IMG/VR virus record: IMGVR_UViG_3300029319_000093
Coordinates: 1-48,153 of that record
Length of the DNA: 48,153 nt
Strand: one strand, 5' to 3'
From: a virus
The position numbers and the translations under genes are program-made. Positions 1-48,153 of this stretch are shown here, piece after piece. Position 1 is the stretch's first letter; the number at the start of each line of letters is the position of its first letter. The notes beneath the pieces were generated by a model. That model ran no database searches. It was not told where the DNA came from and saw only the letters and a program-made list of their open reading frames with translations.

Positions 1-99
1 TTCCAAGTGAAGATGTGCAAGTAAATAGCCTTAATTATGAAGAGCTTGCACCATTATGCCCTTTATCGCATAGTTTCAGAATGTTACCTCAACGTCCTG
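1..99. repeat. Left copy of 99-bp terminal direct repeat (circular closure)
   Basis: Bases 1-99 are identical to 48055-48153. An exact repeat of exactly 99 bases at contig ends is the usual overlap left by a de Bruijn assembler at k=99 on a circular or circularly permuted molecule. An open reading frame also runs uninterrupted through the join. It should be read as proof of completeness rather than as a biological terminal repeat. Confidence 0.95.
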
Positions 100-185
100 A
101 AGATATTGCAAAGGGCATAACAGCACAAGCTTTCATAATTCAGAAAGATGTGACTGTTGATGAATTAGCAGAGTTAATCTCATAG
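1..185 (+). CDS. First early protein, 3' part (gene crosses the circular join)
   Basis: This is the C-terminal part of a 97-residue protein that starts at 47946 and runs across the circular closure to the TAG at 183-185. In this linear copy the 5' end is missing; the first in-frame codon is CCA at 3-5. The visible part ends in ...TVDELAELIS. The full product begins MIERFATIKDF and has no signal peptide, membrane segment or recognisable motif. It is the first gene of the rightward early unit, is followed 14 bases later by a strong intrinsic terminator, and its own start codon lies in a hairpin. A first, separately terminated early gene suggests a host-takeover role, but this is inference from position only. 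Confidence 0.8.
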   Translation, partial: PSEDVQVNSLNYEELAPLCPLSHSFRMLPQRPEDIAKGITAQAFIIQKDVTVDELAELIS

Positions 186-198
186 TATTCATCAACCA

Positions 199-241
199 AG
201 ATAGTGTGTATATACTCCAATGTGCACACTATCTTTTTTTA
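199..241 (+). terminator. Rho-independent terminator
   Basis: A perfect 10-bp stem (AGATAGTGTG at 199-208, CACACTATCT at 225-234) with a 16-base loop is followed directly by a run of eight T (234-241). It lies just after the stop of the join-spanning early gene, so that gene is probably transcribed on its own or transcription past it is partial. It is the clearest intrinsic terminator in the window. Confidence 0.85.
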
Positions 242-279
242 TAAAGTAATACATAAAGCGGAATTGTATGTGTTAAGAT

Positions 280-333
280 ATACTTATGAGAGTCCCATAT
301 AGGGTGCGTTAAATTGCAAGCTCTCATAAGTAT
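280..333 (+). ncRNA. Putative structured RNA element S0 (54 nt)
   Basis: A perfect 13-bp closing stem (280-292 with 321-333) encloses two small hairpins, CCC-atata-GGG (294-304) and TGC...GCA (305-318), giving a three-way junction. It sits between the terminator and the ribosome-binding site of the next gene. Rest of gap 186-378: AT-rich, no clear promoter seen. S0 is the smallest member of the set of closed multibranched elements in the early region. Function is unknown; a regulatory leader or RNA-processing site is possible. Confidence 0.6.
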
Positions 334-378
334 TTTATAATAAAGATTTATAACTAAAACGAAAGGTAGGATAATTAA

Positions 379-591
379 ATGCCAAATAGAAAAGCAAAGG
401 CTCGTAAACAAGATAGAGCTAAGAAAAATACTGCTATTAAAAAGTATAAAAGGAATAAAGTAACTATGGTAAAAGTAGCTTTTAAAAGAGATGATGATTC
501 AATTTATTATCAAAAAGTTCCTAAAGAAAGAGCAATTGAAGCAGAATCTCTTGAATTAGATAGTGAAAGTAATGGATGGAATAAACAATAA
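379..591 (+). CDS. Small basic hypothetical protein
   Basis: A 70-residue protein with a strongly basic N-terminal half (MPNRKAKARKQDRAKK...) and an acidic C-terminal third. ATG 379 is preceded by GAAAGGTAGGA about ten bases upstream. No motif is recognised. Lys/Arg density suggests nucleic-acid or ribosome contact, but that is inference. It lies between structured RNA elements, in the first stretch of early genes. The overlapping minus-strand frame at 229-411 is a shadow and has no ribosome-binding site. Confidence 0.8.
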   Translation: MPNRKAKARKQDRAKKNTAIKKYKRNKVTMVKVAFKRDDDSIYYQKVPKERAIEAESLELDSESNGWNKQ

Positions 592-638
592 CAATGAGAA
601 AGTGAGGTTTCAACTGTAGTAATAATCATAACATAATA

Positions 639-667
639 GGGGGATAAGGCAATAGTCTGATTCCCCC
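639..667 (+). ncRNA. G/C-run hairpin in early intergenic region
   Basis: GGGGGA (639-644) pairs with TCCCCC (662-667) around a 17-base loop. There is no T-run after it (AAAGAATT follows), so it is not a typical terminator. It directly precedes the tandem array of three structured elements. Bases 592-638 before it show nothing recognisable. Confidence 0.5.
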
Positions 668-679
668 AAAGAATTAAAA

Positions 680-785
680 TTAGAGAGATAGCGTCTGATG
701 TACACAGATTCTACTGAAAACTAGCTTGGATACACACCTATAAGACTATGTTGTAGGCAATAATAATAATTGGCTATTTCTCTAA
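680..785 (+). ncRNA. Putative structured RNA element S1 (106 nt), first of a tandem triplet
   Basis: The closing stem is 13 bp with one G-U pair: TTAGAGAGATAGC (680-692) with GCTATTTCTCTAA (773-785). The interior can form TCTG/CAGA and CCTA/TAGG hairpins. Eleven bases separate it from the next element, which starts with the same TTAGAGAG closing sequence. No tRNA T-loop consensus and no ORF with a ribosome-binding site occurs inside. Function unknown. Confidence 0.6.
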
Positions 786-796
786 TAAAATTAAAT

Positions 797-898
797 TTAG
801 AGAGATTAATATGAGATGGGTGACAAAGAAAGTCGGCAGTTTACATAAGAACCACCCCTGCGCAGCGCTCAATAAAAGAGTGATATTAGTCTCTCTAA
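797..898 (+). ncRNA. Putative structured RNA element S2 (102 nt), second of the triplet
   Basis: The closing stem is 16 bp with one G-U pair: TTAGAGAGATTAATAT (797-812) with ATATTAGTCTCTCTAA (883-898). The interior can form GGGTG...CCACCC with a nested GAC-aaagaaa-GTC hairpin, and CTC/GAG near the 3' side. It is followed by TAAACTATAAA, which also follows S3. The interior is unrelated to S1 although the ends match. Confidence 0.65.
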
Positions 899-910
899 TA
901 AACTATAAAA

Positions 911-1018
911 TTAGAGAGGTGATAACACCGTTAAAAATGATATGCATGTCATGGGTGAAAAGCCCGAGGATTAACTACCTCATAAATTAGTGTTAGGTTA
1001 GTTACCGCACCTCTCTAA
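911..1018 (+). ncRNA. Putative structured RNA element S3 (108 nt), third of the triplet
   Basis: A perfect 11-bp closing stem, TTAGAGAGGTG (911-921) with CACCTCTCTAA (1008-1018), continues after an internal loop through TAAC/GTTA. Inside are ATGA/TCAT, GGG-tgaaaag-CCC and GAGG/CCTC hairpins, so it is a multi-way junction. TAAACTATAAA follows and leads to the ribosome-binding site of the 37-residue gene. Confidence 0.65.
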
Positions 1019-1038
1019 TAAACTATAAAGGGGATTAA

Positions 1039-1152
1039 ATGGAACATATAGGAAAGATTATTAAAAAAGTAATGAATAAGTGGAAACACTGTAAAAAGTG
1101 TGAATATCACTACATTAAAGAATGTAATTGTAAAAACAAGGAGACAAAATGA
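1039..1152 (+). CDS. 37-residue Cys-rich mini-protein (zinc knuckle-like)
   Basis: ATG 1039 follows AAAGGGGATTAA and opens a 37-codon frame ending at TGA 1150-1152, overlapping the next start as ATGA. The product reads MEHIGKIIKKVMNKWKHC... and contains C-x2-C followed by C-x-C with a nearby His, enough ligands for one zinc. It is basic. The good ribosome-binding site and ATGA coupling support it as real. Function is unknown; a small zinc-binding regulator is possible. Confidence 0.65.
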   Translation: MEHIGKIIKKVMNKWKHCKKCEYHYIKECNCKNKETK

Positions 1153-1442
1153 TAATAGAGATGTTTTATGGAATATTAATGATAATGGTAGAGTTTAGTA
1201 GTGAAGATGTACATCATCATAATATCAAACTAAATCAATTAGCATCTTTAAATTTTAGTCAAAGTAGAATAGTATTTACTTATAAAGAAAGCGGTAAACA
1301 AGAAGTAATAGACGTTTTCTCTGACCAAGATTATAAAGCATTTGTTGATTGGTGGATTAAAAACAAATATCAAGTAGTAGAAGAAATGTCTACAACTGAT
1401 ACTAAATACGTAGAAAGTAATAATAGGCAATTAAATTATTAA
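1149..1442 (+). CDS. Hypothetical 97-residue early protein
   Basis: ATG 1149 lies in an ATGA overlap with the preceding stop and follows AAGGAGACAAA. The N-terminal ~20 residues are hydrophobic with an HHH stretch soon after; residues ~35-75 look like a small beta-rich domain ending in DYKAFVDWWIKNKY. A second possible start is the Met at residue 13. No family is recognised. A structured RNA element begins two bases after the stop codon. Confidence 0.75.
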   Translation: MIIEMFYGILMIMVEFSSEDVHHHNIKLNQLASLNFSQSRIVFTYKESGKQEVIDVFSDQDYKAFVDWWIKNKYQVVEEMSTTDTKYVESNNRQLNY

Positions 1443-1443
1443 A

Positions 1444-1559
1444 ATTAATAGATGAGGTTCAAGAGTAGGTAAGTTTGAGGTAACATATAACTCTATAAAA
1501 CTTGAGACGGCGGTGCTAGCTAAGGTGAAAGGTGAAAATCCTTCGTGTAATCTATTAAT
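1444..1559 (+). ncRNA. Putative structured RNA element S4 (116 nt)
   Basis: A perfect 10-bp closing stem, ATTAATAGAT (1444-1453) with ATCTATTAAT (1550-1559), surrounds a G-rich interior with an AAGTTT/AAACTT hairpin. It starts directly after a stop codon and is followed six bases later by another such element. No coding potential seen. Confidence 0.6.
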
Positions 1560-1565
1560 AACAAT

Positions 1566-1641
1566 TAAGCAAGTGTTGTGTAACCGTGAGGCCACAGCGG
1601 ATTTTTCTTTTCATATTTAATTCGTGTTTTGCACTTGCTTA
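1566..1641 (+). ncRNA. Putative structured RNA element S5 (76 nt)
   Basis: A perfect 10-bp closing stem, TAAGCAAGTG (1566-1575) with CACTTGCTTA (1632-1641), encloses a compact CCG-tgaggccacag-CGG hairpin with a GTG/CAC core and an AT-rich 3' arm. The next ribosome-binding site lies about ten bases downstream. Confidence 0.55.
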
Positions 1642-1662
1642 TAATTTAGAAAGGCGGTTAAG

Positions 1663-1824
1663 ATGGAAAAGTACAATGACTATCTACTAAGCGTAGTAGA
1701 TGTAATGATAGAAAATAATATAAAGTTAAGGAGAAATAATGCAAAGAAAAGTAAATCAAGCAATATTCGCAATATTAGCGATGACAACAATATGGCTAAC
1801 GGTACATACATCAAAGATAAATAG
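1663..1824 (+). CDS. Possible small early protein overlapping the next gene
   Basis: ATG 1663 follows AAAGGCGGTTAAG and opens a 53-codon frame (MEKYNDYLLSVVDVMIENN...) that runs 86 bases into the following gene in another frame. The first 25 residues look like ordinary amphipathic helix; the rest, inside the overlap, is Asn/Lys/Ser-rich and reads like an out-of-frame tail. It may be a real short peptide whose translation is coupled to the next gene, or a leader. No function can be assigned. Confidence 0.4.
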   Translation: MEKYNDYLLSVVDVMIENNIKLRRNNAKKSKSSNIRNISDDNNMANGTYIKDK

Positions 1825-2092
1825 TATGTCACCAGATGTCAAAGTATTAAATAGAACTGTTAATTCTATGATGAATAGATTAATAGAACTAGAGTCTAAA
1901 CCTACTGAAACTATATCATATTATGAAATATATGAAGAGCAAAATAGGTTTATAGAAGGTTTTGAAAGTAGCTTATCTTTTAAAGATACTTTTAGAAAAA
2001 TGAGAGCAGAATATGGAGCTGGGTATGTCTTCCATTGGAATGAAAGATTATTTACAACATATTATGCTGAAGAAGTTAACGTTAATAAATAA
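1739..2092 (+). CDS. Single-pass membrane-anchored early protein
   Basis: A 117-residue protein with a good site (TAAGGAGAAATA) before ATG 1739. Residues 7-23 (QAIFAILAMTTIWLTVH) form an N-terminal membrane anchor or uncleaved signal, followed by a coiled-coil-like helix (~30-55). The C-terminal ~35 residues (FKDTFRKMRAEYGAG...FHWN...) resemble the short 'AR-elG-g-tFtWnGk-Y-T' module I associate with small proteins of many marine podoviruses. This places most of the protein on one side of the inner membrane. The role is unknown. Confidence 0.75.
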   Translation: MQRKVNQAIFAILAMTTIWLTVHTSKINSMSPDVKVLNRTVNSMMNRLIELESKPTETISYYEIYEEQNRFIEGFESSLSFKDTFRKMRAEYGAGYVFHWNERLFTTYYAEEVNVNK

Positions 2093-2111
2093 AAACAGAA
2101 AGGAGTTTAAA

Positions 2112-2309
2112 ATGACTATCAAGTTATTATTAAACGGTGAGTTCGTTTCTCAAGATATAACATCTACAACAGTAGGTGAATTAAGAAATGAACTAAGCAT
2201 TCCAACAGATGCTAAAGTAATGGTTCAAGGCACAGTTAGAAATAACGACTATGAACTATCAGAAGGTGAAGTTGTTGCTTATGCAAGTAACAATAAAGTA
2301 GGTGGATAG
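2112..2309 (+). CDS. Ubiquitin-like (ThiS/MoaD-type beta-grasp) protein with Gly-Gly C-terminus
   Basis: A 65-residue protein. ATG 2112 is chosen over an upstream in-frame ATG at 2013 because AAAGGAGTTTAAA precedes it and the upstream extension lies inside the previous gene. The sequence has the ThiS/MoaD pattern: first strand MTIKLLLNGE, then TVGELRNEL helix, a middle VMVQG strand, NDYELSEGEVVAYA, and a terminal KVGG. The exposed C-terminal Gly-Gly is the group adenylated by ThiF/E1-type enzymes, and such an enzyme and a JAMM peptidase lie just downstream. By family knowledge it could be a sulphur carrier or a protein modifier; the E2-like and JAMM neighbours favour a modifier. Target unknown. 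Confidence 0.8.
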   Translation: MTIKLLLNGEFVSQDITSTTVGELRNELSIPTDAKVMVQGTVRNNDYELSEGEVVAYASNNKVGG

Positions 2310-2324
2310 CCCTAATTATTAGGG
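2310..2324 (+). ncRNA. Perfect short hairpin after the Ubl gene
   Basis: CCCTAA-TTA-TTAGGG is a 6-bp stem with a 3-base loop, starting at the base after the Ubl stop. No T-run follows, so it may protect or separate the Ubl message rather than terminate it. Confidence 0.5.
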
Positions 2325-2331
2325 TATAACT

Positions 2332-2424
2332 TTAAATGAGAGATGTAAGTCCCGAGAAGACACTCAGTAAGTCCTAATGCTTCGGTAACTACAGTAGGCA
2401 AAACGAAGGCATTCTCTCATTTAA
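2332..2424 (+). ncRNA. Putative structured RNA element S6 (93 nt)
   Basis: TTAAATGAGAG...ATG (2332-2345) pairs with CATTCTCTCATTTAA (2410-2424), 14 pairs with a one-base bulge. The interior contains an ATGCTTCG/CGAAGGCAT arm with a bulge and a CCTA/TAGG pairing. It shares a 15-base 5' sequence with S7. The region lies between the Ubl and the E2-like genes. Confidence 0.65.
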
Positions 2425-2445
2425 TACAACCCGAAAACGATAACT

Positions 2446-2507
2446 TTAAATGAGGTAGATATGCTTTTAGCTATTATAAACACATCTAGCGGGTCTATCG
2501 CATTTAA
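2446..2507 (+). ncRNA. Putative structured RNA element S7 (62 nt)
   Basis: TTAAATGAGGTAGA (2446-2459) pairs with TCTATCGCATTTAA (2494-2507) with one A-G mismatch and one G-U. The interior has GCT/AGC pairing. The 15 bases ATAACTTTAAATGAG occur at the 5' side of both S6 and S7, so the two share ends but not interiors. The ribosome-binding site of the 522-residue gene follows. Confidence 0.55.
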
Positions 2508-2537
2508 TTAAACAGAGATTAAATAAAGGAGAATAAA

Positions 2538-4106
2538 ATGGCAGATAATACATTTACTTATTTTAACGGATTACAAGACGTAAAAGTAAATAATTTAACA
2601 GAACTTGATAATATGAATCAAGAAGAAGTAAATATGTTGGCAACTGGACCTCAAGATTTATTCTATGAAAAATTAGAATATATTAATAGATGCTTAGAAT
2701 CAGAAGGTATTGACAATATAGAAGTAACAAATAAATGGAACTGGAAACCAAAAACTTATGATAAAGTAAAAGGACTTATATATAACAGACTTTATTTACA
2801 TAAAAAGACAAATGGTTTAGATAGTTTATTACATAGAACTACAGATAGAATAAATTATCTAGGTTACATAAAAAGAATGACCAATGATATGGAATATGAA
2901 AGAAATAAACTTAAAAGAATGGGTGTTTCTAAAGATGTTGACATTAATGAATTTAAAGAAAAAGTCAAAGAATTTACAGAAACTATTATAAACCAATGCG
3001 AAACAGTTTATGAAGCAACAAATAAAAAAGTGCTAATTATTCCTTATTTTGACAAAATAACAAATAGAAATCCTCAACTGTATTATGATGTAAGTTTAGT
3101 AGATTTGCAGTTAAATGTGTTTGATGGTGATAAATCAATCCAAAAAATAGATTTAGATAGAATGCATTTAATACTTAATATTGACCTTAGAAGAAAATTA
3201 GGATTAAATAATAGTAATTTTAGTGCTAATGGTAAAATTGATTCAATATTTAATCTTTTGCATCCATATATATCCAGTAGAGGTTCGTATTCATATGGTA
3301 GTGTATGTTTTGATAAATACTTTGAAGATATAAATAAAGCACTTAGAAATAATGAACTTTTAAGTTTCGCATTTATTTTATTAGAATGGGCTCAGTATTA
3401 TAATCTAAAATATTCAAATCCTTACAATCAACCTCATATGGCTCATTTAGGTATGCCTAAAGAGTTTAGTAAAGAATATGTTGCGTGTCAATCTCAATCA
3501 TCAGTATTGTCATTTACAGAAAGAAGATTAGAAAGATATGTTGATAATCTAGAGTTAAATGATGAAGATAGAGCTGAGTTTATTGTTAAATCATATGATG
3601 ATATTGAATGTCAATTTAGAGATAGCTCTAGTCATTACAATAGAAATAAGAAAACAGTAAATGTTTTAAATTCAAATTGTGGTTTTAAACTACAAGCTAT
3701 GGCTTTAATGATAACAGAGTATTATACTGATATTATTAATAATTTAGAGCAAATATCAGAAGATGATATGCAAGCAATAAGTTCAGAAATAGCAAGATAT
3801 TTTAAATATGTAGATATTAAATATTGGCTTTTCTTAAATGATGATGGTTTTGATAGAGAAGGAATGTGTGATATGATTTTTAATAAAATGTATTATCATT
3901 GTTTTGACAAACAAACTGGACAAGCATACGAAATGACTGAAGAAATGTTATCTTCTTTTTATTATACTGATAATTTAATTAAATGGTTAGAAAATAAAGA
4001 GTTTATTGAAATAACTTATAAAAAATCAGATGATGTAAAGAAAGAAACAACTGAAGACATAGAGGAATTAACTAAAATGTGGGCTTATAGCTCAGAAGGG
4101 AGATAA
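2538..4106 (+). CDS. Large protein with E2-like (UBC-type) motif in Ubl cassette
   Basis: A 522-residue soluble protein with a strong site (AAAGGAGAATAAA). Residues ~164-225 hold beta-strand-like segments (KVLIIPYF, LYYDVSLVDLQLNVF). They are followed by H242-P-Y-I, then G-S-V-C257-F-D, a helix (residues ~262-290) and SNPYNQP. This order (strands, HP-x-[IV], about 10-15 residues, G-x-[IV]-C, helix, asparagine/proline loop) is the pattern of the E2 conjugating fold, with C257 as candidate thioester cysteine. The N-terminal ~160 and C-terminal ~220 residues are helical and unrecognised. It stands between the Ubl and the JAMM/E1 genes, two bases before the JAMM start. The E2 reading is inference; it could instead be an unrelated early protein. 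Confidence 0.6.
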   Translation: MADNTFTYFNGLQDVKVNNLTELDNMNQEEVNMLATGPQDLFYEKLEYINRCLESEGIDNIEVTNKWNWKPKTYDKVKGLIYNRLYLHKKTNGLDSLLHRTTDRINYLGYIKRMTNDMEYERNKLKRMGVSKDVDINEFKEKVKEFTETIINQCETVYEATNKKVLIIPYFDKITNRNPQLYYDVSLVDLQLNVFDGDKSIQKIDLDRMHLILNIDLRRKLGLNNSNFSANGKIDSIFNLLHPYISSRGSYSYGSVCFDKYFEDINKALRNNELLSFAFILLEWAQYYNLKYSNPYNQPHMAHLGMPKEFSKEYVACQSQSSVLSFTERRLERYVDNLELNDEDRAEFIVKSYDDIECQFRDSSSHYNRNKKTVNVLNSNCGFKLQAMALMITEYYTDIINNLEQISEDDMQAISSEIARYFKYVDIKYWLFLNDDGFDREGMCDMIFNKMYYHCFDKQTGQAYEMTEEMLSSFYYTDNLIKWLENKEFIEITYKKSDDVKKETTEDIEELTKMWAYSSEGR

Positions 4107-4107
4107 A

Positions 4108-5013
4108 ATGGAACTTAAGGATATGTTTTACATATTAGAAGATGACTGGTATAAATTACAAGCATGGGCTACAATAGCTTATGAAGAAGATAAAAATGAA
4201 ATATCAGGGTTAATGACAGCAGTACCACAAGAAGATGGTAGAATAAAAGTAAGTGATGTAGAAATCCTAAAACAAGAAAATAGTGGGACAAATACAGAGC
4301 TTAACGGTAATGCTGTTAGTGAATACATGATGAAATATGGTATGAAGTATAATAACCCTAATATGAAATTTGTATGGTGGCATTCACATCATACAATGGG
4401 AGCATTTTGGTCTGGAACAGATGAAAATGAGATTAAAGCTTGGAAGAATACAAGTTATTCTTTGGCATTAGTTATTAATCTTAAAGAAGAATATCTGTTT
4501 AGAGTCAGCTTCTGGCAAAATAGCGGTTTACCTATTGAGCAACACATAGATACTACTCTTACAATAGAAAGAGAAACACCAAAGATAAATATTACAAAAG
4601 CTATGAAAAAGCAATATGAAAAGCTTTGTGATAATAAAGTTGCTACATATGGTAAAGGGTGGCAACATTATCAACAGAATCTATGGAGTAAGAAAACTAC
4701 CAAACATAAACACGAAGATGATTATAATCTATTGTTAGAAGCTATAGAATCAATGCAAGATGATTATGTATCTGGTACTATAAAGTTTGGTGAGCTTAAG
4801 AAAAAAGTTGCTGATGTAAATAAAGAAGCTAAGAAAAGAAGTGTTCCATTTAGGATGAGAACATTCAAAGAAACAGCTGATGAGGTATTGAATCTGTTAA
4901 TGACAGCAATGCCAGATGAGCTTGTTGAATTTGATGATAATAATGTTAAAAACGAGCTTGAAGGAGCTTTAAATCCTTTCGAGCATAAATGGGGAGGTAT
5001 ATATGGCTATTAA
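4108..5013 (+). CDS. JAMM/JAB (MPN) metallopeptidase, putative deconjugase
   Basis: A 301-residue protein; ATG 4108 follows GAAGGGAGATAAA and begins one base after the previous stop codon. The JAMM signature is complete: Glu31 (NEISG), His92-Ser-His94, seven residues, Ser102-x-x-Asp105, i.e. E...HxH-x7-S-x2-D, the zinc ligands of Rpn11/AMSH-type and bacterial Cap3-type deubiquitinases. Residues 1-150 form the MPN domain; the rest (150-301) is a charged helical extension of unknown role, with Lys-rich segments. The overlap with the E1-like gene and the Ubl upstream suggest it cleaves Ubl precursors or conjugates. Phage tail proteins can also carry JAB domains, but this one is early, not in the tail module. 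Confidence 0.88.
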   Translation: MELKDMFYILEDDWYKLQAWATIAYEEDKNEISGLMTAVPQEDGRIKVSDVEILKQENSGTNTELNGNAVSEYMMKYGMKYNNPNMKFVWWHSHHTMGAFWSGTDENEIKAWKNTSYSLALVINLKEEYLFRVSFWQNSGLPIEQHIDTTLTIERETPKINITKAMKKQYEKLCDNKVATYGKGWQHYQQNLWSKKTTKHKHEDDYNLLLEAIESMQDDYVSGTIKFGELKKKVADVNKEAKKRSVPFRMRTFKETADEVLNLLMTAMPDELVEFDDNNVKNELEGALNPFEHKWGGIYGY

Positions 5014-5668
5014 TATGCGTTCAAGAGGTCTTGTAGACAACTTAAATGAATTTAATTATCATATACTAGGTTGCGGTGCTATAGGTAGTGCCGCAGCTAC
5101 CCAACTAGTTAGAATGGGTGCAGAAAACTTCTGTTTGTATGATAATGACAAAGTTGATACAGGAAATGTAGGAGTGTCACAATATACATTATATGATGTA
5201 GGTCATAAAAAAGTTGATATGTTAAAATCTAAAATATTAGATATTAATGATTCAGCTGAAATAATGTGTGACGATAGATTGTTTGACAATTATATCTATA
5301 TGAATAGTAATGATATAATTATTTTAGGTTTTGATAGTATGAAATCTAGATTACAAGCAGTCAAAGCAATAATGGGGTGGCGTGAAAGTATGCCATTAGC
5401 TCTTATAGATGGTCGAATGGGAGCTGAGCATTATCAACAATATGTTATACTAAAGCCTACATTGGCAAAGTATAAAGAAATATGGTACAGCGATGATGAA
5501 GGTAGCGAAGAACCTTGTAATATGAAGGCGACAAGTTATTGTAGTAATATGTCTGGTAGTTTTATCGCTAATGCTGTAAGAAAGTTGGTTACTGTTCAAC
5601 CATTTGAGGAGTTTTTATCATTCCATTTTCCAACAATGTGTATAGATAAAAATACCTTGGTTAGATGA
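5003..5668 (+). CDS. ThiF/E1-like Ubl-activating enzyme
   Basis: A 221-residue Rossmann-type protein starting inside the JAMM gene (11-base overlap, GGGGAGG upstream). It shows G23-C-G-A-I-G28 (nucleotide loop), Y-D47-N-D49 at the end of strand 2, G-F-D111-S, and IDGRMGAEHYQQY (135-147), the order seen in ThiF/MoeB/E1 and PRTRC-type ThiF proteins. The usual Arg of the N-x-x-R-Q loop is not evident (GNVGVSQY instead). Cys172 (EEPCNM) is a candidate thioester cysteine; there is no paired CxxC zinc site. It is a minimal adenylation domain, shorter than ThiF/MoeB (about 250). Expected reaction: ATP-dependent adenylation of the Ubl C-terminal glycine. Confidence 0.85.
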   Translation: MAINMRSRGLVDNLNEFNYHILGCGAIGSAAATQLVRMGAENFCLYDNDKVDTGNVGVSQYTLYDVGHKKVDMLKSKILDINDSAEIMCDDRLFDNYIYMNSNDIIILGFDSMKSRLQAVKAIMGWRESMPLALIDGRMGAEHYQQYVILKPTLAKYKEIWYSDDEGSEEPCNMKATSYCSNMSGSFIANAVRKLVTVQPFEEFLSFHFPTMCIDKNTLVR

Positions 5669-5685
5669 AATAAATGTTGTAATAT

Positions 5686-5758
5686 AATGGGCTGGCAGAA
5701 ATAAGATGAAGATAGGTGGTGTAAACCTTACACAGCAATCTTATAAAGCCAGTCCATT
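5686..5758 (+). ncRNA. Putative structured RNA element S8 (73 nt)
   Basis: AATGGGCTGGC (5686-5696) pairs with GCCAGTCCATT (5748-5758), 11 bp with one G-U. Inside, ATAAGAT pairs with ATCTTAT around a GTGTAA-acc-TTACAC hairpin. The whole element is almost completely paired and lies between the Ubl cassette and the recombination/replication genes. AT-rich bases and an AGGAG site follow. Confidence 0.65.
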
Positions 5759-5782
5759 TCACTTTAAAATAGGAGAATAAAA

Positions 5783-6457
5783 ATGGCATTAAAAAAAGTC
5801 AAAAGGAAAGCTGTCTCTCAGAATCCAAAAACAATGCTATTATACGGAGCACCAAAAGTAGGTAAAACTACAGCTCTAAGTCAGTTAGAAGATTGTTTAA
5901 TAATTGACACAGAAGGTGGTGCAAATATGATAGATGGATATGTAGAAACAGTAAGTAGTAGAGAAGACCTAATAAAGTTATTAAAAGAAGCTCAAGATGG
6001 ACATGAGTTTAAGTATGCTGCGATAGATACAATAGATAAAATAGCTATATGGGCAGAAAAAGCAGTATGTGAAGAAGAAGGAGTATCGGCTGTACAAGAC
6101 CTAGCGTTTGGTAAAGGTTTTGCTATGGTTAGAGAAAAAGTTCTTAATACAGTAAACATACTAAAAGAGATATTTCCTCATGTGATAATAATCGGACATA
6201 GGAAATGGGCTAGAGCTGTTGTAGACAGTAAAGCTATAGTTGAGCCAGAAAGCTTGGATTTAACAGGAAAGTTAAAGAACATGTTAATGGCAGATTGTGA
6301 TGCTATAGGTTATGTTTACAGAGATGATGAAAATAAGAAGTTAATGGTATCATTTCAAGCTAACGAAGCCTTAGAAGCAGGTAGTAGAAGTCCTCATTTG
6401 AGAGGCAAAGAGATAGAGTTAACATGGAATAATATATATAAAAAGGAGAGTAAATAA
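5783..6457 (+). CDS. Sak4-like RecA-fold ATPase (ssDNA annealing/recombination)
   Basis: A 224-residue P-loop protein of the phage AAA_24/Sak4 type. Walker A is GAPKVGKTT (22-30); LIIDTEGG (39-46) and YAAIDTIDK (78-86, Walker B) follow; IIIGHRKWAR is the motif before the C-terminal strands. Length fits Sak4 proteins (about 220-260). Family members promote single-strand annealing together with a phage SSB, and the next gene is a candidate SSB coupled through a TAATG overlap. A strong AGGAG site precedes ATG 5783. It probably acts in replication-linked recombination. Confidence 0.85.
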   Translation: MALKKVKRKAVSQNPKTMLLYGAPKVGKTTALSQLEDCLIIDTEGGANMIDGYVETVSSREDLIKLLKEAQDGHEFKYAAIDTIDKIAIWAEKAVCEEEGVSAVQDLAFGKGFAMVREKVLNTVNILKEIFPHVIIIGHRKWARAVVDSKAIVEPESLDLTGKLKNMLMADCDAIGYVYRDDENKKLMVSFQANEALEAGSRSPHLRGKEIELTWNNIYKKESK

Positions 6458-7056
6458 TGGCGATATTTAAACCAGAAACAACAAGTAGTGATAATTATTC
6501 AAACTTTACAGGAGTATGTGAGTTTGGAATATTAGAGTTTAAAGATAGGTCAGGAGAGTTTGATTGGGCTGATTTATTTATTGAAGTACTTGTAAAACAA
6601 AAAGGAAGTGATTATGATAGACCATTAGCTATTAAAGGTTCTTTCGAAAAAGTAGGTGGAAAGATTACAGGTGGCAATGGATTAAAAAGATTGTATCATT
6701 TCTTTGACCAAATAGGATGTGATGCTGGTATTAATGTAGACGGAGGCTGGGAAACAGCTGATGGACAAGAGATACCAGATATTGCAAAATATTTAAATGA
6801 TAACTTTGTTATTCCTAATGGAACAGATACACCTGATTTAAAATATTTAGGTTACTTTTATAAAGAACAACCTAAAGTTCCAGGTGGAAAAGCATATACT
6901 AGAGTATTATCTAAAGTATATAAAAATGTCATAGAAAACAAAGCAAAGTTAGAAGATGACGTTAAATGGATGAAATCTAAAGGATATTTAAAAGAGTTTG
7001 TAGAAGGTGAAGTTTCTCAACCAGCTATGGACCAGAGTGCTTTAGGTAATCTATAA
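6457..7056 (+). CDS. Probable ssDNA-binding protein
   Basis: A 199-residue protein starting in a TAATG overlap with the Sak4-like gene and ending in a TAATG overlap with the primase-helicase. The central part is beta-rich (FTGVCEFGILEFKDR, WADLFIEVLVKQKG, PLAIKGSFEKVGG) and consistent with an OB-like fold; the C-terminal tail is acidic and short (EGEVSQPAMDQSALGNL). Phage Sak4 proteins are often encoded beside such SSB-like (DUF669-type) proteins. The assignment rests on context and composition, not on a signature motif. Confidence 0.6.
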   Translation: MAIFKPETTSSDNYSNFTGVCEFGILEFKDRSGEFDWADLFIEVLVKQKGSDYDRPLAIKGSFEKVGGKITGGNGLKRLYHFFDQIGCDAGINVDGGWETADGQEIPDIAKYLNDNFVIPNGTDTPDLKYLGYFYKEQPKVPGGKAYTRVLSKVYKNVIENKAKLEDDVKWMKSKGYLKEFVEGEVSQPAMDQSALGNL

Positions 7057-8822
7057 TGTACGTCGAGATAGCTAAAGGAACACCTGGCAATAGAGGGTAT
7101 TTGATTAATAAAAATGACCTAAGTAAATTCATTAACGAAAATGCATTATACAGAAGTGTGTATTTATATGATGAAGAAGCACTTAAATATGTAGAAGATA
7201 ATGGTTCATTAAAGAATTACTTTGGTGTTAGATATATTGACAAAATACCTATTGATATTGATAAAGGTGGTTACACAGATGAGAAAACTTTAGATGTCTT
7301 GAGAGGTGTTGTTCTGGAGCTAGAAGAGGCCGACATTACGGAAGAAAGTTTCCAATGTTACTTTTCTGGCTCTGGATACCATATTGATTTAGCTGGTGGG
7401 TTATTTAACTTTAAATCTGGTGTTGATTTGCCATATATGGTAAAACAAACACTTAAAAGTTTGATACCTGATTTAGATTCATCCATATATATGCGAACTG
7501 GTATTTATAGAGTTCAGCATACTATTAACCAAAAAACAAACCTATATAAGATACCTTTATATAGAGATGAGGTTATGAATCTAAGTGCAGCTGATATACT
7601 CAAATTAGCCAAAGTTAATCGTAGTGATTATAAATATCTAGGGTTACAAGGCGATGGAGAGTTAGAGCATACTGTAAAAGAAGACGTTCCTGATGTTCAA
7701 GTGTTTAATAAAATATCGGAACCAACTAAAATAGTACCTTGTGTACAATCAATGTTAGCCCAAGGAGCAAAGAAAGGTAGTAGGCATATAACAGCATTAA
7801 GAATAGTTAGTCATTGTAAAAGACACGGCATTCCTAGTCATTATGCTAAAGTTATGATGCTTCATTGGAATAACAAAAGTATGCCAGAAAAAGAAATAAT
7901 GGAAATGGTAGAAAATGTATATAATAGAAACTATAAATATGGTTGTCAAGATTCTGTTATGTCAGAGCATTGTAAAACACAATGTATATTCTTTAATAAG
8001 AAAGACTATATGATAGATGTTAAATCATCAAATGATATGCAAAGTGAATTACACGAAAGACTAAATACTGATTTTAGTGGAAAAACTATAGACTTAGGTA
8101 GAGCTTTAGGAATAGACAAAGAATCAGTTATATATCCAGGCGAATTAGTTACTATATTTGGACCAACAGGTTCTAATAAAACTACATTTGCTCAAAATTT
8201 AGCACTTGGTGTAGACTTTGTAAATGATAGAATTGTTAAAGAATGGCAAATACCTACATTATTTTTAAGTTTAGAGCTGTCATCTTGGTATATGCACAGA
8301 AGACACCTACAAATAGTATCTGGCGTTAGTAAGCAAGAAGCTAACGATAATTACGCAGAACTATACAAAGAAAATGAAGATAAACTATCACATTTAATGG
8401 TTCAAACTATTTCTCCAACTCTTGATAAGATAGCGGAGAAAGTTAGAGAGTTAGAACCTTCCTTAGTTATTGTAGATTATATTGACCTTGTAGACACACC
8501 TTCTAGTTATAGAGGTGAATATGAAAAGATTAAATATATATCTCATGGACTATCTAATATGGCAGTAAATAACGATATGATAGTTATTCAAATATCGCAA
8601 GTAAGTAGAGAATACAGTCGGAATGAAGTGCTTGATTTGTATGCAGGTAAAGGGTCAGGCGCAATAGAAAATGCATCTAGAAAAGTGATTGGTCTTAATG
8701 GTCAATCAAATTCAGCGTCTAGAGCTGTTAGATTATTTAAAAATACCGATGGAGAACTATTTGATACTGAAGTCGAATGGACACCGTCATTTAGATTAAG
8801 GAGAACACAATGGAATGGTTAA
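7056..8822 (+). CDS. AEP primase fused to DnaB-type replicative helicase
   Basis: A 588-residue bifunctional protein. The N-terminal archaeo-eukaryotic-type primase shows IPIDIDKGG (Asp67/Asp69 metal ligands), SGSGYH (104-109, nucleotide-binding His) and a following RVQHTINQ segment. A Cys/His region (C254, C298, C306, C310) may bind zinc or an iron-sulphur cluster. The C-terminal RecA-like helicase has Walker A GPTGSNKTT (369-377), FLSLELSSWYM, Walker B VIVDYIDL (471-478) and VIQISQVSRE. It should unwind and prime phage DNA. As no DNA polymerase gene exists, it presumably recruits the host replicase. The stop overlaps the next start by 13 bases. Confidence 0.88.
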   Translation: MYVEIAKGTPGNRGYLINKNDLSKFINENALYRSVYLYDEEALKYVEDNGSLKNYFGVRYIDKIPIDIDKGGYTDEKTLDVLRGVVLELEEADITEESFQCYFSGSGYHIDLAGGLFNFKSGVDLPYMVKQTLKSLIPDLDSSIYMRTGIYRVQHTINQKTNLYKIPLYRDEVMNLSAADILKLAKVNRSDYKYLGLQGDGELEHTVKEDVPDVQVFNKISEPTKIVPCVQSMLAQGAKKGSRHITALRIVSHCKRHGIPSHYAKVMMLHWNNKSMPEKEIMEMVENVYNRNYKYGCQDSVMSEHCKTQCIFFNKKDYMIDVKSSNDMQSELHERLNTDFSGKTIDLGRALGIDKESVIYPGELVTIFGPTGSNKTTFAQNLALGVDFVNDRIVKEWQIPTLFLSLELSSWYMHRRHLQIVSGVSKQEANDNYAELYKENEDKLSHLMVQTISPTLDKIAEKVRELEPSLVIVDYIDLVDTPSSYRGEYEKIKYISHGLSNMAVNNDMIVIQISQVSREYSRNEVLDLYAGKGSGAIENASRKVIGLNGQSNSASRAVRLFKNTDGELFDTEVEWTPSFRLRRTQWNG

Positions 8823-9016
8823 TAAAAATAGCTTTGTTGAAAGATAGGTTTTTTCTTATATTATTAAGCTTTGTAAAAATAGGTATAATTAGAGTAAACG
8901 GAAAACAATCTGATGGATTTAGTTTTGTCATTGGATTGTATAAGTTTGAATGTCAGTTATACTTATCTAAAGTAAAACCAATAGAGGTATGGTTAGATGA
9001 AGCTGGAAGAGCATAA
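8810..9016 (+). CDS. Hypothetical 68-residue protein
   Basis: It begins 13 bases inside the end of the primase-helicase gene after AGGAGAACACA, a strong site, and overlaps the HNH gene by 20 bases. The first half is hydrophobic (IALLKDRFFLILLSFVKIGII), possibly a membrane or buried beta segment; the second half is mixed. The dense overlaps on both sides support translation. Function unknown. Confidence 0.6.
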   Translation: MEWLIKIALLKDRFFLILLSFVKIGIIRVNGKQSDGFSFVIGLYKFECQLYLSKVKPIEVWLDEAGRA

Positions 9017-9503
9017 GAAGAAAAGATACTATAAGCCAAAAAGGGGGCGAAAGTCCCCTAATAGGCTTACTATCTGGGAACAAAAATTTAATAAAAAGTT
9101 AAAGAGACACCATGGAACGTTTGCTAAAAAAACGTTTCACAGATTGATGAAAAAATCATCTACACTTAGGTCGACATTGAAAAGAAGGAGTAAAGAATAT
9201 GAAGTCGAATTTAATATATCACTTGAAGAAGTTAGAGAACTTTTATATAGAGTTTATGGAAAAAAATGTTGCTATTGCGATTGTAAATTGCTTGTTAGTA
9301 ATATGGTATGTGACCATATTCTACCTCTTTCTTTGGGTGGTAATTCAACTCCTGATAATTTACAGATGATATGTGGAAGATGTAACACAAGAAAAGGACC
9401 TTTAACAGACAGAAATTTTAGAAAACTATTAAAATGGCTTGATAGACAAAACGGAGAACTTAGAAAGTACGTTCTTAGAAAAATGTCAAGCAGAGACTTT
9501 TAA
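8997..9503 (+). CDS. HNH endonuclease
   Basis: A 168-residue protein with a very basic N-terminal half (1-70, many Lys/Arg) likely to grip DNA or RNA, and a C-terminal HNH domain. Cys91/Cys94 begin the zinc site, VCDHILPLSLGG carries Asp106-His107, N121 sits in PDNLQMIC, and C126-GRC129-N-x-R-K closes it. This is the McrA-type arrangement with Asn-Thr-Arg-Lys at the last ligand position. It stands between replication genes and two structured RNAs. Free-standing phage HNH proteins may be homing nucleases or nick DNA during packaging; since it is far from terminase, homing or DNA processing is likelier. Confidence 0.85.
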   Translation: MKLEEHKKKRYYKPKRGRKSPNRLTIWEQKFNKKLKRHHGTFAKKTFHRLMKKSSTLRSTLKRRSKEYEVEFNISLEEVRELLYRVYGKKCCYCDCKLLVSNMVCDHILPLSLGGNSTPDNLQMICGRCNTRKGPLTDRNFRKLLKWLDRQNGELRKYVLRKMSSRDF

Positions 9504-9663
9504 ATTGGTAATAGCATAAAAACTCTAATAATCAAGTAGCTAACTGTTTAGCTTTAAATAAAATCAAATATATATTTAGCTACTTATATCATAGCAATAC
9601 TAAAGCTATTAAAAAGCAACCCATAGAGGATTGCCTGGCTGGAAGTTGCAGGAATTACCAATT
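9503..9663 (+). ncRNA. Putative structured RNA element S9 (161 nt), five-way junction
   Basis: AATTGGTAAT (9503-9512) pairs with ATTACCAATT (9654-9663). Inside are four further helices in order: AAGTAGCTA/TAGCTACTT (9534-9542 with 9577-9585), ATAGC/GCTAT, GCAACC/GGATTGC and CCTG/CAGG. It begins at the last base of the HNH stop codon and is the largest and most elaborate of the intergenic elements. No ORF with a site lies inside. Confidence 0.7.
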
Positions 9664-9670
9664 AAAATAA

Positions 9671-9753
9671 TAAGGGACAAATACACGTCAGCGGTGTGCA
9701 GCTGAAAGCTTAGAAATAAGTCGGAATGTAATGTCAATTATATTTGTCCCTTA
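9671..9753 (+). ncRNA. Putative structured RNA element S10 (83 nt)
   Basis: A perfect 13-bp closing stem, TAAGGGACAAATA (9671-9683) with TATTTGTCCCTTA (9741-9753), encloses CAC/GTG, AGCT-gaa-AGCT and CTTA-gaaa-TAAG hairpins. It is seven bases downstream of S9 and is followed by a strong AGGAGG site. Its size is tRNA-like, but the closing stem is far too long and there is no T-loop consensus. Confidence 0.68.
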
Positions 9754-9776
9754 AATGCTTAAACATAGGAGGTAGC

Positions 9777-9935
9777 ATGAAAGGAGATTATGCAAAATGT
9801 GTTTTCCCTAAAATGGGAACTAAAACACATCAATTAAAGAAAAAGGGAACAAAGGTTAACCCTGAAAAAACTAAACAAATAGCAAAAGAAAGAAAGAAGA
9901 GGTTAGACGAATGGAACAAGTGGCTGAAAGGCTAA
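9777..9935 (+). CDS. Small basic hypothetical protein
   Basis: A 52-residue protein; ATG 9777 is preferred to the in-frame ATG at 9744, which lies within a structured RNA, because AGGAGG at 9767-9772 is perfectly spaced. The product is Lys-rich (MKGDYAKCVFPKMG...KKRLDEWNKWLKG). It overlaps the next gene by 25 bases. Function unknown; the charge suggests nucleic-acid contact. Confidence 0.7.
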   Translation: MKGDYAKCVFPKMGTKTHQLKKKGTKVNPEKTKQIAKERKKRLDEWNKWLKG

Positions 9936-10327
9936 AAGAAAAGTTCACAAAAGAATATACTTCAAAATTTGATATTGATTTAAAGTTTGGAGAAGAAGCT
10001 GAGTATAGCTTAGCTAGCATTTTGTCTTTAGGTAAAGTAGAAGTTAAGACAGAAAGAGACATCTGGAAGAGAACTGGTAATATAGTAATAGAGTTAAGAA
10101 GTAGAGGTAAATATAGCGGTTTAAGTGTAACAGAAGCTGAATGGTGGGCGCATATACTATCATACAAAGGCGTTAAAGAAGGAGTTATATTAATACCTGT
10201 TGATTTACTAAAAAAAAGAGTAAAACAACTTGTCAAAGAAGGCAAAGCTACTTTAACTGTAGGAGGAGATGACAATACAAGCGAAATAGTATTAATTCCT
10301 ATTAAAGAGATTCATGGAATCTTTTAA
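9911..10327 (+). CDS. PD-(D/E)XK-like nuclease, possible junction resolvase
   Basis: A 138-residue protein. Residues 26-50 (KFGEEAEYSLASILSLGKVEVKTE in part) give an acidic helix followed by V-E44-V-K46 at the end of a strand, the E-x-K half of a PD-(D/E)XK active site. TGNIVIELRSRGKYSGLS (56-72) supplies the following strand and the conserved Arg-Gly-Lys/Ser-Gly turn. Small phage proteins of this pattern occur in replication modules and are thought to resolve DNA or act as structure-specific nucleases. It is packed tightly between neighbours with overlaps at both ends. Confidence 0.65.
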   Translation: MEQVAERLKEKFTKEYTSKFDIDLKFGEEAEYSLASILSLGKVEVKTERDIWKRTGNIVIELRSRGKYSGLSVTEAEWWAHILSYKGVKEGVILIPVDLLKKRVKQLVKEGKATLTVGGDDNTSEIVLIPIKEIHGIF

Positions 10328-10532
10328 AAGAAATAGAAATTATACTGGCGCTGTATTAACTGAGGAAAAACCAGGAAGATGGGTATCAAATAAACCTTTG
10401 TTTTTGTGCGGAAACAGGGGTTTATTCCCTGTATTTAAAACTGGTGGACCTACTGGTAGATTCCCTGTGAATCATCAGGAATTTGAACTAAGAAATATAG
10501 GAAAGGAAGATAGCATTGAAAACAGAATATGA
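10314..10532 (+). CDS. Hypothetical 72-residue protein
   Basis: It starts 14 bases within the end of the nuclease gene; the site upstream is weak (AAAGAGATTC). The sequence is rich in Gly/Arg/Pro with two short similar turns (GRWVSNKPLF, GRFPVNHQEF), suggesting a small beta protein. No family is recognised. It overlaps a TTG-started frame at 10516. Confidence 0.6.
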   Translation: MESFKRNRNYTGAVLTEEKPGRWVSNKPLFLCGNRGLFPVFKTGGPTGRFPVNHQEFELRNIGKEDSIENRI

Positions 10533-10644
10533 TAAAAGAAGGCATCTCCAAATCCAATTAGACAAAGCAAACGAAGAGATTGCTTTTCTAAGAAGGGAGT
10601 TAGAGTTATGCAAAGAAGCGACTATGAAAACATCGCAAAAATAA
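10516..10644 (+). CDS. Possible 42-residue coiled-coil mini-protein (TTG start)
   Basis: TTG 10516 follows AGGAAAGGAAGA and opens a 42-codon frame filling the gap between 10532 and 10608. The sequence is a single amphipathic helix (YDKRRHLQIQLDKANEEIAF...), predicted to form a coiled coil. It overlaps the next gene by 37 bases. Another gene nearby (10858) also needs a TTG start, which makes this reading more credible. Confidence 0.5.
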   Translation: MKTEYDKRRHLQIQLDKANEEIAFLRRELELCKEATMKTSQK

Positions 10645-10889
10645 TAGAAGACGTAATAGGTAAAGATACAGTAACATGCGTTAAGCTTTTAGAAGGTATA
10701 AAATTTTACTTTGATAAGAAAATGAGAGAAATAGAAATAATTAGAGCAGAAAACTCAAAACCTATATCTTTTAGTGCCTATAAAGTAAAAGAGTGGAAAA
10801 AAGAGGCAAATAGCGCTTTAAAACGCTATACAGCTAAATTAAACGAGGAAATTAAGCTTGAAAAAGAGGCTTGTTCAGTTACTGGCTGA
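10608..10889 (+). CDS. Hypothetical 93-residue protein
   Basis: ATG 10608 follows AAGGGAGTTAGAG. The protein is helical and charged; residues 1-50 (IAKIIEDVIGKDTVTCVKLLEGIKFYF) suggest a small helical bundle, and 60-90 a Lys-rich helix. It overlaps the next gene by 32 bases. No family recognised. Confidence 0.7.
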   Translation: MQRSDYENIAKIIEDVIGKDTVTCVKLLEGIKFYFDKKMREIEIIRAENSKPISFSAYKVKEWKKEANSALKRYTAKLNEEIKLEKEACSVTG

Positions 10890-11088
10890 GAATAGATTAG
10901 AAAAGTGCACAGTTTGTGGCACATACAAAAATCAGGCGGTTTACAGGTTTAGACATGCACAATTTGTTGATACTTGGGAGCCGCCTATTTTAGAACCAAT
11001 GTGCAGAAAATGTGTTTACAGAGAATGTTATGGAAGTAAACATTATAAAAAGAAAATGAAAGAAAGGAGTTTAGATGGCAAACTTTAA
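10858..11088 (+). CDS. Zinc-ribbon-like small protein (TTG start)
   Basis: A 76-residue protein starting at TTG 10858, with GAGGAAATT eight bases upstream and no in-frame ATG before the motif. Two CxxC pairs (K-C-T-V-C-G near residue 17 and M-C-R-K-C near 49) frame a beta-rich middle, the layout of a zinc ribbon. Such small phage zinc proteins often bind nucleic acids or host regulators; the role here is unknown. It overlaps its neighbours on both sides. Confidence 0.7.
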   Translation: MKKRLVQLLAENRLEKCTVCGTYKNQAVYRFRHAQFVDTWEPPILEPMCRKCVYRECYGSKHYKKKMKERSLDGKL

Positions 11089-11374
11089 GAAAAAGCCAAC
11101 AATAAGAGAAGTAGCAAGTTCTGTTGTAGAAGTAAACAACAGATTAAATCAAACAATAAACATAATACACAATCTTGATAACTTGTTAGGTATGTATATT
11201 AGAATGGAAAATAAGCTAGAAGATTTTAATAAATACGTTGAAAAGCAAGCAGAAAAGATGAAGGAGATGCAAAATGACAAGAAAAAAGATGGAGAGCCTA
11301 ATACAAAAAATATTCAGTCAAATCCAAAAAATGAGGGAAGCGGGTCAAAAGGAGTACGCAAGAAAGACAAGTAA
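11075..11374 (+). CDS. Hypothetical coiled-coil protein
   Basis: A 99-residue protein with a strong site (AAAGGAGTTTAG) before ATG 11075. Residues ~10-65 form a long helix with heptad character (VVEVNNRLNQTINIIHNLDNLL...), and the C-terminal third is Lys/Asn/Gly-rich and probably disordered. The last 100 bases overlap the following gene in another frame, an unusually long overlap. Function unknown. Confidence 0.7.
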   Translation: MANFKKKPTIREVASSVVEVNNRLNQTINIIHNLDNLLGMYIRMENKLEDFNKYVEKQAEKMKEMQNDKKKDGEPNTKNIQSNPKNEGSGSKGVRKKDK

Positions 11375-11624
11375 CGCTTTTGCCAATTTTGAAAGAGTTG
11401 CTGACCATATAGAATGTACCAGAGAAAAAGTATTAATGGTTTATCTTTTAAAACATATAGATGGCATTAGTTCATATGTTAATGGTCATAAATCTCAAAG
11501 AGAAGATGTTAGAGGTCGAATAACAGATGCGATTGTTTATCTTTGTCTTTTGTGGGGAATGGTAGAAGATGATGGTAAAAAAAGTAGAAATGCTAAATAT
11601 TTAAAAGAGATAAAGAATGGTTAG
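11274..11624 (+). CDS. Nmad1/DUF1599-like protein (possible nucleotide metabolism)
   Basis: A 116-residue all-helical protein starting 101 bases inside the previous gene, after AAGGAGATGCAAA. The core NAFANFERVADHIE...VLMVYLLKHIDGI...REDVRGRITDAIVYLCLL resembles the Fgn...LMvllaKk-dr...slrDaigYaill pattern of Nmad1/DUF1599 proteins, relatives of MazG-like all-alpha NTP pyrophosphatases found in phages. The acidic metal ligands are only partly visible (E/D at the helix starts), so enzymatic activity is uncertain. It might adjust nucleotide pools for phage DNA. Confidence 0.6.
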   Translation: MTRKKMESLIQKIFSQIQKMREAGQKEYARKTSNAFANFERVADHIECTREKVLMVYLLKHIDGISSYVNGHKSQREDVRGRITDAIVYLCLLWGMVEDDGKKSRNAKYLKEIKNG

Positions 11625-11805
11625 ATGTAAAAAGTGTGGAGAGCTGATTGGACATAGCGCTCCTATATATAAAGCATCAAGAGGGTTTTTAGGTGAAGAT
11701 GGTACTTTTCATGAAGATGAATCAGTTATTATTCATATGGATTGTTATTACGATTTTACCTATGACCCTTTTGTAGCTATAGAAAAACAAATAAAAGAAG
11801 GTTAA
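11617..11805 (+). CDS. Zinc-binding mini-protein, last early gene
   Basis: A 62-residue protein beginning MVRCKKCGELIG, with C-x2-C at the N-terminus and H-M-D-C near residue 42, a plausible treble-clef or LIM-like zinc site. It overlaps the previous gene by eight bases. Its stop (11803-11805) overlaps the stop of the giant convergent minus-strand gene, so no terminator separates the two transcription units. Confidence 0.7.
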   Translation: MVRCKKCGELIGHSAPIYKASRGFLGEDGTFHEDESVIIHMDCYYDFTYDPFVAIEKQIKEG

Positions 11806-14800
11806 TCCTCTTTACTAGAAACAAAACCTGGAATAGGTACTTGTCTATCAGATTTCTTAATTTTAGAAGCTTCTATAGCAAGTCCTGTTAATGGAAATCC
11901 AGCAACTTTTTCTGGTAATCTCATAGGATTGTTTATAATACCAGATTCTGGATGGAATGTATCCCTTAAAATCCTACCAAAAGGAAGCATAGTCCACATA
12001 TAATAATCAGATAATTTAGTATAATCATCTTCAGCAAATTGTCTTATAGCAGATATTGGAAGTCTTGCTATAGGAGGAGTAATCATTTGCAATGGAGCTA
12101 TAGCTGTAGGATACATACCAAAGAAAGCTCTATCTCTTTCTTTTTCATCTCCAAAAATCCATTCAGCAGAATCTTGTAACCAGTTCCAAGGAGCTGGTAA
12201 TGTTTGTTCAAATAATGAATACATAAATACACCAGAAAGAGCCATAATAAGCATATCTAATGCTAATATCCTTTCTAACCTTTTAGTAGCTTCAGTTCCT
12301 GGAGCAAAATCATAAAGTTTAGCAGCTTTTCTTGCATCATTTCTAAATCTTACAGCATTGTAAGACCATAATTGAAATCTTGTCATAATTTTACCAAATG
12401 CAGAACGAGCAAATGCAGGACGATAAGGAGCATTGTATAAAAACTGGGTAGCTTTAACACCTTTTTTAGCTATTTCTATTAAATAAGGATGTTCAGGATT
12501 TGTAATTGCACCACCGAATCTTTCATAAGCTTTAATATAATGAGCCATAAATGAATCTCTTCTTAATGCAAACTCAGGTATAGTCATAAACTTAGCAGCT
12601 TTAGTCATAATAGCGTTGCTAACTCCATATTTTTTTGCAATAGCAGATATGTCTAAATCACTAACTCTAAATCCTTCTTTTTTAGATATATCAACTAATT
12701 CATTAACAAAAGCTTTAGCTTTACCTTGTCTAAATTCTCTTTGTAATCCAAACTCGTGTTGCAACATTTCAGGTTGTATACCAAACTTTCTAACAAATTT
12801 ATTTACATCTTCTTTTGTTTTAAATTGAGGATTAATTCCTTGTAAATAATCTATATTCTTAGCTTTTAATAAGGCATCTCCTCCAACAGATTGAAATGTA
12901 TGTATAGTACCACCAAAAACATTATTTATCATAGTTTTAGGATGTGTCATAAGAGTAGCTAACTGATATTTACCTTCAACATTAGCAAAAGACCTAACAT
13001 TAAAAGCATCAAGGCCACCTAAAACCATATCTTTTTGTTTAAAACCTAATTTTTCTCCCATTTTATTAAGCTTTTTAGCCATTAAATTATCAGCAAACCA
13101 AGCATAAGGAGTGCCTGATAGTTTTAAATTAGGGTCAGATAGTTCAGCTTGAGATATAGTAACAGGATTGCCCATAGCTTCACTTGCATATTTTTTCCAA
13201 AAAGTAACAATACCATTAACAACTCTAGAAGCTTCATCTTTATCTTTTTTAGGAGCTTTTGTAACCATCTCATTGTATAATCTGTCTCTCATATTATGAA
13301 GAGTATATCTAGACATTATATTTCCAAGCTGTCTAAAATAAGTATTTGTCACATTGTTTATATACATTTCAACAGCCATAGGTTCAATCATCCATCCAGG
13401 CATATGATTATCTCTTGCTTTCATATTGCCAAATTGCATATCTACAGTAGGAAGTTTAGAGCTTTCTGTTTTAGCAAGTTCTTTTTTTTCTATTTTAGAT
13501 AATGTTTCTTTAAATAAATCTGCATCCATTTTCTTCCAATTATGAAAATCAGCATAATCCCAATCACCAACTCTATGTTTGTATTTGTATATAAGTTTTT
13601 CCATTTCGTGAGCTTTTTGTTTTTTATTCATAGTAGTATTATTTTCAAGAGCTTTTTTTTCTTTTTCAAGAGATTCTTTTAATTCTTTATTACTATAAAA
13701 ATAATGAGGATAATAACCTTCTCTATAACCTGTTAAATTAATTATTAAATCTTCATACTGCTTAGATGTTCCAGCTTTATCAGGTTTCCAAAGTTTTTGT
13801 TCAGATTTAGACAAAGAATAATATTTTTTAACACCTATTTTTTGTTTTTTGCCTTTTATTACTCTAGTATATTCAGTAACAGGCAATAAATCTACAAGCA
13901 TAGAACGAGCCATATGTCTCATACCATCAATGCCTATATCTAAAAATTCTGAAACTTTTTTATCACCAGATTTTAATAATTGTCCTTTTGTATAAGCTAA
14001 ATTTAAATCATTAATAAAAGATTTATAATCTAATATAGGTTGAGTTTCATATCTACGGCCTTTTTCACGCTTACCTTTAGGAGGCTCAGGGTCATACCAA
14101 CCTGTTCTATATTTAGCTAAAGCTCCTGGTTTTCCAGATATAGTAGTATGATATTCTTTCATTAAACCTTCAAGTTTATTCATAGTCAAATCAACTAATT
14201 CGTAACCACTATAAACTTTTTTGCCATCACCAAAATCAACGCTGTATTTCTTTTTTCTTAATTTAAAGTAATCATTATTTTTTCTAGATTTTTCCCAGTT
14301 TTCTTTATATACTTTCTTTTTAGTAGAAGCGTATTGTTTTAATTCACTTTTTCTAACACCTAATCTCCAGATAGCACTACCATCTGGTACTTGGTCTAAA
14401 TATTTAAACGTTTCATTAAATCTTTCTATTTGTTGAGTAGCAACACCATGAGCTAAATCTTGTGTTCTTCCTATCCAGTTTTGTAATACTTCACCATAGT
14501 AAGTAGGTCTATACATTTTGTCTAATTTAGGAGTAACATCTTTAGTTTTAAAATAACCTTCAGCAGGTAAAAATTTTATATCATGAGCCATTTGCTCTAA
14601 GCTTACTTGTTTAGGAAACAATAACCACCATCTTTTTTTAACGCCTGCTTTTTTTAAAGCATCTTTATAATTTTCCATACGTTGAAACATATTGCCTTCA
14701 CGTATTTGTCTAAACCAATTATTAATAAGTTTAAAATCAGATATATTCATTTGATTAAGTTTTTTAGGAACAATATCTACAAATGGGTCTCCCATACCTG

Positions 14801-17800
14801 CATATATACCACTTAATAATTGGCTAATATCTTTTCCTTTTGCATCAGAATACATCTTTAAATGCTCAAAAAGTTCTTGTACAACCTTTTTATTTTCAGG
14901 AGAGATTTTTTTACCAGGTTGAGTAATTCCTTTATAAGAATCAAAATCAGATGTTAAGGTACCAAGCAATCTTATATTACGTTTGTTAACTAAAGGTTCT
15001 ACTTTTCTTTCAAATTTAGCTATATCTGCTTCACTTTCTTTATAAGGTTCAAAAGATTTTAGATAGTATTTATTTTTTGTTTTAAAAAATTTAATAATAT
15101 TTTCAGAACTTATTTCTTTAGAATCAAAAGCAGCTTTAGTAGTATTTGTTCTAGTACCTTCATGAAATATTTGATTTATTATATCTTGAGGTACATTATT
15201 TTTAAAAGCATTATTTAATGCTTTTTGCACTTCTGGACTACGTAAAGAACCTATAAATAAAGTGTCAAACATATCTCTTGCAGATTTAGACGGTAAAGAT
15301 TCTTTAAATTTCTTTATCCTAGCATCTATTTGAGCGTTGTCCATTATCTTTGTTCTTCTAGTAGGAAGTTTTAATTCAGGAGGAGGCTCTACACCAGCTT
15401 CTTTAAAAAATTCTATAGCCTCTCTTTTTTCTTGCATTCGTTTTTGAGATTCAATAGCAGACAAATCACCTTTTCTACTTCTCTGTGAATATTGAAAAGC
15501 ACTAAAACCTTTTAATAGTTCTACTTCTTTTCTTATTTTTTTCATAAGAGCTCTAGTTAAAGGTTTATCTGTTTTACGACTTGCCTGATATATTTCCATT
15601 ACTCTTTCTAAAGTAGAAATATTGTGAAAAGCATTTGACAAATAATCTTCAGATGTATCTACAAGTTTCCTTAAATAGCTTTCAACTTCAACTGCATCAT
15701 TAGGTTTTTTTATATTGTGTTCAATTTTAGATTTTCTTAATTGATTAATTAAAGCTAAACCATCTTTAGCTGTATTTTTTAAAGTAGATTCAACAAACAA
15801 ATCATTAGTTAATACAAAATCTATTTGGTCACTAAATCTTTCTTTAAAACCAGTTCTACCAAGAAGCTCTTTATAAAAATCTAAATTTTTAACATATTCA
15901 TTATGTTTATCGTGAAGCTTTTTTAAACTTTTATAATCAAGTCTATTAAATATAGACAAATTCATATTAACATCTTTTAAAGTATTGGCAAATTTCATAG
16001 TAAAAGTAGTCATTTCAGATTCTTCATACTTATTTATTCTTCTTGTCATTTCTTGTTTTTCATAAGCAGAATAAGCTCTATTAGCTTTAAAGTTCCTACT
16101 AAAATAAGCACTATTAAAATCTTTTATATCTTTATATCTTTGGTTTATTGTTTTAGTAAATTTTCTAAATTGTTCAGGCATTACAGGAGATTCTGACCAT
16201 TTTTTACTTGCAGAATTGTATGTTTCGTGTTTGCCTGTATAATAAGCTCTCATTAAAAGACTTTGCATTTCTGGTATACTAATTAATCCAGCTTCATTAG
16301 CTGGGTCAGCTGTAAAGTTTACAAGAGCCTTTGTTAAGTCTCTTTGCTCAGCACTAGGCTCTCTAGGCTCCATTGTTATTCTAAACTTCCTACCATCCTT
16401 ATACTCGCCTTCTTGATAAATATCAAATTTATTTTTGCTTGCACGAAGAGAACTCCATGCTCCTCTCATATTAGATACCATTGTAACAACAGGTCCCATT
16501 TTACCTCTATTAGATGCAGTTTCTAAACCTGTAAATGCTCTAACAACAGGAGAATATTTAGCTTCAGGATTAGTCATTACTTGTTTTAAAAACTGAGGAT
16601 TTATTTTACTGTTTTTAGGATTAACTACTATTTGGTCTCGGTATTGTTCTTTGGCATCTTTTATAGCTTTTGCATCTTCCGTATAAAACTCTTTTTTTTG
16701 TGCTTTATACATATCTTTCCAAGATTGTTTCATACCTTCGCCTACACCATCTCTGTTTCTACCACCAAAATAAATAAATGATTCATCACCATCAAGGTCA
16801 GCACCGCCTTGTGCTTCCATAGACCTACCGTGAGATAATACTCCATGGTCTTTAATACCAGTAAAACCTTTAAATTTAAGTACCTGCGCACCAGATGGAG
16901 AATCTTGTGGAACTCTTACATTGATAGCTTCAAATATTTCTTCAAACTGTTCTTTGTTTTGTCTGTACTTAGGGTTATTAGTTTCTTTTAATGACCATAA
17001 TTTACCTAACGTTGTTTTCGCAAGACCAGGTATATTAGTAAACATAGGTGTTTCTTTATACAAATCTCCTAAATAAAATATTTCATCATTTTTATTAAGC
17101 TCTGGAAACTTTTGTTGTAATGCTTTATCATAAGGTCTCATTCTTGCAACTATAGCATTTTTAACTTTAGGTTTTAAAACTCTTTCTCCTACAAATCTAT
17201 TTACAGCATCATTTACATAGTTTTTTGTATATTTGTCAAAAAACATAGGATATGCTTGGTCTAATTTAGACAAATGCTTTACAATATTATCAGCTGTAGA
17301 ATAAAAATCTACTAAATTTCTAGATGTTTCTTCTGCTGTTGTACCTGTTAATTCACCTTCTGTTATAGATTGTTCTAAATTTTGTTTATTAACCTTTAAT
17401 ATTTTTAGAAGCATTTCTTGTGCAAGTTTTTCACTACCAGGAGTTTTTAAAGTTGTTTCAATTTGTTTAACGCCTACATCATCAAAGTTTTCTATTATAT
17501 CTTCTATTAATTCTTTGGAAGGTTTTCTATTATATTCTCTAACTAAATTATTAATTTCTGTTTTACCATCAAAAGACCTTTGAGATAATTCATTAAATAT
17601 ATTATTTATAGTAGATTGTTCTGTCTTACCATACATATCTGGATGCAAATTTGTACCCATTTGCTTAACAAAAGTAATTCCTGTTACCTTTGTTTGACTT
17701 TCATTCATACCCATCATTTTGTGGTCATTTATAACTGATTGTGAGTATTTTAAATCTCCAGGTCTTATTTCTATAATTTCTTTTGCAGCACCTGTTAACT

Positions 17801-20800
17801 CTAATGGTTGACCTTTTTTATAAATATAATCACCAGGTTCTCTATTACCCGATTGTTTAATAGCACTACTCATTGCTAAAAAGTTTATACCTTCGCCATT
17901 ATTAGCTTTTTCCATAGCTTCAGATAGTTCTGGACCAGCTTTGTGAAACATAAACTTACCAAGTATAGTACCTTTTTTGTTTTTAGATATAATAAATGAT
18001 TTGTTTTGACCAGAATATGGAACACCTGCATCAAGGTTAATAGCATCAAGAACTTTGTCTGTTACTATAATAGCTCCATCAACGTGCTGAGGTAACTCTA
18101 TATTTAGTTTATTTAAAATGTTTTTTACCTTTTTAGGGTCTGCAATTAAAGAAGTTTTATAATTACCTTCTTTAGACAAATTAAGATTGCCTACACGCTT
18201 AGGATTATTAATAAACTCTTTGTCCCCAGATATACCATTAGTGAACCATATCTGAGCTCTTTTATTAGCCTCTACTGCATTTTGTATAAACTTACCTTTT
18301 TTACCTACCATCTCACTAATAGGCAGTCCATTCATAGCTTCTTCATGTGCTATAATAGACCTAGCAGCTTTATCATGCATAGCTTTATCCATAAGAAACC
18401 TGTTTTTAGCCTCTGTATATATAGAAGGTGGAAACTTTGGTAGCTTAACTTTACTAGCGTTAGGGTGGTATTCGACAAATACTATTCTATCTTTATCACC
18501 TACACCACCATACATATGATAGCCTTTTTTATCCATTTTTTTAATAACATTATTAAGGAAATACCTTCTTTCATTACGGATTTCATTAGGCGGTACAGCT
18601 TCTAAACTTCTTTGAAATTCAAACTTAGACAAATCATATTCTTTTCCCTCAATATTAATAGCGTCTAGTATAGCATATTTAAAAGGTTTTTTAGGTTCTA
18701 TAACTAATTTAGATTTGCCACCTAAAGAAAATGGGTTTTCTTTGTCAGTTAATTCAACTTTTGAAGCAGCTCTTTTTTTTGCATTAAATAAACCAGGAGG
18801 AGCTTCTTCTGCATTAATAAACCTAACAACTTCTCCTTGATTCTGAACTGCTACCCATTGTCTCATTTTGTTTTTAAGAGCTTGCGGTATTTCTATACCA
18901 GACTTTTCTTCTACAGCTTCTACCCATTCATAAGACCTATTTTTAGTAGAGCCTCTATCTAAATAATCAAGAGCTAATTCACCTGATACTTTTGTTGTTT
19001 CTACTATTTTTGCATTAACATCATCTATACTTTTTATAGTCTTTTTTAATTCAGGTCTTAAATACTGGTTCATAAGAAAAGACATTTTATTATCTATAAA
19101 ACTAGAACTAGACTCGCCTATATCTCTTATGTTGTTTGTATCTAATTCTAAAGTATCTTCTTTTTTTTCTATTTTTTTAGTTATTTCTTGTTTAAAGCCT
19201 ATTTTCTCGTATTTATCAAACATTGATTGCAAAGCCATCTTTTCAGTAGCATCAAGTGTTTTCTTTCCAAAAAAGGCTGTTCTAGCGCCTAATTCAGGTA
19301 CTACAGCAGTTGTAACAAATTTTTTCTTATCTTTATTATATTTCAACCAACCCTTAGTTTTATCATAAATATCTACTCTTTTATTAGCGTTTATAGCCAT
19401 TTGAACAGCATATTTAGACAAACCTCTAGTAGCAGTCATTTTAGGATTTATTGTATCAACAGCAACTACTTGCTTAGAAAACTCAACATTACGATAATCT
19501 CTTCTAATCCCATCTCTTGCATACTCATTTAAATTAGCTAAATTAACTTTTTCTCCAAGTTCATTTAAAGATTTTACAGCTTTTTCTATTGCTTGATTTG
19601 ATTTGACTAATTCTTGCCTAGGTAATGTAACAGGTAAATCAGCTTTACCACGTTCTCTTTGAGCTGGAAATACTGTTTCAACAGAGGCTATACCACTTTT
19701 TTTAGCACTTTTTAATGCTTCTGCTTGTGTACCTTTTTGACCAGTAGTTAAAACATAAAACTGTCTTTCATCTGGCTTGTATTTTATACCAGCTTTTTTT
19801 AAAGTTTTTTTAACTACTGTTTGAACTTGTCTTGTTTGTTCTTTAGCAGCTTCTTTAAATACTTCTGTTCTTATATCTTTTCCTTGAGCTTCTATTTCTT
19901 TTCTAGCTGGAGCCATACCTTTTCTTACAGCTTCATTATATACTTCGTTAATAGTAGCTTCTATTTGCTCTGCATTACCTCCAGCAAAACCAGGTCCTTC
20001 TGTAATTTTTAATACTTCTTTTTTAACCTCAGGTGCTAACGTATCCCATTTTTCATATAAAACCCTAGGGTCCATTAGTTTTGATTGCACTGGGTCATCA
20101 CTTTTTAATGCTTTTTCCCTAACCTTTTGAGCAATAGGCATAGCTCTTGCTACAGTCCAAGGTTTTTCACTACCACCAAAATATGCACCCATTAAATATT
20201 CATATACTTGCTCTGGTGTTGTAGCACCTCTTAAAGTAGATGGAACACCCATAAATATAGAACCAGCTAAACCTCTTGCAAACTTTTCTGCACGGGGGCT
20301 TCCTGCATTTATTTGATTACCTATAGTTCTAAATACACCACCTGCTACAGCTCCACTAAAAAAACTATCTATCATAGAATCTACACCACCTTGCCAAGAA
20401 GACAAAGCACTAGCAGTACCTAAATTAAATGCTCCTTCAGCGATGTGTTTTGCTTTGCCTGATAATAAAAATGCAGACGCTTCTTGCATTGCTTTACTTT
20501 TAGAAGAAGTACCAGCATTAATTAATGATGAAGATAATTTAGCAGCTCTTGGAGTTATGTATTTTTCAGCAACAAGTAAAGGCAAACCTTTCTTACCTGC
20601 TAAAAATTTAGATGCGTCTAACAATATATTACTTTTAGTCAAAGCTGTCTTAGCTAATGCACGACCACCCAAACTAAGTGGACCTGCTAATATACCAGGG
20701 GCAAATCCAATTAAATGACCTATGTTTTTAGCTATTGCTTCGTATGTATTGTCTGGGGCTTTTTTAGATACATTTAAAGTAGTGAAACCTTCAAAAAATC

Positions 20801-20996
20801 CAGAAGCTGCATGACCAACAGCATCTATTATAGAAAAATCCCCTTCATAAAAGGGGACATTATGATATTGTGCGTGTTGCCTAATTTTCTCTAAATCGCT
20901 TTCGTTAAAACGATGAGGACGATTATCGTAGGCTTTTATATAATTTTTGGTTTGTTGTTTGCTTAAAATAGGTGCAAATTGTTGAACCTCTGCCAT
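11802..20996 (-). CDS. Giant internal virion protein with RNA-polymerase-like DPBB motif
   Basis: A 3,064-residue protein, last gene of the late unit and next to two small internal virion proteins, i.e. the place of the T7 gp16-type ejection protein. The N-terminal ~300 residues have Gly/Ala-rich hydrophobic stretches; near residues 2905-2925 lies another hydrophobic segment (IMALSGVFMYSLF). In the middle, R1361-V-P...GAQVLKF...H...GGA-D1400-L-D1402-G-D1404 has the spacing of the RxP...NADFDGD block of bacterial beta' (35 residues from Arg to the first Asp there, 39 here). Further upstream, DG974AIIV...GK1014FMFHK could be the beta-type barrel with its catalytic Lys. Virion-packaged single-chain polymerases of this class are known from crAss-like phages (phi14:2 gp66, related to YonO). 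I infer a combined ejection protein and RNA polymerase; the gene itself is certain, the polymerase reading is not proven. Confidence 0.75.
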   Translation of the reverse strand: MAEVQQFAPILSKQQTKNYIKAYDNRPHRFNESDLEKIRQHAQYHNVPFYEGDFSIIDAVGHAASGFFEGFTTLNVSKKAPDNTYEAIAKNIGHLIGFAPGILAGPLSLGGRALAKTALTKSNILLDASKFLAGKKGLPLLVAEKYITPRAAKLSSSLINAGTSSKSKAMQEASAFLLSGKAKHIAEGAFNLGTASALSSWQGGVDSMIDSFFSGAVAGGVFRTIGNQINAGSPRAEKFARGLAGSIFMGVPSTLRGATTPEQVYEYLMGAYFGGSEKPWTVARAMPIAQKVREKALKSDDPVQSKLMDPRVLYEKWDTLAPEVKKEVLKITEGPGFAGGNAEQIEATINEVYNEAVRKGMAPARKEIEAQGKDIRTEVFKEAAKEQTRQVQTVVKKTLKKAGIKYKPDERQFYVLTTGQKGTQAEALKSAKKSGIASVETVFPAQRERGKADLPVTLPRQELVKSNQAIEKAVKSLNELGEKVNLANLNEYARDGIRRDYRNVEFSKQVVAVDTINPKMTATRGLSKYAVQMAINANKRVDIYDKTKGWLKYNKDKKKFVTTAVVPELGARTAFFGKKTLDATEKMALQSMFDKYEKIGFKQEITKKIEKKEDTLELDTNNIRDIGESSSSFIDNKMSFLMNQYLRPELKKTIKSIDDVNAKIVETTKVSGELALDYLDRGSTKNRSYEWVEAVEEKSGIEIPQALKNKMRQWVAVQNQGEVVRFINAEEAPPGLFNAKKRAASKVELTDKENPFSLGGKSKLVIEPKKPFKYAILDAINIEGKEYDLSKFEFQRSLEAVPPNEIRNERRYFLNNVIKKMDKKGYHMYGGVGDKDRIVFVEYHPNASKVKLPKFPPSIYTEAKNRFLMDKAMHDKAARSIIAHEEAMNGLPISEMVGKKGKFIQNAVEANKRAQIWFTNGISGDKEFINNPKRVGNLNLSKEGNYKTSLIADPKKVKNILNKLNIELPQHVDGAIIVTDKVLDAINLDAGVPYSGQNKSFIISKNKKGTILGKFMFHKAGPELSEAMEKANNGEGINFLAMSSAIKQSGNREPGDYIYKKGQPLELTGAAKEIIEIRPGDLKYSQSVINDHKMMGMNESQTKVTGITFVKQMGTNLHPDMYGKTEQSTINNIFNELSQRSFDGKTEINNLVREYNRKPSKELIEDIIENFDDVGVKQIETTLKTPGSEKLAQEMLLKILKVNKQNLEQSITEGELTGTTAEETSRNLVDFYSTADNIVKHLSKLDQAYPMFFDKYTKNYVNDAVNRFVGERVLKPKVKNAIVARMRPYDKALQQKFPELNKNDEIFYLGDLYKETPMFTNIPGLAKTTLGKLWSLKETNNPKYRQNKEQFEEIFEAINVRVPQDSPSGAQVLKFKGFTGIKDHGVLSHGRSMEAQGGADLDGDESFIYFGGRNRDGVGEGMKQSWKDMYKAQKKEFYTEDAKAIKDAKEQYRDQIVVNPKNSKINPQFLKQVMTNPEAKYSPVVRAFTGLETASNRGKMGPVVTMVSNMRGAWSSLRASKNKFDIYQEGEYKDGRKFRITMEPREPSAEQRDLTKALVNFTADPANEAGLISIPEMQSLLMRAYYTGKHETYNSASKKWSESPVMPEQFRKFTKTINQRYKDIKDFNSAYFSRNFKANRAYSAYEKQEMTRRINKYEESEMTTFTMKFANTLKDVNMNLSIFNRLDYKSLKKLHDKHNEYVKNLDFYKELLGRTGFKERFSDQIDFVLTNDLFVESTLKNTAKDGLALINQLRKSKIEHNIKKPNDAVEVESYLRKLVDTSEDYLSNAFHNISTLERVMEIYQASRKTDKPLTRALMKKIRKEVELLKGFSAFQYSQRSRKGDLSAIESQKRMQEKREAIEFFKEAGVEPPPELKLPTRRTKIMDNAQIDARIKKFKESLPSKSARDMFDTLFIGSLRSPEVQKALNNAFKNNVPQDIINQIFHEGTRTNTTKAAFDSKEISSENIIKFFKTKNKYYLKSFEPYKESEADIAKFERKVEPLVNKRNIRLLGTLTSDFDSYKGITQPGKKISPENKKVVQELFEHLKMYSDAKGKDISQLLSGIYAGMGDPFVDIVPKKLNQMNISDFKLINNWFRQIREGNMFQRMENYKDALKKAGVKKRWWLLFPKQVSLEQMAHDIKFLPAEGYFKTKDVTPKLDKMYRPTYYGEVLQNWIGRTQDLAHGVATQQIERFNETFKYLDQVPDGSAIWRLGVRKSELKQYASTKKKVYKENWEKSRKNNDYFKLRKKKYSVDFGDGKKVYSGYELVDLTMNKLEGLMKEYHTTISGKPGALAKYRTGWYDPEPPKGKREKGRRYETQPILDYKSFINDLNLAYTKGQLLKSGDKKVSEFLDIGIDGMRHMARSMLVDLLPVTEYTRVIKGKKQKIGVKKYYSLSKSEQKLWKPDKAGTSKQYEDLIINLTGYREGYYPHYFYSNKELKESLEKEKKALENNTTMNKKQKAHEMEKLIYKYKHRVGDWDYADFHNWKKMDADLFKETLSKIEKKELAKTESSKLPTVDMQFGNMKARDNHMPGWMIEPMAVEMYINNVTNTYFRQLGNIMSRYTLHNMRDRLYNEMVTKAPKKDKDEASRVVNGIVTFWKKYASEAMGNPVTISQAELSDPNLKLSGTPYAWFADNLMAKKLNKMGEKLGFKQKDMVLGGLDAFNVRSFANVEGKYQLATLMTHPKTMINNVFGGTIHTFQSVGGDALLKAKNIDYLQGINPQFKTKEDVNKFVRKFGIQPEMLQHEFGLQREFRQGKAKAFVNELVDISKKEGFRVSDLDISAIAKKYGVSNAIMTKAAKFMTIPEFALRRDSFMAHYIKAYERFGGAITNPEHPYLIEIAKKGVKATQFLYNAPYRPAFARSAFGKIMTRFQLWSYNAVRFRNDARKAAKLYDFAPGTEATKRLERILALDMLIMALSGVFMYSLFEQTLPAPWNWLQDSAEWIFGDEKERDRAFFGMYPTAIAPLQMITPPIARLPISAIRQFAEDDYTKLSDYYMWTMLPFGRILRDTFHPESGIINNPMRLPEKVAGFPLTGLAIEASKIKKSDRQVPIPGFVSSKED

Positions 20997-21004
20997 CTAA
21001 GCTC

Positions 21005-21862
21005 CTATTTCTTTAATTCATATAAAGATTTTAAAATATCTTCTCTTGATTTAGTCATAGTTGGTTGTTCTTCAGAGGGCATTGATTGATTATCTAAAGC
21101 ACCCTCTTCTTTTTCTATGTCTGTTATAGCTTCCATTATTTTCATTATATCATTTGCACTCCAAGCTAGCATAGCAGCTGTAAGAGCTCCTCCTGTTACT
21201 CCTCCTGCTAAAGCTCCTCCTGTAAGAGTAGCTATAGTTCTAAGAACTAAACTAGCTCCAACTTTTGATGTAACTTTTTTTATTAATCCAGAAACTCCAT
21301 ATTTTTTTATTGCTCCTCCTAACAAAGTTGCAGTAGCTCCTATTCCTCCACTTATCATAGCACCTGACCTTATTTTTTCTTTTTTAGTTTTAGGTGTAAC
21401 TAAATAATCCATAGCCAAAGGGTCTACAGACTTTAAAAATGGAGCTAAATTTTTTGACATACCTATTTTTGCATATATATCTTCATTTCCAAAATCTTGT
21501 ATTTTTTTAGATATAGCAGTACCTACAGATATAGCACTTTTTTGGTAAGCGTTACCAAATGTCATAGCATTAATATTATTTCTCATTGCTATTTCTTTTT
21601 CACTAGGAGATAAACTATCTTTCCAATCAGTATATAAAGAAAAAGCATCTCTAACTGGTTCATCTAAATCTGTATAAGTTGAGGGGTCTTTGCCAAGTAG
21701 CTTCATAGGCTCCGTAAGTTCATTCTCTATAGTTTTCATCATAGACATTTGTATTTGTTCAGATTTAGTTGGTAATGCTGATGCTAATGTAGATAAAGCT
21801 GTACCTACAGCTGCACCTGGATTTACCATACCTGAAGATACTTTACTGTAATCTACTGCCAT
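21005..21862 (-). CDS. Internal virion (ejection-type) protein with glycine-rich membrane region
   Basis: A 285-residue protein. Residues ~165-235 alternate Gly/Ala/Ile/Leu (SGGIGATATLLGGAI, GGALAGGVTGGAL), able to form a membrane hairpin; the N-terminal half is soluble and helical, the C-terminus acidic. It starts in a TAATG overlap with the 195-residue gene and lies eight bases before the 3,064-residue gene. The trio corresponds by position and composition to the T7 gp14-gp15-gp16 ejectosome, which is released into the cell envelope to carry DNA across. Confidence 0.65.
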   Translation of the reverse strand: MAVDYSKVSSGMVNPGAAVGTALSTLASALPTKSEQIQMSMMKTIENELTEPMKLLGKDPSTYTDLDEPVRDAFSLYTDWKDSLSPSEKEIAMRNNINAMTFGNAYQKSAISVGTAISKKIQDFGNEDIYAKIGMSKNLAPFLKSVDPLAMDYLVTPKTKKEKIRSGAMISGGIGATATLLGGAIKKYGVSGLIKKVTSKVGASLVLRTIATLTGGALAGGVTGGALTAAMLAWSANDIMKIMEAITDIEKEEGALDNQSMPSEEQPTMTKSREDILKSLYELKK

Positions 21863-22449
21863 TATGATACCCGTCCTAACGCTAATTGCATACCACCTAA
21901 TAAACCAGAGCCCATACCAGCAGTTGTAGAGCTACCATATTGATTTTCAATACCTAAGTTAGTTAAATATGCATTAGCTAAATTTTCATCTAATCCTCTT
22001 TGAACACCTATAGAACTACCTAATAAACCAATACCAGAACCAAGTCTATCTTGTAGCATTTTATTAAGATTAGCCATAGATGTGCCTAAAGCTTGATTAG
22101 ACATTATTCTTTGTTGCATTGCTATTTGCCCAGGAGACATACCTGTTTGAGCTCCAAGTTTACCTATTTGACTCATACCAAGAGCACTCATTTCGTATCC
22201 TTGGCCTTTTAACATATCTCTTAATCTTTGATTTATAGCAGATTGTGGGTCCATTAAGCCCCTAGATATACCTAATTGTTCATCTACTAATGCTTGAGTA
22301 GGCGCTTGATACTCTTGTATTTTTCCAATATCTACTTTTTCAGGTTGGTAAAAACTAGAAAATAAACCACTTAAAGCAGCTCCTCCTAGCCCACCTAATA
22401 AACCAGCTCCTACTGGAGTTTCTCCTAATAAATCTTTAAGTTTACCCAT
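21862..22449 (-). CDS. Internal virion protein, small Gly/Gln-rich (gp14-like by position)
   Basis: A 195-residue protein starting MGKLKDLLGETPVGAGLL with an early glycine-rich hydrophobic segment (GAGLLGGLGGAALSGLF, 13-29), then a Gln/Met-rich helical middle (MSPGQIAMQQRIMSNQA) and a second Gly-rich C-terminus. Short proteins of this style form the outer-membrane pore component of podovirus ejectosomes. A good AAGGAGATATATATATA site precedes the ATG, and a promoter-like TATAAT sits in the 77-base leader. Confidence 0.65.
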   Translation of the reverse strand: MGKLKDLLGETPVGAGLLGGLGGAALSGLFSSFYQPEKVDIGKIQEYQAPTQALVDEQLGISRGLMDPQSAINQRLRDMLKGQGYEMSALGMSQIGKLGAQTGMSPGQIAMQQRIMSNQALGTSMANLNKMLQDRLGSGIGLLGSSIGVQRGLDENLANAYLTNLGIENQYGSSTTAGMGSGLLGGMQLALGRVS

Positions 22450-22477
22450 TATATATATATCTCCTTAGAATTCATCA

Positions 22478-22483
22478 TTATAA
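22478..22483 (-). promoter_or_regulatory. Possible -10 box for the ejection genes
   Basis: On the minus strand the leader of the 195-residue gene reads TTATAATG about 30 bases before the ATG, a perfect TATAAT. The 77-base gap is large for this tightly packed late operon. A matching -35 at 17 bases is not clear, so this may be an extended or weak promoter, or chance in AT-rich DNA. Confidence 0.3.
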
Positions 22484-22526
22484 TTTACATATACCTTCTT
22501 ATTTAAACAAGTTATTTTACTCTATT

Positions 22527-24575
22527 TTAAAAATTAGCTCCAAAAAATGTTGCGTTTTCAGTTGCAACTGGTGTCGAGCCTGCAACTGTATATTCTAAAT
22601 ATGGTCTTTGAGACGCAGTAGCACTATCAACACCGTCTATTAAAAATAAATGATACCTTGAACCACTACTAGTAAAATTACCAAAACTTGTGTCTAAATT
22701 ATATGAATAATATTCATCATACTCTAAAACACAAAATGCAAAATCATTATTTGCAGAAATATCTGATTTAGCATCTGCATTAAAAGCAGTTGTTACATCT
22801 ATTCCAACAGCACTAGATAAATTTTGTACTCCTGAATATTCTGTTGTATCAGTTCCTGGCCAACCAGGAACACCTAAATTATTACTGTGACCTGGAAAAT
22901 CATTCCAAGTAGTATAAAGCGTAGTACCATATAAATTGGTAGTAGGAAAAGTTCCATCAAAATTAGATTTAACAAAAATTGCATTTATATCAGAATGAAC
23001 AGAATTGCCTGCTCTATTATGTTTAGCATGATATTTAAAATCTAAATCAGTTACAGTTCCAGATACTCCAGAAGAATCAAAATGAAAATGACCTTGGAAA
23101 ACTTTCCAAGTTCTTGTTGTAACTGTTCCTGATTGACCACTGGTAACAATATATGAATGGTTTTCTCCAGCGCAAAATTCAAAAGTTCCTGAACCAGTTG
23201 CTTGCCTACTTCCTGCTGTCCAACCTCTTAAAGTGTCAAATGCACTTTGAGTTTTAACGGTATCTGTACTGCTAGATGAAGCTTGGCGATAAAAAATTGC
23301 ATTATCAGTTGAACTTGATGTTGATAAAGTAGCATCAATATAAGGTGCATCATTTATATTTAAAGCGCTTTCTGGTAGTAAATATTTTGTATATCTATAA
23401 CTTCCATCTTCATTATCTTTTAAAGTATGAGTTGTGTAATAGTTTAATTGTTCAAAATTTTCATTAAATGCAATAGGTTTGTTTATATATATTGACTCAT
23501 TATTAATTTTAAACTGAAAAAAATCTCCTTGGTAATAACTATTGTCTACATTTATAGTCAAATCTTTATTAAATTTACTATTAATTCCTGATTCAAGTTG
23601 CGATACGGTTATATCTAAAAACGAGGTGTCTTCAAAACTCTTTCTTTTAAATAGCGTTTTAATTTTATCAGGTATATCTTTAGTATTAAAAAATGCAAAA
23701 AACGTATTATCGTTTGAATAATACCCCCCAACCTTTTTATTATCTTTTGTAAAATAAACACCACTACCTCCATCATCTAATATTTCTAATTCATATAAAT
23801 TGCAAAGATTATTAACTATACATTCTTCATAATTTTCTATATTATAAGGTTTACAAGCTAGTATAACACAATCTTTAAAATAAATACTACTACCACCCAA
23901 ATACATTTGTTCTAACGTATATTCACTTAAATCACTATCTCCAAATTCTTCTTCATTTGTATATTCACCTGTTGTAATGTATTCGTCTGTTATTTTACCA
24001 ATATAAAAATCTAAGTACGAAATATTTTTATTTAAGCTATTATATCCATTATACATACCAAGGGTATCGCTTCCAGTATTTTCGCCTATATTGGTTAAAT
24101 TAAAGCCATAATCGCATATATTAGTACTTTCTTCGTATTTATTATTTATTAATTCTAATCCTGTATTATGTATGTCAAATTCAATTTTTATTTTACTAAA
24201 CTGTTTATTTAGTTTGACTAATTGATAAATAGAGTTAGGACTTAAAAGAATTTCTATATCATCAAAATCTTGTTTTTCATCATCTAATTCTATATTTACT
24301 ACACTAAATTCTAACTGCTTTTCTCCAGTTTGACAATTATCAGGTCTAATTCCAGTTATTTTGTATGGATTTTTATCTTTTCTTTTACCTACTGATAATA
24401 TTCCTTTATTCATTAAAGATATATCGCCTATTGTAGATGTAGAATCATTAAAAGTCAAATCTATTTCATTTAGTTCTCCATTTGATTTTTTATAAAAAAG
24501 AGGACCTTTTTTAGGATATACTCTAAATTTATTTTCTTCTACTTGAACTGTTGTTCTGTTAATGGGATTATACAT
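22527..24575 (-). CDS. Tail-associated structural protein, putative receptor-binding/fibre component
   Basis: A 682-residue protein coupled by TAATG to the 585-residue fibre gene. The N-terminal ~330 residues are Asp/Asn/Ile-rich beta-strand; residues ~420-660 are Ser/Thr/Gly/Tyr-rich with aromatic strands (FEFCAGENHSYIVTSGQSG, YLEYTVAGSTPV) as in lectin-like or jelly-roll domains of phage fibres. No enzymatic motif or chaperone tail is visible. The place between fibre and ejection genes and the composition suggest an exterior virion protein contacting the host surface. Confidence 0.6.
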   Translation of the reverse strand: MYNPINRTTVQVEENKFRVYPKKGPLFYKKSNGELNEIDLTFNDSTSTIGDISLMNKGILSVGKRKDKNPYKITGIRPDNCQTGEKQLEFSVVNIELDDEKQDFDDIEILLSPNSIYQLVKLNKQFSKIKIEFDIHNTGLELINNKYEESTNICDYGFNLTNIGENTGSDTLGMYNGYNSLNKNISYLDFYIGKITDEYITTGEYTNEEEFGDSDLSEYTLEQMYLGGSSIYFKDCVILACKPYNIENYEECIVNNLCNLYELEILDDGGSGVYFTKDNKKVGGYYSNDNTFFAFFNTKDIPDKIKTLFKRKSFEDTSFLDITVSQLESGINSKFNKDLTINVDNSYYQGDFFQFKINNESIYINKPIAFNENFEQLNYYTTHTLKDNEDGSYRYTKYLLPESALNINDAPYIDATLSTSSSTDNAIFYRQASSSSTDTVKTQSAFDTLRGWTAGSRQATGSGTFEFCAGENHSYIVTSGQSGTVTTRTWKVFQGHFHFDSSGVSGTVTDLDFKYHAKHNRAGNSVHSDINAIFVKSNFDGTFPTTNLYGTTLYTTWNDFPGHSNNLGVPGWPGTDTTEYSGVQNLSSAVGIDVTTAFNADAKSDISANNDFAFCVLEYDEYYSYNLDTSFGNFTSSGSRYHLFLIDGVDSATASQRPYLEYTVAGSTPVATENATFFGANF

Positions 24576-26332
24576 TATTGAAAATTTAAACTTGCTACAC
24601 CATAATACTTGCTTGTTCCGTCAAAGTAAAAACTTATTATATCTACTGCTCCATTAGCAGATGATAAAGTAGGAGCAGTTCCTGAAGGCCATAATATTGT
24701 ATCACTTCCATCTGCAGTCCATGTTATACTTGTATATGTAGAACCACTTGCAGGTTGTGTTATTTTTAAAAGTAAATTACATGCACCATATGGATGAGTT
24801 AAAAAATTTATATTACCTGATTGTAATGTTAAATTATATTTATTGCCTTCATCCCATGAAACAAAATGAGTGCTTGCAGCAAATGTATCTGTTGGTTGTT
24901 CTACAAAACTTGCAGAATGAGCAAATCTAACTTCACCTCTTGGTTGTATATCATCATTTTTTGTAGCACCAATATAAGTAACAGAGTTATCTATTTCTGC
25001 AAGCCTAGCTTCAAGGTTTGTAACTGATACATCTACATCTGTATTTGCTATATATGGAGGCACTTGAAAACTACCATCTTCTCTTAAAAATCTAGTAGTA
25101 GTACCAGTACTGCCTGGGTTAGGTACAAGACCACTGTTATCATTATCAAATGCTTGTACTTGGTTAGTTACATCATTATATGATACAGTACCAAATGTTC
25201 CATCATGTTTTAAAAATTGTCCAGAACTACCTTGTGCAGGTACAAGCCCATTGTTACCTGTTGATATAGCAGATGTATATTGTACATTTGGTTTGTTTTG
25301 TATAAATGCATCGCTATTACTATCTGATTCATTCCAATTAGATTTAACATTACTATCTCCAACTGCTGTATTACCTGCTAATGCAGTAGAACCTGATGTA
25401 CCAAGAGCTAAATTGCTCGTACCAGCTCCTATTGCTGTTCTTACTTCAGAAGCAGTAATTCCAGTTTTTAATGTTGGAGTTCCACTGTTATCATATATAG
25501 CTGCATTACCACTATCACCTGATACATTTACTTGAGCTCCTGTTTCAATACCATTTAATTTAGTATGGTCTGCATCAGTAAAATTATTTTGTGTTAAACC
25601 ACCATCTCCTACAGTATAAGTTGTATTTGTATAATTAGTAGCGTGTATAGTGCCTGCACTAGCACTTGTCCAATCTATATGCTCATCAGCATCATAACCT
25701 GTTAAACTATTATGATTAACAGCTGTAGCCCCTGTACCATCATAATTTAAACTACCATTTGCATTTGTTGTAATTCTACTATTTAGCCAAGCATCGCTAG
25801 TAGATGCTCCTGTTCCTCCATTTGCAATTGCTAAATCTGTACCACTCCAATCTCCATTATTGATAGCAAGTGTACCACCTAATGTAAGATTACCTGATGA
25901 AGTTACAGTACCTGTCAATGTTAATCCATTAACTGTACCTGTACCGCCTACTGATGTTACTGTTCCTGTAGTAGTTGTAAATCCTGATGAACTATTATCA
26001 TAATTTGACAAATCATTATCAACTGCTAAATCTATTGTTCCATCTGCATCTTGATAAGTAGCAGTTATAAGAGATTCTGTATTTCCACTAAACATAGCGC
26101 CTACTTTATCTTGAACTTGTTCATCAGTTAAAGTTCCAGACACATAGCCATAAGATTCTATTTTATCAGCTATAGCAGCAGATGTCATTAAAGATGTGTT
26201 ATTATCATTAAATGATAAGCTTGAAGTTTGTACAGCTGCTATTATACCTAAGCTTTTATTTAATTTATTAAGAGTTATTTCTATCTCTTGTAAGGCTTTA
26301 TTAGCATCATTAAAAGATTTTATATGTCTCAT
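24575..26332 (-). CDS. Tail fibre protein
   Basis: A 585-residue protein. Residues 1-36 (FNDANKALQEIEITLNKLNKSLG) form a short trimerising coiled coil; 80-430 is low-complexity Thr/Gly/Asn/Ser-rich sequence with repeated strand turns (TGTVTSVGGTGTVNGLTL, NGGTGAS, DADHTKLNGIE), the pattern of marine-phage fibre shafts. A second coiled-coil piece (DVSVTNLEARLAEIDNSV) precedes a C-terminal beta domain (about 450-585) with TYTSITWTADGSDTILWPSG, a common fibre-tip motif. It lies 13 bases after the nozzle-like gene. Confidence 0.8.
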   Translation of the reverse strand: MRHIKSFNDANKALQEIEITLNKLNKSLGIIAAVQTSSLSFNDNNTSLMTSAAIADKIESYGYVSGTLTDEQVQDKVGAMFSGNTESLITATYQDADGTIDLAVDNDLSNYDNSSSGFTTTTGTVTSVGGTGTVNGLTLTGTVTSSGNLTLGGTLAINNGDWSGTDLAIANGGTGASTSDAWLNSRITTNANGSLNYDGTGATAVNHNSLTGYDADEHIDWTSASAGTIHATNYTNTTYTVGDGGLTQNNFTDADHTKLNGIETGAQVNVSGDSGNAAIYDNSGTPTLKTGITASEVRTAIGAGTSNLALGTSGSTALAGNTAVGDSNVKSNWNESDSNSDAFIQNKPNVQYTSAISTGNNGLVPAQGSSGQFLKHDGTFGTVSYNDVTNQVQAFDNDNSGLVPNPGSTGTTTRFLREDGSFQVPPYIANTDVDVSVTNLEARLAEIDNSVTYIGATKNDDIQPRGEVRFAHSASFVEQPTDTFAASTHFVSWDEGNKYNLTLQSGNINFLTHPYGACNLLLKITQPASGSTYTSITWTADGSDTILWPSGTAPTLSSANGAVDIISFYFDGTSKYYGVASLNFQ

Positions 26333-26345
26333 AAAATATTATCCA

Positions 26346-29300
26346 TTATTTAGTACTTTTTCTTCTAAATATTATACCAACAGAATCTATATTGTCTTTT
26401 ATATTTTCTAATTTAAGTTGCACCCATCTACCTTTTTTATTGGTCCCAGAAAGTTTATAATCAGAGCTTTCAGTGGCTGTTTTAGAATATGTTACGCTAT
26501 CTGAACTCAAAGAACCTGTGCTAGTAACTACAAGTAATCTATCACTACTTTCTAAATAATTACCCCCTAAATTTAAATTTTTAGACAAACCATTAATCTT
26601 TATTTTATTAAACACCTTCATAATAGAGTCTTCATTCATTGTTAATTTTTTACTAATCCAAGTATAATCTCTTTTAGTAGCTCCGCCTCTATTTTCATAT
26701 ATAGCATTATTAATAGGGATTAAGACCTCTCCATTTTCACCATTAAAAGGTTTTCCAATTTTACTATCTTCTGCTAACTCCCATAAATTCCATGTTTGTT
26801 TTAATATGCTGTAAGCCCATATATATTGTCTTAAAAGAGGAGTATTGTATGTTGCATCATTATCTAATATTTCAATGTTAAATAATACACAATCTATAAT
26901 AGCATCATAAAAAACGTAAGGCTTAGCTTTTGGATTGTTTTTAACAATAGAACTCCAACTTAAATCTCTTACATTATCTGTTCCGCCAAATGATACCTCT
27001 GTAGAACCTGCTTTTTGAATTCGTTCTGAAATTTTTATAGGAGATTGACCATTGTGAAAATATGCTCCAGTTTTATCTGCAAAAAACATTCCTTTTTCAG
27101 TTACAACTAAGCTATCCTTTCCAAAACAACCTATACCTTCATATATATCTTCTATAACTAAATTTTCTGGATTTACTCTATATATATTTAAATTGTCAAA
27201 TACATATAATCTTCCTAGAAAATTAGCCATTGCAGTAGGTTTTGATTTAAGAACTAAAAAATCATTAGCATAATCAAATACACTGTATTTACCTGGTTTA
27301 GACCTAAATACCATATTAGAAGCTTTTTCTATTTTACTGTGCGAACAATCACCTACAAATAAATAACCATCTATTTCGGTTGATATTCCGTATTTAATTT
27401 TTATAGTATCTAATACTTCAGAAATACCACTTCTAGTTTCATACGTAGCTTGCAAAGAACCTGAATCAGATAAAGTATAACAATATGATTCTGACTCTTT
27501 ACTCCACCCAGTATCTGTAGGTATTTCTTCTACTAGTTTATACAAATCAGTCGTAGAATCTTTTCTATAAAGACAAACTGCTGTTAATCTTCTACTTGGA
27601 TTTTTAACTTTAATTGTTATCACTAATTTTGCTCTTGAAAATGTATCATTCCAAAGCCAATGAGAATCACTTAATGGACCTTCTTGATAACCATCATATA
27701 TAAAAGATACTTTATAATAATATGCGTTATTTGCAACAAAATAATCTCCTGTTTGGTTTGGCAAAGATACAGACTCTATTGTTACAGAAGAATTCCCATA
27801 AGCTGTATACCTATCTCCATCAGCAGTACTATCATGTCTTAATACATTACCAGCTGCATCACCTTTATCCCAACTAGTAAATCCTGCTCTTATTTCTCCC
27901 ATATTAGAACTAGAACTATTATCTGATATTATTCCTTCCCATTGATTAGTATATGCTGTTCCAGAATCAGTATCCGTAGCAGTAGTAGTAATATCTATTT
28001 CATCATCATCAACTTTATCAATATTATAAGTACCATCTAATTCATTACCACCTCCAGCATCATACGTTATAGTATCTCCAGTAAATAAAAGATGAGCAGA
28101 AGGATTATCTATATGTAATTTTTGTTCAGAAGAACTTGTACTTGAGACACTGTTAACATTATATACTCTTGTTTTTCTCATATCTAAACCGCCAAATGTA
28201 GTTTTTAATACAGGAGATGTTAATTGCATTGCCAAAGGGTTAGAAGTTGATGTTTCATTAGACCCTGTTAATAACTTCCAATTACCTGTTTCTGTGCCAG
28301 AACTACTACCTATAGTAGCTAAAGTATCAGGACCCGTAACTGTTACAGTATAAATATTATTATAACTTGTAGTATCTGTTATTTCAATTTTATCATTTGT
28401 TGTTAAATTATGATGAGTTCCTGTAGTAACAATTCCTGTACTTGAAATTTCTACAGTTCCATTATCTTTGTATATTGTATCACCTATTAAAGGGTCTGCA
28501 AGAATAGCATCACCTAATCCATGTGGTAATGTTTTTGTTTTATATAACCTAACTGGGGCAGTAGCTGCGTTTGCATGAGACCATATCCAGAATTGGTCAT
28601 TATCAGCAGGAGTATGAGCAAAAGGATAATGTACTTTAACTATTATATCATCTCCTGTGCTATTTCCTAATTTAAAAGAACCTACTATATATCTTGTTTG
28701 AATCATTCCTGTTGTTGCATCTTTTATAGATATACACAAGCCTGATAAAGAATTTGTTAAATCTCTATATTGAGAATTTGCAAAAAACAAACTTAAATCA
28801 TCAGTACTATCATAAGTAATCTCATCTGTATCTATATGTATACAAGGTCTTTTATCATTATCTCCTTCTAATGTTGAAGCTGTAGCTGTATCATCATAAT
28901 CTTTTATAATACCTGATATAAGGACATCCCAAGAAGTACCATTATTTACACTATTTGTATTTCCATTACCAACTGTTTGTTCTTTTTGAACCTGCAATCC
29001 TTGACTAGGATAAAGAAAATCCATATCACATATATATATTTTTGACCTTTGCTCATCATCATTTTTAATTGGACAAGTTATAAATAATTTGCTTGCAAAA
29101 GCATTGCTAGAGCTTGAGTTATCTACATCATAATGAAGCTTTGTACCTTGTTTTGTATGGTAAACAGGGTTAGGATAGCAAGGCATATCTACACTTACTC
29201 CATTACCTATAATTAAATCATTAAAATCATCGTCATCCATGCTAAAAGGTCTAATCATAACACCTGCTCTAAAACTTAATTTTTCTATTTTCCATAATAA

Positions 29301-32300
29301 ACCAGGATTTATATTAAGACTATAATCTCCAGATGTTCCTTTTGGACCTCCCCAATAAGAAGGAGGTGTCATATATGTTTTGGTGTAATGACCAGAGCCC
29401 TCTCCTTCTGTGAAAATGTCTCCATTTAAAGGGTCTCTACTATCAAAAGACCAATGAAAAGCTTCAGCACCATCTAACACACCACCTGTATTTCTTCTGT
29501 TTAATAAATGTATAGCATGTGGATATATACTTCCAGAAGCAGATGAAAAATCTGAATATACAGTTGTTACTGTAATTTTATTATTACTTCTATCAACAGA
29601 ATTTATAACTGAAGCAACTCCAGGATGTGTTAAATATACAGTATCTCCAATATTTAATCCAGTAACTCCATTAGAAGAATCAACTGTTAACTCTGTCATT
29701 TTACCACTATCAACTGTAGCTTTAGCATTAAAAGTATATTCTTCATCAGGTTGGTCATCTCCATAATGTGTGTCAGAAGAAACAAATATACATTTGTCTG
29801 CTTTCATTAATTCTGGAGCATCTTGATGAGGACCGTCTCCAAATCCAACATTAAAATAACCGCTATGGTCAACATTGTGCATTCTACCCCAATGTTTTAC
29901 CCAGTTTAAATTACAACCACCTATTAATCCTACAACATGCCCACAAACATGTTGATGGTATTTCCCATAAGGACCTTCAGTTGCACTTGTCATTGTAGTA
30001 TCATTAGGAGATACTAATCCAGTTCCATCTATTATACCATCGCCATTGTTATCTGCCATTTGAAATAAACCATACTTTGCAACTTTAATAGATAATTGAT
30101 TATTATTATCTTCTCCTGCATCCCAACCTACATTGTGACCAAAGTTAATATAAGGTTCATGATAACCGCCAGCTTCACCATTTACAACAGTTCCAATATT
30201 TCCTTCTGAATCTATAACGGGAGCAATTCTGTCAAGAGTATTATTACTGTGTATCCAAGGTTTAAAATAGCTTCTTTTTGAAGCAGTGGGTTCTAAACCA
30301 GGTCCTGCAATAAATTTATTAGGATTATTAAAAACATTAGTTACCATTGTAGTAGGAGGCGTTCTATCAGCGCAATATAATATATCTGGACCATCAGTAT
30401 TTGTATCATTAGTCAAAGCACAAAATAAAAATCTATCACCTTCGCTAAATCCTTCTGCATCTGGTCTTGATTGAATCCATAACCTTGTATCAAACATATC
30501 TTCTGTATAGCCAGCATTTGTAGTTTCATCAAAATCTAAAGTTTCATTAGGAGCTTTTGTTTCAATTATATCAGATAATAAACCCGAATAATTTATAGTA
30601 GGAGTGCTTACTTCAGATAAACCTCCAAATACTTCTGTATTACCGCCTATATCTCCAGTAACATTATCATTGCTCCATTTAAAAGATTTAAATACTAAGT
30701 CCATTGTAGAAACTTCATTCAAAGATTTTGTTTCCCACTCATCATATTTTACTTGAACATCATAAGACAATACTTGATTATTTATACTTGACAAAATATA
30801 AATCCTACCTCCACCAGTACCATCTGTTTTTTTATTATAACAAGTAGCTATTGATGTTATTTCTGTATTTATAGGTAAAGACCTTTCTATTTTGCCTTTA
30901 GTATAAGTAGTAGACAAAGTATTTAAAGAGTCATCTCCAGAACCACCTCCACCTAATTTAGCATCAGGCCATATTCTGTATATGCAATTATCACCATCTT
31001 TTATACCATAGTAATAATACGGTCTATAAGATATAAGACTTTCAGCATTGTCTTTTGTTCCATCACTATCAGTATCAAAAGCTAAACTACCACTTGCAAC
31101 TGTTGGATTAGCATCATATGTCGTAGCTCTTACACAAACAAAAGTATTGGTAGTTGTTGACTCTACTATCCATACACCACTACCATCCCAACTATTACTT
31201 ACATCTTTATATTGTCTAATAACAATATTATCGCCTATATTCATACTATGTCTAGCATGTGCAATTGTTAAATCAGCATTACTAGCATTCCAAGTAGCTA
31301 CTAATCTTTCATGTTCACCAGCTAAACATATTTTTGACAAATTAAGACCAGCAGTAGACTCTCCGTCATATTTATGAACTGTATCTTCATCTTGATATAG
31401 TTCTGATGTATAATCAGCATCAAATAACTTATGAGCAGGATAGCCTAACCATTGCGGAGGAGTATCTCCTTTACCTCCACCAAATCCAATATGAGCTTCT
31501 CTATTTTTAATAACAATACTAGCATCCTCTATAGATGATGTTATTGTTGTTGCTGCAAAAAAAGATTTTGTAAAGTTTTCTTTTAAAGTAGGCTCTTCAA
31601 ATATAGATGTTATTACTTGTAGTTTTCTTTTAATTGAATCATAAGATACTAAATCTTTAATTCCACCATTATCTAGTAAAACATTTGTTTTTAACAAAGA
31701 GTTTTTGTTAGCGTATATTATTTTAGTGTCTTCAATTAAATCAATTAAATCTACATGCAATTCATTTGTATCTTGTCCTCTAGCACATAAATCAAGTTCT
31801 ACATCTGTAGTTAATTCAATACCTTTAGGTATTGAAAATCTTAAAATATACTTTCTCCAATGTTCATCTAACCCACTTGCAGTTGGAATAGGATTAGTTC
31901 CAACAGCTATATCGTTATTAGGTTTGTCTAATTCTTCAATACCTATCCATCTATCTTCTTTTGTTAAATTTTTAGGGTCATTACCTAAATGTCCTTTTAA
32001 AACATTTTTTGATGGACTTACCCAATTCCCTTCATAATTTATATAACCTCCATTAAAACTTATAGATAAAGCTCCACGTGATTGAGCTGCAACATTAGCT
32101 GCAGTTGTTTTAGCATAAAATGAAAGAACATAATCTTGACCAGGTTTTAATAAATCTTTTGATATTGTTTGTCTTGCTAAATAATTAACATTTTTTTTCA
32201 AATTTGTAGCTGCACTATGAGCTACTAAATTAGTAGCATCAAAATAAGCTCTTTTAACTTTTATTTGCCTATTTTCAACAGACAAAACTTTCATGTACTC

Positions 32301-34145
32301 AACTACACTACCAGCCCCAACACTACTAATTATATCTCCTATTGCTAAAATATTGCTCACATCTCTACTTAATATCAAAGTATTAGCAGCCATTGAAGCT
32401 GCTAAAGCATTTGTTAAAGTAACAGAACCTCCATCATTACCAGCATTTACATAAGTAGATACTATTTTTAGATAAACATCATTTTCTATAAATGGGTAAA
32501 AATTTAAAGCATTATCAGATGTTCCTCCTAAATCTATATTTCCATTAGATGTTTCCCAATAACCTCCACCACTTGTAACTATAGCAACATTACTACTGTT
32601 TGTTGTCTGATAATCATTATCATGCCTAGCAGAACCTTCAGGATTTGCATCAGATAATCTATGTTTTGTCCAATCATTACAAGCATATGTAGACGCTAAA
32701 GAACCTGTTGTTCCTTGTTTATGAGTAAATGTATGATTTTTTATTAAATTAGCTTCTATATATACTGTATCAGAACTTTCTGTTTCTGTTGTAGTAGGAG
32801 CTGTATCTAATGTTAGTACTATAGGATTACTACCTGCTATTTTAAGTATTTTAGCGCTAAATCCATTACTTACATGTGTATCACTATGGTATACATTTAT
32901 TGTATCACCCTCATAAAAAGGCAATGAAGATATACCAACACCAGCAATTGATATTGTTTTAGCTGTACTATCATAGCTAACATTATAACTTGCAGAAGCT
33001 ATAGTTCCACCAAGCACAGCATTGTTAGCTTGAGTTGTACTTCTGTTTAAATAAGAAGAATTACCGCCTATATGATTACCTGAATATTTACTTTCGTTTA
33101 CTATATTAAAATAACCTCTAGTAGTATTAGCTTGAGTGCCATCTATTGTTATTTTATTTGAATATATAAAAAACTTTGTTGACGCTGCATATGACTCTAT
33201 AGGAGTTCCAAAACAACCTCTTTTAATATATATTCTATTATTATCCTCATCTATACTTTCAACTTTTATAATTTCATTACTATTATAATTCGCAGTAGCA
33301 AGACTAAAATAACTATTAACAGGCAAATATTCAGAAATAATGTTTTGAGCATAGGTAAGTGTTAAAACGCCAGATGCCTGAGTAATTGAAATCCTAGTGC
33401 CGTGACCATTAGTAGTATTTTCTATAGCTTCTTTTACCCTGGTAGCCATATTAGTAGCACTTCCTAATGTTGAATCAAGTTGAACGCAAGTATTACTACC
33501 TTTTAATTCACCGTTAGCAGGAGTGCCATCATGGTCAATTTCATATGTAACTTCTTTTCCATCAGGAGTAGTTATAATAAATGTTTCTCCAGCAATAGAA
33601 TTGCCTGTTATAGTTATAGTAGCTTCTCCATTAGTAAATCCAGTAGCTGCAAAATTAGTAACAGATTCAGTTATAGAATTAGTAGCTGATAAATAAGGAA
33701 TATAATCATCATTAGGAAATATTCCAGGGGATGGATAAAATGTTAATTGACTTCCATCAACTGCTATTATTTTTTCATACCAAGGTTTAATATCTTGAGC
33801 TATGATATTTTCTCTAAAACCTTTAGTTCCTATATAAGAAATATCAGCAGAACTTTTTTCTTCAAATATTGTTACATCATCTATGTGATGTTTATTTAAA
33901 TCAGAAAAGGTATTACTATTATTATAAGCTTTATTATCCCAAGACATTGGAGAGCTTATGGTTGTTGTGTTTTCAATATTATTTAAAAATAATTTATCGC
34001 AATTAATAGAAGTTAATATTCCATTTTCTGAAGTTGGATTAATATTTAAAGAAAATGCCGAAGAATCTTCTGGTATATCTTTTTCTGATGAATTTAATAT
34101 TGTTCCAATATCAAAGTTTTTTATTTCTACTAATTGTCTAGGCAT
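26346..34145 (-). CDS. Giant nozzle/stabilisation-like tail protein
   Basis: A 2,599-residue protein. The N-terminus (VEIKNFDIGTILNSSEKDIP, then FSLNINP) looks like the start of T7 gp12/P22 gp10-type tail nozzle proteins. The C-terminal ~350 residues have the matching propeller pattern: FLGRLYVFDNLNIY, GIGCFGKDSLVVTEKGMFF, then ADKTGAYFHNGQSPIKIS. Between lie about 2,000 residues of Ser/Thr/Asp/Asn-rich beta structure with loops like DNNGDGIIDG and repeated GDTIYL/GDTVYL-type strands. Usual nozzle proteins have about 500-800 residues, so this one carries a huge insertion, perhaps an exterior adhesin. It has no close ribosome-binding competitors; ATG 34145 follows GGGAGATAA. Confidence 0.65.
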   Translation of the reverse strand: MPRQLVEIKNFDIGTILNSSEKDIPEDSSAFSLNINPTSENGILTSINCDKLFLNNIENTTTISSPMSWDNKAYNNSNTFSDLNKHHIDDVTIFEEKSSADISYIGTKGFRENIIAQDIKPWYEKIIAVDGSQLTFYPSPGIFPNDDYIPYLSATNSITESVTNFAATGFTNGEATITITGNSIAGETFIITTPDGKEVTYEIDHDGTPANGELKGSNTCVQLDSTLGSATNMATRVKEAIENTTNGHGTRISITQASGVLTLTYAQNIISEYLPVNSYFSLATANYNSNEIIKVESIDEDNNRIYIKRGCFGTPIESYAASTKFFIYSNKITIDGTQANTTRGYFNIVNESKYSGNHIGGNSSYLNRSTTQANNAVLGGTIASASYNVSYDSTAKTISIAGVGISSLPFYEGDTINVYHSDTHVSNGFSAKILKIAGSNPIVLTLDTAPTTTETESSDTVYIEANLIKNHTFTHKQGTTGSLASTYACNDWTKHRLSDANPEGSARHDNDYQTTNSSNVAIVTSGGGYWETSNGNIDLGGTSDNALNFYPFIENDVYLKIVSTYVNAGNDGGSVTLTNALAASMAANTLILSRDVSNILAIGDIISSVGAGSVVEYMKVLSVENRQIKVKRAYFDATNLVAHSAATNLKKNVNYLARQTISKDLLKPGQDYVLSFYAKTTAANVAAQSRGALSISFNGGYINYEGNWVSPSKNVLKGHLGNDPKNLTKEDRWIGIEELDKPNNDIAVGTNPIPTASGLDEHWRKYILRFSIPKGIELTTDVELDLCARGQDTNELHVDLIDLIEDTKIIYANKNSLLKTNVLLDNGGIKDLVSYDSIKRKLQVITSIFEEPTLKENFTKSFFAATTITSSIEDASIVIKNREAHIGFGGGKGDTPPQWLGYPAHKLFDADYTSELYQDEDTVHKYDGESTAGLNLSKICLAGEHERLVATWNASNADLTIAHARHSMNIGDNIVIRQYKDVSNSWDGSGVWIVESTTTNTFVCVRATTYDANPTVASGSLAFDTDSDGTKDNAESLISYRPYYYYGIKDGDNCIYRIWPDAKLGGGGSGDDSLNTLSTTYTKGKIERSLPINTEITSIATCYNKKTDGTGGGRIYILSSINNQVLSYDVQVKYDEWETKSLNEVSTMDLVFKSFKWSNDNVTGDIGGNTEVFGGLSEVSTPTINYSGLLSDIIETKAPNETLDFDETTNAGYTEDMFDTRLWIQSRPDAEGFSEGDRFLFCALTNDTNTDGPDILYCADRTPPTTMVTNVFNNPNKFIAGPGLEPTASKRSYFKPWIHSNNTLDRIAPVIDSEGNIGTVVNGEAGGYHEPYINFGHNVGWDAGEDNNNQLSIKVAKYGLFQMADNNGDGIIDGTGLVSPNDTTMTSATEGPYGKYHQHVCGHVVGLIGGCNLNWVKHWGRMHNVDHSGYFNVGFGDGPHQDAPELMKADKCIFVSSDTHYGDDQPDEEYTFNAKATVDSGKMTELTVDSSNGVTGLNIGDTVYLTHPGVASVINSVDRSNNKITVTTVYSDFSSASGSIYPHAIHLLNRRNTGGVLDGAEAFHWSFDSRDPLNGDIFTEGEGSGHYTKTYMTPPSYWGGPKGTSGDYSLNINPGLLWKIEKLSFRAGVMIRPFSMDDDDFNDLIIGNGVSVDMPCYPNPVYHTKQGTKLHYDVDNSSSSNAFASKLFITCPIKNDDEQRSKIYICDMDFLYPSQGLQVQKEQTVGNGNTNSVNNGTSWDVLISGIIKDYDDTATASTLEGDNDKRPCIHIDTDEITYDSTDDLSLFFANSQYRDLTNSLSGLCISIKDATTGMIQTRYIVGSFKLGNSTGDDIIVKVHYPFAHTPADNDQFWIWSHANAATAPVRLYKTKTLPHGLGDAILADPLIGDTIYKDNGTVEISSTGIVTTGTHHNLTTNDKIEITDTTSYNNIYTVTVTGPDTLATIGSSSGTETGNWKLLTGSNETSTSNPLAMQLTSPVLKTTFGGLDMRKTRVYNVNSVSSTSSSEQKLHIDNPSAHLLFTGDTITYDAGGGNELDGTYNIDKVDDDEIDITTTATDTDSGTAYTNQWEGIISDNSSSSNMGEIRAGFTSWDKGDAAGNVLRHDSTADGDRYTAYGNSSVTIESVSLPNQTGDYFVANNAYYYKVSFIYDGYQEGPLSDSHWLWNDTFSRAKLVITIKVKNPSRRLTAVCLYRKDSTTDLYKLVEEIPTDTGWSKESESYCYTLSDSGSLQATYETRSGISEVLDTIKIKYGISTEIDGYLFVGDCSHSKIEKASNMVFRSKPGKYSVFDYANDFLVLKSKPTAMANFLGRLYVFDNLNIYRVNPENLVIEDIYEGIGCFGKDSLVVTEKGMFFADKTGAYFHNGQSPIKISERIQKAGSTEVSFGGTDNVRDLSWSSIVKNNPKAKPYVFYDAIIDCVLFNIEILDNDATYNTPLLRQYIWAYSILKQTWNLWELAEDSKIGKPFNGENGEVLIPINNAIYENRGGATKRDYTWISKKLTMNEDSIMKVFNKIKINGLSKNLNLGGNYLESSDRLLVVTSTGSLSSDSVTYSKTATESSDYKLSGTNKKGRWVQLKLENIKDNIDSVGIIFRRKSTK

Positions 34146-34215
34146 TTATCTCCCATTCTATTTTTTCAGAAGATGTCCAATAATCTTCTGGTATTATTAT
34201 ATTATATATTTCCAT
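34138..34215 (-). CDS. Possible 25-residue peptide between MPE and nozzle genes
   Basis: ATG 34215 follows GGGGGAAGTTGCTTG on the minus strand and opens a 25-codon frame (MEIYNIIIPEDYWTSSEKIE...). It overlaps the phosphoesterase stop and the nozzle-gene start, filling the only gap there. It may serve translational coupling. The evidence is limited to its fit. Confidence 0.4.
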   Translation of the reverse strand: MEIYNIIIPEDYWTSSEKIEWEINA

Positions 34216-34984
34216 CAAGCAACTTCCCCCATACTGTTGTTCTGCCATCTATTATTTGCACTATATCTACAGTAAATCTACCACCTCTATAGTAATCTAT
34301 TATTGCAAATGCATGTGCCCATTTATGAACTCTACCACCAAGCCATTGATTTTTTTCTGCTGACATATCTTTTAAACATCCTAATGACCAGGCTGACCTT
34401 GGTCCATCCATAAAAGTAACACTATCTTGTTGCAGGGAATGATGATGACCATACATTATATTGGCACCTAACTTTCTAAGATGATTCGCTGCGTGGTATT
34501 GACCACCAAAATGGTGCCCGTGATAAAAATAGAGCTTTCCTATTTTAAGGTACTTCCCAGGTGGGTGATATTTGTACCCTCTCTCTTTGAATCTACATAC
34601 TTTTTCAAAGCGATAGTCTAGATAAGGATGCTCTTCTACGAATCTATCTAACCATTCATCATGATTCCCTGCACATATATGCCTTTCTTTGCAATTAACT
34701 TTGTCCAAAGATTCATCTATTATGTCAAGTAACTCATTAACGCCTTTTATATCTTCATCAACTTTAGGCATTATATACTCTAATGGTGGTTTTTTCTTAC
34801 GTTTCCATTGCCAGTGAGATACACTACCAAACTCACCTAAATCGCCTAAATCTACGTATATTTCAGGCTTTACAAGCTCTATTGCTTGTTTAACTACATT
34901 TATTGCCGCCTTATCGTGTATAGGCGCATGTTTATCTGGAGTGACTATTGCTCTTTTAATCACTCCTTGTTTAGTTTTCTTCAT
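34202..34984 (-). CDS. Metallophosphoesterase
   Basis: A 260-residue calcineurin-like phosphoesterase. All motif blocks are present in order: TPDKH (Asp17, His19), GDLGE (47-51), GNHDE (106-110), HGHH (155-158) and YGHHH (178-182), giving the two-metal site. Family members cleave phosphomonoesters, cyclic nucleotides or phosphodiesters including DNA. It is encoded among lysis/tail genes, 14 bases after the zinc-ribbon gene. Its substrate is unknown; degrading a host signal nucleotide or a role in DNA end processing are both possible. Confidence 0.85.
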   Translation of the reverse strand: MKKTKQGVIKRAIVTPDKHAPIHDKAAINVVKQAIELVKPEIYVDLGDLGEFGSVSHWQWKRKKKPPLEYIMPKVDEDIKGVNELLDIIDESLDKVNCKERHICAGNHDEWLDRFVEEHPYLDYRFEKVCRFKERGYKYHPPGKYLKIGKLYFYHGHHFGGQYHAANHLRKLGANIMYGHHHSLQQDSVTFMDGPRSAWSLGCLKDMSAEKNQWLGGRVHKWAHAFAIIDYYRGGRFTVDIVQIIDGRTTVWGKLLDGNI

Positions 34985-34998
34985 TTATCAAAAAACTC

Positions 34999-35325
34999 CT
35001 AGTTAAATTTACTCCTAGGAACGTAACCCCAATCTTTAGAATTTGTCCAACAGTATTTTGCATTCTGCAATTCTATTTCAGTTTTATCAGCTGTATATTT
35101 TAAAAACATTTCTTCACAAGCTTCACATTCCCATAGCAGGACTCCATCTTTGGCACCCATTATTTCAACCCCTATTACCTCGTCACAGTGACAGTTAGGA
35201 CAATGGCCTGGGTTGTCTTTGTAAATTAAGTTTATATTTTTTATTAACTTATTTAATAATTTACCTTTAACTTTATCTACTAAGTCAACCACTAACACCA
35301 TTCTAGTTGAAAGTTCTTTTATCAT
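34999..35325 (-). CDS. Zinc-ribbon protein
   Basis: A 108-residue protein with C-P-N-C-H-C (42-47) and W-E-C-E-A-C-E-E-M (67-73) knuckles, a typical zinc ribbon, after a helical N-terminus (MIKELSTRMVLVVDLVDKVKG). ATG 35325 is one base beyond the preceding TAA. Small zinc ribbons of this sort are common beside phage structural genes; function is unknown. Confidence 0.7.
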   Translation of the reverse strand: MIKELSTRMVLVVDLVDKVKGKLLNKLIKNINLIYKDNPGHCPNCHCDEVIGVEIMGAKDGVLLWECEACEEMFLKYTADKTEIELQNAKYCWTNSKDWGYVPRSKFN

Positions 35326-35326
35326 T

Positions 35327-35479
35327 TTAGCTTAAGCGTTTCTTAACTTGAGCCCAAAGTTTATCATCAAGTTTGTTAGAACTTTTAGATACTAAGTAAT
35401 CTCCTAAAGCCACAACAACAGACTTAATCATTTCTTCACTAAAAATACTTTTAAGCATGCTAATTATAATTGCCTTCAT
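35327..35479 (-). CDS. 50-residue hypothetical protein in lysis/membrane cluster
   Basis: The start at 35479 follows AAAGGAGATTAA, a strong site, in an ATGA overlap with the 49-residue gene. Sequence MKAIIISMLKSIFSEEMIKS... has an amphipathic N-terminus and a charged C-terminus (KLDDKLWAQVKKRLS). It could lie on a membrane surface. Function unknown. Confidence 0.65.
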   Translation of the reverse strand: MKAIIISMLKSIFSEEMIKSVVVALGDYLVSKSSNKLDDKLWAQVKKRLS

Positions 35480-35625
35480 TTAATCTCCTTTATTTCACAG
35501 TTACATTCTGAACATTTCACAAACTCTCTTGGAGGATGTGAATTTTTTTCAAGTTTTTCTAACCTCAATTTAACGTCAGCTAACTCTAACTCAAATTCTT
35601 TTTTCCACATATTATCTATGCCCAT
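35476..35625 (-). CDS. 49-residue coiled-coil protein with C-terminal CxxCxC
   Basis: It opens MGIDNMWKKEFELELADVKLRLEK... as one helix and ends with K-C-S-E-C-N-C-E, a possible metal knuckle. It overlaps both neighbours by a few bases in different frames. No family recognised. Confidence 0.6.
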   Translation of the reverse strand: MGIDNMWKKEFELELADVKLRLEKLEKNSHPPREFVKCSECNCEIKEIK

Positions 35626-35735
35626 GGTTCATCATCATCCATATACAAGTCAAATAATTCAAACTTACCAAGCCACCAGAGACCTCCAAAAAAGACTATT
35701 ATAAAGCCTAATATGAAGTATCCTAGCCCTGGCAT
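35616..35735 (-). CDS. 39-residue single-pass membrane protein
   Basis: ATG 35735 follows AAAGGTTAGCA. Residues 3-22 (GLGYFILGFIIVFFGGLWWL) form one transmembrane helix, followed by an acidic cytosolic or periplasmic tail (DLYMDDDEPWA). It lies just downstream of another tiny membrane protein, as in phage lysis cassettes; a holin, pinholin or antiholin role is possible. Confidence 0.65.
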   Translation of the reverse strand: MPGLGYFILGFIIVFFGGLWWLGKFELFDLYMDDDEPWA

Positions 35736-35737
35736 TG

Positions 35738-35911
35738 CTAACCTTTAATCTTTCCGTAAATTGTCATTAAGCCAACTATTATAGCAATTGACAATGATAA
35801 AAATGTTAATAATGGATTAAAATAATTAGAATAACTTATTATTGTAGACAAGCAAGTCCAACTTACTCCTATCTCTGGATTGTTTGCCAAAATTTTTAAT
35901 GTATCTTTCAT
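35738..35911 (-). CDS. 57-residue membrane protein, holin candidate
   Basis: ATG 35911 lies in an ATGA overlap with the stop of the MscS-like gene. Residues 1-25 are amphipathic (MKDTLKILANNPEIGVSW); residues ~33-52 (LLTFLSLSIAIIVGLMTIYG) form a transmembrane helix ending in a positive tail (KIKG), a layout common in small podovirus holins. With the transglycosylase-like protein at 46666-47163 it would make a two-part lysis system, though the two genes are far apart. Confidence 0.6.
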   Translation of the reverse strand: MKDTLKILANNPEIGVSWTCLSTIISYSNYFNPLLTFLSLSIAIIVGLMTIYGKIKG

Positions 35912-36288
35912 TCATCCTCGCAATCATCCCATTTAGACAAATCTAACATAGGAAGTGGTTTTTCTATTATATGGCTTTTTAATTGACCGTTTTGTATAGC
36001 TAATTTATTTCCACCTTTTATATAAGGCTTTCCTTTGGCGCACCCTACTTCATATACAAAGAGTATTGTTTTCCAAAGACCTACTCTTACTACACGAGCA
36101 GGTTTTCCATCAAAATGTATTACATCATCTGTATTTAAGTCATTGCCAAGAAATATTTTTAAACCTTCTACAGCTGATTCTATTGTTGATTTAAATATAA
36201 ACAAAAAAGAACCGCCTATAATAACATAAGCGTAATCTCCTAAAACACTTTTAACGTAATCTTCCATTTTAACTGATTGCATCCTCAT
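35908..36288 (-). CDS. MscS-like mini membrane protein
   Basis: A 126-residue protein: one transmembrane segment (VIIGGSFLFIFKSTIESAVEGL, ~22-43) followed by a small beta domain (FLGNDLNTDDVIHFDGKPARVVRVGLWKT...). That order, pore-lining helix and then G-D-x-[IV]-x-[FV]-x-G-x-x-x-x-V, is what is seen at the MscS pore helix and beta domain, but MscS has about 280 residues and more helices. It could form or alter a channel at lysis or during entry. Its place beside the holin candidate favours lysis. Moderate certainty on the fold, low on the function. Confidence 0.55.
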   Translation of the reverse strand: MRMQSVKMEDYVKSVLGDYAYVIIGGSFLFIFKSTIESAVEGLKIFLGNDLNTDDVIHFDGKPARVVRVGLWKTILFVYEVGCAKGKPYIKGGNKLAIQNGQLKSHIIEKPLPMLDLSKWDDCEDE

Positions 36289-36297
36289 AATTAAATA

Positions 36298-36690
36298 TTA
36301 AAAATCTTGTGGTATTATCCTTCCAGAGCCTTCTACATAATTAGTTCTAGCCATTTTTTTAGCTCTTTTTTCTCCTTTTTTGTAAAGTGCTTCAAAATAT
36401 TCTGCGCTTTGCAAATCTTTATTTCTTGGGTCTCTATAACCCATAGCTATAACTTTATCTACTATACATTTATGGTATCTTGTAGGTATTTTACTAAAAG
36501 TACTAGATGTTCCAGTTAAATCAGCATCATTTGCTGTGCCTTCAATATATATTGTTAAACCAGTTTCTGTTATTGCTTGCCATTCATCAGTAATTCCATC
36601 TACAGTTCTGGATGTGTTTTCAACTAAAGCTAACTTTACATCTCCAGAAACAACTTCTGTAAACCAAGCTCTGTGTACTTGTTTTGCCAT
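36298..36690 (-). CDS. Head-tail connector region protein
   Basis: A 130-residue protein coupled by TAATG to the 99-residue gene. The N-terminal half is beta-rich (VKLALVENTSRTVDGITDEWQAITETG) and the C-terminal half helical and basic (YFEALYKKGEKRAKKMARTNY). Its position between adaptor-like and lysis genes suggests a neck or tail-completion protein. No family signature is seen. Confidence 0.55.
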   Translation of the reverse strand: MAKQVHRAWFTEVVSGDVKLALVENTSRTVDGITDEWQAITETGLTIYIEGTANDADLTGTSSTFSKIPTRYHKCIVDKVIAMGYRDPRNKDLQSAEYFEALYKKGEKRAKKMARTNYVEGSGRIIPQDF

Positions 36691-36989
36691 TACGATACAT
36701 CCTTTATTTTAAGTGTTCCTTGCAATCTATTTAAGAGTATCCCAGAACCAGCATCTCCTACCCATACCTTATTAATTTTTAATATATCACTATCTCCACT
36801 ATCAGCAGCCAAATCAATATCATATAATAATTGATTAGCAACTGTAGTAACTGAAGATATAACAGTCTTAGACATTTCTGTCTCTTCACAAAATTCATCT
36901 TTAGCTTCGTTAAGTAATAATAAAGCTTCTGTTTCGCTTATATGAGGGTGATGTTGCTGTATTAATTCTATCATTTGTTTTGCTGTCAT
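36690..36989 (-). CDS. Small neck/head-completion protein
   Basis: A 99-residue protein with TAATG overlaps at both ends. The first ~40 residues (AKQMIELIQQHHPHISETEALLLLNEAKDEF) are two helices of the kind found in head-completion adaptors; the remainder is beta-rich. Context (after the 229-residue adaptor-like protein) is the main reason for the call. Confidence 0.55.
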   Translation of the reverse strand: MTAKQMIELIQQHHPHISETEALLLLNEAKDEFCEETEMSKTVISSVTTVANQLLYDIDLAADSGDSDILKINKVWVGDAGSGILLNRLQGTLKIKDVS

Positions 36990-37678
36990 TATTCTCCCTC
37001 TGGTTTTTCTTGACTTACATATCTTTGCATTTCAGTCATAAAATCTTTTTCTAATAATTGCATTTGAGTTGCTATCATTTGCATAAGCTCTATATCTTCT
37101 TCATCTTGAACTTGATTGCTTATATACGCTTTAAGTATATTAACACTACTTTTTAAACATATAGCATGTATTAAATTTGACGGAAGATATAAAGATGTAT
37201 TTACTGTAGCTTGTGTAATACCAGTAGAATCAGTACCATTAGCTACATAACTAAAATACCATATTTTACCTTGTTGTGAGCCAGTAGGTTCAGGTAATAT
37301 TTTTAATGTTGCTGCACCTGCATTTGCGCTATCCTCGTGATATATTGGACTATGTGCAGTAGCCTTATATAAACTACCACTATCTCCAGCAACTCCAAAA
37401 AAAGCTCTATCAACCTCCTTGCATTGTCTTTCTATTCCGTTTAAATCTGCATCAACCCTAACTACTTTTAATATTTTTTTATCTTCAACAAGCCATTCAG
37501 AGTTAGATGTAAGAACACCAGGTGTTTTAGAATATTTTAATAAAACATCTTTAGGTAACATATCTGCTATTTCATTTATAGCAGCATTAATTAAATCACC
37601 TTCATATGCAGCTTCTGTTGAATATATAGAACCTATTAGGTCAGTTATTCTTTGGGCTATTGTTCCGCCTTGTGCCAT
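36989..37678 (-). CDS. Tail adaptor protein (gp11/gp4-like by position)
   Basis: A 229-residue protein starting in a TAATG overlap. The N-terminal helices (QRITDLIGSIYSTEAAYEGDLINAAINEIADMLP) followed by a beta domain (residues ~55-165) and C-terminal helices with VQDEEDIELMQMIATQMQLL match the plan of short-tailed-phage adaptors joining portal to nozzle, such as T7 gp11. The order MCP, head proteins, adaptor, nozzle agrees. Sequence identity to a named family cannot be judged here. Confidence 0.6.
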   Translation of the reverse strand: MAQGGTIAQRITDLIGSIYSTEAAYEGDLINAAINEIADMLPKDVLLKYSKTPGVLTSNSEWLVEDKKILKVVRVDADLNGIERQCKEVDRAFFGVAGDSGSLYKATAHSPIYHEDSANAGAATLKILPEPTGSQQGKIWYFSYVANGTDSTGITQATVNTSLYLPSNLIHAICLKSSVNILKAYISNQVQDEEDIELMQMIATQMQLLEKDFMTEMQRYVSQEKPEGE

Positions 37679-38256
37679 TAATCTAAATATTCAATATGAA
37701 AAATAAAAGTCAAATCATCAGCTGCATTTAAATCTACTGCATCTCTAGCTATTAATGAAAAATAAACACTTGTTGAAGTTGATGCGCTTTGAAGTAAAAA
37801 AGGCATTCTTTCTTGATTATCATCAGTCATACCAGTCATAGTAATAGAAGCTGTTCCCCCTATAGGAATATCCATTTGGGTATCTAAAATTGTTAATGCT
37901 CCTAAGGGATTAGATGCTTTTATATTAGCGTCATTAATAGTAGGGCCACCACTTGAACTTGGAGATATAGCTCCAATAAAATTTGCTTGATTTTCGCTAA
38001 AAATTATATCCATAGTTCCAGCAGTATTATCTATTGTCCCTGATAAATCTAATACTGTAATTGCTATTAATTTAGATAATCCACCTTTTATTCTTGTTGC
38101 ATTAGGAATTTCAGTAGACAAACACATAACATCTCCACTTGTAAAAGCACTAGCAGAAGAAGTTACAGTAACTCTTTCAACAGTTCCTTTCTTTTGATTA
38201 AAACCTGCTTTTGCTGTTTGAGCCGCCCCATTATGGGTTATTGTTAAATCACTCAT
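37678..38256 (-). CDS. Structural protein, probable head decoration or neck component
   Basis: A 192-residue beta-rich, Ser/Thr-rich protein (VERVTVTSSASAFTSGD, TMDIIFSENQANFIG, TASITMTGMTDDNQ) with no Cys-rich or catalytic motif. An AAAGGAGAAAA site precedes ATG 38256. It lies between the 212-residue head protein and the adaptor. The composition is that of capsid decoration proteins; the call is by place and style. Confidence 0.55.
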   Translation of the reverse strand: MSDLTITHNGAAQTAKAGFNQKKGTVERVTVTSSASAFTSGDVMCLSTEIPNATRIKGGLSKLIAITVLDLSGTIDNTAGTMDIIFSENQANFIGAISPSSSGGPTINDANIKASNPLGALTILDTQMDIPIGGTASITMTGMTDDNQERMPFLLQSASTSTSVYFSLIARDAVDLNAADDLTFIFHIEYLD

Positions 38257-38276
38257 TTTTCTCCTTTAAAATTTAT

Positions 38277-38303
38277 GTAGAAGGGGCACGAGGCCCCGTC
38301 TAC
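38277..38303 (-). promoter_or_regulatory. Strong intergenic hairpin between head genes
   Basis: GTAGA-a-GGGGC pairs with GCCCC-g-TCTAC (two 5-bp helices with one A-G mismatch, five-base loop) in the 64-base gap between the 212- and 192-residue genes. No T-run follows on the minus strand, so it more likely marks an mRNA end point or processing site that lets the upstream capsid messages outlast the rest. Confidence 0.55.
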
Positions 38304-38320
38304 GATTATTAAACTACTTA

Positions 38321-38959
38321 CTAAGATGGGTCAGCACCTATCCCGCCAACTGTAACTGGATTACTAACAGTATCATTCTTTTTAGCTTGTTTGTCAATTG
38401 GATAATAAGCATATGCAGCATTAACTGCAGCTACACCTGCTGTAACTAAACCTGCTGCAACACCATCGCCACCAGCATCAGTTACTACCATTTTAACTCT
38501 CAATCTAGTAACACCATTGCCCATTATGTCTTCATCAACATCAACATTAGGAAGTATATATTCAGTACTATAATCTTGAGCAGCAGTTCCAATATCTGTC
38601 CAAGTACCACCATCTAAATTAGCTGAAGTACCAGGAACTACTTCGTTACCACTGTTAAAATTATTACTATTTGATTGAACATAATACTGCCAACATGTTT
38701 TTATTTGAGCATCACCAGTATCGCCAACTTCTAAAGTTGTTCCAGATTTAATTGGACCAAGGCACAATTCTTCACTATAATAAGTATCAGTTGCATCTGC
38801 AGAACTAGCTCCAGGGTCTGACATTATAGTATTAGCTGTGTATTTAATTGATTTATCATCAATTGTTTTTGTCCAATTAACATCTAAATCACCTATGGGA
38901 TGGGACCCCGAAGGGTCCCCACCAATGCCACCTATAGTAAGATTACTTTGGTCTGCCAT
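38321..38959 (-). CDS. Head protein with GGIG(G/A)DPS terminal repeats
   Basis: A 212-residue protein ten bases after the MCP gene. It is beta-rich and acidic (DYSTEYILPNVDVDEDIMGNGVTRLRVKMVV), which suits a head decoration or fibre-like protein made in high amount. The N-terminal TIGGIGGDPSG and the C-terminal TVGGIGADPS are near copies. The codons of the first copy form a very stable UUCG-type hairpin. Function inferred only from position. Confidence 0.6.
   Translation of the reverse strand: MADQSNLTIGGIGGDPSGSHPIGDLDVNWTKTIDDKSIKYTANTIMSDPGASSADATDTYYSEELCLGPIKSGTTLEVGDTGDAQIKTCWQYYVQSNSNNFNSGNEVVPGTSANLDGGTWTDIGTAAQDYSTEYILPNVDVDEDIMGNGVTRLRVKMVVTDAGGDGVAAGLVTAGVAAVNAAYAYYPIDKQAKKNDTVSNPVTVGGIGADPS
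38902..38919 (-). promoter_or_regulatory. C(UUCG)G hairpin in the start region of the head gene
   Basis: On the minus strand the RNA reads GGGACCC-UUCG-GGGUCCC: a 7-bp G/C-rich stem with the exceptionally stable UUCG tetraloop closed by C-G. It lies about 50-70 bases after the MCP stop, inside the first codons of the next gene. It could slow decay of MCP mRNA and lower translation of the gene it sits in. Confidence 0.65.
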
Positions 38960-38969
38960 ATCCTACCTC

Positions 38970-40316
38970 CTAACTAAATTTCAAAATAGCGTGAGTTTCA
39001 GGTACACTTATTTCAAGACCAGCTTCTGTAATTACTTGGTCTCTTCTACCATCAGTTCCGTTATCTTGAACGTTAGTTTCGATGAAGGTATCACGACTAA
39101 TTCCATTTCCTTGTAATGGTCTGTAAGCTACATTTTTTAAGTCAACACATACACAGTAGTCTTCCCAGATACCTCTTAATAAAGGCTCTTGTACAAAATG
39201 AAGATTACCAAATATTGTATTTACCATTGTAACTTGGTGACCAAAAGCACCAGGAACAGTAGCAACATCTAGTTTATACTGAGATGAACCAACAGTGTTA
39301 TTTAAGAAAGAACCACTACCTAATTTATTTAAGTAAGTGATTACTTTTCTAGAAGCTAACACTAATTTATCACCACTATTACCTGACTCAGGAGCAAACA
39401 AATCCTCCATAGCATCTAAGAATGCATCATATCCAGAAGAAGAATATGTCATGTTATATACTTTTCCATAAGTTTCAGTATAAGGTAAGATACCCCAAGT
39501 CTGTCTTGTTGGAGCACCACTAGTCTCATTTGACTGAGAACCTACACCAAACAACATAGCTTGCTCTATATCCATCTTATGTTCCATTAACTTATCTTGC
39601 CATATTCTCTGAAATTCATTAGCAATTCCTCTATACTCTGTAGCCATTGATGTACCAGAAAAGATATTCATACCAGTTTTGAAGATTTGACAATACCCTT
39701 CTCTGTCAAATAATTTATCTTCCCAACCATCTGGTTCTGAAGTACCTTCAGCAAATGCAGTACCAACTATTTGACCAGGTTTGTCAGCTGCAATAGTGAC
39801 TCCTGCAGGCCAGCTAGATTTACTACCTATATTAACACCATCTACAGCAATTACAGTACCTGTTAAGTTAGCTTCTGCTGCATCTGTTGTTAAATCAACT
39901 GCTGATATTTTAAAATAAACTACTACGTCTGCACTAGTAGAATGATTAACACCTTTCATAGCTAATATTTGATTAGGCAGTAAAAATCCAGGCTGTTGGT
40001 CAGCTGCTATTTTTCCATATGAATCATAATCACAATTAACTGCTAAAGTTGTCAAACTTCCATCAGGGTCTACGTTTGTTTTAACGTCTACGTTTACTAC
40101 ATTCCTTCTTTGCCACTGATGTCTCTGCTCAAGAAATTTAAACACAGGGTCATTAGTAGCTTTTTTTGCCACCTTCGATAAATATACGAAGAATGGACTT
40201 TGCATTGGTGCTAACTCAGCAACTCTCTCACCGAAATTAAACTTACGTCTAGAATCGTTGATTGAAACAGCGCTATTAAGCGTATTGCCAGCTGCACCTG
40301 AATAAAATGTTCCCAT
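38970..40316 (-). CDS. Major capsid protein
   Basis: A 448-residue protein at the expected place after the scaffold gene. It starts MGTFYSGAAGNTLNSAVSIN and continues FGERVAELAPMQSPFFVYLSKV, then AEGTSEPDGWEDKLFDREGYCQIFKTG, IWQDKLMEHKMDIEQAMLFG and a closing FIETNVQDNGTDGRRDQ. This plan (N-arm, spine-like helix with an Arg/Lys-rich run, P-domain strands, A-domain) resembles the SU10/DUF5309 type of HK97-fold capsid proteins. A 73-base leader with an AAGGATGG site precedes it, the longest gap in the head cluster. Confidence 0.85.
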   Translation of the reverse strand: MGTFYSGAAGNTLNSAVSINDSRRKFNFGERVAELAPMQSPFFVYLSKVAKKATNDPVFKFLEQRHQWQRRNVVNVDVKTNVDPDGSLTTLAVNCDYDSYGKIAADQQPGFLLPNQILAMKGVNHSTSADVVVYFKISAVDLTTDAAEANLTGTVIAVDGVNIGSKSSWPAGVTIAADKPGQIVGTAFAEGTSEPDGWEDKLFDREGYCQIFKTGMNIFSGTSMATEYRGIANEFQRIWQDKLMEHKMDIEQAMLFGVGSQSNETSGAPTRQTWGILPYTETYGKVYNMTYSSSGYDAFLDAMEDLFAPESGNSGDKLVLASRKVITYLNKLGSGSFLNNTVGSSQYKLDVATVPGAFGHQVTMVNTIFGNLHFVQEPLLRGIWEDYCVCVDLKNVAYRPLQGNGISRDTFIETNVQDNGTDGRRDQVITEAGLEISVPETHAILKFS

Positions 40317-40389
40317 TTGATTCCATCCTTTTTTTTATGCCCTCCCTCAACTACCTGATTAGGCCTTCGGGTAGAGCGGTTAAATTAAA

Positions 40390-41319
40390 CTATTTCCAAG
40401 GGTTTTTACTATTAAAATTCCCTATTAAGTTGTCCATAATTTTATCTTCAAAAGATTTATTATCAGCATTAGATTGACCAGAAGGCATCACTCCCATAGG
40501 AGATGGTACTTGCTGTGCATTCTTTGTCTGTTGAAAAGAAGCAGAAGGTTGTACAGGTGCATTAGTTTGCGGTGCTGTATTTCCATTTTGCATTCTATAC
40601 AATTGAACTAAATTATCGACAGTTATTGAGTTTGGGTCAGACATTTTTTCCATAAAATCATTTGCTTCACTTTCATTCATACCATGATGTCCCATTATAT
40701 GAGACTTTATCTCAGCCTGTTGTTTAGCTTCAGCAGCAGCAGCTTCTTGTCTTTTAGCTGCTTCAACTCTATCAGATTCAAGTTTATTAAACTTTTCTTC
40801 TAACATAGCTGATTGATACTGAGCTCTAAGTGAATTATATTCATTCATGTCATCACGCCATTGACTTAACTCCTCATCATACCTAGCGCTTTCACTTGCA
40901 GGGTCAGTATAAGCCTCTTCCCTACTATAAAGTCTAGGTCGTTGTGGTCTAGAAGGTGCAGATGGAAACTCATCAGCCTCAGAATCTACAACAGGAGCTT
41001 CTGGTTGAACAGGAGCTGGCTGTGTATTTTTTAATGCTTCTAACTCATTTTTATATTTGTCAGCTTGTGACTGCCAATATTGATAACGAGTTTCATCATT
41101 ATTAGTTTGTTCTGGTTGACTTGTTTCTACTGGTTGACTTACTTCAGGTTGTCCAGTTTCTACTGGAGCTGGTTCAGTACTTTCTTCGTTCCCACTAGTA
41201 AAAGCACTCGAAACATCACTAGAGCCCTCTGGACTGCCAAATATAGCTTCTTCTAAAGAGCTAAAATTTTGTTCACTTTCTTGAGGGGTATCTACTTGTA
41301 TATTGTCTTCTTGTGTCAT
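40390..41319 (-). CDS. Scaffolding protein
   Basis: A 309-residue acidic, Gln/Pro/Ser/Glu-rich protein between portal and MCP. Residues 1-130 are disordered (EPAPVETGQPEVSQPVETSQ), 150-215 are a long coiled coil (RAQYQSAMLEEKFNKLESDR...), and the C-terminus is NSKNPWK. This is the usual composition and position of podovirus scaffolds, which guide capsid assembly and leave before maturation. It is coupled to the portal by a TAATG overlap. Confidence 0.8.
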   Translation of the reverse strand: MTQEDNIQVDTPQESEQNFSSLEEAIFGSPEGSSDVSSAFTSGNEESTEPAPVETGQPEVSQPVETSQPEQTNNDETRYQYWQSQADKYKNELEALKNTQPAPVQPEAPVVDSEADEFPSAPSRPQRPRLYSREEAYTDPASESARYDEELSQWRDDMNEYNSLRAQYQSAMLEEKFNKLESDRVEAAKRQEAAAAEAKQQAEIKSHIMGHHGMNESEANDFMEKMSDPNSITVDNLVQLYRMQNGNTAPQTNAPVQPSASFQQTKNAQQVPSPMGVMPSGQSNADNKSFEDKIMDNLIGNFNSKNPWK

Positions 41320-43544
41320 TATTTCTCTCCTTTGACTGCCTCTTTACCACCAATAGAGGGTGAGCCTATTTGTTTGATTGAGTCTCTCATTTGAGACTTA
41401 ATAGTGGATAAGCCGTCATCAAGTCGTTTTTCGTATAGAGTGCCCGCCGCTTTAGCTTTACTACTAATATCGCCGAGGTCTGTTTTAAACTTCTCAACTT
41501 CAACTCGTTTTCTAAGGTTAACTGCTTCTCTATCTCTAGTTTGCATATCTCCCTTAAGTCTTTTAATCTCTTCTTGAGATTGTTGTAATGCTTGTTGTAG
41601 TCTAGTTATTATATCAGTTCTTTCCATTACACCTTCCATATCAAAGACTTCTGTTTTCTTAAGAACTTCTTGTCTATCAATAATACCTTTTGAATATGCA
41701 TCCATATAAAACTCTAATTCTGCATATCTATTAGAAGGTAATGTAGAGCCTGCTACTACTATAACATCATAATCACCTATCGTTATATCGTTTATAACTT
41801 TAATTTCATCTGATTTATCATCAACTAGTTTTTTGTTAATTACATATTCAGACAAAGAATTATTAGGTTGTACTACTCTAAATACTTTTTGTGTAGTGTA
41901 TAATTGTTGCATTAAAGGTATAGCTATTTGACCAACTCTAGTTAATGCAGCTTCTATATCAGCTAATTTAGATTTCATTTTTCTTTGACCAAATTCATCT
42001 ATAGATATAGTAGCTTTATATGTTTGAGGAGCTGCTTGAGCATTACCCATCATCATTTCATATAAACCTAATGCATGGTCAATATCATTTTTAGCTGTTT
42101 GCTCATTATGATATAATTCATTAGGAAGGGGTGTGGGCTGAACTGGCATAGGAGCTCCATCTGTGGGGTCATAAGGTATCGCAACTCCAGGTTGAGCCCA
42201 CTTTTCTTCAAAATCTTTCATATCAACACTACCTTCAGGAACTAATATCTTAGTATTAGTACTTGTAGTAGCATGAGCTATTATCAAAGAACGTGTTTTA
42301 TTTATGTACTCTTGTAAAGGTTTGACTATTCTTACATCACTCATTGGATATGGAGTTCTTGTATGAACATTCATTATAGGTACAATAGGATAATGCTCTA
42401 AAGGTAATATTCTCTCATACAATTTAGTATTACCCATTATAACGCATTGTTTAACTTTTTTACAAGTAATTTTTACTATATCTATTTGACCTGTAGCTAT
42501 TAACTCAGCATAAGTTACTTCAACAAATTCTATTTGAGAAACTTCTTCTTCAGCTAACGCTGCAGCTTGCTCTTCACTATAAGAACCAGAAAACGCTAAT
42601 TCTTGAGCTTTTTGCATGACAATCTGCTGTCTTTGTTGTAATAATTGTGTATATAAAGCTTTTGCTTTACCTGCATCTGCAATTATTTGACCTTGTATAG
42701 AGTAAGCTGGTCTATCGCTATATTCAAGATAATCATCTTCGCTTAATAATTCTTCTTTACCAGAGAATTTTTCAAATGTTCTATACTCAGTTACGTCTAC
42801 CTTATAATATCTTTCGTATCCACGAATATAATTTTGATTATCTAATCTACCTACATCTTCTGGAAATTGAACCTGACCGTCATCTTCTCTTCCTGTATCA
42901 GGAGCATTCCAATCAACTCTATTACCACCTTCATCACTAGCATTATCAATTGCCTTTGAATACATAGGCCAAACTTTTTTAGCTTGGTCTTTAGTAAATA
43001 ATTTTGAAATTATAATATTTTCTGCATCATCAAAAAACCTATGTCTACTATTAGGGTCAACATATACATCTAAAGGGTCTACATCATGAAAACACACTTC
43101 ACCCTTACCTTTATCCATCATAGGGTCTTGATATACATTTATAAAACCTACACCCATTACATAATAGTCATCAACTGCTTGTCTAATAACTGTTCTTCCA
43201 TCTGATATATCATACATATATGTAAGTAAAGCACTCATTACTTGTGCTACTTTATTATCAGAGTCTTCTCTAGGAGCAGCTCTAAAAGAAGGTCTATTTG
43301 CTGTAAGCATAGCTTTTGCTGATTCTACAGCTGGATGTATTCTATTTATTACAATAGGAGCTTGTCCTCTTGATTCTAGAACTTTTCTTTGTTCTTTAGA
43401 CCATTGTTTACCTAATCTAAATTCTTTGTCTTCTTTGGCTTGTTGTGCCCAAACGTCTCTTTTGCTAGAATATCTATCGAAGAGGTCTAGCGTATCTGTT
43501 ACTATATCTGGTATGTTTTCGCCATTTTTTTTATTATATGCCAT
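41319..43544 (-). CDS. Portal protein (P22-like)
   Basis: A 741-residue protein between terminase and scaffold. Early residues include RDVWAQQAKEDKEFRLGKQWS and RGQAPIVINRIHPAVESAKAM, then DDYYVMGVGFINVYQ and VDPLDVYVDPNSR. These are the conserved head of P22-type portals (wing and stem domains). The C-terminal ~120 residues are a coiled coil (ITRLQQALQQSQEEIKRLKG), as in long-barrel portals. A dodecameric portal should form the DNA channel. The start is 16 bases after the terminase stop. Confidence 0.88.
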   Translation of the reverse strand: MAYNKKNGENIPDIVTDTLDLFDRYSSKRDVWAQQAKEDKEFRLGKQWSKEQRKVLESRGQAPIVINRIHPAVESAKAMLTANRPSFRAAPREDSDNKVAQVMSALLTYMYDISDGRTVIRQAVDDYYVMGVGFINVYQDPMMDKGKGEVCFHDVDPLDVYVDPNSRHRFFDDAENIIISKLFTKDQAKKVWPMYSKAIDNASDEGGNRVDWNAPDTGREDDGQVQFPEDVGRLDNQNYIRGYERYYKVDVTEYRTFEKFSGKEELLSEDDYLEYSDRPAYSIQGQIIADAGKAKALYTQLLQQRQQIVMQKAQELAFSGSYSEEQAAALAEEEVSQIEFVEVTYAELIATGQIDIVKITCKKVKQCVIMGNTKLYERILPLEHYPIVPIMNVHTRTPYPMSDVRIVKPLQEYINKTRSLIIAHATTSTNTKILVPEGSVDMKDFEEKWAQPGVAIPYDPTDGAPMPVQPTPLPNELYHNEQTAKNDIDHALGLYEMMMGNAQAAPQTYKATISIDEFGQRKMKSKLADIEAALTRVGQIAIPLMQQLYTTQKVFRVVQPNNSLSEYVINKKLVDDKSDEIKVINDITIGDYDVIVVAGSTLPSNRYAELEFYMDAYSKGIIDRQEVLKKTEVFDMEGVMERTDIITRLQQALQQSQEEIKRLKGDMQTRDREAVNLRKRVEVEKFKTDLGDISSKAKAAGTLYEKRLDDGLSTIKSQMRDSIKQIGSPSIGGKEAVKGEK

Positions 43545-43560
43545 ATGCTTAATTTAACAC

Positions 43561-45060
43561 TTACATTGTCATCCAATCAAGACTTTTTTCTTTATTACGC
43601 CAATCTTCTTTAGATTTGTTGTCAAATTGTTTTATTCTACACGGCTTAGAGCCATCTAAAGCAGTCCATATAGCATCCATGACATCATCATGTTTACCTC
43701 TTGGATAAGATAAAAACTCCTGCTGAGCTTTAATATCTTCTGGTCTAAAGTAAAAAGTCCCTTTTGCAAACAATGGAACTAGTGATAATAACCTTTCTGA
43801 TTTACTATTTCTAGGTTTTACACCAGATTCAAGACCTGGTATGTATAAATTGTCTTCTCTCATTAATTCTCTAACAGCAGTTCTTAATGCCTCTTGATAA
43901 CCTACTGTCTCAACTTTAACTCTTCTAGGTTTAAATTTTTTGTAAGTATCTATAATAACTTGAGGTTGTTCTGCTGGAGATATTCTATTTCTGTATATAT
44001 CTACTATATACTTATTATTATCCGCATCAATGCCAATAGTAGCGATAACAAAATAATCAGCCCTAGAAGACAAAGAGCTTGCAGGGTCAACACCAGTATA
44101 CAACTCCACAGGTTTGATTTCTTCATTTTCTAATCCTTTATTTTTAATTAAAATATTTTGACCATTTCTTCTCTCGAAGTCATAATGATGTATTTTAATC
44201 CAATCTGGTTGAAATGGTGCATCATCAGGAGATTGGGCTATATTCATGTATTCTTGATAGAATCCATTTATATTTCCTACGGATGAAAATTCATCCTTTA
44301 TAGCCAATATCCTGTCTTTTGGGAATCTTTCAGGCCAAATACTATTTTCATCTTCATCCCATATAGAATACCAAAGCGTATTCCAAGCAGACGATTCTTT
44401 AGCCCAACATAAAAAACAATCTTCTGATATTACTGTTCCTATCATCGCTATTCTACCTTCGTCTGACAATGATGGTATTACAGCTTCTGTCATCCACTTT
44501 CTATTTTTAGCTCTAGCTTCTGGTGTGTAAGCATTTAACTCTGATTCAAAATCATCTACTATAATTAGGTTTGGTCTTGTATCTCCTTCAATAAAACCCC
44601 TAACTCTTTGTCCTGTACCTACAGCTATCATACGAGTACCATTAGCAAGTACTATATCTGTGTGAGTCCACCTTTTAGCTGTATTAGGACCTAAATCCCC
44701 AAATATTTGTTTAAATCTATTGCTATGTGTCAAATGATATTTAATACGTGATAAAAAGTTTATAGACTGAGCTTGTGACTCAGATACTATAACTATAAAT
44801 AATTCATCGTTTGTTCCTTTAAATGCTGCTTTCCATAATGGGAATATAAGGGTAGTAACTGTAGATTTAGCCGTACCTCTTGGTGCTGCTATAAGAACCC
44901 TGCGTTTTTCATCATTTGACAAATTTTTATAAACTTCATTATGAAATGGTGGAGTGGATTTTTTAAGCGCAGTAGGAAAACAATGCTTCCCAAATAAAGC
45001 CATGTTATTACGTAGTTTTTTAAGAGCCTGCAACTGCTCATACTTTTCTTCGTAATCCAT
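43561..45060 (-). CDS. Terminase large subunit
   Basis: A 499-residue packaging motor. Walker A is APRGTAKST (59-67), Walker B with catalytic acid LIIVDDFE (165-172), and the coupling motif GTV (208-210) follows. The C-terminal RNase H-type nuclease shows TGVDPASS (Asp325), VKVETVGYQ (Glu384) and HDDVMDAI (457-464). Length is typical. It cuts and pumps DNA into the head. It overlaps the 106-residue basic-protein gene by TAATG. Confidence 0.92.
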   Translation of the reverse strand: MDYEEKYEQLQALKKLRNNMALFGKHCFPTALKKSTPPFHNEVYKNLSNDEKRRVLIAAPRGTAKSTVTTLIFPLWKAAFKGTNDELFIVIVSESQAQSINFLSRIKYHLTHSNRFKQIFGDLGPNTAKRWTHTDIVLANGTRMIAVGTGQRVRGFIEGDTRPNLIIVDDFESELNAYTPEARAKNRKWMTEAVIPSLSDEGRIAMIGTVISEDCFLCWAKESSAWNTLWYSIWDEDENSIWPERFPKDRILAIKDEFSSVGNINGFYQEYMNIAQSPDDAPFQPDWIKIHHYDFERRNGQNILIKNKGLENEEIKPVELYTGVDPASSLSSRADYFVIATIGIDADNNKYIVDIYRNRISPAEQPQVIIDTYKKFKPRRVKVETVGYQEALRTAVRELMREDNLYIPGLESGVKPRNSKSERLLSLVPLFAKGTFYFRPEDIKAQQEFLSYPRGKHDDVMDAIWTALDGSKPCRIKQFDNKSKEDWRNKEKSLDWMTM

Positions 45061-45380
45061 TATCTATTGCTTAGTTTTCTAGCTCTTTCCTTACTACAGT
45101 TGCAATTCCATTTTCTTAAAGCTTTATTTATCCTACTATTACGGTCATTAGCTGTTTTTGCACTAGTTAATCTACGTTTCATACCACACATTCTAGCACA
45201 AAAGCTACTTCTTCTTTTAGCTGCTTTACTGCCTTTCTTTAATTTAGAAGGTTTAGTAGTAACAGCCATGCTTAGTTTAGAACCAGGATTAGCTCTTCTG
45301 TAAGATGCTATTCCTTTTCTATTTAAACCACCGCTTTTACTTTTACCTTCTTTTCTTTGCCATGCTGGTGTCTTTGCCAT
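45060..45380 (-). CDS. Very basic small protein (DUF6321-like)
   Basis: A 106-residue protein. The ATG at 45380 (MAKTPAWQRKEGKSKSGG...) is chosen over an upstream ATG at 45419 because it lies in a TAATG overlap. It is Lys/Arg-rich with SFCARMCGMKRRLTSAKTAND and SRINKALRKWNCNC, a pattern I recall from a family shared by marine phages and large eukaryotic viruses. The Cys/Met pattern and charge suggest a DNA-binding virion or packaging protein. Function not established. Confidence 0.7.
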   Translation of the reverse strand: MAKTPAWQRKEGKSKSGGLNRKGIASYRRANPGSKLSMAVTTKPSKLKKGSKAAKRRSSFCARMCGMKRRLTSAKTANDRNSRINKALRKWNCNCSKERARKLSNR

Positions 45381-45604
45381 TATTTTTTCCTTTTCTTTCC
45401 AGATGCTGTAATAGACCATTTAACATGATGTGGTCCTGTTTTTTTATATGCTTCTTTTTTACTTATACGACTAGCAACAGAAGCGGGTCTACACGCAGGA
45501 TAAGGTCTTCCTGCATCTTTTTTACCGCTTCTACCGCATTTCTTGCCTGTTTTAACATCCCGCCAATCTTCAGCAAACCATTTTTTAAGTCCGCCTTTAG
45601 CCAT
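45380..45604 (-). CDS. Very basic small protein (DUF5872-like)
   Basis: A 74-residue protein starting MAKGGLKKWFAEDWRDVKTG and including GKKCGRSGKKDAGRPYPACR and a WSITASGKKRKK tail. I recall this as a family found in large DNA viruses of algae and in marine phages. It is rich in Lys/Arg and joined by one-base stop/start overlaps to both neighbours, so it is made with the packaging proteins. It may coat or condense DNA; not proven. Confidence 0.7.
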   Translation of the reverse strand: MAKGGLKKWFAEDWRDVKTGKKCGRSGKKDAGRPYPACRPASVASRISKKEAYKKTGPHHVKWSITASGKKRKK

Positions 45605-45738
45605 TAGTATGTACCACCTCTTTTTTTATACTCTCTAACTAACCAAGCACTTCCATATGCAGAGGGCCATACTTTAAATTTAGCTTTAGCCAAAGCTTTG
45701 ACTCTAGCGTACAATGCTTTATTTTTTGGTTTAGCCAT
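45604..45738 (-). CDS. 44-residue basic protein
   Basis: MAKPKNKALYARVKALAKAKFKVWPS... then GSAWLVREYKKRGGTY. It is bounded by TAATG overlaps on both sides. The VKA-KAKFKVWPSAY-SAWLVREYK pattern is conserved in many marine phages as a tiny protein with no known function. It is the shortest of the four basic proteins between the terminase genes. Confidence 0.75.
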   Translation of the reverse strand: MAKPKNKALYARVKALAKAKFKVWPSAYGSAWLVREYKKRGGTY

Positions 45739-45917
45739 TATGCCATCATATCCTTATTTTTATTTTTCTTAGTCATTTTCATAGCAGGAAGCTTTTTACC
45801 AGGCTTGTAATTAGTTCCTTTTGTTTTTCCTTTTCTACTATGACCCATTTCTGATTTTTTAGATTTTTTAGCTGGTCTACCTACTTGACTGCCATATGTT
45901 CCTTTTCCGTAAGGCAT
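45738..45917 (-). CDS. 59-residue basic protein
   Basis: MPYGKGTYGSQVGRPAKKSK... with about one third Lys/Arg and a Gly-rich start. One-base overlaps on both sides. Probably disordered and nucleic-acid binding. No family assignment beyond resemblance to other marine phage proteins starting MPYGKGTYG. Confidence 0.7.
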   Translation of the reverse strand: MPYGKGTYGSQVGRPAKKSKKSEMGHSRKGKTKGTNYKPGKKLPAMKMTKKNKNKDMMA

Positions 45918-46666
45918 TACTCTTCCTCCTTTGTTGTAGTTCTAGTTGCAATAAGCTTATCTTCTTGTTCTCTAAGTTCATCTATCAATTTAACATTACT
46001 TGTAGCCTCTAATGATTCTACTGTTTTGACAAGATGTTTTTCTTTCATACCATGCATATCTTGTAGATTATCAACAGCTCTCATTAAGTTTGTAATATCA
46101 CCCTTATCTTTAGCTTTTTTAATAGTTTCTTCTAGAAGTTCTAATGTATAAGCCTCTGTAAGGCCGTGCTCTTGAAGTAACTTCTGTAACTCTTCTCTTA
46201 CCATATCTTTAAACTTCTCCTTTTTCATTCTTCTCTTCCACATGACTTTAGTACTGTCACTAGGATTATCTAGAACGTGATTGATTGTTTTGTCATAGTC
46301 CATAGTCTGAGCATAGACCATAGCTAAGTTTTTCATTTTTTGCCCAGCTGACAAAACTTCCCAATGTGTTTTGCCAGATATTGTGTTATTGGCTTTCCTA
46401 CCAGAAGCATTAAGCTTAACGGAGCTATAACGAGGATTATAAAAAGTATAACCGTAGGGAAGACGAATATAAACGCTAGTGGGTTTATATACGGACTTGC
46501 TGATGACCTTAGCCACGTATTTATCATCGGATATTGCGTAATCTCCTTCTTCAGCTTCTCTCCATTCTTTGTATTTAATTTCTTTGTCATCTGCCTCTGC
46601 TTTGTTATAAATCTTGTATGACGTAGGTTTTTTATCGCCTTTATGATGTATGTCTATCGTATACAT
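45917..46666 (-). CDS. Terminase small subunit candidate
   Basis: A 249-residue protein. Residues ~1-110 are beta-rich; residues ~140-225 (WKRRMKKEKFKDMVREELQKLL...YTLELLEETIKKAKDKGD, LMRAVDNLQDMHGM) match the helical region seen in small terminases, where repeated E-x-L-L and K-A-x-x-k-x-D-x-x-x-L-R-A-x motifs follow the DNA-binding part. It precedes the large terminase, separated only by the four basic mini-genes. The N-terminal domain is not that of a usual HTH, so it may be a fusion. Confidence 0.65.
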   Translation of the reverse strand: MYTIDIHHKGDKKPTSYKIYNKAEADDKEIKYKEWREAEEGDYAISDDKYVAKVISKSVYKPTSVYIRLPYGYTFYNPRYSSVKLNASGRKANNTISGKTHWEVLSAGQKMKNLAMVYAQTMDYDKTINHVLDNPSDSTKVMWKRRMKKEKFKDMVREELQKLLQEHGLTEAYTLELLEETIKKAKDKGDITNLMRAVDNLQDMHGMKEKHLVKTVESLEATSNVKLIDELREQEDKLIATRTTTKEEE

Positions 46667-47163
46667 TAAAGTTTACTTTTAGTATAGTTTGTAAATAAAT
46701 CATCTACTGGCTGGTTTGACACAGGTATAAATTTTTCTGTTCTTAGCATAGTTGCTTCATCAGGGTCTGTATGATGAAACTTATAATACGCTTGTCTTCT
46801 AGCCATTTGATTGCCCATAGCTATTTCTCTTAATATTGGGTCACTACCTGTTTGAGCAAACACATTTCCAAAGAATATATTGTCTGCTTGACTATCTGTC
46901 CATTGCTGAGGGTTCATCGGTATAGAAGCTATTAATTCTTCTGGAAAACCTACATTCCTCATCCTTTGTTTACCAACTGGTACAGATGCATCAACAAACT
47001 GATATACACCTTTAGCTGTAGTGTTTTTTGGCATAGCCATAGGATTATTATCAGACTCTATCATTCTAACCTGTTTTGACCATGACTTCATATTATCTAA
47101 GGCTTTTTCCATATCTGCCTCTGAAACACCTATTTTAGCTAATAATCTTCGTAATTCTTCCAT
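46666..47163 (-). CDS. Lysozyme/transglycosylase-like protein
   Basis: A 165-residue protein with V-R-M-I-E36-S-D-N-N-P, then NTTAKGVYQFVDAS (47-60), the E-S-G/D-N-N-P ... A-x-G-x-Y-Q-F core of goose-type lysozyme/SLT folds, with E36 as the likely catalytic Glu. No signal peptide is visible, so it needs a holin, or it acts from the virion. It is the second gene of the late unit with TAATG overlaps both sides, unusual for an endolysin and more like a virion-associated muramidase. Confidence 0.7.
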   Translation of the reverse strand: MEELRRLLAKIGVSEADMEKALDNMKSWSKQVRMIESDNNPMAMPKNTTAKGVYQFVDASVPVGKQRMRNVGFPEELIASIPMNPQQWTDSQADNIFFGNVFAQTGSDPILREIAMGNQMARRQAYYKFHHTDPDEATMLRTEKFIPVSNQPVDDLFTNYTKSKL

Positions 47164-47507
47164 TAAAACTTCATGTTAACACTTAGTAAAGGATTCTTTT
47201 TGTCTAGTTTAAATCCTAACTGAGTTTTTTTACCAGGAGAAAATGTAATTTTATTCCTTAATACATCAGCTTTTACACTATCTGGTAGTAATTTAGTTAA
47301 AGCAGGGTCTATAAACCTGTCTAAAAGCGATTTTCCTAAGAATGCTGCAGGTATAAGCTCTGGGCTTTCACCTACTTTTGCCAAATTACTCTTAAGTTTA
47401 GCCCTATTTTCTACCCCTTTATGGAGCAATTGTGCCCAAACAGGACTAACACCTTTATCATAGGTAATTCTAACAGAATCTGCTGTATTTTGCTCTTTAT
47501 ACGCCAT
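47163..47507 (-). CDS. First late protein, hypothetical
   Basis: A 114-residue protein opening the leftward late unit. No Shine-Dalgarno is seen before ATG 47507 (upstream is AT-only, TAGCTATAAT), so it may be leaderless or start at another codon. Residues 45-80 (ESPELIPAAFLGKSLLDRFIDPALTKLLPDS) are helical. No family recognised. It is coupled to the transglycosylase-like gene by TAATG. Confidence 0.65.
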   Translation of the reverse strand: MAYKEQNTADSVRITYDKGVSPVWAQLLHKGVENRAKLKSNLAKVGESPELIPAAFLGKSLLDRFIDPALTKLLPDSVKADVLRNKITFSPGKKTQLGFKLDKKNPLLSVNMKF

Positions 47508-47565
47508 ATTATAGCTATAATTTAACTATAACAAACACATACTTCCAAATAGTTTATTATTTAGG

Positions 47566-47680
47566 TACCTCTAACTACCCAACGCCTATACACAGATAGC
47601 TTATACCTATGTATTTCTTTGTCTTTAAAGAAGACTACCGCAGAGGCTACCTCTAAGGTTACCTCTATATATATACCTCT
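47566..47680. repeat. Four TACCTCT direct repeats (iteron-like)
   Basis: Exact copies of TACCTCT start at 47566, 47648, 47660 and 47674, and a variant TACCTAT at 47604. The last three are spaced 12 and 14 bases, near one helical turn. Such clusters in a divergent intergenic region are typical of operators or origin iterons. Confidence 0.6.
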
Positions 47681-47816
47681 GGTAGAAAATAACCCAAAAA
47701 AAATATTTTCCAAGCGTTTTTTTATTTTTAGGCGTAAATCACTGAAAATTAACGATTTAGGTTGAGTTTTTGAAAAATTATAAAAATTTTGTGTGCGCTA
47801 GATATACATACATAGG

Positions 47817-47844
47817 ACCCCCTTGAATGTTAGGGTTGGGGGGT
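47817..47844. promoter_or_regulatory. C-run/G-run hairpin
   Basis: ACCCCC (47817-47822) pairs with GGGGGT (47839-47844) around a 16-base loop in otherwise AT-rich DNA. No T-run follows on either strand, so it is not a plain terminator; an operator, origin or polymerase recognition hairpin is possible. Confidence 0.45.
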
Positions 47845-47905
47845 AGGAATGCCGTTGAAAGTTTCTCTTGCTTCGCTCGCATAACGCTCGCTCGCACCAC
47901 TGTTA

Positions 47906-47947
47906 ATTTCGATTTTATTTAAACTAAATAGAAAGGAAAATCGAAAT
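47906..47947 (+). promoter_or_regulatory. Hairpin covering the start codon of the first early gene
   Basis: ATTTCGATTTT (47906-47916) is perfectly complementary to AAAATCGAAAT (47937-47947). The second arm contains the AT of the ATG at 47946; the GAAAGG ribosome-binding site sits in the 20-base loop. Folding would hide the start codon, so translation could be temperature-, protein- or transcription-coupled. As DNA the inverted repeat could also be an operator. Confidence 0.6.
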
Positions 47948-48153
47948 GATAGAACGATTCGCAACAATCAAAGACTTTATTAGCCATCTTAAATCTACGC
48001 TGAAAGTCAAAGTGCTTCCCTCACAGAAAGAAGGCAAAAAGCCGTCTTTGATTGTTCCAAGTGAAGATGTGCAAGTAAATAGCCTTAATTATGAAGAGCT
48101 TGCACCATTATGCCCTTTATCGCATAGTTTCAGAATGTTACCTCAACGTCCTG
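47946..48153 (+). CDS. First early protein, 5' part (continues at base 100 across the join)
   Basis: ATG 47946 follows GAAAGGAAAATCGA. The frame MIERFATIKDFISHLKS... runs open to the window end and, through the 99-base overlap, continues to the stop at 183-185, giving 97 residues in all. The N-terminal half is basic (LKVKVLPSQKEGKKP), the C-terminal half mixed. No recognised family. A protein of this size, first in the early unit and followed by a terminator, may act first in infection; that is inference. Confidence 0.8.
   Translation, partial: MIERFATIKDFISHLKSTLKVKVLPSQKEGKKPSLIVPSEDVQVNSLNYEELAPLCPLSHSFRMLPQRP
48055..48153. repeat. Right copy of 99-bp terminal direct repeat
   Basis: Identical to bases 1-99, marking circular closure of the assembled genome. 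The unique sequence is 1-48054. Confidence 0.95.

Follow-up and report, generated by a model that had tools for sequence, protein, structure and literature searches.

Conjugation of ubiquitin-like (Ubl) proteins in bacteria is best known as an anti-phage defence. Bacterial operons combining a Ubl with a JAB peptidase, an E1 and an E2 were described by Iyer, Burroughs and Aravind in 2006, and their type 6d is the closest to the module considered here (PMC1779556). The present analysis found that phages themselves carry an apparently complete Ubl-E1-E2-JAB set within the replication block, and searches with the E1 family gave more than 400 contig matches. The window, the whole stretch of DNA that was analysed, is an IMG/VR record of 48,153 bases from a marine tailed phage, with terminase, portal and major head protein genes on the minus strand. 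The product of the gene at 2538-4106 is probably the E2-like enzyme of a phage-encoded Ubl-conjugation system, a reading given a probability of about 0.68. A first-pass annotation had proposed an E2-like domain here; in its favour are an invariant cysteine, C257, behind an [HFY]PY motif, a confidently modelled core with UEV and Cap2 domains as best matches and the Ubl/JAB/E1 context, and against it stand TM-scores below 0.5 and the lack of a match to an E2 profile. The features of the locus are as follows.

2112-2309, plus strand: Ubl, 65 aa, ending ...NNKVGG; conserved K-x-GG end; weak ThiS match (E 0.051)
2538-4106, plus strand: putative E2-like protein, 522 aa, ATG start; open reading frame with homologues along its full length
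2724-2759, plus strand: conserved N-terminal motif VTNKWNWKPKTY (residues 63-74); W69 in 50/50 aligned sequences
2928-3473, plus strand: modelled E2-like core, residues 131-312; pLDDT 88.8, pTM 0.84; top PDB match the TSG101 UEV domain
3261-3269, plus strand: H242-P243-Y244, counterpart of the E2 HPN motif; position 242 is H in 31, F in 19 and Y in 2; P in 50/52 and Y in 49/52
3306-3308, plus strand: C257, predicted catalytic Cys; invariant in 52/52
3387-3425, plus strand: W284 ... N294-P295-Y296, helix and NP motif beyond the Cys; W284 and P295 each in 52/52
3516-3629, plus strand: remnant of a C-x(23-28)-C-x4-C-x(5-6)-C motif, positions 327, 353, 358 and 364; C358 alone left in the window
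4108-5013, plus strand: JAB/JAMM metallopeptidase with E31, H92-S-H94, S102 and D105; Prok-JAB E 7e-5; Rpn11-like
5003-5668, plus strand: E1-like/ThiF adenylyltransferase with GCGAIGS, D47, D111 and C172; ThiF E 1.3e-17
5783-6457, plus strand: Sak4-like AAA_24 ATPase, outside the cascade; PHROG 124, E 4e-32; conserved downstream
7056-8822, plus strand: primase/DnaB-like helicase, given as context; conserved downstream neighbour

The reading frame at 2538-4106 codes for 522 residues, as the first-pass annotation had it, and is considered a real gene because homologues at 94, 80, 61, ~36 and ~20% identity extend along the full protein. In searches of viral contigs the identity of the homologues fell from 94% to about 17%, and a viral structure library contained an identical deposited protein (A0A516LAI7). 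The order on the plus strand is Ubl, E2 candidate, JAB, E1, Sak4-like ATPase, a 199-residue protein, primase/DnaB-type helicase and HNH endonuclease. In the window the E2 and JAB genes are separated by 1 base and the JAB and E1 genes share 11 bases, which suggests coupled translation. The protein had also been called early; this is in keeping with its place in a plus-strand replication block opposite the minus-strand virion genes, but expression timing can only be presumed from that layout. Elsewhere in the window are two giant minus-strand reading frames, at 11802-20996 (3064 aa) and 26346-34145 (2599 aa), neither of which had a match in Pfam at E 0.001, and a metallo-phosphoesterase-like gene (PHROG 221, E 8e-28) lies amid the virion genes at 34202-34984.

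The three partners of the E2 candidate are well conserved. The K-x-GG of the Ubl is found at the same place in 51/52 distinct relatives, and 13 of the 51 GG-bearing sequences have a tail of 1-11 residues beyond GG. The JAMM residues are intact in 87/87 distinct JAB relatives. In the E1 the nucleotide motif and C172 are invariant, with C172 also present in crAss-like and Flavobacterium phages, and C172 is probably the catalytic cysteine. The best scores of the E1 are against ThiF/ThiS adenylyltransferase models, and it also matches many PADLOC E1-E2 models of defence systems and Cap2/BubCD chains.

A wider search of viral contigs with the E1 hit 404 contig stretches, and the 80 best of these were retrieved. 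Synteny was counted over 77 loci with distinct E1 sequences, scored where the flanking sequence was long enough. The order Ubl-E2-JAB-E1 was present in all 44 of the E1 loci with enough upstream sequence, while Sak4 lay downstream of the module in 63/69 and DnaB in 39/39 of the loci with room. The E1 gene is split into two overlapping frames at two loci (L014, 4003-4724; L060, 757-1303), through a frameshift or an assembly error. When bacterial and archaeal genomes were scanned once with the E1 family, no copy came up; since the patterns used were strict, this absence from cellular genomes is provisional. A literature search in an open library found no paper on a phage-borne Ubl-E2-JAB-E1 set, which is no proof that none exists.

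Residue conservation was assessed in 52 non-redundant E2 candidates (<90% identity). The placing of H242-P243 and C257 in the first-pass annotation, 15 residues apart, was correct, and the variable cysteine that would have told against its proposal did not appear, C257 being kept in all 52. Its expectation of an invariant H242 did not hold, as only 31/52 sequences have His there (19 Phe, 2 Tyr). The spacing of 15, to which it had drawn attention as longer than the standard, is right for the window, but within the family the loop is anywhere from 14 to 40 residues long and the spacing is therefore not diagnostic. An invariant cysteine that closes a freely varying loop of 14-40 residues matches what is expected of an active-site Cys. 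Judged as a UBC/E2 domain, the family has its invariant Cys beyond an HPN-like motif of the form [HFY]-[PSA]-[YF]; a true HPN motif is missing, with His in 31/52 and the Asn position taken by Tyr in 49/52 and Phe in 3/52. The His is absent from other prokaryotic E2-like groups too (PMC1779556).

A full-length model built with 40 homologues reached pLDDT 85.6 and pTM 0.68. In the core model a helix is followed by strands at 35-42, 50-57, 61-66, 69-75, 79-86 and 98-104 (core numbering), the Cys segment and two helices. Compared with the UBC fold, this is a helix, a 5-6 strand antiparallel meander and helices, with PDB TM-scores of at most 0.46 and E of at least 0.14. The first Foldseek match of the core in the PDB was the TSG101 UEV domain (probability 0.69, TM 0.38/0.46), bacterial Cap2 ranked sixth, and among the matches listed all eight with a query TM of at least 0.30 were UEV domains. 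All PDB matches remained below 0.5, the usual fold threshold (TM at most 0.46, E at least 0.14); as no structural score was significant alone, the model suggests, rather than establishes, an E2-type fold. The viral structure library yielded five more phage proteins, remote in sequence (16-21% identity), that share this core at TM 0.70-0.84. No E2 profile was matched by the E2 candidate in Pfam, PHROG, NCBIfam or PADLOC; Pfam UQ_con and Prok-E2 gave no matches among 40 members, the NCBIfam model PRTRC_B was not matched by the protein of the window, and a PDB sequence-profile search returned weak matches to helical proteins and no E2.

The extent of the domain has to be revised in part. A core of residues 164-300 had been proposed, and although its end near 300 stands, the modelled start lies at about residue 131/136. 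The N-terminal flank is consequently of ~130 residues; it was predicted as helical and 160 residues long, whereas in the model it is alpha+beta and contains a conserved motif. Conservation in this part of the family centres on VTxKWNWKPGxYDK. In most relatives the helical C-terminal part contains a four-cysteine motif that is probably metal-binding, judging from its spacing: Cys is found at 327 in 41/52, 353 in 41/52, 358 in 52/52 and 364 in 44/52 E2 candidates. All four are present in 21/40, a larger number have three, and the motif is present in E2 homologues within loci L006-L024. In the nine-member clade of the window (support 99/98) the other three cysteines have been replaced and C358 is kept. 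No E3 fold or family of RING or HECT type was recognised in the flanks by Pfam and family scans; C358, a conceivable second transfer Cys, is invariant in 52/52 but part of a degenerate four-Cys motif. With conserved flanks and a four-Cys motif but no E3 family, a substrate-choosing or E3-like role of the flanks, as the first-pass annotation had suggested, is possible, though unproved. A more specific form of this idea, in which the C-terminal part would descend from a four-Cys E3-like domain (Zn or Fe-S) whose metal was lost in the clade of the window, with Ubl passing from C257 to C358 and on to the substrate as in an E2-E3 fusion, is very unlikely.

Cultured phages were reached through the E1. 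A tblastn search with it matched 77 named phage records, including Bacteroides crAss-like phages and phages of Flavobacterium psychrophilum; the E2 candidate and JAB had no matches among named phages in the same kind of search, so that E1 alone provided the bridge. The order Ubl - E2 candidate - JAB - E1 is present in crAss001, DAC15, FpV4 and relatives; in crAss001 the module is gp79-gp76 (locus L080, 4214-8624), with similar sets in L077-L088, and the annotations of these genes read hypothetical, metalloprotease and thiamine biosynthesis protein. Profiles of the window family recovered 12/12 of the cultured-phage loci with E1 and JAB, and those of E2 and Ubl did not recover their counterparts at the 12 loci. 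The 12 cultured-phage E2 candidates share an HSH that is followed, after about 17-22 residues, by a single invariant Cys, and an ES-xx-G-x-PY segment. Profile-profile alignment placed LHPYIS..YGSVCFDK of the window family on LHSHVR..WQGGCLGN of the cultured phages, the His/Cys segment scoring 20.5, modestly above the maximum of 19.8 among 100 controls made by column shuffling or reversal, and hhalign of the two E2 candidates gave a weak E of 0.05-0.11. Equating the two E2 candidates is thus tentative, with synteny carrying most of the weight and the sequence signal modest. In the cultured phages an invariant Ser-Gly of the Ubl precedes a long extension, which suggests that processing would be needed.

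The Steigviridae crAss-like phages (crAss001, DAC15, cr111_1) and Flavobacterium phages FpV4 and Fpv1-3 thus share with the window the gene order, a place beside replication genes and homologous E1 and JAB. They differ in that their genomes are larger (88-103 kb), their E2 candidate is strongly diverged, with a length of about 370-444 aa and the pattern HSH...C[LT]G, and their Ubl has SG and a long extension in place of the Gly-Gly of the window's family. HNH endonuclease genes adjoin the module in two crAss-like phages (L084, 2687-3890; L085, 2302-2850); the one in L084 lies between two small reading frames where others have a single Ubl gene, and may interrupt that gene. The E1 of crAss001 (L080, 7473-8621, 383 aa) has ~130 extra N-terminal residues ahead of the ThiF domain, an extension missing from the E1 of the window and of cr111_1.

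From the observed gene order and residue conservation, together with the predicted E2-type core, we infer the following scheme. The JAB peptidase would trim a tailed Ubl to Gly-Gly; the ThiF-type E1 would adenylate this Gly-Gly and probably load the Ubl on C172, from where it would be handed on to C257 of the E2 candidate. The flanks of the latter would position a substrate, to which the Ubl would be attached, and JAB could take it off again. As the module is situated in a replication/recombination block, the likeliest targets belong to DNA metabolism, whether of the phage or of its host, or are host proteins that the phage encounters early in infection.

The main rival to an E2-like enzyme is a sulfur-carrier pathway, in which the Ubl would be a ThiS/MoaD-like carrier processed by JAB, the E1 would make its thiocarboxylate and the 522-aa protein would be a sulfur acceptor or thiolation enzyme with C257 as the acceptor Cys. 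It draws on the ThiF/ThiS models being the best matches of the E1, on ThiS being the only Pfam hint for the Ubl and on known clusters of JAB, ThiS/MoaD and E1 in sulfur metabolism (PMC1779556). We consider it unlikely, given that the block contains no recognised gene for a thiolation enzyme or a rhodanese, that the model of the additional component is E2/UEV-like and that the E1 matches many defence-system E1-E2 models as well.

Two other explanations concern the protein itself. It could serve as a non-catalytic scaffold of E2/UEV-like kind to which Ubl or E1 binds, with C257 structural and Ubl transferred directly from E1 or by way of C358. UEV domains are indeed the best structural matches, the HPN motif is degenerate (H/F/Y-P-Y) and C358 is invariant to the same degree as C257; UEVs, however, lose their Cys, while C257 is invariant right behind its variable loop, and such a scaffold is decidedly unlikely. 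Alternatively the protein may have an unrelated fold that only resembles E2, with another role in the operon, e.g. substrate or nucleic-acid binding. The low TM-scores and lack of sequence-profile support would allow for this, but no fold other than UEV/E2 turns up repeatedly among the top PDB matches, and beside Ubl, JAB and E1 genes an E2 is precisely what would be expected; an unrelated fold appears highly improbable.

Current annotation labels the genes of this module hypothetical, thiamine biosynthesis or metalloprotease. The same layout in cultured Bacteroides (crAss001, DAC15) and Flavobacterium (FpV4) phages makes phage use of a ubiquitin-like system directly testable.

Operon type 6d, which we take to be the PRTRC system, was compared first. 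Curated PRTRC models scored far under their cut-offs with the module of the window (PRTRC_A 14.4 of 101.8 bits, PRTRC_ThiF 28 of 144.75 bits). A plasmid search for a PRTRC comparison set yielded unrelated ThiF genes. Type 6d resembles the phage module in having separate genes for a Ubl with terminal Gly, a JAB, an E1-like protein and an E2-like protein with an invariant Cys, and in its mobile-element context (PMC1779556). Its E2s, however, have no upstream His but an absolutely conserved one after the Cys (PMC1779556), whereas the phage family has H/F/Y upstream and no invariant His beyond C257 (H303 in 28/39), and type 6d, unlike the phage module, includes a fifth, helical gene as well as a JAB-N domain (PMC1779556). 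The CBASS Cap2/Cap3, Bil and Bub systems have the E1/E2/JAB logic in common with the phage module, which differs in being phage-carried and in having as its E2 candidate a separate protein of 522 aa, not joined to E1; its surroundings contained no recognisable CD-NTase gene or other gene for defence. The likeness to eukaryotic UBC/UEV domains (TSG101, Vps23) lies in the succession of a helix, an antiparallel meander and further helices, the differences in a TM below 0.5, the 5-6 strands of the model, the long variable loop before the Cys and the missing HPN Asn; UEV domains are catalytically dead E2 relatives without the Cys, whereas C257 is kept in the phage family. By the criteria tested the phage module falls into no named family, and it probably resembles in its working, and derives from, the prokaryotic Ubl-conjugation operons.
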